A DNA stretch of 46,360 bases from a virus, in the IMG/VR virus record IMGVR_UViG_3300037245_003600, positions 1 through 46,360 of that record; one strand, written 5' to 3'. A program made the position numbers and the translations under genes. The notes under the pieces were generated by a model. The model saw nothing but the letters and a program-made list of their open reading frames with translations, had not been told where the DNA came from and did not search any database. This document shows positions 1-46,360 of this stretch, piece after piece; the first letter of the stretch is position 1, and every line of letters starts with the position of its first letter.

Positions 1-1235
1 GTCTCACTTTCGAGAATGGTTCTTCTATCCGCGTTACTACTTCAGGCCGGTCAGGAACATATCAGTTAGTCCACATATCTGAGTTCGGTAAGATGTGTGC
101 CAAGTTCCCTATGAAGGCCGAAGAGGTTATCACAGGGACGTTGAATGCAATCCACCCTGGTATGTTGGTTACTATCGAATCGACCGCTGAGGGACGCGAG
201 GGGCGCTTCTATGAGATGTCTAAGCAGTCTCGTGCCCTGCAGGATCTAATAGCAGGCCTGAAGACTAAGCGGGAACTGGGCGAGGGTGACCCTGAGCTCC
301 GGAAGTATCTTGAGTCAGTCGATGGTGTTAAGCTGGCCAAGACACAGTATAAGTTCTTTTTCTTTGGCTGGTATGACAACATGCTCAATGTCATTGACCC
401 TAATGGTGTCCCTGTACCTAAGAGGCTCGGTGACTATTTTGACAAGATCGAGGTTGATCTAAATATCCGGATAGGTCCAGATCAAAGGGCCTGGTACGTC
501 ACTAAGGAAATTGTACAGGGCGACTTCATGTTCCGGGAGCATCCATCAGACCCGGATGAAGCCTTCTTTGCATCCTTATTGGGGACATACTATGCTATCC
601 AGATGACCAATCTCAGGAAACAAGGTCATATTTGCAAGGTGCCATACCAGGAAGGGATCCTTGTCGACACCTGGTGGGATCTTGGCTATAATGATTTAAA
701 CTCTATTTGGTTTAGCCAGGACATCGGCCGGGAGATACATCTCATCCATTATTATCAGAATAGTGGTGAGGGTATGATGCATTATGCTGATTATTGCAGG
801 GATAACACGCCTTACAGGTTCGGCCGGTGGGTAGCGCCTTTCGATATAGATGTCCACGAGTATACAGCTGGCAAGACCAGGCGCAAGATAGCCTTCGAGG
901 CCGGTATTAACTTTGAAGCTGCTCCTAAGCTCGAGAAGCCGGATCAGATAGCCAACGTTCGACGCATCCTGCCTGTCTGTTACTTTGATATGGAAGGTTG
1001 CGATAAGGGGCTTGTGGGCCTTGATGCTTATCGTAAAGAATGGAATGAAAAACTCGCAGTGTACAGGGATAAACCCTTACATGATGCAGCAAGTAACCCG
1101 GCGGATGCCTTCGCTGTATTCGCCACAGCACACGCCTTTATGTTTGAAGGGGCTCAAAACGCAGCAATGACACTCAACATAGAAACAGTTGAGCGTGAGC
1201 GAGCCTTGACAAACACTTCCAAAGGATGGACCTGA
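1..1235 (+). CDS. terL: Terminase large subunit, 5' truncated
   Basis: Packaging motor ATPase and nuclease that threads DNA through the portal and cuts it. The gene runs in from outside the window; the first complete codon is at position 3, and the reading frame is open upstream of the first ATG (93), so 93 is not the start. Visible in order: a GSSIRVTTSGRSGTYQ segment near nt 18-65, a Walker-B-downstream coupling stretch VTIESTAEG near nt 168-195, the RNase H-type nuclease region with DTWWDLGYND near nt 664, WVAPFDID near nt 829, and the terminal motif LHDAASNPADAFAVFA near nt 1078, which matches the C-terminal nuclease signature of large terminases. It heads the late head-assembly module and is followed by a 144-nt gap and small genes. 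The N-terminal Walker A region lies outside the window. Confidence 0.95.
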   Translation, partial: LTFENGSSIRVTTSGRSGTYQLVHISEFGKMCAKFPMKAEEVITGTLNAIHPGMLVTIESTAEGREGRFYEMSKQSRALQDLIAGLKTKRELGEGDPELRKYLESVDGVKLAKTQYKFFFFGWYDNMLNVIDPNGVPVPKRLGDYFDKIEVDLNIRIGPDQRAWYVTKEIVQGDFMFREHPSDPDEAFFASLLGTYYAIQMTNLRKQGHICKVPYQEGILVDTWWDLGYNDLNSIWFSQDIGREIHLIHYYQNSGEGMMHYADYCRDNTPYRFGRWVAPFDIDVHEYTAGKTRRKIAFEAGINFEAAPKLEKPDQIANVRRILPVCYFDMEGCDKGLVGLDAYRKEWNEKLAVYRDKPLHDAASNPADAFAVFATAHAFMFEGAQNAAMTLNIETVERERALTNTSKGWT

Positions 1236-1284
1236 TACCTACCATAACATCTTAGACCAAAACATTGACTTTCACATACGTCAA

Positions 1285-1362
1285 ATGGACACAGGTGAAC
1301 TCATACCGGGTATCATTACGACTGCCCTGTTTATATTTTGGGCAGTGTGGTTATGCCTATAA
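1285..1362 (+). CDS. Possible 25-residue hydrophobic peptide
   Basis: A short ORF in the gap behind terminase encodes MDTGELIPGIITTALF followed by a hydrophobic stretch rich in F, W, V and L, so it would form one membrane segment. No convincing Shine-Dalgarno site precedes its ATG, and chance ORFs of this length are common. I list it because the gap is otherwise empty and the composition is membrane-like; it may well be spurious. Confidence 0.2.
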   Translation: MDTGELIPGIITTALFIFWAVWLCL

Positions 1363-1379
1363 ATCCGGGGTATTGCATC

Positions 1380-1853
1380 ATGCCTAAAGAAGGTTGGATC
1401 GAGGTTAAGCAGGATATGTGCCCTATGTGTGGCCAAGAGCTTCGAGTGCCGGCATGGGAATCTATCAAATGGACTGTCGAAGAGCCCTATTCCTTGTTTA
1501 CAGGCGCAGGTAATCTGTCTGATAATACAGGGGCTATGGCTATCCCGGTATGTTGTAAGGTATGGGCAACCTGGAGAAACACTGACAAAGTATGGAGATA
1601 CGAGATTAGAGACCACTATCACTGGAAATTCAAAGGGGGTATCGATGGAAAACAACTTAATGAGCGAATCAAGGAAGTGTCCAGGGAATCTGGCACCGGA
1701 GATCTGCTTCCGGTCGGATGGCGAGGACCAGATCTTTTGCCAACATCAGTCGGGTTGGAAGTGCATGAGGTGGGGAACGGAAAAGATAAAATTTTGGGCA
1801 CGAGTGGGAAAGTGTCCCAACAGCACGCTCCCGGTAGAAGCTACGACTTCTAA
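1380..1853 (+). CDS. Small Cys-containing protein, unknown function
   Basis: About 157 residues starting MPKEGWIEV. I prefer the ATG at 1380 because CCGGGG lies about nine bases upstream; an in-frame ATG at 1353 is the alternative. The N-terminal half contains CPMCG near residue 14 and a CC pair near residue 59, suggesting a zinc-binding knuckle, with several tryptophans around the second pair. The last 69 codons overlap the next gene in a different frame, and both frames look codon-like there. Either the overlap is real or the true end is affected by a frame change. I do not recognise the family; similar small proteins often sit between terminase and portal in short-tailed phages. Confidence 0.55.
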   Translation: MPKEGWIEVKQDMCPMCGQELRVPAWESIKWTVEEPYSLFTGAGNLSDNTGAMAIPVCCKVWATWRNTDKVWRYEIRDHYHWKFKGGIDGKQLNERIKEVSRESGTGDLLPVGWRGPDLLPTSVGLEVHEVGNGKDKILGTSGKVSQQHAPGRSYDF

Positions 1854-1908
1854 GCCTGAGAAGATTCTCAATCCAATCAAGAAAGCCAAGCGAGCAATGG
1901 GGAAATAA
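1645..1908 (+). CDS. Small Cys-rich protein, unknown function
   Basis: 87 residues beginning MENNLMSESRKCPGN. The ATG at 1645 has a good ribosome site (AAAGGGGG, five bases away). Five cysteines in the first 60 residues (KCPGN, EICF, IFCQ, WKCM, GKCP) could bind a metal; the C-terminus is basic (IKKAKRAMGK). Its start lies inside the upstream gene in another frame, giving 209 nt of overlap, and its stop is one base from the ATG of the next gene, which suggests translational coupling. Function unknown. Confidence 0.55.
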   Translation: MENNLMSESRKCPGNLAPEICFRSDGEDQIFCQHQSGWKCMRWGTEKIKFWARVGKCPNSTLPVEATTSKPEKILNPIKKAKRAMGK

Positions 1909-1909
1909 C

Positions 1910-2296
1910 ATGGCGGTAAGAACAAGCAAGACAAGGACCCGAGGCGTAATTAAGGGTATCGGCGTAGAATTCGGTCGAGAGTGGACCGATGATCGAGAGT
2001 GGGCCGAGGACCGTGCCGAGAAGGCCCTGAGAGGCGGATGCAATGGCTACGGTCCTTCGTGGCCCGATCCTAATAGCCGCGGACCGAGGAACGGTAGAGG
2101 CATAGGACTTGGCCTGGAGAAGACCGGCCGCAAATATAAGCCCACGTCTAACCCGGACCTGTTCGGACCCGGTGGTGGTGAAATACGCTTCGATCCCCAC
2201 GGTGGTGTCTCTGGCGGTATCATAACAATAAGGCCCTATCCCGAAAGCATGAAGCCCTTACCTCACAACATGAAGCCAAGACCGATTGATGTATAA
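1910..2296 (+). CDS. Gly/Arg-rich small protein, unknown function
   Basis: 128 residues starting one base after the preceding stop, with an ATGGGG-type ribosome site in the end of that gene. The protein is very rich in Gly, Arg and Pro and has little hydrophobic core, with stretches such as GLGLEKTGRKY and FGPGGGEIRFDPHGG. It sits directly upstream of the portal gene. The composition suggests a flexible or nucleic-acid-binding virion or packaging accessory protein, but no family is recognised. Confidence 0.6.
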   Translation: MAVRTSKTRTRGVIKGIGVEFGREWTDDREWAEDRAEKALRGGCNGYGPSWPDPNSRGPRNGRGIGLGLEKTGRKYKPTSNPDLFGPGGGEIRFDPHGGVSGGIITIRPYPESMKPLPHNMKPRPIDV

Positions 2297-2380
2297 CAAA
2301 ACACATGGCGGATCCAAAGGCGGCACATGGCCGACTCCGCCCCACAAAGCGCGCATTGATAAAAGAGGATATAGCGACTG

Positions 2381-4540
2381 ATGGCAATACTCGGACCAGT
2401 AGCCAGCGTAACAGCCGGCGCAATACCAGAGCAGCATGGACTGTTAAATGTACAGTCAAACGCTGCTATAGATGCACGCAAGGGAAAGAACCTTGCCGAG
2501 GTCGGTGTCAATGATCCTTTCATGAGTGAGTTGGTTAGACACGTCCGTAATCATTGGGAGTCTGCCAAGACCAATAAGTGGCAGATCGAAGCACGCCTGC
2601 TTGAGTGTCAGCGTAATCGTAAGGGTGAGTATAGTGCTAATGATATGAAGCACATACGTCAGTTCGGTGGCTCTCAGATTTACATGATGATAACCAACGT
2701 TAAGTGCAGGGCAATAGAAAGTTGGATTAAAGACGTCCTGCTTCCGCCCGGTGAGAATCCCTGGAAAGTAACGCCCACTCCCATGGTCGACCTGCCTCAA
2801 TCGATTGAGGAAGCCATTAAAGGACAGGTCTCCAAAGAGATTCAAGAGATAGCAGATTCAATGGGCGGTGATCTTGGTTTTGTCACTCCGGATATTGTTT
2901 CTGAAAGACTTGACGAGATCCGTCGAGAGGTTAAGACCGGCCAGCGCAAGGAAGCTATCAGAGAGGCCGAGGGTCTTGAATCCGAGATAGACGATGTCCT
3001 GACAGAGGGCAGCTTCTATAGAGAAGTCGAAGCCTTTATCAAAGATTTTTCCACTTTCCCGACAGCCTTTCTAAAGGGCCCGGTAGTCCAAAATAAGAAG
3101 GTCCTTAGGTGGGTTGAGAACGAAGAGGGCAAGAAACGGCCCGAGGTTGTCCGAGAGCCCAAACGCTATTGGAAGCGCGTAAGTCCGTTCGATATGTACT
3201 TTGCACCTGGAGCCAGATACATTGGTGACGGGTTTCTGTTTGAAAGAATGCGACTTCGCCGGAACCAGCTTGTACACATGAAGGGTGTTCCGGGATTTAA
3301 TGATGCGGCTATCGATGCTGTTTTACTCGAGGATGTTGCCGGCACATTGGATGACTGGCTATGGACAGATCAGGAACGAGCTAACCTTGAAAACCGTCCT
3401 AATGAACTCATGGACCCCGAGGGAATTATCCAGGTGCTCGAGTATCATGGATGGGCCTCTGGCAAACAGCTTAAAGACTGGGGTATGAAGGACAGTGAGA
3501 TCAAGAACGGTGCCACCATGTATCCGGTTACCCTGCAATTAGTTGATCGATGGGTGATCATGGCACGTCTTAATCCGGATCCAATGGAAGGTGTCCCTTA
3601 TTATGGGGCCTCATTCGATTCAAGTAATGATTCTATTTGGGGCAATGCACCGCCCGAGTTGATGGAAGATTGTCAAAGGGTATGCAATGCCGCGGCCAGA
3701 GCGGTTGTGAATAACATCGCAATATCATCCGGTCCCCAGGTAGAGGTCAATTATGATCGTATGAAGGCAACCGAGGATACGGAGTCTCTATATCCCTGGA
3801 AGATCTGGAGGACCAAATCAGATCCTATGGGTAAGAATAGGGAAGCCGTTAGGTTCTATCAACCAGATCCAATGGTCGATGCCTTGCTTGGCATCTATCA
3901 ACATTTCTTTACACAAGCCGGCGAGCAACTCGGTGTACCTGCATATGAGCATGGTGGACCTGGTGTTGGTGGTGCCGGCAAGACAGCACATGGACTATCC
4001 ATGCTGATGTCCGCATCCTCCAAGATCATTAAGGATGCTATCGTCAATATCGATACCAATATCATTAAGCCTGTAATCAATGATTGCTTTATTAACATGA
4101 TGCTTTTTGACGAGCTCGACTATGATGGTGATATCAACATCGTTGCTCGTGCCTCAGAGTATCTTGTGGTCCAGGAACAGCTCCAGGTCCGTAGAATGGA
4201 GTTCTTAGACAGGACAGCTAATCCGATTGACATGCAAATAGTGGGCATGCCTGGCAGAGCAGAGATCCTCAGAGAGACCGTCAAAAGTCTCAAGTTACCA
4301 TCAGAGGACATCATACCTGACAGAGAGGAAATGCAGGAGCGTCAAGCGCTCATGGCCGCCGCCGAGGAACAGGCTGCCGCGATGGGTCAGATCGGGCCGG
4401 ATGGTATGCCGATAGATACCGGCGCAGGTGGTGGTGGAGCTATACCAGATATGGCCGCCTCCGGACCTACGTCACCAGGAATTGATCCATCAGTCGAGGG
4501 CTCAGGCCTACCGACTATAGCACCGGGGCCAAGAGGATAA
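2381..4540 (+). CDS. Portal protein
   Basis: 719 residues; forms the dodecameric ring at one capsid vertex through which DNA enters and leaves and to which the tail attaches. The assignment rests on length, position between terminase and scaffold, and sequence character: a large alpha/beta N-terminal half with PFDMYFAPGARYIGDG (about residues 268-283), a central helical region with PPELMEDCQRVCNAAARAVV, and HGLSMLMSASSKIIKD, typical of the helical stem and crown of podovirus portals. The C-terminus is low-complexity (GAGGGGAIPDM and onward). The ATG at 2381 is the first start after an in-frame stop at 2372; its Shine-Dalgarno (AGAGG) is rather distant. It resembles the long portals of short-tailed phages rather than HK97-type portals. 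Confidence 0.88.
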   Translation: MAILGPVASVTAGAIPEQHGLLNVQSNAAIDARKGKNLAEVGVNDPFMSELVRHVRNHWESAKTNKWQIEARLLECQRNRKGEYSANDMKHIRQFGGSQIYMMITNVKCRAIESWIKDVLLPPGENPWKVTPTPMVDLPQSIEEAIKGQVSKEIQEIADSMGGDLGFVTPDIVSERLDEIRREVKTGQRKEAIREAEGLESEIDDVLTEGSFYREVEAFIKDFSTFPTAFLKGPVVQNKKVLRWVENEEGKKRPEVVREPKRYWKRVSPFDMYFAPGARYIGDGFLFERMRLRRNQLVHMKGVPGFNDAAIDAVLLEDVAGTLDDWLWTDQERANLENRPNELMDPEGIIQVLEYHGWASGKQLKDWGMKDSEIKNGATMYPVTLQLVDRWVIMARLNPDPMEGVPYYGASFDSSNDSIWGNAPPELMEDCQRVCNAAARAVVNNIAISSGPQVEVNYDRMKATEDTESLYPWKIWRTKSDPMGKNREAVRFYQPDPMVDALLGIYQHFFTQAGEQLGVPAYEHGGPGVGGAGKTAHGLSMLMSASSKIIKDAIVNIDTNIIKPVINDCFINMMLFDELDYDGDINIVARASEYLVVQEQLQVRRMEFLDRTANPIDMQIVGMPGRAEILRETVKSLKLPSEDIIPDREEMQERQALMAAAEEQAAAMGQIGPDGMPIDTGAGGGGAIPDMAASGPTSPGIDPSVEGSGLPTIAPGPRG

Positions 4541-4544
4541 AATC

Positions 4545-4733
4545 ATGGCAGATAATTCAACTCAAGTCGACAAGTATTTGGTAAAGAAAACAACGTCTTA
4601 TGATCCCGACGAGGGCACGAGTAAGACGTTGAAGAAGAGCAGAAACAAACTACGATCCGCGGCATACGCTCCGCGTAGCTCAAAGACAGCCAAGGCCTAT
4701 AAGAAGTCTTTAGACGAGGCGACGGGCTGGTAA
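4545..4733 (+). CDS. Small basic protein, unknown function
   Basis: 62 residues (MADNSTQVDKYLVKK) starting four bases after the portal stop, with a GAGGAT ribosome site in the portal gene end. It is rich in Lys, Ser and Thr (KTLKKSRNKLRSAAYAPRS), likely unstructured or DNA-binding. Close coupling to the portal suggests a head-assembly role. No family recognised. Confidence 0.65.
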   Translation: MADNSTQVDKYLVKKTTSYDPDEGTSKTLKKSRNKLRSAAYAPRSSKTAKAYKKSLDEATGW

Positions 4734-4795
4734 GAAGGATGCGACGGGCCGGGATGGTACAGGTCCTTAATTCAAGATAGCTATCGGACTAAAAT

Positions 4796-4817
4796 GGTGG
4801 GCTTGAGATAGCCCACC
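4796..4817 (+). other. Intergenic stem-loop without U-tract
   Basis: Perfect 8-bp stem GGTGGGCT / AGCCCACC with a six-base loop (4804-4809), in the 108-nt gap before the next gene. No run of T follows, so it is not a typical intrinsic terminator; an mRNA stabiliser or processing site is possible. Confidence 0.6.
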
Positions 4818-4841
4818 GAAACAAACTACAAGGGGGCAATT

Positions 4842-5096
4842 ATGAATGTAGAACTAACAACCGAAGGAATGAAGGAAGCTTTGAGAGATCGTTTTCGTGT
4901 TATCTTACTCAAACACTCTCCCGGAGAGATAGAGAGACAGCTCAATGATAATGGTGATAAAGGGTATGGCATCCTTTATTTAACCAAACATTTCATCATC
5001 ATGACCAGGGTAGTCAATCTCGATATGCCCAATCCATTAGCTGTTCCGGAGGGATGGACAGTGCCTGGAGCAGCGGGGACAGACGGTAATGCTTAA
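4842..5096 (+). CDS. Hypothetical phage protein
   Basis: 84 residues, MNVELTTEGMKEALRDRF, preceded by AAGGGGG seven bases from the ATG. Mixed alpha/beta character with ILYLTKHFIIMTRVVNL in the middle and a Gly/Pro-rich tail. It overlaps the next gene by eight bases, so the two are probably translationally coupled. No family recognised; it lies in the head module. Confidence 0.72.
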   Translation: MNVELTTEGMKEALRDRFRVILLKHSPGEIERQLNDNGDKGYGILYLTKHFIIMTRVVNLDMPNPLAVPEGWTVPGAAGTDGNA

Positions 5097-5334
5097 GAAT
5101 GTACCGGAACATTTAGTACCTGCTATCCATAGACTTAAGAATACAGATGATTTTCTCAAGCTGGTGGATTACCTTCGTGACAACCAGTGGTACATGGCTG
5201 ATATGGCCTGTAATTCACAGGGTGCCACATCGGATGAATTTTCGGGGGCTTATAGGATTCTTAAAAGCTTCATGGCGCAGATGTCTCTTAAGGAACACAA
5301 TGCTCCAGGGGTAAAGGGGAGGCACTTCGAATAG
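5089..5334 (+). CDS. Hypothetical phage protein
   Basis: 81 residues, MLKNVPEHLVPAIHRLKN. The start overlaps the stop of the preceding gene by eight bases. Mostly helical in appearance (DDFLKLVDYLRDNQWYMADMA, then an amphipathic second half). Function unknown; its position between portal and structural genes suggests a head-maturation or accessory role. Confidence 0.7.
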   Translation: MLKNVPEHLVPAIHRLKNTDDFLKLVDYLRDNQWYMADMACNSQGATSDEFSGAYRILKSFMAQMSLKEHNAPGVKGRHFE

Positions 5335-5343
5335 ACCACGAGC

Positions 5344-5358
5344 TCGGCTTGTAGCCGA
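5344..5358 (+). other. Short intergenic hairpin
   Basis: TCGGCT / AGCCGA stem with a three-base loop just after the 81-residue gene and about 50 bases before a strong ribosome site. There is no T-run after it. It is like the other hairpins between late genes and may mark an mRNA end or processing site. Confidence 0.45.
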
Positions 5359-5409
5359 CTAAAACAATTCGCCATTATAGGCTAACTAACTAACAAGGAG
5401 AAAATTATC

Positions 5410-6504
5410 ATGGCATGGAGAGCAGAATTAATGATCGGGATTGCCTACATAGACTCGCTCTATTTAGGAACGTATCCCGGCACTCTAATGAACACAACCA
5501 ATTTGTACGTTACCGCCCTTGGCGCGACGACCATTAACGCTGGCGTGGACTCAGGTGGAGTCCTCGGAACCATCGTTTTATGGCCGGACACAGAGAATAA
5601 GGGTAGCCTGAAACTTCAGGCCGGCGACAATACCGGTGACGATGTTATCACGCTTACGACTGGCAATACCGGTGGAAACATTACCGTTGTCTTGCCGATC
5701 ATTTCCGGAAATCTTATGGTCGACGGTGCTGCAGCCCTGAGTGTTGGAGCCGACGATGGAACACTGGGTACCCTAACCCTGTGGCCGAATACGGTCAATT
5801 TAGGATCCTTTGTCATCACGCCTGCCGACAATGCCAGTGATTATGTAATCACGCTGACCACGCCGGCCGATTCGGCAGCCGCTTGTACCTTCGTATTACC
5901 GAATGTCTCCGGTTACCTGGTAGCCGGTACCGCTCAGCTTACCCTGGCCGAGGTTGATGTCTTAGACGGTGTCACTCTTGGAACTGGTCAAGCGAGCAAG
6001 GTTGTCACGCTGGATGCTTCTGGTCACATGACCGGTATCGCTGGAGACTGGGGCTTGACCTCAGTTACATCTATCGACATCGCAGCCGGCGCGCTCGAGA
6101 TTGCCGGTGTGTCCGTAACGCCGATCGCAGCCGAGCTTAATCGCCTGACCGGTGGATGGGCCTCAATCACCACGGTCTCCGAGACCGGTGCTGGTGGTTC
6201 GGTCGGAGTACAGCTGCAGTTCAAGGATGCTGCCGGTGCCAATATGACAGTGCCTGTATGCGGTATCTTCTACCTGGCCGATGACAGTGCTGGACTGGCT
6301 CACGGTGACGTGGATACCAGTGTTGCTACCCTGACCAATGGTTCGGTTGGTGAAACCGGTGGGACTCATAATGTCGTCAGCTTTGTGACCGCCGCTGATG
6401 GTACGTTAGGATTCACCATCACGATGGCCGCCGATTCAATTTGGGCTGTATTTCCTGGCCCGGGCGGACTCCTGCACATTACCGATGAGTTGATCGCAGA
6501 CTAA
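5410..6504 (+). CDS. Virion structural protein with internal repeat (decoration or fibre-like)
   Basis: 364 residues rich in Gly, Thr, Val and Ala, with an excellent AAGGAG ribosome site. Two tandem copies of a unit of about 67 residues are visible: GTIVLWPDTENKGSLKLQ...DVITLTT (about residues 55-90) and GTLTLWPNTVNLGSFVIT...YVITLTT (about 120-158), each followed by a VLP..SG(N/Y)L element. Then comes LDGVTLGTGQASKVVTLDAS, a pattern common in phage head-decoration and fibre proteins, and TPIAAELNRLTGG. The C-terminal 130 residues look like a beta-rich domain. This points to an exposed beta-structured virion protein, such as head fibre or decoration, rather than an enzyme; the exact location is unproven. 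Confidence 0.7.
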   Translation: MAWRAELMIGIAYIDSLYLGTYPGTLMNTTNLYVTALGATTINAGVDSGGVLGTIVLWPDTENKGSLKLQAGDNTGDDVITLTTGNTGGNITVVLPIISGNLMVDGAAALSVGADDGTLGTLTLWPNTVNLGSFVITPADNASDYVITLTTPADSAAACTFVLPNVSGYLVAGTAQLTLAEVDVLDGVTLGTGQASKVVTLDASGHMTGIAGDWGLTSVTSIDIAAGALEIAGVSVTPIAAELNRLTGGWASITTVSETGAGGSVGVQLQFKDAAGANMTVPVCGIFYLADDSAGLAHGDVDTSVATLTNGSVGETGGTHNVVSFVTAADGTLGFTITMAADSIWAVFPGPGGLLHITDELIAD

Positions 6505-6517
6505 TCTTAAACCCCCA

Positions 6518-6547
6518 GTGGCTCATATCTTAGCGGATATGAGCCAC
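6518..6547 (+). other. Strong stem-loop after structural gene
   Basis: Perfect 12-bp stem GTGGCTCATATC / GATATGAGCCAC with a six-base loop, 13 bases after the stop at 6504. It is followed by AAACTAAC rather than T residues. The stability suggests a 3' end protector or partial terminator between two structural genes. Confidence 0.7.
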
Positions 6548-6590
6548 AAACTAACTTGTATCTAATACGTGAGCCACAAGGGAGAAAATT

Positions 6591-6974
6591 ATGGCTGGAA
6601 CAGGCGGATGGGCTAAAATTACACAGAGGGATATCAGCGATCTGGTAGAGACCCTGCAGTGTAGGATCGACGACATATCAGGGGCTAATGCAGCTTACAT
6701 AGCCTGCCCTGTGGCCGGGGTGATATCAAGGATAGACACCGTTGTGACCGGTGATACCGGTGGTGCGACTGTCCTGACAGCTAATATTAATGGTGGAACT
6801 AACATTACTCAAACCGTGACCATTAGAAATGGCTCGGGTGCCGGAGAGAGAGACTCTGCTTTGCCGGCGGATAATCGGACAGTAGCAGTAGGTGATGCCA
6901 TTAAGATTTTATCCAATGGTGGCGCCGGCAATGCTGTCAGTGCTTTTGTTACAGTGACAATTACCGTAGGGTAG
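6591..6974 (+). CDS. Small beta-rich virion protein (decoration-like)
   Basis: 127 residues with an AGGGAGAAAATT ribosome site. The sequence is Gly/Thr/Val-rich and repetitive in character (VVTGDTGGATVLTANINGG, TVTIRNGSGAGERD, FVTVTITVG), predicting a beta-sandwich of the kind seen in small capsid decoration proteins. It lies between the decoration-like protein and the scaffold gene. No motif gives a firm family. Confidence 0.65.
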   Translation: MAGTGGWAKITQRDISDLVETLQCRIDDISGANAAYIACPVAGVISRIDTVVTGDTGGATVLTANINGGTNITQTVTIRNGSGAGERDSALPADNRTVAVGDAIKILSNGGAGNAVSAFVTVTITVG

Positions 6975-7027
6975 TATCGCGCAATAATGCGCCACATTTT
7001 ACCAATTAAATACCGAGGGGGATCATT

Positions 7028-7405
7028 ATGAAATTTACAGTCAGAGACAGAATTTTGCTTATTGGCATGTTGCCGCCGCAGGGCGATTTCCGGACCATTA
7101 AACTCTTACGCAAGCTCAGGGAAGCCCTGGCCTTCACCGAGATCGAGAACAAAGATTTCAAGATCGTATCAAGTCCCAATGGTCAAGTTACCTGGGACGG
7201 TGAGAAGGGCAGTGCCGGAAAGGAAGTCCTGGTCGGTGATGTCATGTTCGAGGTTATTGTGGGCTTACTCAAAGACATGGATGAAAAGAAAGCCCTGACC
7301 GAGAACCACGTCGACCTGTATGAGATGTTTATCATGGCAGGCCAGCCGGCAGATGAACACGGTCCTTCAATACCGGGTGAGGCGCGGCCGGACGAGAAGA
7401 GCTAA
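7028..7405 (+). CDS. Hypothetical phage protein
   Basis: 125 residues starting MKFTVRDRILLIGMLPPQGD with a GAGGGGGATC ribosome site. The N-terminal 100 residues look alpha/beta (RTIKLLRKLREALAFTEIE, then FKIVSSPNGQVTWDG), and a conserved-looking ALTENHVDLYEMFI helix follows. The tail is charged and Pro-rich. Proteins of this style occur in many phages but I cannot name a function. Confidence 0.7.
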   Translation: MKFTVRDRILLIGMLPPQGDFRTIKLLRKLREALAFTEIENKDFKIVSSPNGQVTWDGEKGSAGKEVLVGDVMFEVIVGLLKDMDEKKALTENHVDLYEMFIMAGQPADEHGPSIPGEARPDEKS

Positions 7406-7443
7406 AAACCATACAACCGAATAAGCTAATGAAGGGGGCAATT

Positions 7444-7641
7444 ATGGGGAAGATACTTACACCAGATCAGATGAAGATGGAAGCATGTCAGGCTGCTATC
7501 AGTAAGATTCTAAAGCAACATGGCATGACGTTCCAGCCTTATTTTACATGCATCGGCGGCCAGGTAGCACAAGGCATTAACCTTATACCAAATGATCAGA
7601 TTATGACACCTGATCTAAAGGCGGCCATGGATGGGGGATAA
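7444..7641 (+). CDS. Hypothetical small protein
   Basis: 65 residues, MGKILTPDQMKMEACQA. The start at 7444 is chosen because AAGGGGG lies seven bases upstream; an in-frame ATG at 7429 overlaps that ribosome site and is unlikely. The protein is helical with two Cys and ends MDGG, overlapping the next gene by 11 bases. Function unknown. Confidence 0.65.
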   Translation: MGKILTPDQMKMEACQAAISKILKQHGMTFQPYFTCIGGQVAQGINLIPNDQIMTPDLKAAMDGG

Positions 7642-8059
7642 AGACAACTGGACCTTAGAGGATATCGCCGGCCATGACATCGATAACCTTAAGACCTTAT
7701 TGAAGAAGGATACTAAGAGCTATTCTTTCACACAGGTTCATAAGGTCGTGGCCTTCGCCGGACAGGCATTGAACAAAGCGTTGATGAAACATGGAATCAA
7801 CCTTGAAGTTGCGATGCAGATGTCAAAGGATCCGGAAGAGTACGAGGACATTGGAAGTCCTCTTGAACAGCTAATGAATGAAAAACACGTTCGAGTTGAA
7901 GAGCGTATGACTTATAAAGGCTTAGACCGTTGGCGATGTGGGTTTTATGTGTACAAAGACAACGAGATAGCCGACTTTATAGGTGCCCCGGATAGGAAGG
8001 ATAACACTTTTTCTCCAACGGGCATCATGTTCGTACTCACTACAACTGTAGATATGTAG
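7631..8059 (+). CDS. Hypothetical phage protein
   Basis: 142 residues, MGDKDNWTLEDIAGHDIDNL, with its start inside the end of the preceding gene (translational coupling). Helical N-terminal half (SFTQVHKVVAFAGQALNKALMKHGI), then a charged segment and a beta-like C-terminus (YKGLDRWRCGFYVYKDNEIADFIG). Located just before the scaffold gene. Function not recognised. Confidence 0.68.
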   Translation: MGDKDNWTLEDIAGHDIDNLKTLLKKDTKSYSFTQVHKVVAFAGQALNKALMKHGINLEVAMQMSKDPEEYEDIGSPLEQLMNEKHVRVEERMTYKGLDRWRCGFYVYKDNEIADFIGAPDRKDNTFSPTGIMFVLTTTVDM

Positions 8060-8153
8060 CGAGTTAACCTCCCGGTAACCTGGGAATACCGGCCATTGGC
8101 AGGATCTCAGGCACCAGAATAGGCAATATGCCATCTTAAAAAGGAGAAATATC

Positions 8154-9212
8154 ATGTCAAAGACAGATGCAGATTTTGTACCAGCCGCAGTGAAGAAGCA
8201 AGCGGAAGCGGCAGAGGTCGCCCAAAAGAACGCAAAGGAAGCTAAAAAAGCCAACAAGGCCAACGCGGATAAACCCGCGGAGCCTGTAGTACCTGCAGCA
8301 CCCGTTTCAGATCCGGGAGTTAAGCCGGTGGATCCTACAGCAGCGCCTGCTATCGCAGTAGACCCTAAAGTTGTCCCGGCAGTGATAGAGGATCCAAATA
8401 AGGGCCCTGATGGTTTTGAGCAAAAGTACAACGTTCTCAAGGGTATGTACAATAAGGATACCCACGAGCTAAAGTTAAAGCTCGAGAGTATGCAAACAGC
8501 CATGGACAAAACGGATTCAATCATTGCCAATTTGAATAACGTGATTGAGAAGATCCCGGCTGCCCAGGCTCCGGCCGCCCCTGTAGTGCAGGCTACTCAG
8601 TTGATCGATCCTAAGTTGTTTGATGGATACGGTCCCGAGATGGTCGATGCAATGGGTACTCTTAATGGACTCGTTGCACGAATCGAAGCGCTTGAAAATG
8701 CTACGCCTCAGCAGGCAGCAGCACCTGATTCTGAGTTTGTACAAAGGCTTGACAATATCGAGGCCACTCAACAGGTGAGCGTTAAAGATACTTTCTATGC
8801 AGAGCTCGGAGCATGGAACGCTGATTGGGGAGTAATCAATCACGATCCTAAATTCGCGCTATGGCTTGAAGAGATTGATGTCATAAGCCAGGTGCAGCGG
8901 AAGATCTTGCTTCAGTATGCGTTTAAGCAGTGGAACCATAAGCAGGTTATAGCCCTGTTTAGTGCTTTTCATGGTCCCGCTCCAGTAACCACGCTTGCTC
9001 CGGAGGCACCAGCCCCTGGATTGGCGGCACAAGTTGTTCCGGAAAATACCGGTAATGCCGGCGATAATCCTGCCGGACAGCCGAAAGTAGAATATGCGAC
9101 AAAGGACGACTTCCTGAAAGCCAAAGACGATTTTGTCAAAGGCCGTATAATGGAAGCTGATTTCGATAAGATTTCAAACAGTTACCAAACCGGACTCGGA
9201 AAGCAGCAATAA
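8154..9212 (+). CDS. Probable capsid scaffolding protein
   Basis: 352 residues directly upstream of the major capsid gene, where podoviruses place their scaffold. Composition fits: charged, helical, Ala/Lys/Pro-rich N-terminus (KKQAEAAEVAQKNAKEAKKA), a proline/valine linker to about residue 80, a coiled-coil-prone centre (KYNVLKGMYNKDTHELKLKLESMQ) and a C-terminal tail with charged helices (KDDFLKAKDDFVKGRIMEAD) that could bind coat. It would direct assembly of the procapsid and leave or be degraded before packaging. No protease domain is evident, so it appears to act purely as scaffold. A perfect AAAAAGGAG ribosome site implies high expression. Confidence 0.8.
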   Translation: MSKTDADFVPAAVKKQAEAAEVAQKNAKEAKKANKANADKPAEPVVPAAPVSDPGVKPVDPTAAPAIAVDPKVVPAVIEDPNKGPDGFEQKYNVLKGMYNKDTHELKLKLESMQTAMDKTDSIIANLNNVIEKIPAAQAPAAPVVQATQLIDPKLFDGYGPEMVDAMGTLNGLVARIEALENATPQQAAAPDSEFVQRLDNIEATQQVSVKDTFYAELGAWNADWGVINHDPKFALWLEEIDVISQVQRKILLQYAFKQWNHKQVIALFSAFHGPAPVTTLAPEAPAPGLAAQVVPENTGNAGDNPAGQPKVEYATKDDFLKAKDDFVKGRIMEADFDKISNSYQTGLGKQQ

Positions 9213-9252
9213 GCCTAAGAGGTACCGGTAAAACTCTAAAAGGAGAAACATC

Positions 9253-10167
9253 ATGATTAATGCAGCCGCGGGAACTCCGCAGTACTCCGGTACCTTTATA
9301 CCTGAAATTTGGTCCGGCAAATTGCTGGTCAAGTTTTATGCAGCCACAGTGTTGGCCGCAATCTCGAACACCGACTATGAAGGCGAGATCAAAGACGTTG
9401 GTGACAAGGTAATCATCCGACAGGTCCCTGATATCACGATCCGTGATTACAGCAAGGGCCAGTCCTTACAGATCGAACGCCCGGAAGCTCCGACCAAAGA
9501 GCTCCTGATCGACAAGGCCAAGTACTTCAACTTCATCTGTGATGACATTGACAAGCACCAGACCGACTTAGCCCTGATGGACAGTTGGTCACGCGATGCC
9601 TCACAGCAAATGAAGATCACCGTCGACACCGGCTTTCTGGCCGATGTTTACAGTGACGCCGCCGCAGCCAATAATGGACTGACCGCAGGAGTTATCTCCG
9701 GTGGGTTCAATATGGGCGTTTCCGGTACCCCGCTCCAGATCACCAAAGCCAATGTGCTGGACTTTATCGTTGACTCCAGTACGGTTCTTGACGAGCAGAA
9801 TATTCCGTCCGAAGGTCGTTGGGCGGTGTTGCCGGCATGGATGTGCGGAATGATCCTCAAGTCCGACCTGAAAGACGCTTCTCTCTCCGGCGACGGAACG
9901 AGTATGCTTCGTAATGGCCGGATCGGCGTTATCGATCGCTACGAGATCTTTAACTCCAACCTGATCTACACGGAAACGGACACCTACACGGTGTACAACG
10001 CCATGGCCGGTCACAAATCAGCCCTCTCTTTCGCAGCCCAAATGACCAATATGGAAAGCTTGCGAGCAGAGTCAACTTTCGGTACCCTGGTCCGTGGCCT
10101 GAACGTCTATGGCTACAAGGTCCTGAAACCGGAAGCGCTGGTCCACCTTTACATTTACAAGAACTAA
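9253..10167 (+). CDS. Major capsid protein
   Basis: 304 residues; the building block of the icosahedral shell. Evidence: position after the scaffold, a very strong AAAAGGAG ribosome site, GC-rich optimised-looking codons, and coat-like features: NTDYEGEIKDVGDKVIIRQ near residues 38-57, ITIRDYSKGQ, an FICDDIDKHQTDLALMDSW helix, a long DASQQMKITVDTGFLADV spine-helix-like segment, and the C-terminal ESTFGTLVRGLNVYGYKVL, all like HK97-fold coat proteins of short-tailed phages. There is no N-terminal propeptide of obvious protease-processed type, consistent with a separate scaffold. Confidence 0.88.
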   Translation: MINAAAGTPQYSGTFIPEIWSGKLLVKFYAATVLAAISNTDYEGEIKDVGDKVIIRQVPDITIRDYSKGQSLQIERPEAPTKELLIDKAKYFNFICDDIDKHQTDLALMDSWSRDASQQMKITVDTGFLADVYSDAAAANNGLTAGVISGGFNMGVSGTPLQITKANVLDFIVDSSTVLDEQNIPSEGRWAVLPAWMCGMILKSDLKDASLSGDGTSMLRNGRIGVIDRYEIFNSNLIYTETDTYTVYNAMAGHKSALSFAAQMTNMESLRAESTFGTLVRGLNVYGYKVLKPEALVHLYIYKN

Positions 10168-10257
10168 GTGTAGAGGCTAACTAAAGCCCCCCAGGTGGCC
10201 GGGGGAAATAAGGGGATACAGAACCTCGAGTACCCCGGCTACCTAAATCCAAACAAG

Positions 10258-10282
10258 AATCAACCTCTGACTAAAAGGAGAA
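10258..10282 (+). repeat. Duplicated leader upstream of paralogous genes, copy 1
   Basis: A 24- to 25-base leader ending in CTAAAAGGAGAA precedes the first paralog and recurs exactly before the second (10794-10817). It includes the ribosome site, so the duplicated unit contained both leader and gene. Confidence 0.85.
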
Positions 10283-10288
10283 TAAACA

Positions 10289-10786
10289 ATGTCCGAGTAT
10301 CAATTTAAGGGAATGGGCAATGCCCTACCCTATAATGCTTATGGCTTTGCGGTACTACAGCGTAGGGTTAATGTTCCTAAGCTGATTGCGACAGACTACG
10401 GCTTCTTAGCCCTGGCATCAGCGCCCACGATTGGCCTGAGCTCATTTGCAGGCTTCGCTACCGACACTCTGAATCTGTTCCATATTCCGGCAGGGACCTG
10501 GGTCCTATCAGCCGGCTGCCGTATTGTAGTACCAGGTACGGATAATGTGGATGCACGTATCGGTGATGGTGCCGACGATCATGGCTGGATGGCTGCCGCA
10601 ACCCCGATGGACGCTATCGCTGACACGGTTGTGAATACCATCGCTGGCGCCGGCAATGTCTATGGCCCGGATTACATGCAGGGCAAGGTGTACAATGCCG
10701 ATGACACCATCGATTGCATCTTTGCAACTGCTACCGACATCCTGGGTGTCTATGACTTTTTCGCAGTGTGCGCTAAGGTCTATTAA
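10289..10786 (+). CDS. Abundant virion protein, paralog A
   Basis: 165 residues with an AAAAGGAG ribosome site, just downstream of the coat gene. It begins MSEYQFKGMGNALPYNAYG and ends TATDILGVYDFFAVCAKVY. It is beta-rich with FHIPAGTWVLSAGCRIVV in the middle. The next gene encodes a paralog sharing both ends almost fully, showing a tandem duplication. Position and strong translation suggest a capsid decoration or other multi-copy shell component. The 121-nt gap before it contains a C/G-rich inverted repeat near 10185-10205. Confidence 0.72.
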   Translation: MSEYQFKGMGNALPYNAYGFAVLQRRVNVPKLIATDYGFLALASAPTIGLSSFAGFATDTLNLFHIPAGTWVLSAGCRIVVPGTDNVDARIGDGADDHGWMAAATPMDAIADTVVNTIAGAGNVYGPDYMQGKVYNADDTIDCIFATATDILGVYDFFAVCAKVY

Positions 10787-10793
10787 ACCATTT

Positions 10794-10817
10794 ATCAACC
10801 TCTGACTAAAAGGAGAA
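10794..10817 (+). repeat. Duplicated leader upstream of paralogous genes, copy 2
   Basis: Exact repeat of the leader at 10258-10282, including the ribosome site. Conservation at base level while the coding parts have diverged suggests selection on the leader or recent conversion. Confidence 0.85.
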
Positions 10818-10824
10818 CCGTATC

Positions 10825-11328
10825 ATGGCCACAGAATATCAGTATAAAGGAATGGGCAACTCTTTGCCCTACGACGCTTTCGGTTTTGCAGTACTCCGGC
10901 GCCGGGTAAATGTACCGGCCCTTATCGCAACCGATTTTGGCAAACTGGCTTTGGCGTCCGCGCCGACAGTAGGCCTGACTTCTTTCACTGGCTTTGCCGG
11001 TGCATCGAGTGACATTTTGAACATCTTTCATATCCCGGCCGGTACCATGGTTATTTCCGGTGGGATGCGTGTTGTTACCTCTGGTACCACCAGTGTGACC
11101 GGTGAACTGGGTATAGGTGGAAACACAGCTGCCCTTATGGTTACCGCCACTGCTTTTGATGCTGCTGCCAACACCGTTGTCAGTACGCTCAATGATCAGG
11201 CATTCGGTGGGGACAATATGCAGGGATACGTCTTCGCTGCCGCAGACACGATCGACTGTTTGTTTGCAACCGCGACGGACATTCTCGGCATTTACGACTT
11301 CTTTGTGGTATGCCACAAGGTGTACTAA
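10825..11328 (+). CDS. Abundant virion protein, paralog B
   Basis: 167 residues, paralog of the preceding gene: both share YQ(F/Y)KGMGN(A/S)LPY at the start, RRVNVP.LIATD, LALASAPT(I/V)GL, FHIPAGT, DTIDC(I/L)FATATDILG and YDFF.VC.KVY at the end. The centre (GTTSVTGELGIGGNTAALM) differs, suggesting a variable exposed surface. It is the last gene before a strong terminator, so the head genes probably end as one transcript here. Confidence 0.72.
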   Translation: MATEYQYKGMGNSLPYDAFGFAVLRRRVNVPALIATDFGKLALASAPTVGLTSFTGFAGASSDILNIFHIPAGTMVISGGMRVVTSGTTSVTGELGIGGNTAALMVTATAFDAAANTVVSTLNDQAFGGDNMQGYVFAAADTIDCLFATATDILGIYDFFVVCHKVY

Positions 11329-11352
11329 TCTAAGTTGTAACTTGTATATACT

Positions 11353-11387
11353 ACCCCTGTTGTCCATACGGGCAACAGGGGTGTTTT
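11353..11387 (+). terminator. Rho-independent terminator
   Basis: ACCCCTGTTG / CAACAGGGGT, a perfect 10-bp stem extended by T-G and two C-G pairs around an ATAC loop, directly followed by GTTTTAAA. It lies 24 bases after the second paralog and 38 bases before the next gene, and is the clearest intrinsic terminator in the window. It separates head genes from the connector module. Confidence 0.88.
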
Positions 11388-11424
11388 AAACAACATTCTT
11401 TATTCAAACAATAAAGGGGGACAT

Positions 11425-11910
11425 ATGGCTTTAGACCCGAGAAACAAATTTATCGTAAAGACTGATCCGGATGGAGTGAAGCAGCTTTTTGGTTGGACAC
11501 CTACGCTGGCTCAGAAAGAGAACCACAGGACGATCAGCTATGAAGACGCAAAGCGGATCCAGGTTGAAATAAGGACTGCAACAGAGGCTCGTATCAATAA
11601 GGCGTTAATGCCCTTACCCTCGATCGAAGAGGATAGCCCGGTCATTGAAGAAGTTGTTGAATCGGACGACCCGGACGTATTGAAGGCAAAGGCAAATCTT
11701 AAGCTGGCAAAAACCAATGACGACCTTCTCCTGATAGAGATGGACAAGGTTGCCAGGTATACCAGTAAGGATACCATCGAGGAATACTTTCTGATAAAAT
11801 ACCGTGTAGAATTGATGCCCGGGAAGTTAGCAGAGATGAAGTCCGAGGCTATTACGATCCTTACGAGCTTTGCGAACGAAGGAAAGCTGTATGAGGTAAA
11901 GGCAAAATAA
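11425..11910 (+). CDS. Hypothetical phage protein
   Basis: 161 residues (MALDPRNKFIVKTDPDG) with an AAAGGGGG ribosome site, first gene after the terminator. Two halves: an N-terminal segment with GVKQLFGWTPTLAQKEN and a helical, acidic C-terminal part (DVLKAKANLKLAKTNDDLLLIEMDKV). Its stop is one base from the start of the adaptor gene. A connector-associated role is suggested by position only. Confidence 0.68.
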   Translation: MALDPRNKFIVKTDPDGVKQLFGWTPTLAQKENHRTISYEDAKRIQVEIRTATEARINKALMPLPSIEEDSPVIEEVVESDDPDVLKAKANLKLAKTNDDLLLIEMDKVARYTSKDTIEEYFLIKYRVELMPGKLAEMKSEAITILTSFANEGKLYEVKAK

Positions 11911-11911
11911 C

Positions 11912-12628
11912 ATGGCTACAAAAAACTTATCAGATTGGCGGACAGAGGTTGCCAAATATGTTAAGTTCCAGAGTACCTATGATTCAACAGTGGACTCCGA
12001 GGTTAAGGAAACCATCAGGGATTTCTGCCGTGATACCGGAGTCTGGAAAGTAACACTCACAAGAATTGATACGGTTGTCGATACATCTACTTATACCCTG
12101 ACTGTTCCGGAAACAAACGGTAAGGCTGAAATATGCTTTATCGATCATGTCAAATATAAAGAAGATGGTGCCGATGATGATCAATTTAGGAGTCTAATTC
12201 CCTTCACTCGAGAGGAAGCGGACTTGTGGGTAAATGGGTCCTGGTCTTTTCATGACGCACCTAATCCCTATAAATTCTATTCAAACGCTTCTAAGCAACT
12301 GATTTTATATCCAATTCCAACAGTTGAGAGTATCGCTGGCGTGCTTGTACGTGTGGTGGTCCGTCCTAAGGACGATGCCACAAAGGTGATCGATCATATT
12401 TATGTTGATTACAAGAAAGCAATCGCAGTCGGTACCGCAGCTGGCCTGATGAATATGCCGAATAAGCCATGGTCTAATGCCGAGATGGGTCAATTCTATC
12501 AAGAGCAATACCTGGCAAGGCGCGACGAGGCCTATCAAATGGTCAAGTCCGGAAACACCAGATCAAAACAGCAGGTTGTTATCCCCTGGTGTGGTGGATC
12601 CCGTTCGGAAAGACGTCGAATATTCTAA
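11912..12628 (+). CDS. Head-tail adaptor / tail-tubular-A-like protein
   Basis: 238 residues. N-terminal helices (LSDWRTEVAKYVKFQSTYDS), a central beta region (DTSTYTLTVPETNGKAEICF), and a C-terminal helical element (YVDYKKAIAVGTAAGLMNM, PNKPWSNAEMGQFYQEQYL) resemble the tail tubular A/gp11-type adaptors that ring the portal of podoviruses. The next gene being a nozzle-sized protein fits the standard adaptor-nozzle order. It would sit between portal and tail nozzle. Confidence 0.72.
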   Translation: MATKNLSDWRTEVAKYVKFQSTYDSTVDSEVKETIRDFCRDTGVWKVTLTRIDTVVDTSTYTLTVPETNGKAEICFIDHVKYKEDGADDDQFRSLIPFTREEADLWVNGSWSFHDAPNPYKFYSNASKQLILYPIPTVESIAGVLVRVVVRPKDDATKVIDHIYVDYKKAIAVGTAAGLMNMPNKPWSNAEMGQFYQEQYLARRDEAYQMVKSGNTRSKQQVVIPWCGGSRSERRRIF

Positions 12629-12642
12629 ATTGGATATAAAAC

Positions 12643-15600
12643 ATGGACTCACTTAGTAAAAAAGCTAAGAGGCTCGAAGTTGGTTCTCCTCAGTTTAGGG
12701 GTGGGGCTGTTACAGTTAGACCTAACGCCCTTATACCTATAGGTGCATTCAGCATCCTGCAGAATATAAGAGGTTTCCATCCTGGTTTCCGAAAACGGGA
12801 TGGCCAAACTGTACTTCATACGACCTCTCAACTCGCTACAAATCTAATCAATGTACCTGCATACAATGCCGGCTTGACTACCTATGCATGTGGCTATGGA
12901 TACATAGATCACGCTGTATGGGCAAACTGCCAGGCCGGTGCGACAGCTGACACCGTTGATATCAGTCAAGATGGAAACAACGCCTGCCGAGCTAAAGAAG
13001 ATGGTGGATACTCTGTTGGCAGGACCTTTCTATTCTTTGACCTATCAAGGGCTGCCGGAGTTGTTCAATCCTTATCCTTATACATCAGGCTGGATAACGG
13101 GACAAACCTTTCAGACATAATCGTAAAGAAATATTCAGGGACATCCCCTGACCTAAATAGCTCCGATGATCCATTTGTGGTCGGTGACTATGACGAGATC
13201 GGTGTGAACTATTCTGCCGCTGTAGACCTCGCAGGAGGCTCCTCAGAGGACTGGGTGGAGCTACCCCTTAATGCTACTGCAATAACAGACATAAACGCAG
13301 CCATAGGCAATGCTGACTCTTCAGCGATATTCTCAGTCATGCTTCGAGAATACTCACATGACGATCAGAATGTACCTCCGCCCAATGGCGAGACTCATGA
13401 TTGCAATATGCATCTTGACACTGCCGGCGAGATACCCTACCTGTCCATGACTATGGCCACAACTCCCGAGATCATGAAGATATTCCAATGGAGTAAGGGC
13501 CGTATAAGTGAGCGGCATCTCTTCGCCCAAATAGAAGGTGGTGACCTTATTGAGTCCACAGACGAGCCCCCTACGGTTACAACCGGGGACTTTGGAACAG
13601 TTATAAATCAGCCTCGTGATGTCGATGCAGCCAGGCTGCCGCTGCCTGTTTTAACGATAGGCTATGGTAACCAGGTGCCGGCGTCATTCGGAGCGATCCA
13701 TGACAACCTTCTATATGCAGATGGGATATCACAGCACTCTGTATGGACTGGGCAAAATGGTAAGATAGACACATTTAAAAAGGTTGATGGATCCGGTGCC
13801 CTTGACGATAACCCGGGTGACGGGATTGATTATTCAATCGTGGTAAGCGATTCGGATCCTGAAACTTATGCAGACCTAAGCTCATTCGGAGATCTTACAA
13901 ATGATTTCCAGGCCTTCTTTATCAAGACCAGATTCAAAGCCAAGCAGTTTAACTTCACTGTCCGGACACCAAACGGTACAGCAGCTACCCTAAAAATGAA
14001 GACATGGGACAAGGTGGCTGGCTGGCAAGCCCGGACTATCGTAGACGGTACCAGTGTCTCAGCCAAGACCTTGAATCGGTCCGGATCGGTTACCTTTACC
14101 CCGGATGCCGAGGAGATCGAATTTTACGCATTCGGTGAAAATGGATACTGGTATATGTTTTATCTTGACGATGCCGCCGGGGACCTTGATGGAAACACAA
14201 CAGTATCCGAGGTTACCTATGAAGGTGAATGGCAGAGTCTCGAGAATGTCTGGAATGGTGTACTGGTCGGTGCCGAAGAGGCTTACCACTGGTCAAATTC
14301 AGACGATGTCTATTATCATTATTCAGGCGTTGGTGTGGACCTCAGCTCTTTTACTCATTCGGTTGACTATCTGTATGTCAGCTCTATTGATAATCTGGTC
14401 GGACTTCATTTCAATTTTGGTGCAACTCCAAACACATTCACGGCGACAGTTGTTACCCAGGTCGATGGATGGGATGGTACTCAATGGGTAGACTTAGAAG
14501 AGACAGACGGTACCGAGGGCTGGAATGCTTCTGGTTTCATAACCTGGAAAAGGAATGCTGATCTACAAAAAAGGGAGTTCGAAGGATCCAGATACTCCGC
14601 ATATTGGTGGAAAATAACGCTTGGAACAGCGTCAACCAGCACCGATGTCGTGGCTACAATCTTAACCTTGCCATGGTATGACATAGCTGACCACGGTGCA
14701 TTCGGAAGATGTAATGCAGTATGGAAGGAACGTGCCTGCTATAGCTTTGGTGATTATCCGAGTTGGCTATACGTCACAGAAAACTCAGCTCCCAATGTAC
14801 TAAACGGTTCCGACTATGCAGTCTTGCAGGCCGGCGATGGTCGACAAAACTCGATCGTGGCTATGGCCAAGTTCCATAATGAGCTCGTTGTATGGCAAGA
14901 AGAAAGAGGCCGCGATGGTGGGTGCTTGACATTATTTGAAGGGTACTCCCCTTCTACGTTTGGCAAGCTCCTGCTATCGGCCAAAATAGGAAGCTTCAGT
15001 CAGAAGAGTGTTGTTGTGATCGATGGTGCCAATTCTTTTACCAGAAAGGATGATAACCAGCAGACCCTGGCATTCTTTATCAGCCATTATGGGATCTTCG
15101 TAACTGATGGATCCATTGTTACCAGAATCTCAGACGATATCCAGAATTATTTCGATCTTCGATTTACAGAGTGTATCCGGAGAGGATACGAGAAACAGAT
15201 GTTTGTTGAGCACGATACCTCTTCTAATGTCCTGAGGTTTGGCCTTGTGAGCGGATCAAGCGCTACACAGTGTAATATATTTCCGGTATTCGATCTAACA
15301 GACTGGAACTGGAGTTTTGATATACTGGGCCAGGCTCACTCTCATGTACACGAGGTAGAGGCCTCGAGTGGTCAGTATCCGGTGATTCAGGTTGCCGGCT
15401 CCACGAATGGCTTTATCTATAAAATCAATGACAATTCGGTGAAGACAGACGGTGGAGTGGACATCGACATGATCGTCCGGCCGGAGTTCAATAGTGCCTC
15501 GAGACACCTTGATGTATCAGAAATCGTGGTCCGGGCCTTGCCGGTAACCGGCTCAAGCTTTACAATGGAAGTGTTCGAGGACGGTGTAGAAAATACGGAT

Positions 15601-15777
15601 GCTCAGCTAACGATAAGCACAGATGATCCGGCCGATGGTCAAGACCTAATCAGAGAACGAGCGGTAGTGGACCTCAGTCAGGCTTCAAATATTTCTATAA
15701 AATTAAGAAGCAATAATGATGAGGATTGCTATCTGTATGATTTTAACTTAGATATGGTCGAAGAGCTCGAGAGATAA
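12643..15777 (+). CDS. Tail nozzle / tail-tubular-B-like protein
   Basis: 1,044 residues. The start MDSLSKKAKRLEVGSPQFRG and the IGAFSILQNIRGFHPGFRKRD region (about residues 31-52) match the beginning of podovirus nozzle proteins, in which every few dozen residues begins a new beta-propeller blade. Further on are GNQVPASFGAIHDNLLYADG, DIADHGAFGRCNAVW, YSFGDYPSWLYVTE and HYGIFVTDGSIVTRISDDI, propeller-like strands. A beta-sandwich-like insertion (about 330-700) carries repeated Y/W-rich strands. It would form the tube below the adaptor through which DNA and ejected proteins pass. Only a weak ribosome site precedes it. Confidence 0.72.
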   Translation: MDSLSKKAKRLEVGSPQFRGGAVTVRPNALIPIGAFSILQNIRGFHPGFRKRDGQTVLHTTSQLATNLINVPAYNAGLTTYACGYGYIDHAVWANCQAGATADTVDISQDGNNACRAKEDGGYSVGRTFLFFDLSRAAGVVQSLSLYIRLDNGTNLSDIIVKKYSGTSPDLNSSDDPFVVGDYDEIGVNYSAAVDLAGGSSEDWVELPLNATAITDINAAIGNADSSAIFSVMLREYSHDDQNVPPPNGETHDCNMHLDTAGEIPYLSMTMATTPEIMKIFQWSKGRISERHLFAQIEGGDLIESTDEPPTVTTGDFGTVINQPRDVDAARLPLPVLTIGYGNQVPASFGAIHDNLLYADGISQHSVWTGQNGKIDTFKKVDGSGALDDNPGDGIDYSIVVSDSDPETYADLSSFGDLTNDFQAFFIKTRFKAKQFNFTVRTPNGTAATLKMKTWDKVAGWQARTIVDGTSVSAKTLNRSGSVTFTPDAEEIEFYAFGENGYWYMFYLDDAAGDLDGNTTVSEVTYEGEWQSLENVWNGVLVGAEEAYHWSNSDDVYYHYSGVGVDLSSFTHSVDYLYVSSIDNLVGLHFNFGATPNTFTATVVTQVDGWDGTQWVDLEETDGTEGWNASGFITWKRNADLQKREFEGSRYSAYWWKITLGTASTSTDVVATILTLPWYDIADHGAFGRCNAVWKERACYSFGDYPSWLYVTENSAPNVLNGSDYAVLQAGDGRQNSIVAMAKFHNELVVWQEERGRDGGCLTLFEGYSPSTFGKLLLSAKIGSFSQKSVVVIDGANSFTRKDDNQQTLAFFISHYGIFVTDGSIVTRISDDIQNYFDLRFTECIRRGYEKQMFVEHDTSSNVLRFGLVSGSSATQCNIFPVFDLTDWNWSFDILGQAHSHVHEVEASSGQYPVIQVAGSTNGFIYKINDNSVKTDGGVDIDMIVRPEFNSASRHLDVSEIVVRALPVTGSSFTMEVFEDGVENTDAQLTISTDDPADGQDLIRERAVVDLSQASNISIKLRSNNDEDCYLYDFNLDMVEELER

Positions 15778-15791
15778 TCCGGGGGGGATTT

Positions 15792-17099
15792 ATGATATCA
15801 AGAGACCTTGCAAAAAAACTGTATCAGACCATAAAGAATTATCCCGATGGTATGAGACAGATTACAAATAAGTTCCTATGGAACAGAGTCTTGAATGAAT
15901 TTCCGCGGCTCGCAGAGTTCTTTCTGACCGGTAGAAATAAGAGAGCGCTAACGACTCTTGAGAGATCGCTTGCTGAATTCATTATACAGTCAGAGCTCAT
16001 AAAGCCCTACAAGCCGATGCCCTACCATGAACACGAGTACATATGGGCTCCACCGAATGGAGGGCAGAATCCTCCGGGGCCTGGTCCTGGTGGCGAAGAG
16101 AATCCAAAAGAGCCAGAAGGTCCGCCGTGGGAACCAGGTAACTTTTTATGCTCGGCAAAGCTTGAGACTGGATGCTATTGTAATGATGATGACAATGGAC
16201 AACAGATCGTTATTACTGGCACTTATCCAATCTATCAGATCGTCATAACCTCAGGGGATGCTAAGCTATTTGCGGTATCCGGTCTCTTCACGACAAGAGT
16301 GACAGCGATACTGAAAGGCGGCCAGCATCTAATCGGAATGGTGACAATCGAGGTATTGATGGTGTTGCCTACCGGGGCAACGTGTGACTCTAATGTCAAT
16401 TTATTTGTGTGCCCGGAAGAGATATGCTGTGAAGGTGGCCAGCCTGAATGCCATGAGGACAATCAGGAAACAATAGGTTCAAATTCAAACACTGAAATCG
16501 TATTCTATGGTGGCTCGGGGCCGTATGAATATACAATAACCGGCGATGGTTTTTGGTTTGATCAGGGGTTTACGAAAACAGAAACAACAGCAACTAAGTC
16601 GTTTATAACGATCTATACGGATGCCAGTTCATGCGGTGTCGGTGAGATCACTATACTTGATAGGTGCAAAAAGACTGCATCGTGTACTATTCGAAATACA
16701 TCCGGTCAGTGGGGAGCTGTAACTCCCGGGAGAATGTGTTGTGGTGAAAAGGATGGCGGGGGTGGCTGCGGCGCTGGTAGTATATGTCGACGTACCGAAG
16801 GTGAGTGTCGACAGTCTACACGATTCAGCCAGTGCCAGGGTGCAGCTGGATCTTGTAATGTTTGGGATGCTGACTGTTCTCACTGTGATGGTATTCCAGC
16901 ATGCTCCAATGGATTTGATGATTGTATACCATTCGGTGAGTGTGGCGTTGACTTGGAGGATTGCGGTACTGGATCTCAAGTTAAACTTTGTTATGAGCCC
17001 TGCGCCAGTCCGCCCGGAGCTGGTGGATTCACTCGTGGATTATGTTACATTAATTCAGGTGGTTATCCATATTATCAATTATGGGAATGTATACCTTAA
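15792..17099 (+). CDS. Cys-rich virion protein with Pro/Gly linker
   Basis: 435 residues, ribosome site of seven Gs. Three parts are visible: a helical N-terminus (about 1-85) with RQITNKFLWNRVLNEFPRL; a Pro/Gly/Glu linker (about 86-118, GPGPGGEENPKEPEGPPW); and a beta-like, Cys-rich C-terminus with roughly 30 cysteines, many paired (EICCEGGQPEC, RMCCGEKDGGGGCG, CSHCDGIPACSNGFDDC). It follows the nozzle gene. Cys pairs of this density in a phage tail protein suggest disulfide or metal-stabilised folding and host-surface contact. I do not recognise the family. Confidence 0.7.
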   Translation: MISRDLAKKLYQTIKNYPDGMRQITNKFLWNRVLNEFPRLAEFFLTGRNKRALTTLERSLAEFIIQSELIKPYKPMPYHEHEYIWAPPNGGQNPPGPGPGGEENPKEPEGPPWEPGNFLCSAKLETGCYCNDDDNGQQIVITGTYPIYQIVITSGDAKLFAVSGLFTTRVTAILKGGQHLIGMVTIEVLMVLPTGATCDSNVNLFVCPEEICCEGGQPECHEDNQETIGSNSNTEIVFYGGSGPYEYTITGDGFWFDQGFTKTETTATKSFITIYTDASSCGVGEITILDRCKKTASCTIRNTSGQWGAVTPGRMCCGEKDGGGGCGAGSICRRTEGECRQSTRFSQCQGAAGSCNVWDADCSHCDGIPACSNGFDDCIPFGECGVDLEDCGTGSQVKLCYEPCASPPGAGGFTRGLCYINSGGYPYYQLWECIP

Positions 17100-17111
17100 A
17101 GGGGATAGATC

Positions 17112-17609
17112 ATGGGATGTAAAAATTGTGGTGGACCAAAGCATGTACCGGCAGTGAGGGGTAGGCGGAAGAAGGCGCCAATGGTACATAGTATTGATAG
17201 ATTTGCAGCATTTAACCTTGGAACTCTTAAGGACTTCGTAGTCTTTTATGAATTAATGGAGACCATGGGGACTACTATCCAGAGTGTAAAAGATTTTATT
17301 GTTGGAGAGACCCGCAAAGATGATCAGGAGAATTCCAGGGCCAATAAGGTTAACAGGGACATGATAAAGTTTATGAACCTGATGCCTAAGTGTCCGGATT
17401 GTGGGGTACCGTTAGATGCGATTAGAGTTAATCATCGACCATGTTCAATGATTGGTGGTAAGTATCAATGGCTATTATCTTGTCAGGATTGGGAAGGTTG
17501 CGGATACGAGAGGGCCCTGGTTAGGGATATCAATGATTTTATATTGGAAACAAGACGTGAAGGTATTAAAACTATAAGGCAATTTACAGGGGGATCGAAG
17601 GAGAAATAA
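17112..17609 (+). CDS. Zinc-ribbon protein
   Basis: 165 residues with an AAAGGGG ribosome site. Two metal-binding clusters can be seen: CKNCG at residues 3-7 and CPDCG at about 97-101, followed by LLSCQDWEGCGYE near 126-139, a treble-clef or ribbon pattern. Between them is a helical stretch (RFAAFNLGTLKDFVVFYELME). The C-terminus is amphipathic and basic. It lies between tail proteins and ejection proteins, so a virion-assembly or packaged regulator is possible. Function unknown. Confidence 0.7.
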   Translation: MGCKNCGGPKHVPAVRGRRKKAPMVHSIDRFAAFNLGTLKDFVVFYELMETMGTTIQSVKDFIVGETRKDDQENSRANKVNRDMIKFMNLMPKCPDCGVPLDAIRVNHRPCSMIGGKYQWLLSCQDWEGCGYERALVRDINDFILETRREGIKTIRQFTGGSKEK

Positions 17610-17610
17610 G

Positions 17611-18561
17611 ATGGGTGAAACTGGATATTTTGAAAATCTATTAAGGAAGTACGAGGCATCCGGTAATGTTGTCGAGGCGCAGAAAGTGACTCCCTATACA
17701 TATGCTACCGGAAGTCGAGCTGTTCCGACAGGTACAGGGCCAGCGCCGGCAGCTCCCGGCACTCCGCCAGCCCCTGGTGCTGCACCAGCAGCTACGGCTG
17801 GCGCTGAAGGATTTCCGGCTGCTACCGAGGCAAAGACAGACGTGACAGATGCAACGGCCATTTATAATCAAATGGTCCAGGCCGGCCAGGCAGACATAGA
17901 TGCTGCAAAGGCTAAAGGCGTCGAGGTCTCAATCGGAACTCCACCCCCACAGGTGCTTAGTGATGCACCCCGGACGGATGGTCGTGGTCAATGGCAGCCC
18001 GGTGGAACTCCGATGATCGATCCATATGCGAAGGAAGCAGCTCCGACAGGTCCGACAGGGCCAGCGCCGGATCTTGATATATCAAATGTGGTACTTGATC
18101 TACCTGATTATCAGCCACCTAAAGAAAGCGCAAGCGCCCGGAAGGGAGCCGCTGAAGAGGCTTACCAGCGTGGCCGCGGGGACATGGGAGAGCAGGTTCA
18201 TAATGCTATTATATCTGCAAAATCAATGCAGAATCCCCAGGCAAGAGCTCAATTCGTTGGTCAGGTTCTAAGGGGTATGGGTGCCGGCCTTGCAGGTTTA
18301 TCAGCAGCCGCAGGCAAAGAAGGACGTCAGGTTGCCGCTCAGAAGCGTGGGGAGCAGCTTAGGATATATGAGGCTAAGCATAAAGTGGAATCTGCTGAGA
18401 CATTAGCTCAGTACAATGCAGAGCTCGATCAGGCAATGGCTCAATGGACAGCCGATATGGCAACCTGGTCATCTGGCGGAGAGCTTGGCCGCAAGCAAAT
18501 AAGAAGATCTACCTCCGCGGATGATAAGAGCGGAAGAAATAACAAAACGAGAGGTATGTAA
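17611..18561 (+). CDS. Low-complexity internal virion protein (ejection module)
   Basis: 316 residues. The N-terminal 150 residues are Ala/Pro/Gly/Thr-rich and likely unstructured (GTGPAPAAPGTPPAPGAAPA), with a helix AIYNQMVQAGQADIDAAKAKG. The C-terminal half is helical, with VLRGMGAGLAGLSAAAGKEG, a glycine-zipper-like membrane-active segment, then EAKHKVESAETLAQYNAELDQA. Such patterns fit small internal or ejected proteins that precede giant ejection proteins in podoviruses. The next gene starts one base after its stop. Family not recognised. Confidence 0.65.
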   Translation: MGETGYFENLLRKYEASGNVVEAQKVTPYTYATGSRAVPTGTGPAPAAPGTPPAPGAAPAATAGAEGFPAATEAKTDVTDATAIYNQMVQAGQADIDAAKAKGVEVSIGTPPPQVLSDAPRTDGRGQWQPGGTPMIDPYAKEAAPTGPTGPAPDLDISNVVLDLPDYQPPKESASARKGAAEEAYQRGRGDMGEQVHNAIISAKSMQNPQARAQFVGQVLRGMGAGLAGLSAAAGKEGRQVAAQKRGEQLRIYEAKHKVESAETLAQYNAELDQAMAQWTADMATWSSGGELGRKQIRRSTSADDKSGRNNKTRGM

Positions 18562-18562
18562 C

Positions 18563-19471
18563 ATGGCATCTACAATTCAAGAGTATTTAAAACAAGTCAG
18601 GGCTGCCGGGGCTACGCCTACGTTTACAAATATAGGTGGTGAGAATCCGATGCTTGCTCCGGGCCCTGGACGGCCCATGGGCGGACCGCAAGTTCCTGGG
18701 GCTTATATGATCGAGGAAGCCGGTGGACAGCCTACAATGGATCCGTCCGGAGCTGTTACCCCCGCGCCGGCGCCGGCTATACCAGCAGCAGGCCAAGATG
18801 TCACACAATCTCAGATAGGTCAAGATGACGCATGGGCCCTGGCGGGACCAGCAACAAAGGCGATGCTCCCGGAAATTTGGAAGGCTACATTTCCTGGTAA
18901 GGAGCCCGGTGCTGAGCTCAGTAAAGAAGAGATGATTAAATGGAAAGCTGCAGGAACAACTATGAGAAATGCCAATGTCGATCGGTTCGAGCACCAGCTT
19001 GAAATGAGACAAAAGGATAAGGACCGTGAGGCAAGGGCTACAGCAGCTTTGCCGGCAGAAGAATTGACCATTAAACAAAGAGCCGACTATATCAAGGGCT
19101 TTATGGATGATCATGCTAAGATCCTTGGTGATCCAATGAATCCCATGAGTAAGCAACTGCAGGGCATTACCGCTCAGCAATATGCACAAGAAAGGCTTCA
19201 GTCAATAGAGGCATCACTCAGCGGACAGGCAATACCAGAAGAAGGTCAGCCTGCCGTAGGAGGTCAGCCCGGTGCAATTCCGGCACAGGGAGCCCCTGCA
19301 TCGCCGGCACAGGTTGGAAACGAGGCCTTTAGTGAACCTCAGCAAAGTGCGCCGATGGATCTTCGTAAGGAGATCGCCGCTTTGGCAGCTGTCCATGGTC
19401 GCACTCCAGAGGGAAAGGCCAAAGCCATAGCAGAGCTTCGACAACGATATCCTCAATTACAAATAAGATAA
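18563..19471 (+). CDS. Low-complexity internal virion protein (ejection module)
   Basis: 302 residues beginning MASTIQEYLKQVRAAGAT. The start at 18563, one base after the preceding stop and behind GAGAGGTATG, is preferred over the in-frame upstream ATG at 18521 because that would overlap the preceding gene by 41 bases. N- and C-terminal parts are Pro/Ala/Gly-rich; the centre (about 95-220) is charged helical (MRNANVDRFEHQLEMRQKDK). Its C-terminus has DLRKEIAALAAVHGRTPEGK. Likely co-packaged with the giant protein downstream; function unknown. Confidence 0.65.
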   Translation: MASTIQEYLKQVRAAGATPTFTNIGGENPMLAPGPGRPMGGPQVPGAYMIEEAGGQPTMDPSGAVTPAPAPAIPAAGQDVTQSQIGQDDAWALAGPATKAMLPEIWKATFPGKEPGAELSKEEMIKWKAAGTTMRNANVDRFEHQLEMRQKDKDREARATAALPAEELTIKQRADYIKGFMDDHAKILGDPMNPMSKQLQGITAQQYAQERLQSIEASLSGQAIPEEGQPAVGGQPGAIPAQGAPASPAQVGNEAFSEPQQSAPMDLRKEIAALAAVHGRTPEGKAKAIAELRQRYPQLQIR

Positions 19472-19481
19472 GGGGCTTATA

Positions 19482-22400
19482 ATGCCAAATCGGTTTTTAG
19501 AATTTCAAAAAAGAATGTTCGACATCCAGAGAGCCAAGGAACAGGTACAGCCCGGTTACCGTGATCCTTATATAGCGGCAGATCCTCCTAAAGAGGATGT
19601 ACCGGAGCATAAAGATTACCCTGTACATACCGAGGCGCCCGGGTCTTTCTTTACTGGTGAGCCACCTGATGTCAATAGAATTATGGACCAGGAGTTTAAT
19701 GCACCTACCGCTACGACTCAAAAGCAGCAGTCCGATTACGAAAATGTCATGAGGCGGCAGGACGTAAACTATATGCTCGACGAGGCATTCGAGGAAGAGC
19801 CGAGTACACTTCATAAAACAGGCCGGCTGGCTGAGGAGATAGGTATAGCTGCTGGTCAGGGTGTCGCAGACCTTGCGCGCAGTGCGAAGGTATCTGCTGA
19901 GGCCAGGGACATAGAGGCACTTCCAACTGAAGAGCTGTTAAAAACCACCTTGGAGAAAAAGGAAGTCGGTACCTGGTGGAGAGAATTTAAAGAGGATAAG
20001 GGTGTTGATCCTACCAGTGCAGAGATAGACACCAAAAAGAGGGAAGTAGCCACCAGACGCAAGCAGGCTCAGATTAAAAATAATCAGAAACTTATCGAGG
20101 CATTCCCCGAGTCAAAGGGCCGCGCATTTGAAGGCGGGGTCATGATGATTGTCGAGGACGCAGCTACCGGTCTTGTCAGGTCTTGGCCTATTATGGTGTC
20201 AGCTTCTGTCAATCCTTTAATCGGATTTAGCATTGCAGCTATCCAGATGCATGGCCAGAAGGCTGATGAACTCTTAGAGCAAGGGTATACACCTGAGGAA
20301 GCTAATCAGGCGGCCAAGCTATATGCAGCTCCGGCAGCCCTACTTGAGACAGCTGGTGCAGTGTTTGGTATCAGAGCATTTAAAACTGTATTCGGAAAGG
20401 CAGGGGCTGGCTTAGGTCTATCGGCTGTTGCCAAGAAGAAGGTGGGTGCAGTTCTTCAGAATATGATTGCTGAGGGCACAGAGGAGTTCCTTCAAGAAGA
20501 ATGGGATGTCATCGTTACTGTGTATGCAGAGAATCCGAATGCGAGCCCCGAGTCTATATTAAGTCAGGCTAAAGAAATATGGGCTTCTCCGGAGCAAATG
20601 AGAAAAGCATCGTATGCCGCTGTTGTTGGTGGTGTTGGTGGTATCATGCCGGGTGCCGCAGGTGCCGCTATGAAGCAGGCGGTCGCGCTCCCGAAGAAGG
20701 CCTTGTCATACAAGCGTCCCCTTAAGGCGATCACCGATGAGGATTACAATCTTATTCAAAAGGGTGAAATGACCCAGGTACAGCTCCAGAAAAAGTATAA
20801 GGGGCGTGCTGACATTCAAGGACTAATTGATAAACTGTATGCAGAATACACTCCGCCCGTCCAGGAAACTGCAGCAATTCCAGAGCAGGGACCGACCGAG
20901 GACGAGGTAGCTGCATTCTATGGACTCGATGCCCAGGAGCTGTTTGACGATGTCTTCTTAGAAGAAGGTCCGGCGCCGCCAGCGGTAGAGGATAACTTTG
21001 CCGGCAGAGCTCGTGAGCTGCTTGTGAAAATGGGCAAGAAAGAACCGACCGAGGCAGAGGTTGCTGAGGTTGTCGAAAAGATAGAACGATTCAAACAGCC
21101 CGAGCTTTCCGGTGTCGATGCCGAGATAATGGAGTCTGCCGATATCAAAATTGCAGCTCTTAGATATAAGGGTGAGGTCTTTACCGGCGCCAATCATGGC
21201 GAGGCCATGGATAGGGTAGAGGATAAATTCGGTTATATTCCAGATGAAGATTTTATATCTGGTAAAATGGAAGACGGATTTTTGACTACTGACGACGAGT
21301 TTCTTAATCGTACCGAAGCATACAAGGTGGCAGATGAAGCCGGACAGATCAAGCGAGAGCCTGTTATTGATCCTACATATAAGGGACCGGATCTTTCTGT
21401 CATGGATGAACCTTTAATAGCGGAAGATTTAATGGAGCAGGTTGAAGCCCCTCCGAAGACAATAAAGGATCTTGATCAAAAGCCTATAACTCCTCCGACT
21501 GTATTTTACAGGGGTGAGACAAAAGAAAAGACCGGTAAACGCATAACGACCGGAGATGAATTTTGGGATAGTCAATTATTCATATCCTCAGACGAGGCCG
21601 GTGCAAAGATGTACGGTGAGAAGATCACAAGGTTTGAGGCAAGGCCCGATGCCAAGATATTATATGAAGGGACAAAGCCATTCGTTGCTTTCCATAAGGG
21701 TATCCCCAAAACAACCAGCCTACTGGAGAGTTCTTCTATAGTTGCCAAGAAAGCCAAAGAGGCCGGCTACGATGCGGTATGGTTTAAGCGCCAGGGTGAT
21801 GTCGGCACTATCGTATTTAACAAAGAAGCGTTCACCAAAGGCGCCCAGGCAGCCCCGAAAAAGGAATTTATATCTGCCAAGGCTGCCAAGAGAGAAAAGG
21901 TCTATGACAAGAAGCCGGTAACAAAAGAGTCAGTGGCGGCTGCCAGGAAAAAATCCGCAGAGATTGCAAAGAGACTTGGCATACCTGAAGTTAAGGAACA
22001 GATTGAACCTAAGAAGGGACAAAAGCAACAGGTCTCTCCTGGTAAATGGGAAGTACCTACTTCTCCAGGTATGAGATCGATCTATGCACCTATATCAGCG
22101 CTTATCGATCAGGCCCATTTAAGAAAGACTGGTGAGGCAAAAGTACTCAGTGGCCTAAGGGACTATACCCCTGATACGGTCCTGGTAAACGGATTGACCC
22201 TGCAGAATCTTATTGATAAATTCAATGCCGGTGAAAGATGGCTTAAGGTCAAGGAGGACTTGAGCACTGCACAAGTAGGCGAGAAGGAAGCAGCTGCAAT
22301 TAAGAAAGTATACGACACCCTGCCTGTAATAGCAGAGCCCACAAAGCTTGGTGATAAGCTTATAGCCGGTTTCCATGCAATAGCAAAGAAGTCTAAGAGG

Positions 22401-25400
22401 TTGCACTTCTTTAAAAAGATAGGCAAATTCTCTGGTATTTCTGGCTTCCACATAGGGGCTGACAGCTTCTTGTCAGATACCGCCGATGTTGGGTGGCACA
22501 CATACATGCATGAGACCTTTCATGATTTGCGAACTGAGAATGCCGAGCTATTCAAGTCCATGATTAAACTGGTTAAACCGTTGGTTGACATAGCCAAATT
22601 CAAAGAATACAAGAAGGCTGTCAACGATTCAAGAATTGCGCGTGGCAGGGAAGCAATATCGAATGAGCTCATGATGGAAGAGTACATGGCTATCCATATG
22701 GGCACAGCTGCCAATACAAAGGCCTTTTGGAAAAAGGTGTTCAGCCATGATTATGCGCTGTTCGATGCACTCGGGCAGAAGGTTATGGAGATCCTTAAGA
22801 CCGCAGGGCCCCATGTCAATGATGCATCAAATAGCAGAATGTTTAGTGATAGCGATACTGTAATGGATGCCCTGGCAGATGGATATAAGGAATACTGGTC
22901 CGACGCCGGACTGTTCGTTAAGCCTGGTGAGAAGGTCGATAAGGTTAGTGCCGCTCAGGCCGGATATGCTGCAGAGTCACTAAGTTATAGTTTGGATCCA
23001 ACAACTATAGCTGCTATCCTTGAAGGCCAGACACTAAAGGACGACACTATAAAGATCCTCGATCTGCTCGGAAGGGCCGGATCAGTCGACGATAGTCTTA
23101 TGACTCAGCTTGCTATCCAGAAATTTACGCCCAAAGAAGTCCTTACTGAAAAAGAGATAAAACTCAGGAATGCCAAGGTTAAGGGGCCTGCCAAGGCAGT
23201 CTATGAGAAGGCCTTAAAGGCATACGATGTAACAAAGAAGTTGTCCAGGAAGCAGGTTGCAAATCAGCTGTCTCGTGATGAACGTCCGAGCTTTATGAAT
23301 ATAACACTTGCGATGAAGAACAATAAGGGCCTCAAGACAGCGGTCAAAAAGCTCGGGAAGGATGCCGGGGTAGAGCTGTTCGAACAGGATGGATCTTTTA
23401 AGCATCATCCAATGGAAGAACGAACGAAGCCGGATACGGATAAGGTCTTTAAACTGTTACCATTATATGGAGGATTCAGGAGATCCATTGCCCAAACTAT
23501 GGTAGATGAAATGCCCCAGGCTCGCAAAGAGGCATTCAGAAAAGATATCATAAAATGGGTGGAGAAAGCCTATAAGGATGGTACCGATCCAAAACTGTTT
23601 GACAGGAAGCTTGAAGCTATTCAGGACAATGAATACCGGATAGCATCCGCAGTAAGGGTTGCCCATAAGACCCTTGGTGCTATCAATCTAAATTCGATGT
23701 GTCCGATGTTCAATATTGGAAATCACGGTTGCTACCTTGATGGTTGCTATGTAACCGGCCAGGGGATGGGTGGCCAGGGCTTGAACTTTTATAATACGGC
23801 CCTGTATACTGGCGAGCTGTTACAAATGAGCCAGGAAGCGATCGATAAGTTTAATGCAGTCGGTGGGTTACGAATAAACGGATCCGGAGATACAACCACT
23901 GAGCAGTTCGGGGCTCTCGAGGATGTACTCAAGCATGCTGGCATGAGAGGATTGAAGCTTAAATGGATCACAAAACAGGAAGCCGCATTTGAATTTATCC
24001 ATAAGATGCAATCCAGTAAGGATAAGAATGTAAAGAAAACTGCAATGGCCACAGTCCTTCAGCCTACCGTAGATCCTTATTGGGTCCCGGTAACCGAGGA
24101 CGATATGAAGGGCTCCGCGGTAGACGTGCTTGAACTGGCCAAGGCTGCCAAGGCCGGCAAGACAGATGCTGTCATTGCTGCATATAAGCAGGTTACTGGA
24201 CGAGAAGCCCGGGTAATTAACGGACAGGTGTTTAGAAAGTATGGGTTCTCCTCTGCTCAACTTGCTGAAATGTCAAAGAAATACAAGAAGGTCAAGGTGC
24301 AGCCGAGGCTTGTTGTCGGTACATTTAAAGAGATCGCTAAGTATGCCCTGGAAACTCCACAGATGATTCAGACGTGGATGCATGCTGCTATTAGACCAGG
24401 CCTGTATTCAGAGATTGACGGTAAAGTTTTGGGCGAAGGTGAGATCGGAAACTTTAGACTCCGAGCAACATTCGTATTAGGCCTAACGGGCTATGAGCTC
24501 AAGGGCACTAATGCCAAGGGGAAGGTTGTTGAAGGCGCCAAGGTTTACGAGGCATTCAATAAATACGTTGCTAAAAAATATACTCCACAACAGCGCGTTA
24601 AAATATTCAATGCTCTATTCGGGATGCTCAAAAAAGACTCAAGCGCTCTATGCTGTAGGGCCGGCGCCACCACAAATGCATGTGATACCTGTACAAGTCA
24701 CTGTATGCAGGGCACGAGCTATACCGGAACTGAGCTCAGGGGTATAGCAGAGAAGGCCACACAACTGGCTACGTTTCCGGAAGAGAAGCCTGTCAAGAAG
24801 GCTAAGCCTGTTAAAAGGGTCAAGCCTGAAGTCATGGAGTCCATCGAAATCACTCCGGCCTTAGAGGAGTGGAATAAGGACGCTGAGTCACAAGGAACCT
24901 TTTTTCATGCTACCGATGCCGTGGAGGATTTTGATACATTCGATCCTGACCTATCAGATCTTGGCATGCACTTTGGTACCGTGGAGCAGGCAGGAGATAT
25001 GGGCGAGAGGGATACCCTCCATGGGAGAATGAGAACATTTCCAGTAAGACTTAATATAAAAAAGCCACTAAGGATAATTGACACTGGAGCATTCAGCCGG
25101 GTGGGTATTGAGTGGCAACTTGCAGAACACAAGGACTTAGATGATGCAAAGTCCCAGGAAGTGATCTATGAAATGATAGATGAACTCGACCTCATTGAAA
25201 CAGATATGGATAGCCAGGAATACATACTCGAAACGAATAAGATCATGAGGGCATATATCCAGGACCTCGGATACGATGGTCTTGTTTATCTTAACAGGGG
25301 TGAGGGATTTGGTGGAAGAGAAGTTATTAGTCGCTCCAAGGATACTGACAAGGCTTTCTTTAAGGAAAATCCTGATGCTAAGGATTCATGGGTAGCTTTT

Positions 25401-28034
25401 GAGTCTAATCAGGTTAAGTCCGTATGGAATAAGAAGCCGACCGAGGCTCCGAGTATCATGGAAGAAACTGACATCGAGAAGATCCTAAGAGAGAAGATCG
25501 GTGTGGAGAAAAAGTCTATCAAGAGCAAGGTCGTTGATGCCTTCGATGATTTTTGGGCAAACAAGACTACCAGGACTGTCGATAAACTTCATCCGATTAA
25601 AGAGAAGCTCGGCGGTGATGGTACGGCATACATGCTACACAGAGGTATACCGGGAGTGCAATCAACTCTCAATGCCCTGATGTGGCACGGCAAACTGGGA
25701 ATGGATGTCGATGGTGTCATAACTACAAACACGACCGACCAGGGCTTTCTTAAATGGATGAAGGATGTCGGCCAGGATGGTGAGAAAGCCTTCTACTGGA
25801 TCATGGCAAAGAGAGCTGAGACCCTTGAGAAAGAAGGCCGCGAGAACTGGCTAACCCCTGATGTCAGAAAGATAATTCTCGATTGGGTTGGTGATCCAAA
25901 GGGCAAGCGATCGTGGGAGCAGATAAATAAAGAGTTCCAGGAATGGAATAAGAATATACTTGACCTGGCTGTCCGGGCTGGTCTGTTGACTGATAGCCAG
26001 ATAGAAGAGTGGCAGCGAGATTTCTATATCCCATTTTACAGGGTGTTCGAAAATCAAGAGGCCAATGCTGAATATATCAAGGGCCCACAAAAAGGAAAGA
26101 TAAACTTATCCGCAAGGGTCATGCGATTAAAGGGCGCCGAGGAGAAGCTCGGAGATCCTTTCGAAAATATCATCCGGAACTGGAGCCACCTTGTTGGGGA
26201 GTCCATGTCTAATGTGGCAAGGGCCGAGGCTTATAATTTTGCAAAGAGTCATGAAGTCCCGTCCGGTTTAACAATTATTAATGATGACGGTCTTGAAGAG
26301 TCAGTCCCGATGATCGAGGATGCAAAATGGTCCGACACTGTTTTGTTTAAAACTCAGAAAGGAACAAAGGCCACCTTCATAGAGAAGAAGACCGGTGCCG
26401 AAGTGTTATCGTTCAAGGATAAAGGTAAGACAAAATTCTTCAAGGTTAATGATCCTGAATTATTCCAGGCTCTTAGTATGGTAAATAAGGATTACCTGGA
26501 TGGAGTTCTCATGCGCATAATGTCCGGAACGAAGAGAATGCTTACTGCCGGCGCCACGTTCGGGCCTGCATTCCGGGTTGCCAATATGATCCGGGATACC
26601 TTGCATACCTTTCAGATAACAGACAAGATGTCGTTTGTGCCATTTATTGATACAGCAAAAGGGTTTGTCAGTGCCTGGAGACAGGATCAGGACTTCGTTG
26701 ATTTCATGGCTTCTGGCCATGCCTTTGGTGGTAGCTACGTGCGCGCAGATGATCCTAAAGCTATGGACAAGCATATCAAGAAGCTTGCCAAGCAACATAA
26801 TAAAAGCTTTGGTTCTATTGCAAAGACTATGCTGGACACTCCGTCTAAGCTACTTGAGTTTTGGGAGAAGGTGGGTGGCGCGTCTGAGAATGCAGCCAGG
26901 GTGCAGCTCTACAAGAATTTAAAGAAAGAGGGCAAGACGACTCTCGAGTCAGCCTTCGCCGCTCGTGACCTTATGGATTTTCAGATGTCCGGAAACGGCG
27001 ATGTGGTCGGCTTTCTTATAGCAACGGTACCATTTTTAAATGCTCGTATGCAGGGCCTGTATAGAATGGGCCGGGCTGCCGTAGAGAATCCCAAAGTGTT
27101 CTTTGCCAAAGGTGCTATGATCACCGCGGCAACCATGCTGTTGTGGTGGTTGAACCATGACGATGACCGGTATAAGTCGCTCGAGTCCTGGGAAAAATTT
27201 TCATATTACCACTTCTGGATTGGGGATACTCACTTTAGAATCCCGAAACCATTTGAAACAGGTGCTATCTTCTCGACGATGTTCGAGGCTTCTGCCGATG
27301 TGGCTGTTGGGACCGATGATGGTAAACACCTAATAGAAGCGGTTGTCCATACACTTGGTGAAACATTTGCATTCAATCCGATACCCCAGGCTGTTAAACC
27401 GATAGCCGAGCAGTGGGCTAATAAGTCCTTCTTTACCGGAAGGCCTATCGAATCTCAGTACCAGCAGAAAATGAAACGTGGTGCGAGATATGATCCCTGG
27501 ACGTCACCGACACTGATCTTGGCCGGCAAAATGGGAATACCCCCCAAACGAGCTGAGGTGCTCATCAGGGGCTTTACTGCTGATATTGGTATGTCGCTAT
27601 TGTGGATATCCGATATCTTCGCCAGAAACTTCGCTGACTTCCCTGTGAAGCCAGCGATGAGAATAGATGAAATGCCAATGATCGGAAGATTCGTTCGACA
27701 GGCAGGCCCAAAGCGCAGCACAAAATATATGTCAAAGTTTTGGGACATGATGAAAGAGGTCGATCAATTAGTGACGACCGTTAATATGTATAAGAAGTCC
27801 GGTGACTTCGAGGGTGCTGTAAGGATTGCCGAGAAGAATCAGGAGCTAATTAAGTTTAGACCATACATGAACAAGGCGCGCCAGCAGCTACGGAAAATGA
27901 GCCACCAGGTAAAGAGGATCTGGAATGATCCCAATATGTTGGCCGACGCTAAGAAGGAAATGATAGACAAGATTTATGAAGAAAGAAACATCTTGGTTAA
28001 GAAAATCTACGATTCATATTTAAAAGACTTATAA
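19482..28034 (+). CDS. Giant ejected polyvalent protein (ART, zincin, Gp88-like, LPD38-like regions)
   Basis: 2,850 residues, with an AAGGGG ribosome site. Regions seen in order: charged N-terminus; membrane-active segment about 220-293 (IMVSASVNPLIGFSIAAIQM); ART-like region about 673-787 (FYRGE, LFISSDEAGAKMYG, GYDAVWF); zinc-protease motif HETFH at 1010-1014 with candidate third ligand E1066/E1067; Gp88/radical-SAM-like region about 1395-1750 with C1407-X9-C1417-X4-C1422, LRINGSGD (1463-1470) and a second Cys cluster 1724-1741; a second ART-like region about 1805-1985 (FFHAT, GYDGLVYLN at 1930, WVAFESNQVKSV); LPD38-like C-terminus about 2230-2640 (AGATFGPAFRVANMIRD, FLNARMQGLYR at 2518) with a hydrophobic LLWW stretch. 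Position in the ejection module and this layout match the phage polyvalent proteins known to be injected with DNA. Individual enzyme activities are inferred from motifs only. Confidence 0.85.
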   Translation: MPNRFLEFQKRMFDIQRAKEQVQPGYRDPYIAADPPKEDVPEHKDYPVHTEAPGSFFTGEPPDVNRIMDQEFNAPTATTQKQQSDYENVMRRQDVNYMLDEAFEEEPSTLHKTGRLAEEIGIAAGQGVADLARSAKVSAEARDIEALPTEELLKTTLEKKEVGTWWREFKEDKGVDPTSAEIDTKKREVATRRKQAQIKNNQKLIEAFPESKGRAFEGGVMMIVEDAATGLVRSWPIMVSASVNPLIGFSIAAIQMHGQKADELLEQGYTPEEANQAAKLYAAPAALLETAGAVFGIRAFKTVFGKAGAGLGLSAVAKKKVGAVLQNMIAEGTEEFLQEEWDVIVTVYAENPNASPESILSQAKEIWASPEQMRKASYAAVVGGVGGIMPGAAGAAMKQAVALPKKALSYKRPLKAITDEDYNLIQKGEMTQVQLQKKYKGRADIQGLIDKLYAEYTPPVQETAAIPEQGPTEDEVAAFYGLDAQELFDDVFLEEGPAPPAVEDNFAGRARELLVKMGKKEPTEAEVAEVVEKIERFKQPELSGVDAEIMESADIKIAALRYKGEVFTGANHGEAMDRVEDKFGYIPDEDFISGKMEDGFLTTDDEFLNRTEAYKVADEAGQIKREPVIDPTYKGPDLSVMDEPLIAEDLMEQVEAPPKTIKDLDQKPITPPTVFYRGETKEKTGKRITTGDEFWDSQLFISSDEAGAKMYGEKITRFEARPDAKILYEGTKPFVAFHKGIPKTTSLLESSSIVAKKAKEAGYDAVWFKRQGDVGTIVFNKEAFTKGAQAAPKKEFISAKAAKREKVYDKKPVTKESVAAARKKSAEIAKRLGIPEVKEQIEPKKGQKQQVSPGKWEVPTSPGMRSIYAPISALIDQAHLRKTGEAKVLSGLRDYTPDTVLVNGLTLQNLIDKFNAGERWLKVKEDLSTAQVGEKEAAAIKKVYDTLPVIAEPTKLGDKLIAGFHAIAKKSKRLHFFKKIGKFSGISGFHIGADSFLSDTADVGWHTYMHETFHDLRTENAELFKSMIKLVKPLVDIAKFKEYKKAVNDSRIARGREAISNELMMEEYMAIHMGTAANTKAFWKKVFSHDYALFDALGQKVMEILKTAGPHVNDASNSRMFSDSDTVMDALADGYKEYWSDAGLFVKPGEKVDKVSAAQAGYAAESLSYSLDPTTIAAILEGQTLKDDTIKILDLLGRAGSVDDSLMTQLAIQKFTPKEVLTEKEIKLRNAKVKGPAKAVYEKALKAYDVTKKLSRKQVANQLSRDERPSFMNITLAMKNNKGLKTAVKKLGKDAGVELFEQDGSFKHHPMEERTKPDTDKVFKLLPLYGGFRRSIAQTMVDEMPQARKEAFRKDIIKWVEKAYKDGTDPKLFDRKLEAIQDNEYRIASAVRVAHKTLGAINLNSMCPMFNIGNHGCYLDGCYVTGQGMGGQGLNFYNTALYTGELLQMSQEAIDKFNAVGGLRINGSGDTTTEQFGALEDVLKHAGMRGLKLKWITKQEAAFEFIHKMQSSKDKNVKKTAMATVLQPTVDPYWVPVTEDDMKGSAVDVLELAKAAKAGKTDAVIAAYKQVTGREARVINGQVFRKYGFSSAQLAEMSKKYKKVKVQPRLVVGTFKEIAKYALETPQMIQTWMHAAIRPGLYSEIDGKVLGEGEIGNFRLRATFVLGLTGYELKGTNAKGKVVEGAKVYEAFNKYVAKKYTPQQRVKIFNALFGMLKKDSSALCCRAGATTNACDTCTSHCMQGTSYTGTELRGIAEKATQLATFPEEKPVKKAKPVKRVKPEVMESIEITPALEEWNKDAESQGTFFHATDAVEDFDTFDPDLSDLGMHFGTVEQAGDMGERDTLHGRMRTFPVRLNIKKPLRIIDTGAFSRVGIEWQLAEHKDLDDAKSQEVIYEMIDELDLIETDMDSQEYILETNKIMRAYIQDLGYDGLVYLNRGEGFGGREVISRSKDTDKAFFKENPDAKDSWVAFESNQVKSVWNKKPTEAPSIMEETDIEKILREKIGVEKKSIKSKVVDAFDDFWANKTTRTVDKLHPIKEKLGGDGTAYMLHRGIPGVQSTLNALMWHGKLGMDVDGVITTNTTDQGFLKWMKDVGQDGEKAFYWIMAKRAETLEKEGRENWLTPDVRKIILDWVGDPKGKRSWEQINKEFQEWNKNILDLAVRAGLLTDSQIEEWQRDFYIPFYRVFENQEANAEYIKGPQKGKINLSARVMRLKGAEEKLGDPFENIIRNWSHLVGESMSNVARAEAYNFAKSHEVPSGLTIINDDGLEESVPMIEDAKWSDTVLFKTQKGTKATFIEKKTGAEVLSFKDKGKTKFFKVNDPELFQALSMVNKDYLDGVLMRIMSGTKRMLTAGATFGPAFRVANMIRDTLHTFQITDKMSFVPFIDTAKGFVSAWRQDQDFVDFMASGHAFGGSYVRADDPKAMDKHIKKLAKQHNKSFGSIAKTMLDTPSKLLEFWEKVGGASENAARVQLYKNLKKEGKTTLESAFAARDLMDFQMSGNGDVVGFLIATVPFLNARMQGLYRMGRAAVENPKVFFAKGAMITAATMLLWWLNHDDDRYKSLESWEKFSYYHFWIGDTHFRIPKPFETGAIFSTMFEASADVAVGTDDGKHLIEAVVHTLGETFAFNPIPQAVKPIAEQWANKSFFTGRPIESQYQQKMKRGARYDPWTSPTLILAGKMGIPPKRAEVLIRGFTADIGMSLLWISDIFARNFADFPVKPAMRIDEMPMIGRFVRQAGPKRSTKYMSKFWDMMKEVDQLVTTVNMYKKSGDFEGAVRIAEKNQELIKFRPYMNKARQQLRKMSHQVKRIWNDPNMLADAKKEMIDKIYEERNILVKKIYDSYLKDL

Positions 28035-28052
28035 AAAAAAGGAGACTGAGAG

Positions 28053-28433
28053 ATGAACTGTATTAATGTGATGCACATATGGCTGTCAAAGGCCATAACA
28101 AAAAACACCAATGTAGAATCTGGTGTCATCGACATGGACCCGCTCGACCTTAACGGGTTTTTCTCTGCACAGCTTTATATGGTTGAGGGTACCGATACCT
28201 CTGTCATTAAACTGCAGTGGGGAGTGTCAAATGACGGGACAAACTTTATTTACTCGAGTGACGGTAATGATGACATCGTGACCGCGTTTAAAGCTAACTC
28301 CGGTCCGGGAACTAATGGTAGGAACATCTTTTCATTCGATCCTATCACAGCAAGGTACATGCGCTTCAAGGCCACCGAGACCGAGACCTCGACTGATGTT
28401 ACTGGTTTTACACTTGACGTTGCAATGCACTAA
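28053..28433 (+). CDS. Small beta-rich virion protein
   Basis: 126 residues behind an AAAAAAAAGGAG ribosome site. Beta-strand pattern (NGFFSAQLYMVEGTDTSVIK, LQWGVSNDGTNFIYSSDG, ARYMRFKATETETSTDV) resembles a small jelly-roll or carbohydrate-binding-like fold. It lies between the giant protein and tail fibre and could cap or join the fibre. No family recognised. Confidence 0.65.
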   Translation: MNCINVMHIWLSKAITKNTNVESGVIDMDPLDLNGFFSAQLYMVEGTDTSVIKLQWGVSNDGTNFIYSSDGNDDIVTAFKANSGPGTNGRNIFSFDPITARYMRFKATETETSTDVTGFTLDVAMH

Positions 28434-28444
28434 GGAGTAGCTGA

Positions 28445-31400
28445 ATGGCTTCAACTAAAATAGGTCCATGGGATACTAAAATAAATCGCCTGGTAGTTGG
28501 TGATAGCTCTTTAATCCTCGAAGATCCAGGGTTGGGTGAGATGCTGTTTACCATCGATGATGTAGAGGTTCTTTCTCTCACCGTCGACGGTATGCAACTC
28601 TTCAACTCTGGTCCTCGGATCGATATGATCTATGACAATGACGACCTCAGCCCAAACTCAGCGACAGGCCTTGCTACTCAACAGTCCATAAAAGCTTACT
28701 TCGATGCCGGGAATGATATCATCTCTGAGGCAGATTCTTCAATCGAGGTGGTCGACACCGGGGATGGACAGCTGAATTTTACCGTTGACGGTACCCTTGT
28801 GGCAGACTGGAAACTGACAGAGCTTCTAATGCATGGTCCTACTGGTATCATTTTCGACTTCGAGGGCAGCGGGATTGGATGGGATACGGGCACGAGCGAA
28901 GGATATATCGCACCCCTCGGTGGTGGGCTCCTTATTGCCACTGGAGTCGGTATTGCCTTTACCTCGTTAGATCTTGCTGCCACAATGATGATCATGACCC
29001 TCGGTGCTGGAATTGCATTCTACTACAACAATATATTAGAGGCGCAAGTAGAATCTGGAAAATTCTCGGCCACCAATGGTTTCAGTGTAAACGAAAGCCA
29101 TACGGTAACCAACTTGACAGGGGTTGATGTCAACCTGGTAACCGGTACAGGTGGTACCGCAAATCTCGGTAGGTGGAATGCTGATGGTGATTTAATCGAG
29201 TCGGCTTCTGCAATATCCGATGCACAGTTGACTGAGCTCGTAGATGGATCCACTGCTTCTATACTTCATAAGCACCCGGCTAACTATATAACTATTACTG
29301 ATGCTGGAAATTTTTATGATGGTGCAGAGGTAGAAGTTGCCCTGCAAGAGGTCGGTGAGCATATGACCTTTTGGAATGGTACATTTCATGAGACCTTTAA
29401 TGCCCTGGTGACAGAGGACGGTGGAACTCTAACCCTAAGTGTTGAGCAGGCCGGTGGTGAGGGTGGAGACCTTGAGATGGTGTTCTCCTCTGGACATTCA
29501 ATTCTTGATTGTACGCCGGCTGCCACAGTAGAGATAACGCCTGGGGCGGATGACGCAAACCCACAGGAGCAGTACGTTTACATTCCCGAGAGTACGAAGA
29601 TCCTTACGGTGCATGGTAGCCAGTGGCCTGCAGAAGAGCATATCAAGGTCGCATATCTATTAGTCCCGAGTGTGGCAGAGGTTGCGGCTGAGGGCTGTTT
29701 CATTAATCAAAACTGGAATGACCATGCTCGTGGAACCGATAACCAGGGGCACCTATCTCATCTCTGTGAAACCATAAGGCTAACGATGGGTGGGGCTAAC
29801 TGGAGCTCGGGTGTAGCTGCAAATGGAGATGATTCAACCTATTTAGTGACAACCGGCGATCCGGATGAAATCTATTTTAAGTCGACAGCCGGGGTTTGTT
29901 ATCAGATGCATAGGCACACAGTGCCTGCTTTTAATATGCAGACAGGTACGGACCTGCATGTCGTGAACTGGTTTGAGGATGCCTATCATGAGGTTGCCGA
30001 CATCGCTGAAATCATCGCAGATTCAGAAGATGGATCATTAAATAATAAATATTACAACCTTGTGTTTTGGGGCACTGCAAACAAGACCGGAGAATATGCA
30101 CCCTTGATGTGTAATTTACCCACAGGGTCCTATAATCTTTTGTCGGCCGCGATAGTTGATTCTGATGAATACGATGTCACGTCGCTACCGGACGAGTATA
30201 CAAAAAAGAGCTCGACTGGATTTTTGATTTGTCGCTTGACCCTTAGGAAATCAGGAACAACTTTTACCCTTCACAATACCACAGACCTAAGAGGGCTTAG
30301 TGCCGGCGCGGCAGGTGGTGCCGGGTTCGGTGGTGGTGGTGGTGACACAAACTTTCCTGACAATGCATTCTCTATCTTTGATCAAGGAGATGTTACCAGG
30401 GTTCTCGACTTTGTTCTCGATGGTATAACCACCGGAAATACCAGGACAATAACTCCTGCCGATGCTGACATGACACTGCTGTCAACTACTGACTATACCG
30501 ACTTAACGGATGCCGGGAACACCACTCTTCACGTCCATGACATCTATGTCCTGGCAGATGGAACCAGGGATATTGCCATGGCTCCTTCCGGCGCCTGGTC
30601 GATCACAGATACCGATGGTGATGACATAGCCATTTTTACTTCTAACGGATCGGTAGAGTTATTCTATGTAGACCAAAGCATCTTTCAATCTCAAGTTGAT
30701 GGATTCTTATTTGGGAATACGTTGTATGGTGACCTGACTGTAAATTCCTCTGGAAACATAAGCCTAACATCGTTATATGCTGATGGAACAGTCGCATTGA
30801 AAGGGACTGCCATTGGTGGCGCAGCTCCTACCTGGAACCCGGCTGATATGGGGTCCAACCTGACACTTTCAAACGGTAATCTTACTGTCTCAAAAGTATC
30901 TAATCAGTGGAGATCTGTTAGGGCTATAGAGGATGGAGCTTATACATCCGGCAAATGGTATTGGGAAGTATTGATCGTAAACGGAGGCACTCACCATCTA
31001 ACTGGATCTTGTGACGGCAACATAACAATGAGCGGCCCGATCTCGACATCGGCAGACGGGTATGCATACAGGAGTGCTGGGGAAAAATGTAACAACGCCG
31101 CCTGTTCAGGATATGGCGATACGTACACAACCAATGATGTTATCGGTATTGCCCTTGACATGGATTCTGGAAAGATTTGGTTTGCCAAGAATAACGTATG
31201 GCAAGCCGGCGGAAACCCTGCCGCAGGGACAGGAGAGGCTTTTTCTGGAATAACCGCAAAACAATATATAGCTACCTCTCTTTATTCGAATCTTATCGTT
31301 CATACCCTTAGGGTCGCTACGGGAGATATGGATTACTCACCACCATCCGGATTCAACGCAGCTGGTTCGTCGGCCGCTTTATTTACAATGCTTAATGCAA

Positions 31401-33841
31401 TTCCTGGTGGTGCGGTAGACCTTTATCATGGGTTGAGCGTGAAGCTTTCGACTTCAGCTGATGGAATTGCTGTTACTGGTACGGTTACCGCTAATGGCCT
31501 GACCATGGGTGACACCGAATATGTCACTTTCGGCGCCGGTCCGGATGGAACAATTTATTCGGACGGTACGAGCCTGGCATTCGGAAACGGGGCTCACGAT
31601 GAAGTCTTCGCCACCATGACAAACGGTGGTGCGGTAGACCTTTACCATAATAATGTCAATGTGTTCGAAACAACGGCCGCTGGCGCCCAGGTAAAGCAGA
31701 CGCTCAAGATGAACACTGCCGCCTCACAGATATTAAACTCTGCCGGCGAGACAGCGATCGAGATCAATGCCAATGGGAATGTCGAGCTATACTTTGACAA
31801 TGCAAAGAAATTTGAGACCACAACCAATGGGGCCACCCTGTCCGGTGTGTTGATTTCAGACGGTTTAACCCTCGGTGATAACGAGTATGTGACTCTTGGC
31901 GCCGGCCCGGATGCCCTTATATATAGCGACGGGGACAGCTTGATCATATCGAATGGCGCCGGGACTGAGGTTATGGCTGACTTCGTTCCGGATGGACCCG
32001 TAAGCCTTTATTATGATAGCAGTAAGGCATTCGAAACTGCTGCAAATGGTATTCATATACTTGACACTTCAGGAGGCACAGCAGCCATTACATTTTACAG
32101 TGACGGCCCTGCCAAGATGGCCTTGCAGTATGCCACGGCTACTAAGTGGGTGCAGCAGTTGGGTGGTTCAAATGAGAATGCTATCATTGCAAATCTCGAT
32201 GGTGGTGTCGAGCTGTACTATGACAATCTAAAGGCATTGGCAACACAAGCAGCCGGAATAAATGTTTATGACACTTCCGGTGACGATCCACAAATATACC
32301 TAAGAGACAGCAGTAACAATGTAGTAGGACAAATCGGCATAACAGATGCTGATATGTATCTTAGACCAAAGAGCTTAGAAAACGGTATCACCATTAATGA
32401 CAATGGCTCCGTGGTCCTTTATTATAATAATCTCAAGGTACTGGAAACCACTGCATACGGCATTGATCTATACGATACCGATGGGAATGATCCGTACATA
32501 CAATTTAGGGATTCAGGTGGTGGTGCTGAGGGTGCTATCCAATGTACTAACGATGACATGCAGTTCAAATCGGGTGCCGGTGAGATCTTTGCCATATTTA
32601 ATAAAGACACTTCTGTTGACCTTTATTATGACAATGCAAAACAAGCAGAGACAATCTCTGGTGGATTCAAGGCTACTAATAGTTTAACGATTGCAGCAAC
32701 TACCAATGTTACCGGTATCTTAGATGAAGACGACATGGCTTCAAATAGTCCGATATCATTGTCAACACAGCAATCGATTAAGGCATATGTTGATACGACA
32801 TTTAAGAGAAAGAATCTAATTATCAACGGGGCTATAAATGTAGCCCAAAGGGGTACCTCGTTTGTCGGTGTAACAACCGGATCTGATTATACATTAGATA
32901 GATGGCAATGGCCTCAAGCTGGTGCAGCAACTGCTGTCGTAGACATTACTCAAGATACAGATGTGCCAGATGGGTTTGGATCTTCTTTAAAAATTGATGT
33001 TACTACAATAGAGGACTTAGCCAATGATGTAAGGGCAGGTTTGAGATATGGAATAATTGGTTCATCTCTTCAGCACTTAAACTATGGCGATGCGGATGCT
33101 AAGGAAATGACACTTTCCTTCTATTTTAAATCTGATAATAAAACAGGAACAATGGGTATCCTATTATTCTCTAATGATTCCACAAGAGTATATATGGATG
33201 AAATTGTAATAGCAGATAACAACTGGAATCGTTATGAAATGACAATCCTTCCAGATACTAATTCTGGATTTATTAATGATAATAATGGATCACTTTATAT
33301 TTACTTTATGCTTGCAAATGGCGCAGATTTTGATGCTGGAACCAAGCAGACATGGGCTGCCTATGCGGGTAATTGGACTACAGTTGATCAAGATAACTTC
33401 CTTGATCATGTTGATAATAATATTTGGATTACTGGCGTTCAATTAGAAGTTGGATCAACTGCGACTGAGTTTGAGTATAAACCATTTAGTGAGGAACTTG
33501 AGAGATGTCGATTTTTTTATGAGCGCTGGACATCAGATGAAAACTCAGACAATCTGGAGACTGGAAGCGGCTATTGTAGAACAACCACGGTATGCGACAC
33601 TGTCGTGAACTATGTTACCAAAAGAGCTGTACCAACAATTAGTGTGGAAGACGTGGCGGCCTGGTTCGTTGCCCATGAGAGCAGCGCCTCTGCTACCACT
33701 GGTATGACTTCGACTAATGTTGGATTACAAACTGCTCGTTTAAGAGCTACTGTGGCATCGGGCTTGACCGTTGGCAATGGTGGAATCATTTATAGTAAGT
33801 CTCCCGCTGGTGCCTGGATTGAATTTGATTCTGAAATATAA
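28445..33841 (+). CDS. Tail fibre with SPRY-like domain and phage receptor-binding C-terminus
   Basis: 1,798 residues. N-terminal LATQQSIKAYFD near residue 78 and a similar LSTQQSIKAYVD near residue 1442 bracket the fibre. A middle domain (about 300-640) contains PQEQYVYIPESTKILTV and DNQGHLSHLCE, then a Gly-rich linker. Residues about 812-975 match the SPRY pattern: GKWYWEVLI at 836, then DVIGIALDMDSGKIWFAKNN. About 1060-1400 holds six or seven repeats of a LYYDN...ET..G unit. The C-terminal 345 residues (RKNLIINGAINVAQRGT onward) are an oligomerising/receptor-binding module common on marine and environmental phage fibres. The last module is AT-rich compared with the repeat region, indicating an exchanged cassette. 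Host receptor recognition is the expected role. Confidence 0.88.
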   Translation: MASTKIGPWDTKINRLVVGDSSLILEDPGLGEMLFTIDDVEVLSLTVDGMQLFNSGPRIDMIYDNDDLSPNSATGLATQQSIKAYFDAGNDIISEADSSIEVVDTGDGQLNFTVDGTLVADWKLTELLMHGPTGIIFDFEGSGIGWDTGTSEGYIAPLGGGLLIATGVGIAFTSLDLAATMMIMTLGAGIAFYYNNILEAQVESGKFSATNGFSVNESHTVTNLTGVDVNLVTGTGGTANLGRWNADGDLIESASAISDAQLTELVDGSTASILHKHPANYITITDAGNFYDGAEVEVALQEVGEHMTFWNGTFHETFNALVTEDGGTLTLSVEQAGGEGGDLEMVFSSGHSILDCTPAATVEITPGADDANPQEQYVYIPESTKILTVHGSQWPAEEHIKVAYLLVPSVAEVAAEGCFINQNWNDHARGTDNQGHLSHLCETIRLTMGGANWSSGVAANGDDSTYLVTTGDPDEIYFKSTAGVCYQMHRHTVPAFNMQTGTDLHVVNWFEDAYHEVADIAEIIADSEDGSLNNKYYNLVFWGTANKTGEYAPLMCNLPTGSYNLLSAAIVDSDEYDVTSLPDEYTKKSSTGFLICRLTLRKSGTTFTLHNTTDLRGLSAGAAGGAGFGGGGGDTNFPDNAFSIFDQGDVTRVLDFVLDGITTGNTRTITPADADMTLLSTTDYTDLTDAGNTTLHVHDIYVLADGTRDIAMAPSGAWSITDTDGDDIAIFTSNGSVELFYVDQSIFQSQVDGFLFGNTLYGDLTVNSSGNISLTSLYADGTVALKGTAIGGAAPTWNPADMGSNLTLSNGNLTVSKVSNQWRSVRAIEDGAYTSGKWYWEVLIVNGGTHHLTGSCDGNITMSGPISTSADGYAYRSAGEKCNNAACSGYGDTYTTNDVIGIALDMDSGKIWFAKNNVWQAGGNPAAGTGEAFSGITAKQYIATSLYSNLIVHTLRVATGDMDYSPPSGFNAAGSSAALFTMLNAIPGGAVDLYHGLSVKLSTSADGIAVTGTVTANGLTMGDTEYVTFGAGPDGTIYSDGTSLAFGNGAHDEVFATMTNGGAVDLYHNNVNVFETTAAGAQVKQTLKMNTAASQILNSAGETAIEINANGNVELYFDNAKKFETTTNGATLSGVLISDGLTLGDNEYVTLGAGPDALIYSDGDSLIISNGAGTEVMADFVPDGPVSLYYDSSKAFETAANGIHILDTSGGTAAITFYSDGPAKMALQYATATKWVQQLGGSNENAIIANLDGGVELYYDNLKALATQAAGINVYDTSGDDPQIYLRDSSNNVVGQIGITDADMYLRPKSLENGITINDNGSVVLYYNNLKVLETTAYGIDLYDTDGNDPYIQFRDSGGGAEGAIQCTNDDMQFKSGAGEIFAIFNKDTSVDLYYDNAKQAETISGGFKATNSLTIAATTNVTGILDEDDMASNSPISLSTQQSIKAYVDTTFKRKNLIINGAINVAQRGTSFVGVTTGSDYTLDRWQWPQAGAATAVVDITQDTDVPDGFGSSLKIDVTTIEDLANDVRAGLRYGIIGSSLQHLNYGDADAKEMTLSFYFKSDNKTGTMGILLFSNDSTRVYMDEIVIADNNWNRYEMTILPDTNSGFINDNNGSLYIYFMLANGADFDAGTKQTWAAYAGNWTTVDQDNFLDHVDNNIWITGVQLEVGSTATEFEYKPFSEELERCRFFYERWTSDENSDNLETGSGYCRTTTVCDTVVNYVTKRAVPTISVEDVAAWFVAHESSASATTGMTSTNVGLQTARLRATVASGLTVGNGGIIYSKSPAGAWIEFDSEI

Positions 33842-33850
33842 GGAGATATC

Positions 33851-34144
33851 ATGGTTAAATATAAGCTAAATGATTCTGGAGTAATAAATACCGAGACAAA
33901 TGCTTGCATACCTCCATCGATGGATAATAGGCATTGGGTTGAATATCAAGAGTGGCTTAAGGATGGTGGTATACCAGAAGAAGAGATCACTCCAGATGAA
34001 CAGATAGTTCTTGACAAGCAGGCTGAGATCCAGGTATTCGAAGACAAGATCCAGGCAGAGATAAGACGGGTTGCGGTTGAAGCGCTGAGGGGCTTAGGCG
34101 ACCTGCCACCAGACTATAAGGATATACAGGAGGAGACATGTTAG
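33851..34144 (+). CDS. Small tail-fibre-associated protein
   Basis: 97 residues behind AAGGAG. Starts MVKYKLNDSGVINTET with NRHWVEYQEWLKDGG, a pattern familiar from short phage proteins that follow tail fibre genes and have a Trp-rich motif for fibre assembly or attachment. Acidic helical second half. AT-rich like the fibre C-terminus, so it may have travelled with it. Overlaps the next gene by seven bases. Confidence 0.68.
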   Translation: MVKYKLNDSGVINTETNACIPPSMDNRHWVEYQEWLKDGGIPEEEITPDEQIVLDKQAEIQVFEDKIQAEIRRVAVEALRGLGDLPPDYKDIQEETC

Positions 34145-34383
34145 AAAAGGAAGAAGTGGTAGATCTTATCCAGGTTCTTGAAGATGGGTCAATTCAGATA
34201 AGAAAGGCAACTATAATAAAGGAAAATGGCGTTGAGATTGCGAGGACATTCCACAGTCATTGCAAGTATCCAGGTGAAAATGTAGATGAAGAAGACGAGA
34301 GAGTAAGGGTCGTTGCAGACTCTATTTGGACAGAATCTGTTATTGATAAATATGAATCAAAAACCGAGGTGATTAAAAAATGA
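34138..34383 (+). CDS. Small tail-fibre-associated protein
   Basis: 81 residues, MLEKEEVVDLIQVLEDG, behind AGGAGGAGAC. The pattern IQIRKATIIKENGVEIAR, then FHSHCKYPGENV matches short conserved phage proteins adjacent to fibre genes. The stop overlaps the next start (ATGA). Probably translated together with the neighbours. Function unknown. Confidence 0.65.
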   Translation: MLEKEEVVDLIQVLEDGSIQIRKATIIKENGVEIARTFHSHCKYPGENVDEEDERVRVVADSIWTESVIDKYESKTEVIKK

Positions 34384-34646
34384 AAGCGATTAAAGCGGCA
34401 CAGAATAGGGTTAATGGGAATGCGGCACCATGGATAGGCGGAATTGCAGTGTTTATATCTGTGTTGGGTTTTCTCGGAGCATTTTTATTTAACGAGGTTA
34501 CCGCGGCACCTAAGATTTACGAGACAATCGAACAGCATCAGCGTGATGTTGATAAACAAGAACGAGACCGTCAAATGGTCGAGGACAAGATCGATAAAGG
34601 ATTCGATAAAATATACAGATTGATCTTGGACCTTCACAAAAAGTAG
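34380..34646 (+). CDS. Single-pass membrane protein, possible holin or spanin-like
   Basis: 88 residues starting on ATGA overlap with the upstream gene. One membrane segment at about residues 17-40 (PWIGGIAVFISVLGFLGAFLF), then a coiled-coil-like charged tail (EQHQRDVDKQERDRQMVEDK). This topology fits a small phage membrane lysis protein such as a holin or inner-membrane spanin, but no lipobox partner is apparent. Together with the next gene it makes up the lysis-candidate pair; no endolysin was found nearby. Confidence 0.55.
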   Translation: MKAIKAAQNRVNGNAAPWIGGIAVFISVLGFLGAFLFNEVTAAPKIYETIEQHQRDVDKQERDRQMVEDKIDKGFDKIYRLILDLHKK

Positions 34647-34654
34647 GGGGAATT

Positions 34655-35038
34655 ATGTTACCAGCAATACCTATTGTCGTGGGTCTGTTCAAGATGGCCG
34701 GCGGCCTATTTTCAAATTGGCAGAAGCGCAAACTGGTCAAATCGGAGGGCAAGATAGCAATAACAAAGGCCAAGCAAGAATTTAAGGTGGCTCAGTACTC
34801 GGCCAAGTCTTCAATGGACCTAAAATCATTGGAGGGTATGCAGTTTAGCTGGAAGGATGAATTCTTAATGCTCGTGCTTGTGATCCCGGTTATAATGTGC
34901 TTCATTCCTGGTCTGGATACCTATGTGCTGGCAGGATTTAAGGTCCTGGACCAGTGCCCGGATTGGTATAAGTGGGCACTGACCGGAGTTATAGCGGCTA
35001 CATTTGGGCTGCGTACCTGGACTGGCTTTAAGAAATAG
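34655..35038 (+). CDS. Putative holin
   Basis: 127 residues with an N-terminal hydrophobic helix (LPAIPIVVGLFKMAGGLF), a basic amphipathic middle (KLVKSEGKIAITKAKQEFKV), and two later membrane segments (FLMLVLVIPVIMCFIPG, WYKWALTGVIAATFGLRTW). The layout matches three-segment holin-type proteins in environmental phages in which a KxxxTKAK region precedes a SW.DE motif (FSWKDE). It would open the inner membrane at lysis. It ends immediately against the convergent leftward operon with no gap. Confidence 0.6.
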   Translation: MLPAIPIVVGLFKMAGGLFSNWQKRKLVKSEGKIAITKAKQEFKVAQYSAKSSMDLKSLEGMQFSWKDEFLMLVLVIPVIMCFIPGLDTYVLAGFKVLDQCPDWYKWALTGVIAATFGLRTWTGFKK

Positions 35039-35596
35039 TCACAGTAAATTCGGAAGCATAGGGATGATTTCATGGACGCTGGATACCCTGGTTATAATCT
35101 CGGGTATCTGGCTTTCGTTCTCTATCTTGTTGTAATCTTTGTCGATTACTATGGACCGTATCCCAATATCTGCAAGATGGAGGACTGTCTTTCTGCGATC
35201 TTCAATCAGTATATCGTTTGGGCTAAGATAGAGATACTTATCGTCACCGCTGTCAGTCAGCGCTATTGTATACGGAATACCATTTGCAAGCTTGTGAACT
35301 ATTTCATGAGTTGATACGGCTGAGTCCCTCGGCCTCGCGGTTATAACCTGTACGGGCTCACCTGTTAATGAAAACAGCGTGCTGAATATTTCCGTGACTC
35401 CTGGGTAGATTGGTGTCACGTCCCATAGATCATAAGCCCTGTAAAAGAAACCCCATAGCATATCGTCGGATATTTCAGGTTCGGTATTGAACTGAAAAGT
35501 CTTGGTCGGTATCCTTTTTATGCCATGTTGCAGCATGATGTCTTCTGCGATAAATATCAGGTCAACCAACACTCCGTCAAGATCAAATTTAATCAT
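35039..35596 (-). CDS. HAD-family 5' nucleotidase
   Basis: 185 residues from the ATG at 35596; the in-frame TTG at 35614 is less likely because AGAGAGG lies just upstream of 35596. The motifs of haloacid dehalogenase phosphatases are visible: FDLDGVLVD (motif I, nucleophile Asp), VQVITARPRDS (motif II) and ILIEDRR (motif IV). The length and the short cap with a helical insertion resemble 5'(3')-deoxyribonucleotidases, which dephosphorylate nucleoside monophosphates and could adjust nucleotide pools for phage replication. It is the last gene of the leftward operon and overlaps the previous one by eight bases. Confidence 0.8.
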   Translation of the reverse strand: MIKFDLDGVLVDLIFIAEDIMLQHGIKRIPTKTFQFNTEPEISDDMLWGFFYRAYDLWDVTPIYPGVTEIFSTLFSLTGEPVQVITARPRDSAVSTHEIVHKLANGIPYTIALTDSGDDKYLYLSPNDILIEDRRKTVLHLADIGIRSIVIDKDYNKIENESQIPEIITRVSSVHEIIPMLPNLL

Positions 35597-35789
35597 TACT
35601 GGCCTCTCTTTCAATCGGCAACGGCCGCTGATACTGAGCTTTTGGCTTGTCCTTAAGCCGAGTCGGTGGCTCTACCGTCTGGACGGCTCTCGGGGACCAC
35701 CTATCGTATGCCATACATAGTGAGCAGCGCACCGTCCTGGCCTTCCAATCACCTGAGCTGCATGTGTCACATTGCTTAGCTGACATCAT
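35589..35789 (-). CDS. Small zinc-ribbon protein
   Basis: 66 residues with AAGGAAGGTGA before ATGATG. Four cysteines form a likely zinc knuckle: CDTCSSGDWKARTVRCSLC (residues 7-25). The rest is basic and Pro-rich. The start overlaps the preceding gene by 14 bases and the stop overlaps the next start, which are signs of a genuine operon member. DNA or RNA binding is possible. Confidence 0.65.
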   Translation of the reverse strand: MMSAKQCDTCSSGDWKARTVRCSLCMAYDRWSPRAVQTVEPPTRLKDKPKAQYQRPLPIEREASND

Positions 35790-36033
35790 TCACCTTCCTT
35801 TTATGCATTCGATCGCCTGCCGGTCGTTTGGGTGCATCGGGCGCATTACCATCACGGCTATTAACCAGATTGTCTTTGCTCTTGATATATGACTGGCTGG
35901 CCTTATCACCATTTTCATCGGTACCTGTGCTAAACCAGACGTACTTGAAAGCCAGCCTCATTTTCGTAAGGATATTATCAGCCTTCCTGCGGCTTTTATA
36001 GTGCTCAAAGCTCTCACCTTCTTTGCGTTTCAT
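35776..36033 (-). CDS. Small basic protein, unknown function
   Basis: 85 residues, MKRKEGESFEHYKSRRKADN, behind a GGGGTG ribosome site three bases after the previous stop. Strongly charged with an Arg/Lys-rich N-terminus and a C-terminal PDAPKRPAGDRMHKRK stretch. Probably a nucleic-acid-associated early protein. No family recognised. Confidence 0.6.
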   Translation of the reverse strand: MKRKEGESFEHYKSRRKADNILTKMRLAFKYVWFSTGTDENGDKASQSYIKSKDNLVNSRDGNAPDAPKRPAGDRMHKRKVNDVS

Positions 36034-36036
36034 AGT

Positions 36037-36648
36037 TCACCCCACAAATTGGTTAAAGAATTTAAACGATTTCTCTATGGCATCTTTCGTGCATTTGAAA
36101 TACCACAACTTATATCCTGGAAACTTGCTGTATTCCATGTTGGAGACTCGCGGAATGCGTGGGTCCATTAGTTTGACATGCCATTGTGATAGATTTAATC
36201 CATACAAAGGATGAATCTCGTCTACTGACCCCTGGTTGCATATTAAGTCTGTGATATTACACAGGTATGGATTATTGACAGCGTCGCGTATTCCCTCGTA
36301 GAATTGACCATTCCTTTTAAAGACACCATATAGATGTTCGATTTTTGTGCCATAATTTTTTGACACCCACAGCGCGAACTGGATAAACACTCTTGCTCCA
36401 GCGCCACTGCTAATCGAACAATGATGGTGGCCGAGCCAGCTCTTGTAGTATCTATGGAGCTTTAGCATGCCTACGTGGGCTGTGAGCTTTCCGGATTCAT
36501 CGCGTTCAACCTTGTATGTATGATCATCGGTTTTATACGAATCGATTATATTTGACATGGCTAAGTCGAGATTAATACTTTCGACTTTGGCAGGATATAT
36601 AAATCCGGATTCCATAAATAATTGTAATAACTCTTCTTTGTTTATCAT
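36037..36648 (-). CDS. Hypothetical early phage protein
   Basis: 203 residues, MINKEELLQLFMESG, with a GGGGGG ribosome site and a four-base ATGA overlap with the preceding gene. Conserved-looking HRYYKSWLGHHHCSISSGAG (about residues 66-84) has three consecutive His and a Cys, which could be a metal-binding centre; the C-terminus has KFPGYKLWYFKCTKDAIEKS. Function unknown. It lies between the recombination genes and the nucleotidase in one operon. Confidence 0.68.
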   Translation of the reverse strand: MINKEELLQLFMESGFIYPAKVESINLDLAMSNIIDSYKTDDHTYKVERDESGKLTAHVGMLKLHRYYKSWLGHHHCSISSGAGARVFIQFALWVSKNYGTKIEHLYGVFKRNGQFYEGIRDAVNNPYLCNITDLICNQGSVDEIHPLYGLNLSQWHVKLMDPRIPRVSNMEYSKFPGYKLWYFKCTKDAIEKSFKFFNQFVG

Positions 36649-36842
36649 GAAACCCCCCGATATTCTGGTAGTATGTCTTCCATATAGATGATTGCATCTA
36701 TTTCTTTATGAGCAGTGACGTACCCCTTTATTTTCTTGCCTTCCATCCACAGCTCTATCTTGAAATCAGGGTCATGTGGATCGAGGACAGCCCCGAGTTT
36801 CCCCTGGCTGTCCTCGTATACAATGTAGCTTTGAACGCTCAT
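36645..36842 (-). CDS. Small hypothetical protein
   Basis: 65 residues, MSVQSYIVYEDSQGKLG. I choose the start at 36842 because AAGAGG lies four bases upstream; a longer version from 36899 would overlap the RecT gene by 29 bases and has no good ribosome site. Beta-rich N-terminus and an acidic C-terminus. Overlaps the next gene by four bases. Confidence 0.58.
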   Translation of the reverse strand: MSVQSYIVYEDSQGKLGAVLDPHDPDFKIELWMEGKKIKGYVTAHKEIDAIIYMEDILPEYRGVS

Positions 36843-36870
36843 AAAGCCTCTTAATGTTGCTTTGAAGCCA

Positions 36871-38646
36871 CTATTGTGGGTTGCATGCCTCATAGACATC
36901 CTGGATTACCATCTGTTTTGCTCCAGGTGATAGCGCGCCTACGGCAAAGTTGCGTTTCTCCATTGATGCTTTGGTTTCTTTGGGATAATTCTTATTGACA
37001 AATTCCCAACGGGCGTCGACGTTGGCGTCGGCTCCTTCTTCTCCGGAGGCAATGCTGGTCTGTTCCTTCTGCGCTTCCTCGCGCTGAGCGTCTACCGGGT
37101 ATACATCGTCCGGAAGGTATTTAGACCACTTCTCTCTGGCTCTCTTGGCTATCGCCGGGGCCTCTTTCTCGGCTTCAACAAACCGCTCGAGATCGGACCA
37201 GACAAACCCTTTATAATCTTCCGGCTTCATGGTATTCCATTTGAGCTTCCAGCCGGGCCATGACAGCACGTCCGGTTTTATCAGTCCGGTATTGTCGACC
37301 TCGGGGCCGGTGTCCGGTGTTTCGGTAGTGTCTGTTTCAGCGACCTTCTTTTCCGCGGCCTTGTCAAGTTGAACCTGGCACCAATCCTCGAAATACTTGA
37401 ACCAGTCATCCGGGGTCTTCTCGAGTCCGGTAAGTATCTGATCCGGGGTTAGGCCGGCAAGTCCATTGACATACTCGACATAGTCTGTCAGCAGCTTTGC
37501 TGTTCCATCAGCCAGCTCACCATTGTAATGCATGGCTGCTTTGCTATGAATTATATCGATGGGGTCCACCAGCGCTGCCTCAGGCTCTTCTGTGACGGTC
37601 TCGACGGTTTCCTCTTTTGGCGCCGGCTCCGGGGCTTTTTTGGGCGCTGCCGTTCTCTTTGCCCAGTTTTGGATCAACTTGATAAACTCGTCCGGTCGGC
37701 CGAGTGCATCATTATAAATTTCATCGGCAGGACAACCGTTGATCTCGCAGGCCTTTTCCACAAAACCCTCGGCAGCCATTCGCAAATCATCACCGAGCAT
37801 GGCATAAAACCGATCCTCGGGAGTCTTCACTTCTTGTGCATCCGTGGGCGCCTCGGACTCGATCTCAGTTCCCGGGTTGACATATTCAGAAGCGTCGGGC
37901 TCGGCGGATGCTTCTTCTTCTGACTCATTAGCAAAAGTGCCATTGGGGCTTTCATCCTTTGCCGGAGTTTTAACGGTTGTTGAAGCAGGCTTCTTCACTG
38001 AATAGTCTCCGGAGGCATCCTCTTCCATGTCGATGGAATCAAGGACCTCTTCAACAATACCAAGACCTTTCAGGACATCACCGAAAACGTCACGTAGTGC
38101 AAACCAACGGGCACGCCATTTGAGCATGCGTTTGGGATGCTTCATCCATACAGAAGGATATCCCTTTTTTGTGCGCTCGTTCCATTTGCCCATGAGCTTT
38201 GCATCTTCGATTGAGAACTCGCTTCGATGGACACGTTTCTCGCCCTTGCGTTTAAGCTCGCATACGGCCATGTAGTTATCGTGGCCAAATTCACCATCGA
38301 AAAACTCATTGATATCTTCAAGTTTTCCGGATCCTCTAACCAGCGCCAGGCCGACATCACCATAGATAGACGGCTTACCATCGATCACGGCAATGGCCTG
38401 TAGGGACTGATTATGGCTGAGGCCAATTTCCATTCCCCAGGATATGGCCACGAACGTATCCTCGGTTTTTCTGCGGTAGGCCTCGGGCACAACGCCGGAG
38501 CTGGACAGAATAACTGCCAGGCGCCAGACTCCTTCGAGATCAACCGGTGCAAAGACCCCATTTTTAACAGGGACGTTTGCAGGCGCAGGTTGCTGCACTA
38601 CCGGCAAATTCTCCGGGTTAACGGCTTGTTGCTCTTCTTTTGACAT
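36871..38646 (-). CDS. recT: RecT-family single-strand annealing protein with long C-terminal extension
   Basis: 591 residues. The first 215 residues carry RecT hallmarks: LEGVWRLAVILSSSGVVPEA, FVAISWGMEIGLSHNQSLQA, VIDGKPSIYGDVGLALVRGSG and WMKHPKRMLKWRARWFALRD followed by FGDVLKGLGIVEE. RecT proteins bind ssDNA and anneal complementary strands in phage recombination. Unusually, about 375 residues follow: acidic/Pro linkers (EDASGDYSVKK, EPAPKEETVE) alternate with helical segments (DRFYAMLGDDLRMAAEGF, LLTDYVEYVNGLAGL, VWSDLERFVEAEKEAP). Ordinary RecT proteins are near 300 residues. It is followed in the operon by small genes and preceded by an accessory coiled-coil protein and exonuclease. 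AAAAGGAG ribosome site. Confidence 0.88.
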   Translation of the reverse strand: MSKEEQQAVNPENLPVVQQPAPANVPVKNGVFAPVDLEGVWRLAVILSSSGVVPEAYRRKTEDTFVAISWGMEIGLSHNQSLQAIAVIDGKPSIYGDVGLALVRGSGKLEDINEFFDGEFGHDNYMAVCELKRKGEKRVHRSEFSIEDAKLMGKWNERTKKGYPSVWMKHPKRMLKWRARWFALRDVFGDVLKGLGIVEEVLDSIDMEEDASGDYSVKKPASTTVKTPAKDESPNGTFANESEEEASAEPDASEYVNPGTEIESEAPTDAQEVKTPEDRFYAMLGDDLRMAAEGFVEKACEINGCPADEIYNDALGRPDEFIKLIQNWAKRTAAPKKAPEPAPKEETVETVTEEPEAALVDPIDIIHSKAAMHYNGELADGTAKLLTDYVEYVNGLAGLTPDQILTGLEKTPDDWFKYFEDWCQVQLDKAAEKKVAETDTTETPDTGPEVDNTGLIKPDVLSWPGWKLKWNTMKPEDYKGFVWSDLERFVEAEKEAPAIAKRAREKWSKYLPDDVYPVDAQREEAQKEQTSIASGEEGADANVDARWEFVNKNYPKETKASMEKRNFAVGALSPGAKQMVIQDVYEACNPQ

Positions 38647-38660
38647 TGTAGCTCTCCTTT

Positions 38661-39353
38661 TTATGATTTGTTTACTCTGGTTTTAAGGTCAATATCATCG
38701 GTGACCTGTAGGCCGGGAACCACAACGCCATTCTGGACGTCACGATCAAGTGCATCCTGGTCGACAGCCCAATATTTGTATTTCCGGGGGACAGCTGCCA
38801 TGTCCACTATGGTCCACTTCTTAAAAACCTTGACAGTGGCTGAGCCCTCTGCAGTTTTGAATGTTCCGGATGCAACTGTAGTCGGTGCTATCGGAACCAC
38901 AGGAACCTTAACAGCCTTGGCCTGGTTAGCCTTTTCTATCCGGGCCTTTTCCTCGGCAGCCTTCCTTAGACGCTTGTCCTCAGCCAGCTTAAGGGCCAGG
39001 GCAATCGGCTTTACCTTCTCTGCGAGTACTGCCTTGATAGCGTCGAGCGGGTTCTTGATCGCCCTCACCATAGAATCAACAGCTGTGTTAAAAGCAAGGT
39101 ACTTGGCCTTGATGACTTTCTTTTCCTTTTCGACGCGGTTGCTCATTTTCTTTGTTTGGTTCATCATGTCAATAGCGATGTCAACGGTTTCCTGATCTTT
39201 AACCATGAACTTGTCGGCAACCACCTTCATCTTTTCGATCTCTTTGGTGAATAAGAGTTCGAGAGTTTTGACAGCTGCTTTAGAATCAAAGGCCTTGAGG
39301 GCAGGCAGTGACGGTTTTTTTTCTTCAGCAAAGTCGTAAGTTTTCTTTTTCAT
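38661..39353 (-). CDS. Recombination-accessory coiled-coil protein
   Basis: 230 residues. Long charged helices (AAVKTLELLFTKEIEKMKVV, VEKEKKVIKAKYLAFNTAV) are followed by a basic Ala/Lys segment and a C-terminal cap (KWTIVDMAAVPRKYKYWAVD, then GVVVPGLQVTDD). This layout matches phage proteins repeatedly found between RecT and the exonuclease, thought to assist recombination. The start overlaps the exonuclease stop by four bases (ATGA). Confidence 0.78.
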   Translation of the reverse strand: MKKKTYDFAEEKKPSLPALKAFDSKAAVKTLELLFTKEIEKMKVVADKFMVKDQETVDIAIDMMNQTKKMSNRVEKEKKVIKAKYLAFNTAVDSMVRAIKNPLDAIKAVLAEKVKPIALALKLAEDKRLRKAAEEKARIEKANQAKAVKVPVVPIAPTTVASGTFKTAEGSATVKVFKKWTIVDMAAVPRKYKYWAVDQDALDRDVQNGVVVPGLQVTDDIDLKTRVNKS

Positions 39354-39892
39354 ATCAGCTCCTTAAAAACTGCGTTTGCACAATTAAATATTCCAAGATC
39401 GTAATCGTAATTACGATATTCATTTACCAGGCAATCCTTATCGAAATCCCTTCTAAGCCTAACTGACATGCGGACATCTATCTTTAAATTTTTGTTTGTT
39501 TCAACGAGATTCTGGTAAGCAGCAAGCTGAAATTTCCATGTCTTTGATTGTGCCACGGACGTTTTCCAGTCTATCAGCGCTACCAGTCCTGAATGCATTT
39601 TTGCAACAAGATCGAGCTGTCCACAATAGTCCCCATCGATCTGAAGCCTCTCCTCGCCCAGGATAACCCAGGCTACATTTTCCTTGTACCACTTCTTGCC
39701 GCTCTCCACATATGGCTTCCAGAGTGGATTAAAATTCTTACCATAATAAGGAATCATCAGGGCATGCGCATACATGGCGTCATGGCATGCTGACCCGCGG
39801 TCTGTGTGTTCCTTCTTAAACCACCGACGATCAACATAAGGACTGAGGATCTTTGTGACGCTCGGTAGCCCGGTATCGTTCTTGTAATCCAT
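39350..39892 (-). CDS. RecB/Cas4-type PD-(D/E)XK exonuclease
   Basis: 180 residues. LPSVTKILSPYVDRRWF then RGSACHDAMYAHA gives the upstream His typical of Cas4/RecB nucleases; the catalytic core is GDYCGQLDLVAKMHSGLVAL followed by IDWKTS (Asp, Asp/Glu-X-Lys) and QLAAYQNLV, the QxxxY motif. Length matches single-domain phage nucleases. With RecT it would form a two-component recombination system: the nuclease resects ends, RecT anneals. Stop-start adjacency (TAG then ATG) links it to the gene upstream. Confidence 0.88.
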   Translation of the reverse strand: MDYKNDTGLPSVTKILSPYVDRRWFKKEHTDRGSACHDAMYAHALMIPYYGKNFNPLWKPYVESGKKWYKENVAWVILGEERLQIDGDYCGQLDLVAKMHSGLVALIDWKTSVAQSKTWKFQLAAYQNLVETNKNLKIDVRMSVRLRRDFDKDCLVNEYRNYDYDLGIFNCANAVFKELI

Positions 39893-40081
39893 CTATTCCT
39901 CTAATGGTTTCTTTGATACTTCATAGACGCCGGCGCCAATATATATACCGATAAGCTGCCTCAACCGGCCTTTCACAATCAACCTGTCAAGATCAGCAAG
40001 CAGCATTTTTCGCCAGTCCTTTGTTGCCATGCGCTGCTTGTGATCTTCACGATCCCAATGTCCAGAATCCCTTAACAGCAT
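39893..40081 (-). CDS. Small basic protein, unknown function
   Basis: 62 residues, MLLRDSGHWDREDHKQRM, with TAGGTG near the ATG, where the TAG is the stop of the gene upstream in the operon. Helical and basic (RKMLLADLDRLIVKGRLRQL). Its stop directly precedes the exonuclease start. Function unknown. Confidence 0.68.
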   Translation of the reverse strand: MLLRDSGHWDREDHKQRMATKDWRKMLLADLDRLIVKGRLRQLIGIYIGAGVYEVSKKPLEE

Positions 40082-40089
40082 GATATCAC

Positions 40090-40269
40090 CTATCTGCGTC
40101 GGTTGACTTTGTTGAGCCGGCGCGCCTTGGCGGCCTTCTTGCCCTTTTTCTTCCTGGCAATCTGGTCGGCCTTATTAAAAGGATCGCGCTCCGTAACCTC
40201 TGTGGTGTCCTCGTTTTCCGGCTCTTCGAGTTTCAGTTTCAGGTTGTCATACTTAGGATGTACATTCAT
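40090..40269 (-). CDS. 59-residue basic protein, first gene of leftward operon
   Basis: Reading the reverse strand, an ATG at 40269 follows AAAGGAGATTAGAA, an excellent ribosome site, and opens 59 codons ending at a TAG (40092-40090) that overlaps the next gene's ribosome site. The protein starts MNVHPKYDNLKLKLEEPENE and ends with a very basic tail, RKKKGKKAAKARRLNK. It is the first gene after the leftward promoter. An RNA/DNA-binding function is plausible from charge alone. Confidence 0.72.
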   Translation of the reverse strand: MNVHPKYDNLKLKLEEPENEDTTEVTERDPFNKADQIARKKKGKKAAKARRLNKVNRRR

Positions 40270-40295
40270 TTCTAATCTCCTTTGCTATTTTCTCA

Positions 40296-40304
40296 AGTAT
40301 AGCA
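40296..40304 (-). promoter_or_regulatory. Candidate extended -10 promoter for leftward operon
   Basis: Reverse-strand TGCTATACT: TATACT preceded by TG one base away (extended -10). The region 17 bases upstream has no good -35, as expected for extended -10 sites. It lies about 30 bases upstream of the start at 40269 and back-to-back with the rightward early promoter at 40340, giving divergent transcription. Confidence 0.5.
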
Positions 40305-40339
40305 CAGTTGTAATAAGAACCTATCATCGACCTGGGGGC

Positions 40340-40368
40340 TTGACAAATGATTCGAGCTGTATTAGAAT
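40340..40368 (+). promoter_or_regulatory. Early promoter P1 (-35 TTGACA, 17 bp, -10 TAGAAT)
   Basis: TTGACA at 40340-40345, exactly 17 bases, then TAGAAT at 40363-40368, behind a GGGGGC. The start at 40407 lies 38 bases past the -10. First of six matching sites in the rightward early region. Likely sigma70 recognised. It drives three small genes (40407-41099). Confidence 0.82.
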
Positions 40369-40406
40369 GCTTTTAACACCAAAAAATTTTAGAAAAGGAG
40401 CTAATT

Positions 40407-40658
40407 ATGATAGGAACAGTTTTAAATACGACTTGTATTCATGGCAAAGAGTTGATGGACTGTCGAAGATGCATAGACATAGAGGAGTTTGACACCGACC
40501 TGGATGATGAGACTGGCGCCCCTAAGTGGTTCATGGGCCTCGACGATATCCCCCTGGAGAACGGTGGGAACCCTGAATGGTTGCAAGTGGAAGATAATGT
40601 CTCTGGCATCGACGTGATACTGGAAGACGAGCGCGAGGTTGCTATCTATGGGGACTAA
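40407..40658 (+). CDS. Small acidic early protein
   Basis: 83 residues, MIGTVLNTTCIHGKELMDCR, behind AAAAGGAG. A CxxC pair (CRRC at residues 19-22) plus C10 and H12 could bind metal; the remainder is strongly acidic (EEFDTDLDDETGAP, VILEDEREVA). Acidic early phage proteins often bind host enzymes, but this is only suggested by charge. Overlaps the next gene by 11 bases. Confidence 0.65.
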   Translation: MIGTVLNTTCIHGKELMDCRRCIDIEEFDTDLDDETGAPKWFMGLDDIPLENGGNPEWLQVEDNVSGIDVILEDEREVAIYGD

Positions 40659-40884
40659 AGCACTGGCGCAATTTAAACCGCGGCTACTTAATCCTAAGTG
40701 GCCTGGTAGCGCAGAAGATAAAAGCTACACGGTCCTGGAGAAGGGGTCCATAACAGACCTCAATGTCATTGTCGAGACATTCGACGTCAGGTTAATTAAA
40801 TTCGATTTTGCCGATGGTATGTCCCTCAGGCTCGTAAGGGATGAGGATGCAGAAGTCGGAGAAAAGATCGACACCTACGCATAA
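40648..40884 (+). CDS. Small hypothetical early protein
   Basis: 78 residues, MGTKALAQFKPRLLNPKWPG. The ATG at 40648 follows GCGAGG by nine bases; a TTG at 40639 in frame is less likely. Beta-like pattern (DLNVIVETFDVRLIKFDFAD). Co-transcribed with its neighbours from P1. Function unknown. Confidence 0.6.
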   Translation: MGTKALAQFKPRLLNPKWPGSAEDKSYTVLEKGSITDLNVIVETFDVRLIKFDFADGMSLRLVRDEDAEVGEKIDTYA

Positions 40885-40895
40885 GAGAGGATATT

Positions 40896-41099
40896 ATGGC
40901 AACTACATGGTATCAGATATCAGCATCGAAACTTGGCAGTGACGAGATCAGGACAGGTCAAGTCAACGTCGAAAGTATCTCAAACGTTATACATGCTTTG
41001 GGTAAATACGGGTGGCATGTCCATAGGTACTATGAAGTAGACAGGCCTAAAAATCATACAACTAACCCATTTCTTGGCAAAAAGCATGGGGAGGTCTAA
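40896..41099 (+). CDS. Small hypothetical early protein
   Basis: 67 residues, MATTWYQISASKLGSDEIRT, behind GAGAGGATATT. Mixed alpha/beta, with a His/Tyr-rich segment (HALGKYGWHVHRYYEVD). Last gene of the P1 group; the next promoter begins 18 bases after its stop. Function unknown. Confidence 0.62.
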   Translation: MATTWYQISASKLGSDEIRTGQVNVESISNVIHALGKYGWHVHRYYEVDRPKNHTTNPFLGKKHGEV

Positions 41100-41116
41100 G
41101 TTTTTAAACCAGGGGG

Positions 41117-41145
41117 TTGACATTGCCACAATAGTATGAGACAAT
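41117..41145 (+). promoter_or_regulatory. Early promoter P2 (TTGACA, 17 bp, GACAAT)
   Basis: TTGACA at 41117-41122, spacer 17 ending in TGA, -10 GACAAT at 41140-41145; the TG one base before -10 makes an extended -10. Preceded by GGGGG. The transcript starts near a TTTTAGAGCGTC segment shared with P3-P5. Drives the gene at 41190. Confidence 0.82.
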
Positions 41146-41189
41146 ACTTTTAGAGCGTCACGAAAAAGCAAAGGGCAGGAGAAATCAAA

Positions 41190-41414
41190 ATGAAAAAATC
41201 ACATAGGTTCGACGAGATGTCAAATGTAAAATGCAAATGTGGAAAGAAACTCAAGGCCAGAGTGGTCGAAAATAAACAACCGCAAAATGCCAGGAAATGC
41301 TACAGGTGTTATTCTAATGCTCGGTATGCTCCTACTGCGAGATTTAATAAGGACATGAGGATCTTTATCTATCGGGAGTGTGTTGCCTCTCATCGAGCGG
41401 CAGTGAGTGTGTAA
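41190..41414 (+). CDS. Small zinc-finger early protein
   Basis: 74 residues, MKKSHRFDEMSNVKCKCG, behind GGCAGGAG. CKCG at 15-18 and CYRC at about 37-40 give a four-Cys zinc ribbon in a basic protein (KKLKARVVENKQPQNARKC). Single-gene transcript from P2, closed by a long hairpin. Likely nucleic-acid binding; possible early regulator. Confidence 0.65.
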   Translation: MKKSHRFDEMSNVKCKCGKKLKARVVENKQPQNARKCYRCYSNARYAPTARFNKDMRIFIYRECVASHRAAVSV

Positions 41415-41423
41415 CAATTTCCT

Positions 41424-41473
41424 GCTCTACACCAGGTGCCTCTTGAGTATAACTCAGAGCACTGGTGTGGAGC
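41424..41473 (+). other. Long hairpin after zinc-finger gene
   Basis: A stem of about 23 base pairs with two bulges: outer GCTCTACACCAG / CTGGTGTGGAGC, inner CTCTTGAGT / ACTCAGAG with a three-base loop. It sits between the gene stop and promoter P3. No T-run follows, so it may act as RNA 3' end protection, an RNase III target, or attenuator. Confidence 0.72.
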
Positions 41474-41477
41474 GGAT

Positions 41478-41506
41478 TTGACAAAGCTAAAAAAGTGTGA
41501 GATAAT
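41478..41506 (+). promoter_or_regulatory. Early promoter P3 (TTGACA, 17 bp, GATAAT)
   Basis: TTGACA at 41478-41483, 17-base spacer ending TGA, GATAAT at 41501-41506 with extended -10. Its -35 lies four bases after the long hairpin. The following leader shares the ATCAAGTTAAGGAAAC pattern with P4 and P5. Drives the DUF932 gene. Confidence 0.85.
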
Positions 41507-41563
41507 TATTTTATCAAGTTAAGGAAACAACAACCAACGGGCTATCACAACAGGGAGAAAATT

Positions 41564-42580
41564 ATGAGTCACTTAGTTTACCACATTGGCGACGAGCAAA
41601 GCATGGCTTTTATTGGGGCAACCCCATGGCATGGCCTGGGACAGGAGTTGAAACCCGGCGCATCACTCGAGGACTGGGAGCGTGTAGCTCACCTTGATTG
41701 GATGGTTGCTGAAAGTACGGTAAAGTTTGACGTTCCTGGGGGCTTCCGGGACTCTGTCATTCCTGCTGAAATGAAAAACCGTAAGGTTCTTTACAGGACA
41801 GACACGATGGACTCTCTGAGCATTGTTGGTAAGGATTACAAAGTTGTTCAACCCATTGAGATCCTTGAGTTTTATCGGGACCTTATCGAAATTCACGGAT
41901 TTGAGCTGAATACAGCTGGCAGTCTCGACGAGGGACGCCGGGTGTGGGCTCTGGCAAAAATGGGTGATGGTTTCACGCTGCCTGGCAATGACGTTGTTGT
42001 TCCTTATTGCCTGCTCATGACCTCTTATGACACGTCGCTGGCAACAACGCTGATGTTCACGTCGATCAGGGTAGTATGTAACAATACCCTGGAGTGGGCG
42101 GTTCAGGCCGGCAATGAGGGCGATGATGCATCCAGCATGATTAAGGTGCCGCATACCGACAGCTTCAACGCTGCAGATATCAAGTTCGAAGCTGGACTGA
42201 TAGATGCTTCCTGGTTGGAATATTCGGAGTTGTGTGCTGAAATGGCTCGCTACACCCTGCCGGGTACCGAGGCGACTAACTTCTTCTTGAAGTGCATCTT
42301 TGATGTAGATCAGCTGCGGTACACCCCTTGGGATCAGCTTCCTTCAGCTCAGTTGAAGTCCTACGCTCGCATCATGGAAGGATACCTGTCAGGACGCGGA
42401 GCAGAGATCAAGGCCGCCAGCAACACCCTATGGGGTGCCCTGAACGCCGTGACTGAGTATGTCGACCATCATAAGCCGGCTCGCTCAATCAACAACCGCT
42501 TCAAGGCCACGATCGCTGGCACCGGCCGCAGCCTGAAGCTGAAGGCTTTTAACCTGGCAAAAAAGCTTATCAACCTTTAG
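41564..42580 (+). CDS. DUF932-family phage/plasmid-like protein
   Basis: 338 residues behind AGGGAGAAAATT. Matches the phage/plasmid-like family (DUF932, TIGR03299 type): TPWHGLGQELKPGASLEDW, AHLDWMVAEST, VLYRTDTMDSLSIVGKDY, LNTAGSLDEGRRVWALAKMG, YCLLMTSYDTSLATT and FTSIRVVCNNTLEWAV, in the usual order. The family is common in phages and plasmids, and its biochemical role is not settled; some members are produced early. Here it has its own strong promoter and is followed by a 286-nt folded segment. Confidence 0.88.
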   Translation: MSHLVYHIGDEQSMAFIGATPWHGLGQELKPGASLEDWERVAHLDWMVAESTVKFDVPGGFRDSVIPAEMKNRKVLYRTDTMDSLSIVGKDYKVVQPIEILEFYRDLIEIHGFELNTAGSLDEGRRVWALAKMGDGFTLPGNDVVVPYCLLMTSYDTSLATTLMFTSIRVVCNNTLEWAVQAGNEGDDASSMIKVPHTDSFNAADIKFEAGLIDASWLEYSELCAEMARYTLPGTEATNFFLKCIFDVDQLRYTPWDQLPSAQLKSYARIMEGYLSGRGAEIKAASNTLWGALNAVTEYVDHHKPARSINNRFKATIAGTGRSLKLKAFNLAKKLINL

Positions 42581-42866
42581 AGGGTGCAGGCCAAGAGAGG
42601 AGCTGGCGGATAGGCCAGCTCCCAGGAGAGCCGAGTACCTTACTATTCCCTGGTTGCCTCGAGGTCCGGATTCCCACTATTCATGGGCGGACTGACGACA
42701 GGGGACCAGGGCATCTTTTAAACCTAAGGGAACAGGCAATACAACATGAGACCGTTAAGAGGATCCCCGGCGACGGGAAGTCTCACTTGCCCAAACCTAA
42801 GGTACGGTAATGGCAAGGGCTTGCGTACCCTCCCGGAGCTGGAAACAGACAGAAATGCCATAGGGG
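42581..42866 (+). ncRNA. Folded non-coding segment (candidate structured RNA)
   Basis: The 286 bases between the DUF932 stop and promoter P4 hold no credible ORF but several strict stems: GGAGCTGGC/GCCAGCTCC (42599-42607/42614-42622), GTCCG/CGGAC with nested CCCA/TGGG (42664-42692), TGAGAC/GTCTCA (42747-42752/42780-42785) nested in GGCAA/TTGCC (42735-42739/42787-42791), and GGTACG/CGTACC (42801-42806/42824-42829). CTTGCC at 42786 can alternatively pair with GGCAAG at 42812, a switch-like feature. AAACCTAAGG occurs twice (42720, 42793). Could be the 3' part of the DUF932 transcript or a free-standing RNA. Confidence 0.45.
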
Positions 42867-42895
42867 TTGACAAACGATTTTGGATATGAGATAAT
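42867..42895 (+). promoter_or_regulatory. Early promoter P4 (TTGACA, 17 bp, GATAAT)
   Basis: TTGACA at 42867-42872, then AACGATTTTGG..., spacer 17 ending TGA, GATAAT at 42890-42895. Upstream GGGG as in P1 and P5. The ACAAACGATTT core is shared with P5. Drives 42938-43532. Confidence 0.85.
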
Positions 42896-42937
42896 GGTTT
42901 TAGCAAGTCAAGAAAACCATTAACCAGGGAGATTAAA

Positions 42938-43204
42938 ATGAAATACAAAACGGCAAGAGCAAATGACTTTACAATGCATCTAAAAGTGCTAACGGTTGGA
43001 GATGCAAAAGATATCCTTGAGGAGCTCGGAGTTGATTGGGTGATAGCATTTCAGCACGAATACACTGACCGCGGGAACAGGAAAGACCTCGGGATCCATA
43101 TATATTTTAAAGATGATTGTGGATATGATCTTGCTTATTACACCCCGGTGATGGAAATTTTAACGGTACTTGACAAACCTCGTGTTGCTACCTTCACTAC
43201 ATAG
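42938..43204 (+). CDS. Small hypothetical early protein
   Basis: 88 residues, MKYKTARANDFTMHLKVLTV, behind AGGGAG. Two halves: a helical segment (GDAKDILEELGVDWVIAFQH) and beta strands (DLGIHIYFKDDCGYDLAYY). Sits first in a P4-driven trio. Function unknown. Confidence 0.68.
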   Translation: MKYKTARANDFTMHLKVLTVGDAKDILEELGVDWVIAFQHEYTDRGNRKDLGIHIYFKDDCGYDLAYYTPVMEILTVLDKPRVATFTT

Positions 43205-43216
43205 GGAGATAAGATA

Positions 43217-43402
43217 ATGTGGGAACAAATTTCATACTCAGACTTTTTGTTTTATATTCGACACTTAGAAGTTATTCTTGACGACAGGTCTAAGCTGCTG
43301 GAGCCCGAGGGTACAATTTATTTCGGTTCCGAGGGGCTCGAAGAGTACAGGATGAAATGGGACAGCCGTGGAAGCCATACAACTGCAAGGTGGGTAGAGT
43401 AA
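43217..43402 (+). CDS. Small hypothetical early protein
   Basis: 61 residues, MWEQISYSDFLFYIRHLEVI, behind AGGGAGATAAG. Aromatic-rich N-terminus and a C-terminal MKWDSRGSHTTARWVE. Its stop is one base from the ATG of the next small gene. Function unknown. Confidence 0.62.
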   Translation: MWEQISYSDFLFYIRHLEVILDDRSKLLEPEGTIYFGSEGLEEYRMKWDSRGSHTTARWVE

Positions 43403-43403
43403 C

Positions 43404-43532
43404 ATGAAGAAGCTTTATTGTCCAGAATGCTTAGCATACCTCGAGAACGGATCCGGAGAGCTCATGGACTGCCTCTGCGGATGGAAACAGCCCGAGGACA
43501 ATGAAGAGGGTCCAGAAGATGTCGAGGGATGA
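43404..43532 (+). CDS. 42-residue zinc-ribbon peptide
   Basis: ATG at 43404 lies one base after the preceding stop and opens 42 codons, MKKLYCPECLAYLENG and then MDCLCGWKQPEDNEEG, with CPEC and CLCG forming a four-Cys zinc knuckle in a very short protein; the tail is acidic. Close coupling, zinc-ligand spacing and codon pattern support it. It could act in the nucleic-acid or protein-binding fashion of other short phage ribbons. Confidence 0.6.
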   Translation: MKKLYCPECLAYLENGSGELMDCLCGWKQPEDNEEGPEDVEG

Positions 43533-43547
43533 TTTATTATGTGCTCT

Positions 43548-43656
43548 CGTGGAGTCGTCTAAAGGCAGGACGCATTTGTCAATCGTAAACGCTAACGGGT
43601 CATTCCCGCGGGGCATGCGATATCAAAGGAAATCAGGTTCGACTCCTGCTCCATGC
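43548..43656 (+). tRNA. tRNA-like element with expanded centre (possible pseudo-tRNA)
   Basis: Acceptor CGTGGAG (43548-43554) pairs with CTCCATG (43649-43655). A D-arm like that of tRNA-Glu follows (TCGTCTAAAGGCAGGAC, 43555-43571), and a T-arm CAGGTTCGACTCCTG (43634-43648). The middle is not normal: a candidate anticodon arm GCATTTG/TAAACGC has an A-C mismatch and a non-standard loop, and about 40 extra bases follow, so the total is 109 rather than about 75. It may be a decayed tRNA, a tRNA with an insertion, or a tRNA mimic. No anticodon can be assigned. Confidence 0.4.
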
Positions 43657-43716
43657 AAAAATGATAGAGTGGCCATTATATCAGGAGCACATAATTAATG
43701 ATCTTTCGACAGGGGC

Positions 43717-43745
43717 TTGACAAACGATTTAAACTGTGAGATAAT
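43717..43745 (+). promoter_or_regulatory. Early promoter P5 (TTGACA, 17 bp, GATAAT)
   Basis: TTGACA at 43717-43722, AACGATTT core as in P4, spacer 17 ending TGA, GATAAT at 43740-43745. It lies 61 bases after the tRNA-like element. The long AT-rich leader contains GTCGAGGAAACCG like P2-P4. Drives 43820-44113. Confidence 0.85.
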
Positions 43746-43819
43746 ACTTATAGAACGTCGAGGAAACCGACATTAAAAAAACCAAATAAACAATAACCCA
43801 ATAACAAGGAGCTATCACA

Positions 43820-44113
43820 ATGATTATCAATTTCATGGAAAAAACGATCAGTCGGTTTCGGTTAGAGACTCTTTTAAATTCCACTTCCGGACGTTTCTTC
43901 ACGGTTATGTTCATCAAGAAGGACGGATCCCCCCGCACCATGAACGCTCGCAAGGGTGTCCACAAGGGGCTGACCGGTACCGGGAAACCGAATGGCCTGC
44001 ATACTTCCGCCATGAAGGTTTTTGACGTGAAGATTAACGGTTATCGCCAGATCAACCTGGACACCGTTAAATGGGTAAAAACGGGTGGAGTACGATACAC
44101 CGTAGTGGGATAG
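43820..44113 (+). CDS. Small conserved phage protein
   Basis: 97 residues with AAGGAG upstream. The core (FFTVMFIKKDGSPRTMNARK, then GVHKGLTGTG, MKVFDVKINGYRQINLDTVK) is a beta-barrel-like pattern seen in a widespread family of short phage and plasmid proteins, often near DUF932 genes. Biochemical role unknown. Its stop is eight bases from a 15-bp compound hairpin that opens the folded region. Confidence 0.72.
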   Translation: MIINFMEKTISRFRLETLLNSTSGRFFTVMFIKKDGSPRTMNARKGVHKGLTGTGKPNGLHTSAMKVFDVKINGYRQINLDTVKWVKTGGVRYTVVG

Positions 44114-44609
44114 CCCGAATCCTGACCAGGTGTCTCGATTGTCCTCCCTCTCGAGACACCGAATCAGGTGGCAACCGGCCGGGGGTGTAATGAGCTGAGC
44201 GCTCAACGGTTGTCCAAGATTTTGGGACATTCGGGGAAACGAGAAATCCGATAGAGCGTTTTTGCGGGGGGAAACGAGAAATCCCTGTATAGCGCTTAAT
44301 GTCCCTGGCACCAGCAGGAAAACCGTGGGTCTGACAGCACATGGCAGGATCGCTGGTGCCCATAAAAATTATGGGTTCTTAGACGGGGTTGAGTTTGCTA
44401 AGTGATCACCTGGGGTTTCCATTTTGAGAGCGGCCACCGCAACACGACTGGTCAAGGCACTTAATGGATGCAGCTCCAGCAGCGAACGAACGATGTCGAT
44501 TAGATTAAAGGGGGTTTAAATCCCCCAGGACCCGATCCTTTATAAGGGGATTGAAGAGGTAGCACAAAAAGACCTCGTTGCCGAAAGGCCACTCCCCTTG
44601 CCAATTTCT
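44114..44609 (+). ncRNA. Large folded non-coding region (candidate ornate RNA)
   Basis: No credible gene in 496 bases, but many stems: GGTGTCTCGA/TCGAGACACC (44129-44138/44151-44160) extended by CCTGA/TCAGG; CAACCG/CGGTTG (44172-44177/44207-44212) around TGAGC/GCTCA; TGTCC/GGACA (44211-44215/44225-44229); two copies of GGGGAAACGAGAAATCC (44233, 44268); GGCACCAGC/GCTGGTGCC (44307-44315/44352-44360); CCATAA/TTATGG (44360-44374); GGGGG/CCCCC (44510-44526); and a three-way junction AAGGGG/CCCCTT (44544-44549/44594-44599) holding GAGGT/ACCTC and a GCC-GAAA-GGC tetraloop hairpin. It ends against tRNA-Asp. Size and position beside phage tRNAs recall the GOLLD/ROOL class, without proof of identity. 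Confidence 0.5.
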
Positions 44610-44686
44610 TGGAGGGATAGCTTAAAGGAAAAAGCGCCCGGTTGTCGACCGGGAGAATTGTGGTTCGAATCCACGCTCTTCAGCCA
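44610..44686 (+). tRNA. tRNA-Asp(GTC)
   Basis: Acceptor TGGAGGG pairs with CTCTTCA (44676-44682). Anticodon stem CCCGG/CCGGG around TTGTCGA gives anticodon GTC (44644-44646). T-arm TGTGG-TTCGAAT-CCACG; D-arm GCTT/AAGC. CCA is encoded (44684-44686). Phage Asp tRNAs may offset host codon supply. No promoter is seen directly upstream; it probably comes from the P5 transcript. Confidence 0.9.
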
Positions 44687-44841
44687 AAATTATGGGGACA
44701 GACGCCGTCCGAGAAGGGCTGTCTGATCAGCAGAGGGACTCGGAATAGAAACGGTTAAGATAAGGAAACAGGTATGATAAGGCCTGCAAAGCCCGAAGAC
44801 GCCTGAGGCAGCCCGACACTGCCCGTCCTCACGCTCTTTAT
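44687..44841 (+). other. Spacer between tRNAs with partial folds
   Basis: 155 bases without a credible gene. GACAGAC near 44697 can pair with GTCTG near 44718, and GCC/GGC-rich short stems occur from 44780 to 44830. A ten-codon ATG-led ORF near 44774 has no clear significance. Probably part of a tRNA precursor. Confidence 0.5.
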
Positions 44842-44916
44842 GGTCCTGTAGACTAAGGGTTAGGTCATGAGACTTTCAATCTCATAATCCGGGTTCGAAA
44901 CCCGGCGGGATCACCA
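44842..44916 (+). tRNA. tRNA-Glu(TTC)
   Basis: Acceptor GGTCCTG/CGGGATC (44842-44848/44906-44912), U8 A9, D-arm GAC/GTC, anticodon arm TGAGA-CTTTCAA-TCTCA giving TTC (44875-44877), T-arm CCGGG-TTCGAAA-CCCGG and encoded CCA (44914-44916). All expected pairs form. The next promoter begins three bases after its CCA end. Confidence 0.93.
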
Positions 44917-44918
44917 GC

Positions 44919-44947
44919 TTGACAAACCATTCAAATCATGAGACAAT
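44919..44947 (+). promoter_or_regulatory. Early promoter P6 (TTGACA, 17 bp, GACAAT)
   Basis: TTGACA at 44919-44924, 17-base spacer ending TGA, GACAAT at 44942-44947, extended -10 as in P2. The first ATG of the next gene is only seven bases past the -10, so the transcript would be nearly leaderless, unlike P2-P5. Confidence 0.82.
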
Positions 44948-44953
44948 GTAGTT

Positions 44954-45154
44954 ATGGACTTAACACTGAATACAAAAAACATTGACAAAGACCTTCGACC
45001 GATCTGGACGGTCTGGAATCCTAAGACCGTTCAGAAACGTGTCAAGGCTCACGTCCGCAGGACCAGGCGAGCATACAAACAGTATCTCAGGTCTGGATCA
45101 CTTAGGGATTTCGAAAGGGCTAACAAACGAATCGGAAGATGGGACTTTGACTAA
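44954..45154 (+). CDS. Small basic early protein, candidate leaderless mRNA
   Basis: 66 residues, MDLTLNTKNIDKDLRPIW, then strongly basic (RVKAHVRRTRRAYKQYLRS). The ATG falls at the position where transcription from P6 should begin, so no ribosome site fits. The stop overlaps the next start by one base (TAATG). Probably nucleic-acid binding. A second frame ORF (44982) was rejected because it lacks these signals. Confidence 0.65.
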   Translation: MDLTLNTKNIDKDLRPIWTVWNPKTVQKRVKAHVRRTRRAYKQYLRSGSLRDFERANKRIGRWDFD

Positions 45155-45411
45155 TGAAAATTCTTGACACCTTATTGGTTGTTGCCGGGATCCTTGTGAC
45201 GGTCCTAATTATAACTATGTTCGTTAGCACCGAACATACTATCCAAAAGACCCAAATCATTGAGAAAACAAACCCTTTGTACAATGTTCAATACCGGGCT
45301 TTTTACCTTCATATGGGGCCTGTTAATTGGTATACCAAAGCTTATCTTGACAAGCGCGGTGTCGGCTATGGCATGGCTTTATATTGTGAATTAAATTACA
45401 TTCAATTTTAA
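45154..45411 (+). CDS. Small membrane protein, unknown function
   Basis: 85 residues with an N-terminal hydrophobic segment (ILDTLLVVAGILVTVLIITM, residues 3-22), then a soluble C-terminal part with several Tyr (FYLHMGPVNWYTKAYLDKRG). One-base overlap with the previous stop (TAATG). Could be a membrane-anchored early protein; a cleavable signal peptide is less likely. Function unknown. Confidence 0.65.
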   Translation: MKILDTLLVVAGILVTVLIITMFVSTEHTIQKTQIIEKTNPLYNVQYRAFYLHMGPVNWYTKAYLDKRGVGYGMALYCELNYIQF

Positions 45412-45420
45412 GGGGGTTTT

Positions 45421-45615
45421 ATGGATTGTTTAGAACTTGAACACAAGGGAGTTAAGGAGTTTTCCTTTTCTTACTCAGGCAAGGTGAGGAAGCTGGACGT
45501 TTACGATATAGTTGCCAAGGACTCGCATGGCAATGTCATTCATCGAATCAAGGATGCAACCAAAATCGATCTGTACGAGCTCGCTGATGAGATCATAGAT
45601 ATAAGGGGGTACTAA
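45421..45615 (+). CDS. Small hypothetical early protein
   Basis: 64 residues, MDCLELEHKGVKEFSFSYSG, with AAGGGGG upstream. Alternating hydrophobic residues suggest a small beta/alpha fold (KVRKLDVYDIVAKDSHGNV). Its stop overlaps the next start by one base. Function unknown. Confidence 0.66.
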   Translation: MDCLELEHKGVKEFSFSYSGKVRKLDVYDIVAKDSHGNVIHRIKDATKIDLYELADEIIDIRGY

Positions 45616-46010
45616 TGGAAATCACAACCTATTCAGAATTTGGCAATATGCCTTTGCCGGATCCGCCGCCGATGGTACCAGACTGGAAAGAAATATACAG
45701 AGAAGGGCCGGCACCGAGAGTTCCAGATCCGGACAGGATTACGATGTATGATCAAAAGCGCGATTTCAATATGACCGTTAAAGAGATAGCCGAGTATTTC
45801 AATGTAACCAATTCAACCATCAACAGGGTAATCAATAGCGGCCTCGACAAGCTTAGGGAAACCTTCGAAGAGCAGGCCGGGACAACCGACCGATCGAAAC
45901 TTATGCAAAGTATGCTATTCTTGGAAGAGGATACAAACTTCTTTAACCCAAATCAAGGTGGTAAAGGGGACACAATATGGCATCAGTTACGATCTTTGTC
46001 GGAGATGTAA
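45615..46010 (+). CDS. Sigma/HTH-like DNA-binding protein
   Basis: 131 residues. A Pro-rich N-terminal segment (MPLPDPPPMVPDWKE) is followed by a helix-turn-helix typical of sigma factor region 4 and related regulators: MTVKEIAEYFNVTNSTINRV and INSGLDKLRETFE, about residues 52-86. It may be an early transcription regulator or DNA-binding accessory. The last 34 bases overlap the NinB-like gene start. Confidence 0.7.
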   Translation: MEITTYSEFGNMPLPDPPPMVPDWKEIYREGPAPRVPDPDRITMYDQKRDFNMTVKEIAEYFNVTNSTINRVINSGLDKLRETFEEQAGTTDRSKLMQSMLFLEEDTNFFNPNQGGKGDTIWHQLRSLSEM

Positions 46011-46360
46011 AGTCCGGAAACATCGTCCATATGGACCAGACGTCCTGGGACAAGACCATTGAATCCCTCGAGGGTAAACGTATAAAGATTACCCTCAAGG
46101 AGTTTAAAGCCAGCGATAATATCCGGAGCATAAGGGCAAATAGTTATTACTGGGGAGTTCTGGTTGAGCTCCTCCGGGACCACTGGGGCTATAACACCAA
46201 AGAAGAGATGCATGATGTCCTGGGTATGATGTTCCGGAGAAATTACGAGGGTCCACTGCCCACGATCGATCGGACGTCTAATATGAGCTCTAAGGAGTTT
46301 TGGGAGTACATCCGGAAGGTCAGACTATGGGCAATAGTGGAACACAACTTTAATATTCCA
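45977..46360 (+). CDS. NinB-like recombination protein, 3' truncated
   Basis: Starts ATGGCATCAGTTACGATC behind AAAGGGG. 128 codons with no stop before the window end. Family features: RSIRANSYYWGVLVELLRD followed by TKEEMHDVLGMMFRR and RTSNMSSKEFWEYIRKV, then WAIVEHNFNIP, matching NinB-type proteins (lambda ninB, a replication-associated recombinase that binds ssDNA and can replace RecFOR functions). Its gene lies with early proteins rather than with the RecT-exonuclease operon. Confidence 0.82.
   Translation, partial: MASVTIFVGDVKSGNIVHMDQTSWDKTIESLEGKRIKITLKEFKASDNIRSIRANSYYWGVLVELLRDHWGYNTKEEMHDVLGMMFRRNYEGPLPTIDRTSNMSSKEFWEYIRKVRLWAIVEHNFNIP

Follow-up and report, generated by a model that had tools for sequence, protein, structure and literature searches.

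Phage polyvalent proteins were the subject of a founding survey by Iyer et al. (2017; PMC5512222), which described LPD38 as a phage-only domain and proposed that the functional units of polyvalent proteins are released through cutting by zincins. N4-type virion RNA polymerases are cysteine-free; the published explanation is that they cross the tail and a periplasm in which disulfides form (PMC2784036, PMC3915230, PMC3715699). Here, we analyzed an IMG/VR virus contig of 46,360 bases (the window, taken at its full length), in which a giant ORF of the polyvalent type encloses a module with two clusters of cysteines. The first-pass annotation had placed an ORF of 2,850 residues at 19482-28034, and these coordinates proved exact: the frame is uninterrupted and ATG-initiated, with a purine-rich stretch (AUAAGGGGC) 5′ of its start. 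The ORF and the virion genes of its late-gene region are as follows.

2381-4540, + strand: SU10-type portal/head-tail adaptor (late structural context)
11912-12628: virion structural protein (late-gene context)
17611-19471, + strand: two 316-aa Pro/Ala-rich genes (17611-18561 and 18521-19471), immediately 5′ of the giant ORF
19482-28034, + strand: polyvalent protein ORF of 2,850 aa, from the ORF list and its translation
28445-33841, + strand: tail fibre gene of 1,798 aa with a SPRY domain, the downstream neighbour of the giant ORF

As in other polyvalent proteins, the chain combines at least two unrelated activities (ART-PolyVal, a zincin motif, the Cys module and the LPD38 core), and its gene lies among virion genes (portal/adaptor, virion structural protein and tail fibre). 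The two 316-aa genes, candidates for internal virion proteins, are cysteine-free, as such proteins should be, their sole Cys falling in a likely mis-called start. Elsewhere, the window encodes a 435-aa ORF (15792-17099, + strand) in the tail-gene region with 28 cysteines (6.4%) and a Gly/Pro-rich spacer; it had no tblastn match across 50,697 phage records and is possibly a disulfide-rich virion surface protein. A RecT-like annealing protein of 591 aa, longer than usual, is encoded at 36871-38646 (− strand), and tRNA-Asp(gtc) and tRNA-Glu(ttc), separated by 155 bases, lie at 44610-44916 (+ strand).

The giant protein itself was divided into the following regions.

19668-21356, + strand: N-terminal carrier region, residues 63-625, 36% identical in the relative L006/L011
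21144-21356, + strand: small phrog_839-like domain, residues 555-625 (PHROGs, E 1.1e-7)
21501-21821, + strand: segment proposed in the first-pass annotation as a first ADP-ribosyltransferase (ART), residues 674-780, without any profile confirmation
22257-22931, + strand: zincin-like metallopeptidase region, residues 926-1150, with HETFH at 22509-22523 and EE near 22677
23292-24776, + strand: Fe-S-like/radical-SAM-like mobile module, residues 1271-1765 (about 490 aa), from alignment of IMG/VR relatives
24900-25442, + strand: ART-PolyVal (PF18760), residues 1807-1987 (Pfam, E 2e-6)
25431-28019, + strand: conserved virion/ejection-type C-terminal core, residues 1984-2846 (about 860 aa), from PHROGs and phage matches
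27162-27683, + strand: LPD38 (PF18857), residues 2561-2733, 129 bits against a cut-off of 27

The C-terminal core ties the protein to cultured phages. An LPD38-type virion domain had been predicted, and Pfam identifies LPD38 in the core with an E value of 2.8e-37; in PHROGs the C-terminus matches two families of unknown function. The giant protein matches 153 phage records, and none of the 40 matches listed extends beyond C-terminal residues 1984-2850. Its last 860 or so residues are 29-33% identical to giants of PTXU04, phiARM81mr and Vibrio phage D274 (PTXU04_00025, 29% over 919 alignment columns). In their other parts, the isolate proteins are unlike the window protein and, for the most part, unlike one another; by our own reading of their sequences, the D274 giant appears to carry helicase- and methylase-like stretches and the ARM81mr giant a methylase-like stretch. 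PTXU04_00025, called a putative polyvalent protein by its authors, is a 'Fit' gene, needed for infection: its knockdown by CRISPRi-ART strongly lowers plating (PMC11879866). Peptide mass fingerprinting of PTXU04 virions identified four gel bands, none of them gp25 (PMC6563267); as only a few bands were assigned, this speaks weakly against packaging.

At the other end of the chain, the N-terminus had been described as membrane-active; we found a single borderline hydrophobic stretch (residues 236-254), and this description was dropped. The phrog_839-like domain (FTGANHGEAMDRV..GFLTTDDEFLNRTEA) occurs in the giant protein and in the relative L006. The proposed zinc-protease motif HETFH is present at residues 1010-1014 and is kept in two relatives, as HETLH in the closest (L006/L011) and, in L012, which is more distant, as HESWH. 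About 55 residues after HExxH lies a conserved EE, a candidate third ligand, so that a conserved HExxH with a distal third-ligand candidate, the pattern expected of a zincin, occurs in three proteins. In the module carriers L014 and L017, HExxH is absent throughout.

Two ARTs had been proposed, and one of them stood. ART-PolyVal (residues 1807-1987) scores 29.0 bits in the whole protein and 31.3 bits in a genome-level search, against a cut-off of 31.2 bits; in its H-Y-D set, the H (FFHATD) and D (GYDG) are present and the Y position is H (GMHFGT), as in L017. ART-PolyVal shares an ORF with the module in five of the six complete carriers. The segment at residues 674-780, on the other hand, has no Pfam or NCBIfam match even at E 10, and its hhalign comparison with ART2-type sequences is not significant (P 0.005 over just 28 columns). 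The segment is missing from L006, which elsewhere in this part of the protein is 36-57% identical, and can therefore be no more than an optional insert.

Between the zincin-like region and ART-PolyVal lies the module, with four landmark motifs.

23700-23750, + strand: first Cys motif, C-P-M-x3-G-x-H-G-C-Y-x-D-G-C-Y (Cys 1407, 1417 and 1422)
23862-23891, + strand: GGLRINGSGD motif, on β-strand 2 of the structural model
23952-23978, + strand: LKLKWITKQ motif, on β-strand 3 of the model
24648-24713, + strand: second Cys cluster, LCC-x8-C-x2-C-x3-C (Cys 1724, 1725, 1734, 1737 and 1741)

Iterated scans of IMG/VR recovered seven contigs with the module, of which L003 and L004 represent the same locus, leaving six distinct relatives; the search was then saturated. 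Identity among the copies of the module is 38-68%, and Pfam, PHROGs and NCBIfam recognize none of the members. The general motifs of the module are C-x9-C-x4-C-Y, GGLR-x-NG-x-GD, LK-x-I-x-KQ and the distal CC-x8-C-x2-C-x3-C. Across seven aligned sequences, at 43-69% identity to the window copy, the first three cysteines and about 70 other columns are invariant, including N-x-N-x2-C-P-M-x3-G-x-H-G-C-Y-x-D-G-C-Y, G-G-L-R-x-N-G-x-G-D, L-x-L-K-x-I-x-K-Q, D-P-Y-W and Q-T-W-M-H-A; the distal L-C-C-x8-C-x2-C-x3-C is invariant in all six sequences that reach that far.

The module occurs in three giant-protein lineages that BLAST does not otherwise link to the window protein, except through the zincin of L012. 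The first comprises the window type and L011; the second L012, L014 and L017 (5,205, 4,186 and 4,293 aa as stop-to-stop frames), which carry ART-PolyVal; and the third L013 and L016 (2,989 and 2,844 aa). The complete giants with the module in the two lineages other than the window type number five and span 2,844-5,205 aa; the different places of the module in the three lineages give the pattern of a mobile cassette. Among 50,697 phage genomes, residues 1390-1765 match a single record, Moorella phage MTATph1, in which the unannotated 231-aa CDS0078 (WPA89565.1) was found with E values of 2e-8 (tblastn), 1e-15 (BLASTP) and 5e-15 (hhalign). A plasmid collection held no copies, and genome-contig scans by a pattern method, with the module and with the Moorella protein, gave no matches and no bacterial chromosomal copies. 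As separate observations, a RadC/JAB domain lies within the phage giant proteins L003/L014 and L010/L017, and contig IMGVR_UViG_3300037307_000169 encodes a DUF5131 protein and a weakly radical-SAM-like protein (L032, L034) near each other, and also carries a module-bearing giant.

The Cys-rich block that had been noted in the protein is sharper than described: all eight cysteines of the 2,850 residues (1407, 1417, 1422, 1724, 1725, 1734, 1737 and 1741) lie within the two motifs, an outcome with a chance of about 3e-16 under random placement. L016 likewise has eight of eight cysteines in the motifs, and L012, L013, L014 and L017 have eight or nine of 10-12, the others numbering three in L012 (5′ of the likely start), two in L013, two in L014 and three in L017. 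Seven module-less relatives from isolates that share the C-terminal core (PTXU04, phiARM81mr, D274, Shewanella X14, Planktothrix Pag-Yong1, Bacillus Palmer and Achromobacter CF418P1) contain no cysteine in 18,423 residues. Genome-wide scarcity of cysteine was rejected as an explanation, since most of the other long window proteins checked contain 0.55-1.3% Cys (8154-9212 is without any). That the module keeps its cysteines in proteins excluding nearly all others argues that they are almost certainly selected cofactor ligands; selection as metal ligands would be the sole simple explanation that we see for their retention. The late-gene position, the C-terminal core, cysteine exclusion and the zincin and ART cassette jointly support a polyvalent protein that is associated with the virion and probably ejected, and that encloses an unusual Fe-S-like block. 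The Cys pattern suggests that the phage may deliver an iron-sulfur, possibly radical-SAM, enzyme.

The block had also been called Gp88/radical-SAM-like. Homology to Gp88 was not upheld by any significant profile match, whereas the radical-SAM likeness survives weakly, on motif order, viperin and StsB matches, affinity for DUF5131 and the structural model. The module falls below the Pfam curated cut-off for GP88 (PF17338), a family that one of seven members touches at E 0.4, and its profile-profile comparison with a D29 gp88 alignment was not significant. It likewise falls below the curated cut-off for DUF5131 (PF07505), with no significant pairwise or profile match, and has no match to Radical_SAM (PF04055), whose matches in two records are to other genes. 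Because these direct tests failed, we label the module Fe-S-like/radical-SAM-like and assign it to no named family. Searches of PDB sequences with the module returned chance matches only. Profile matches to phosphomevalonate kinase, acetyl-CoA acetyltransferase and a nitrous-oxide-stimulated promoter entry, at noise level and unrelated to the Cys motifs, were set aside.

The only two NCBIfam matches of the MTATph1 homolog, over residues 34-138, are viperin (E 0.0011) and the sactipeptide maturase StsB (E 0.00098), in a library with noise up to 0.005. Relative to a background of 258 unrelated tiles, a core/Moorella profile scores DUF5131 above background (p 5e-4; reverse, p 1e-4), p values that are optimistic because the pooled rows are related and non-independent; the pooled affinity for GP88 is marginal or negative against the same tiles. 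The AF2 model of the core has a mean pLDDT of 65, with much of the barrel part at 70-93 and the Cys loop below 50 in both models. Its order (strand 1, Cys loop, helices, LRIN strand, helix, LKLKW strand, helices and a strand at 142-146 in model numbering) would be as expected of a partial β/α barrel. Foldseek comparison of the two AF2 models with the PDB gave barrel-type matches, none significant (radical-SAM targets at E ≥ 0.09), with pyruvate formate-lyase activating enzyme at the highest probability, 0.38 (tied in one). The canonical radical-SAM motif is CX3CX2C; the module has an invariant C-x9-C-x4-C ahead of the barrel strands, in the loop modelled at low confidence. From motif order, these weak profile matches and the model, our best guess, short of proof, is that the module is a radical-SAM-like Fe-S enzyme.

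The cysteine counts would be matched equally well if these residues coordinated zinc. Keeping the polyvalent, ejected frame, the module would then be a structural or nucleic-acid-binding zinc domain on a β/α barrel, with the eight clustered cysteines forming two zinc sites; invariant histidines and one aspartate beside the cysteines, and the lack of significance of every radical-SAM match, are consistent with such a domain. We consider it doubtful. The order of the Cys loop, the strand-2 GGLRxNGxGD and the strand-3 (T/S)KQ is of the radical-SAM type seen in DUF5131 and gp88, the two models matched by the Moorella homolog are both radical-SAM, and many invariant, catalytic-looking polar residues lie elsewhere in the module (DPYW, QTWMHA..R).

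We return to the Fe-S reading of the module, and incline towards a polyvalent ejection protein with an exchangeable zincin/Fe-S-like/ART cassette, whose radical-SAM-like module would be active in the host after ejection. Entry into the virion and passage through the tail would be the work of the C-terminal core, probably joined by the helical region at the N-terminus, with the effector cassette of zincin, Fe-S-like module and ART-PolyVal exchanged between these termini. The chain would be kept Cys-free except for the eight residues predicted to form two metal sites, most likely [4Fe-4S], in residues 1271-1765. There, in a radical-SAM-like β/α barrel, the Cys loop would follow strand 1, strand 2 would end in GGLRxNGxGD, standing in for the GGE motif, and the C-terminus would bear an auxiliary cluster. 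The polyprotein would be ejected as an unfolded chain and then cut by the zincin. The module would obtain its clusters from the ISC/SUF machinery of the new host, because an Fe-S site that had already folded would scarcely fit through the channel. SAM radical chemistry may then modify a host macromolecule or nucleotide, and the ART may modify host proteins using NAD+. It is possible, in our estimate somewhat short of probable, that an apo radical-SAM or other Fe-S enzyme is delivered in this way within an otherwise Cys-free ejection protein, takes its clusters from host Fe-S assembly and travels as a cassette between unrelated giants. Against this explanation, one would hardly expect a protein that must be threaded through a tail to carry an Fe-S enzyme.

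The main rival within the polyvalent/ejection frame shifts the activity to the producing cell: the zincin would free the module before packaging, the Cys-free parts alone would be ejected, and the module would serve as a late-infection enzyme. Such timing would accord with cysteine exclusion, which speaks against Cys in ejected chains (PMC3715699), with the zincin encoded directly 5′ of the module, and with the Moorella homolog, a solo gene of non-virion type. We nevertheless think it unlikely, as zincin processing of polyvalent proteins has usually been proposed to serve the protein once delivered, by releasing domains that act on different targets in the host (PMC5512222), as two carriers lack HExxH altogether, and as a fused late enzyme has no obvious reason to remain one ORF in three lineages. 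That the module is a degenerate, inactive remnant carried in a structural protein, as its large variable insertions and the rarity of the family might suggest, is highly improbable, being contradicted by the conservation of the cysteines and some 70 columns in proteins that otherwise exclude Cys.

The Cys pattern has a wider use as a simple test of the old idea that giant ejected proteins are Cys-free for passage through the tail and an oxidising periplasm: the exceptions to exclusion are here exactly the predicted cofactor ligands. Effectors acting in the first minutes of an infection have for the most part not been charted, and we know of no Fe-S enzyme among virion-delivered proteins. If our reading is true, the module would represent a new class of enzyme acting early in infection, and the exclusion of cysteine would become a genome-scale marker of ejected phage proteins. 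Moreover, an Fe-S effector carried by the virion and reliant on the host for its maturation would have moved as a cassette among unrelated giant proteins.

In comparison with described systems, the polyvalent frame is already known, and the Cys-cluster module inside that frame is new. The first-pass annotation had considered the combination of domains, with its internal Cys block, unusual; the text of the polyvalent survey mentions no Cys-cluster module, and gp88, radical, Fe-S and cysteine never occur in it (PMC5512222), nor did our literature search find a report of such a module within a polyvalent protein. The window protein resembles the polyvalent proteins of that survey as a giant multidomain late ORF with LPD38, ART-PolyVal and a zincin. 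PTXU04 gp25, phiARM81mr p69, D274 gp20 and their relatives share its C-terminal core, whereas their N-terminal and middle domains are different and they have neither Cys nor module. The N4-type virion RNA polymerases are alike as giant ejected cysteine-free proteins (PMC2784036, PMC3715699), but have another catalytic domain and no Cys-cluster module. MTATph1 CDS0078 shares both Cys motifs, GGLR..GD and LKLKxITKQ with the module; it differs as a stand-alone gene with C-x8-C-x2-C-Y spacing, and, compared with the polyvalent version, lacks the N-terminal extension of about 100 aa as well as the large insertions. DUF5131 proteins (Gp37/Gp68, PF07505) present C-x6-C-x2-C-Y, S-x-GD and LTK in the order of the module, without its C-terminal Cys cluster, and D29 gp88 (PF17338) presents C..C..CY, R-x-H-x-x-GD, YTR and a C-terminal C-x2-C-x2-C, again in the same order.
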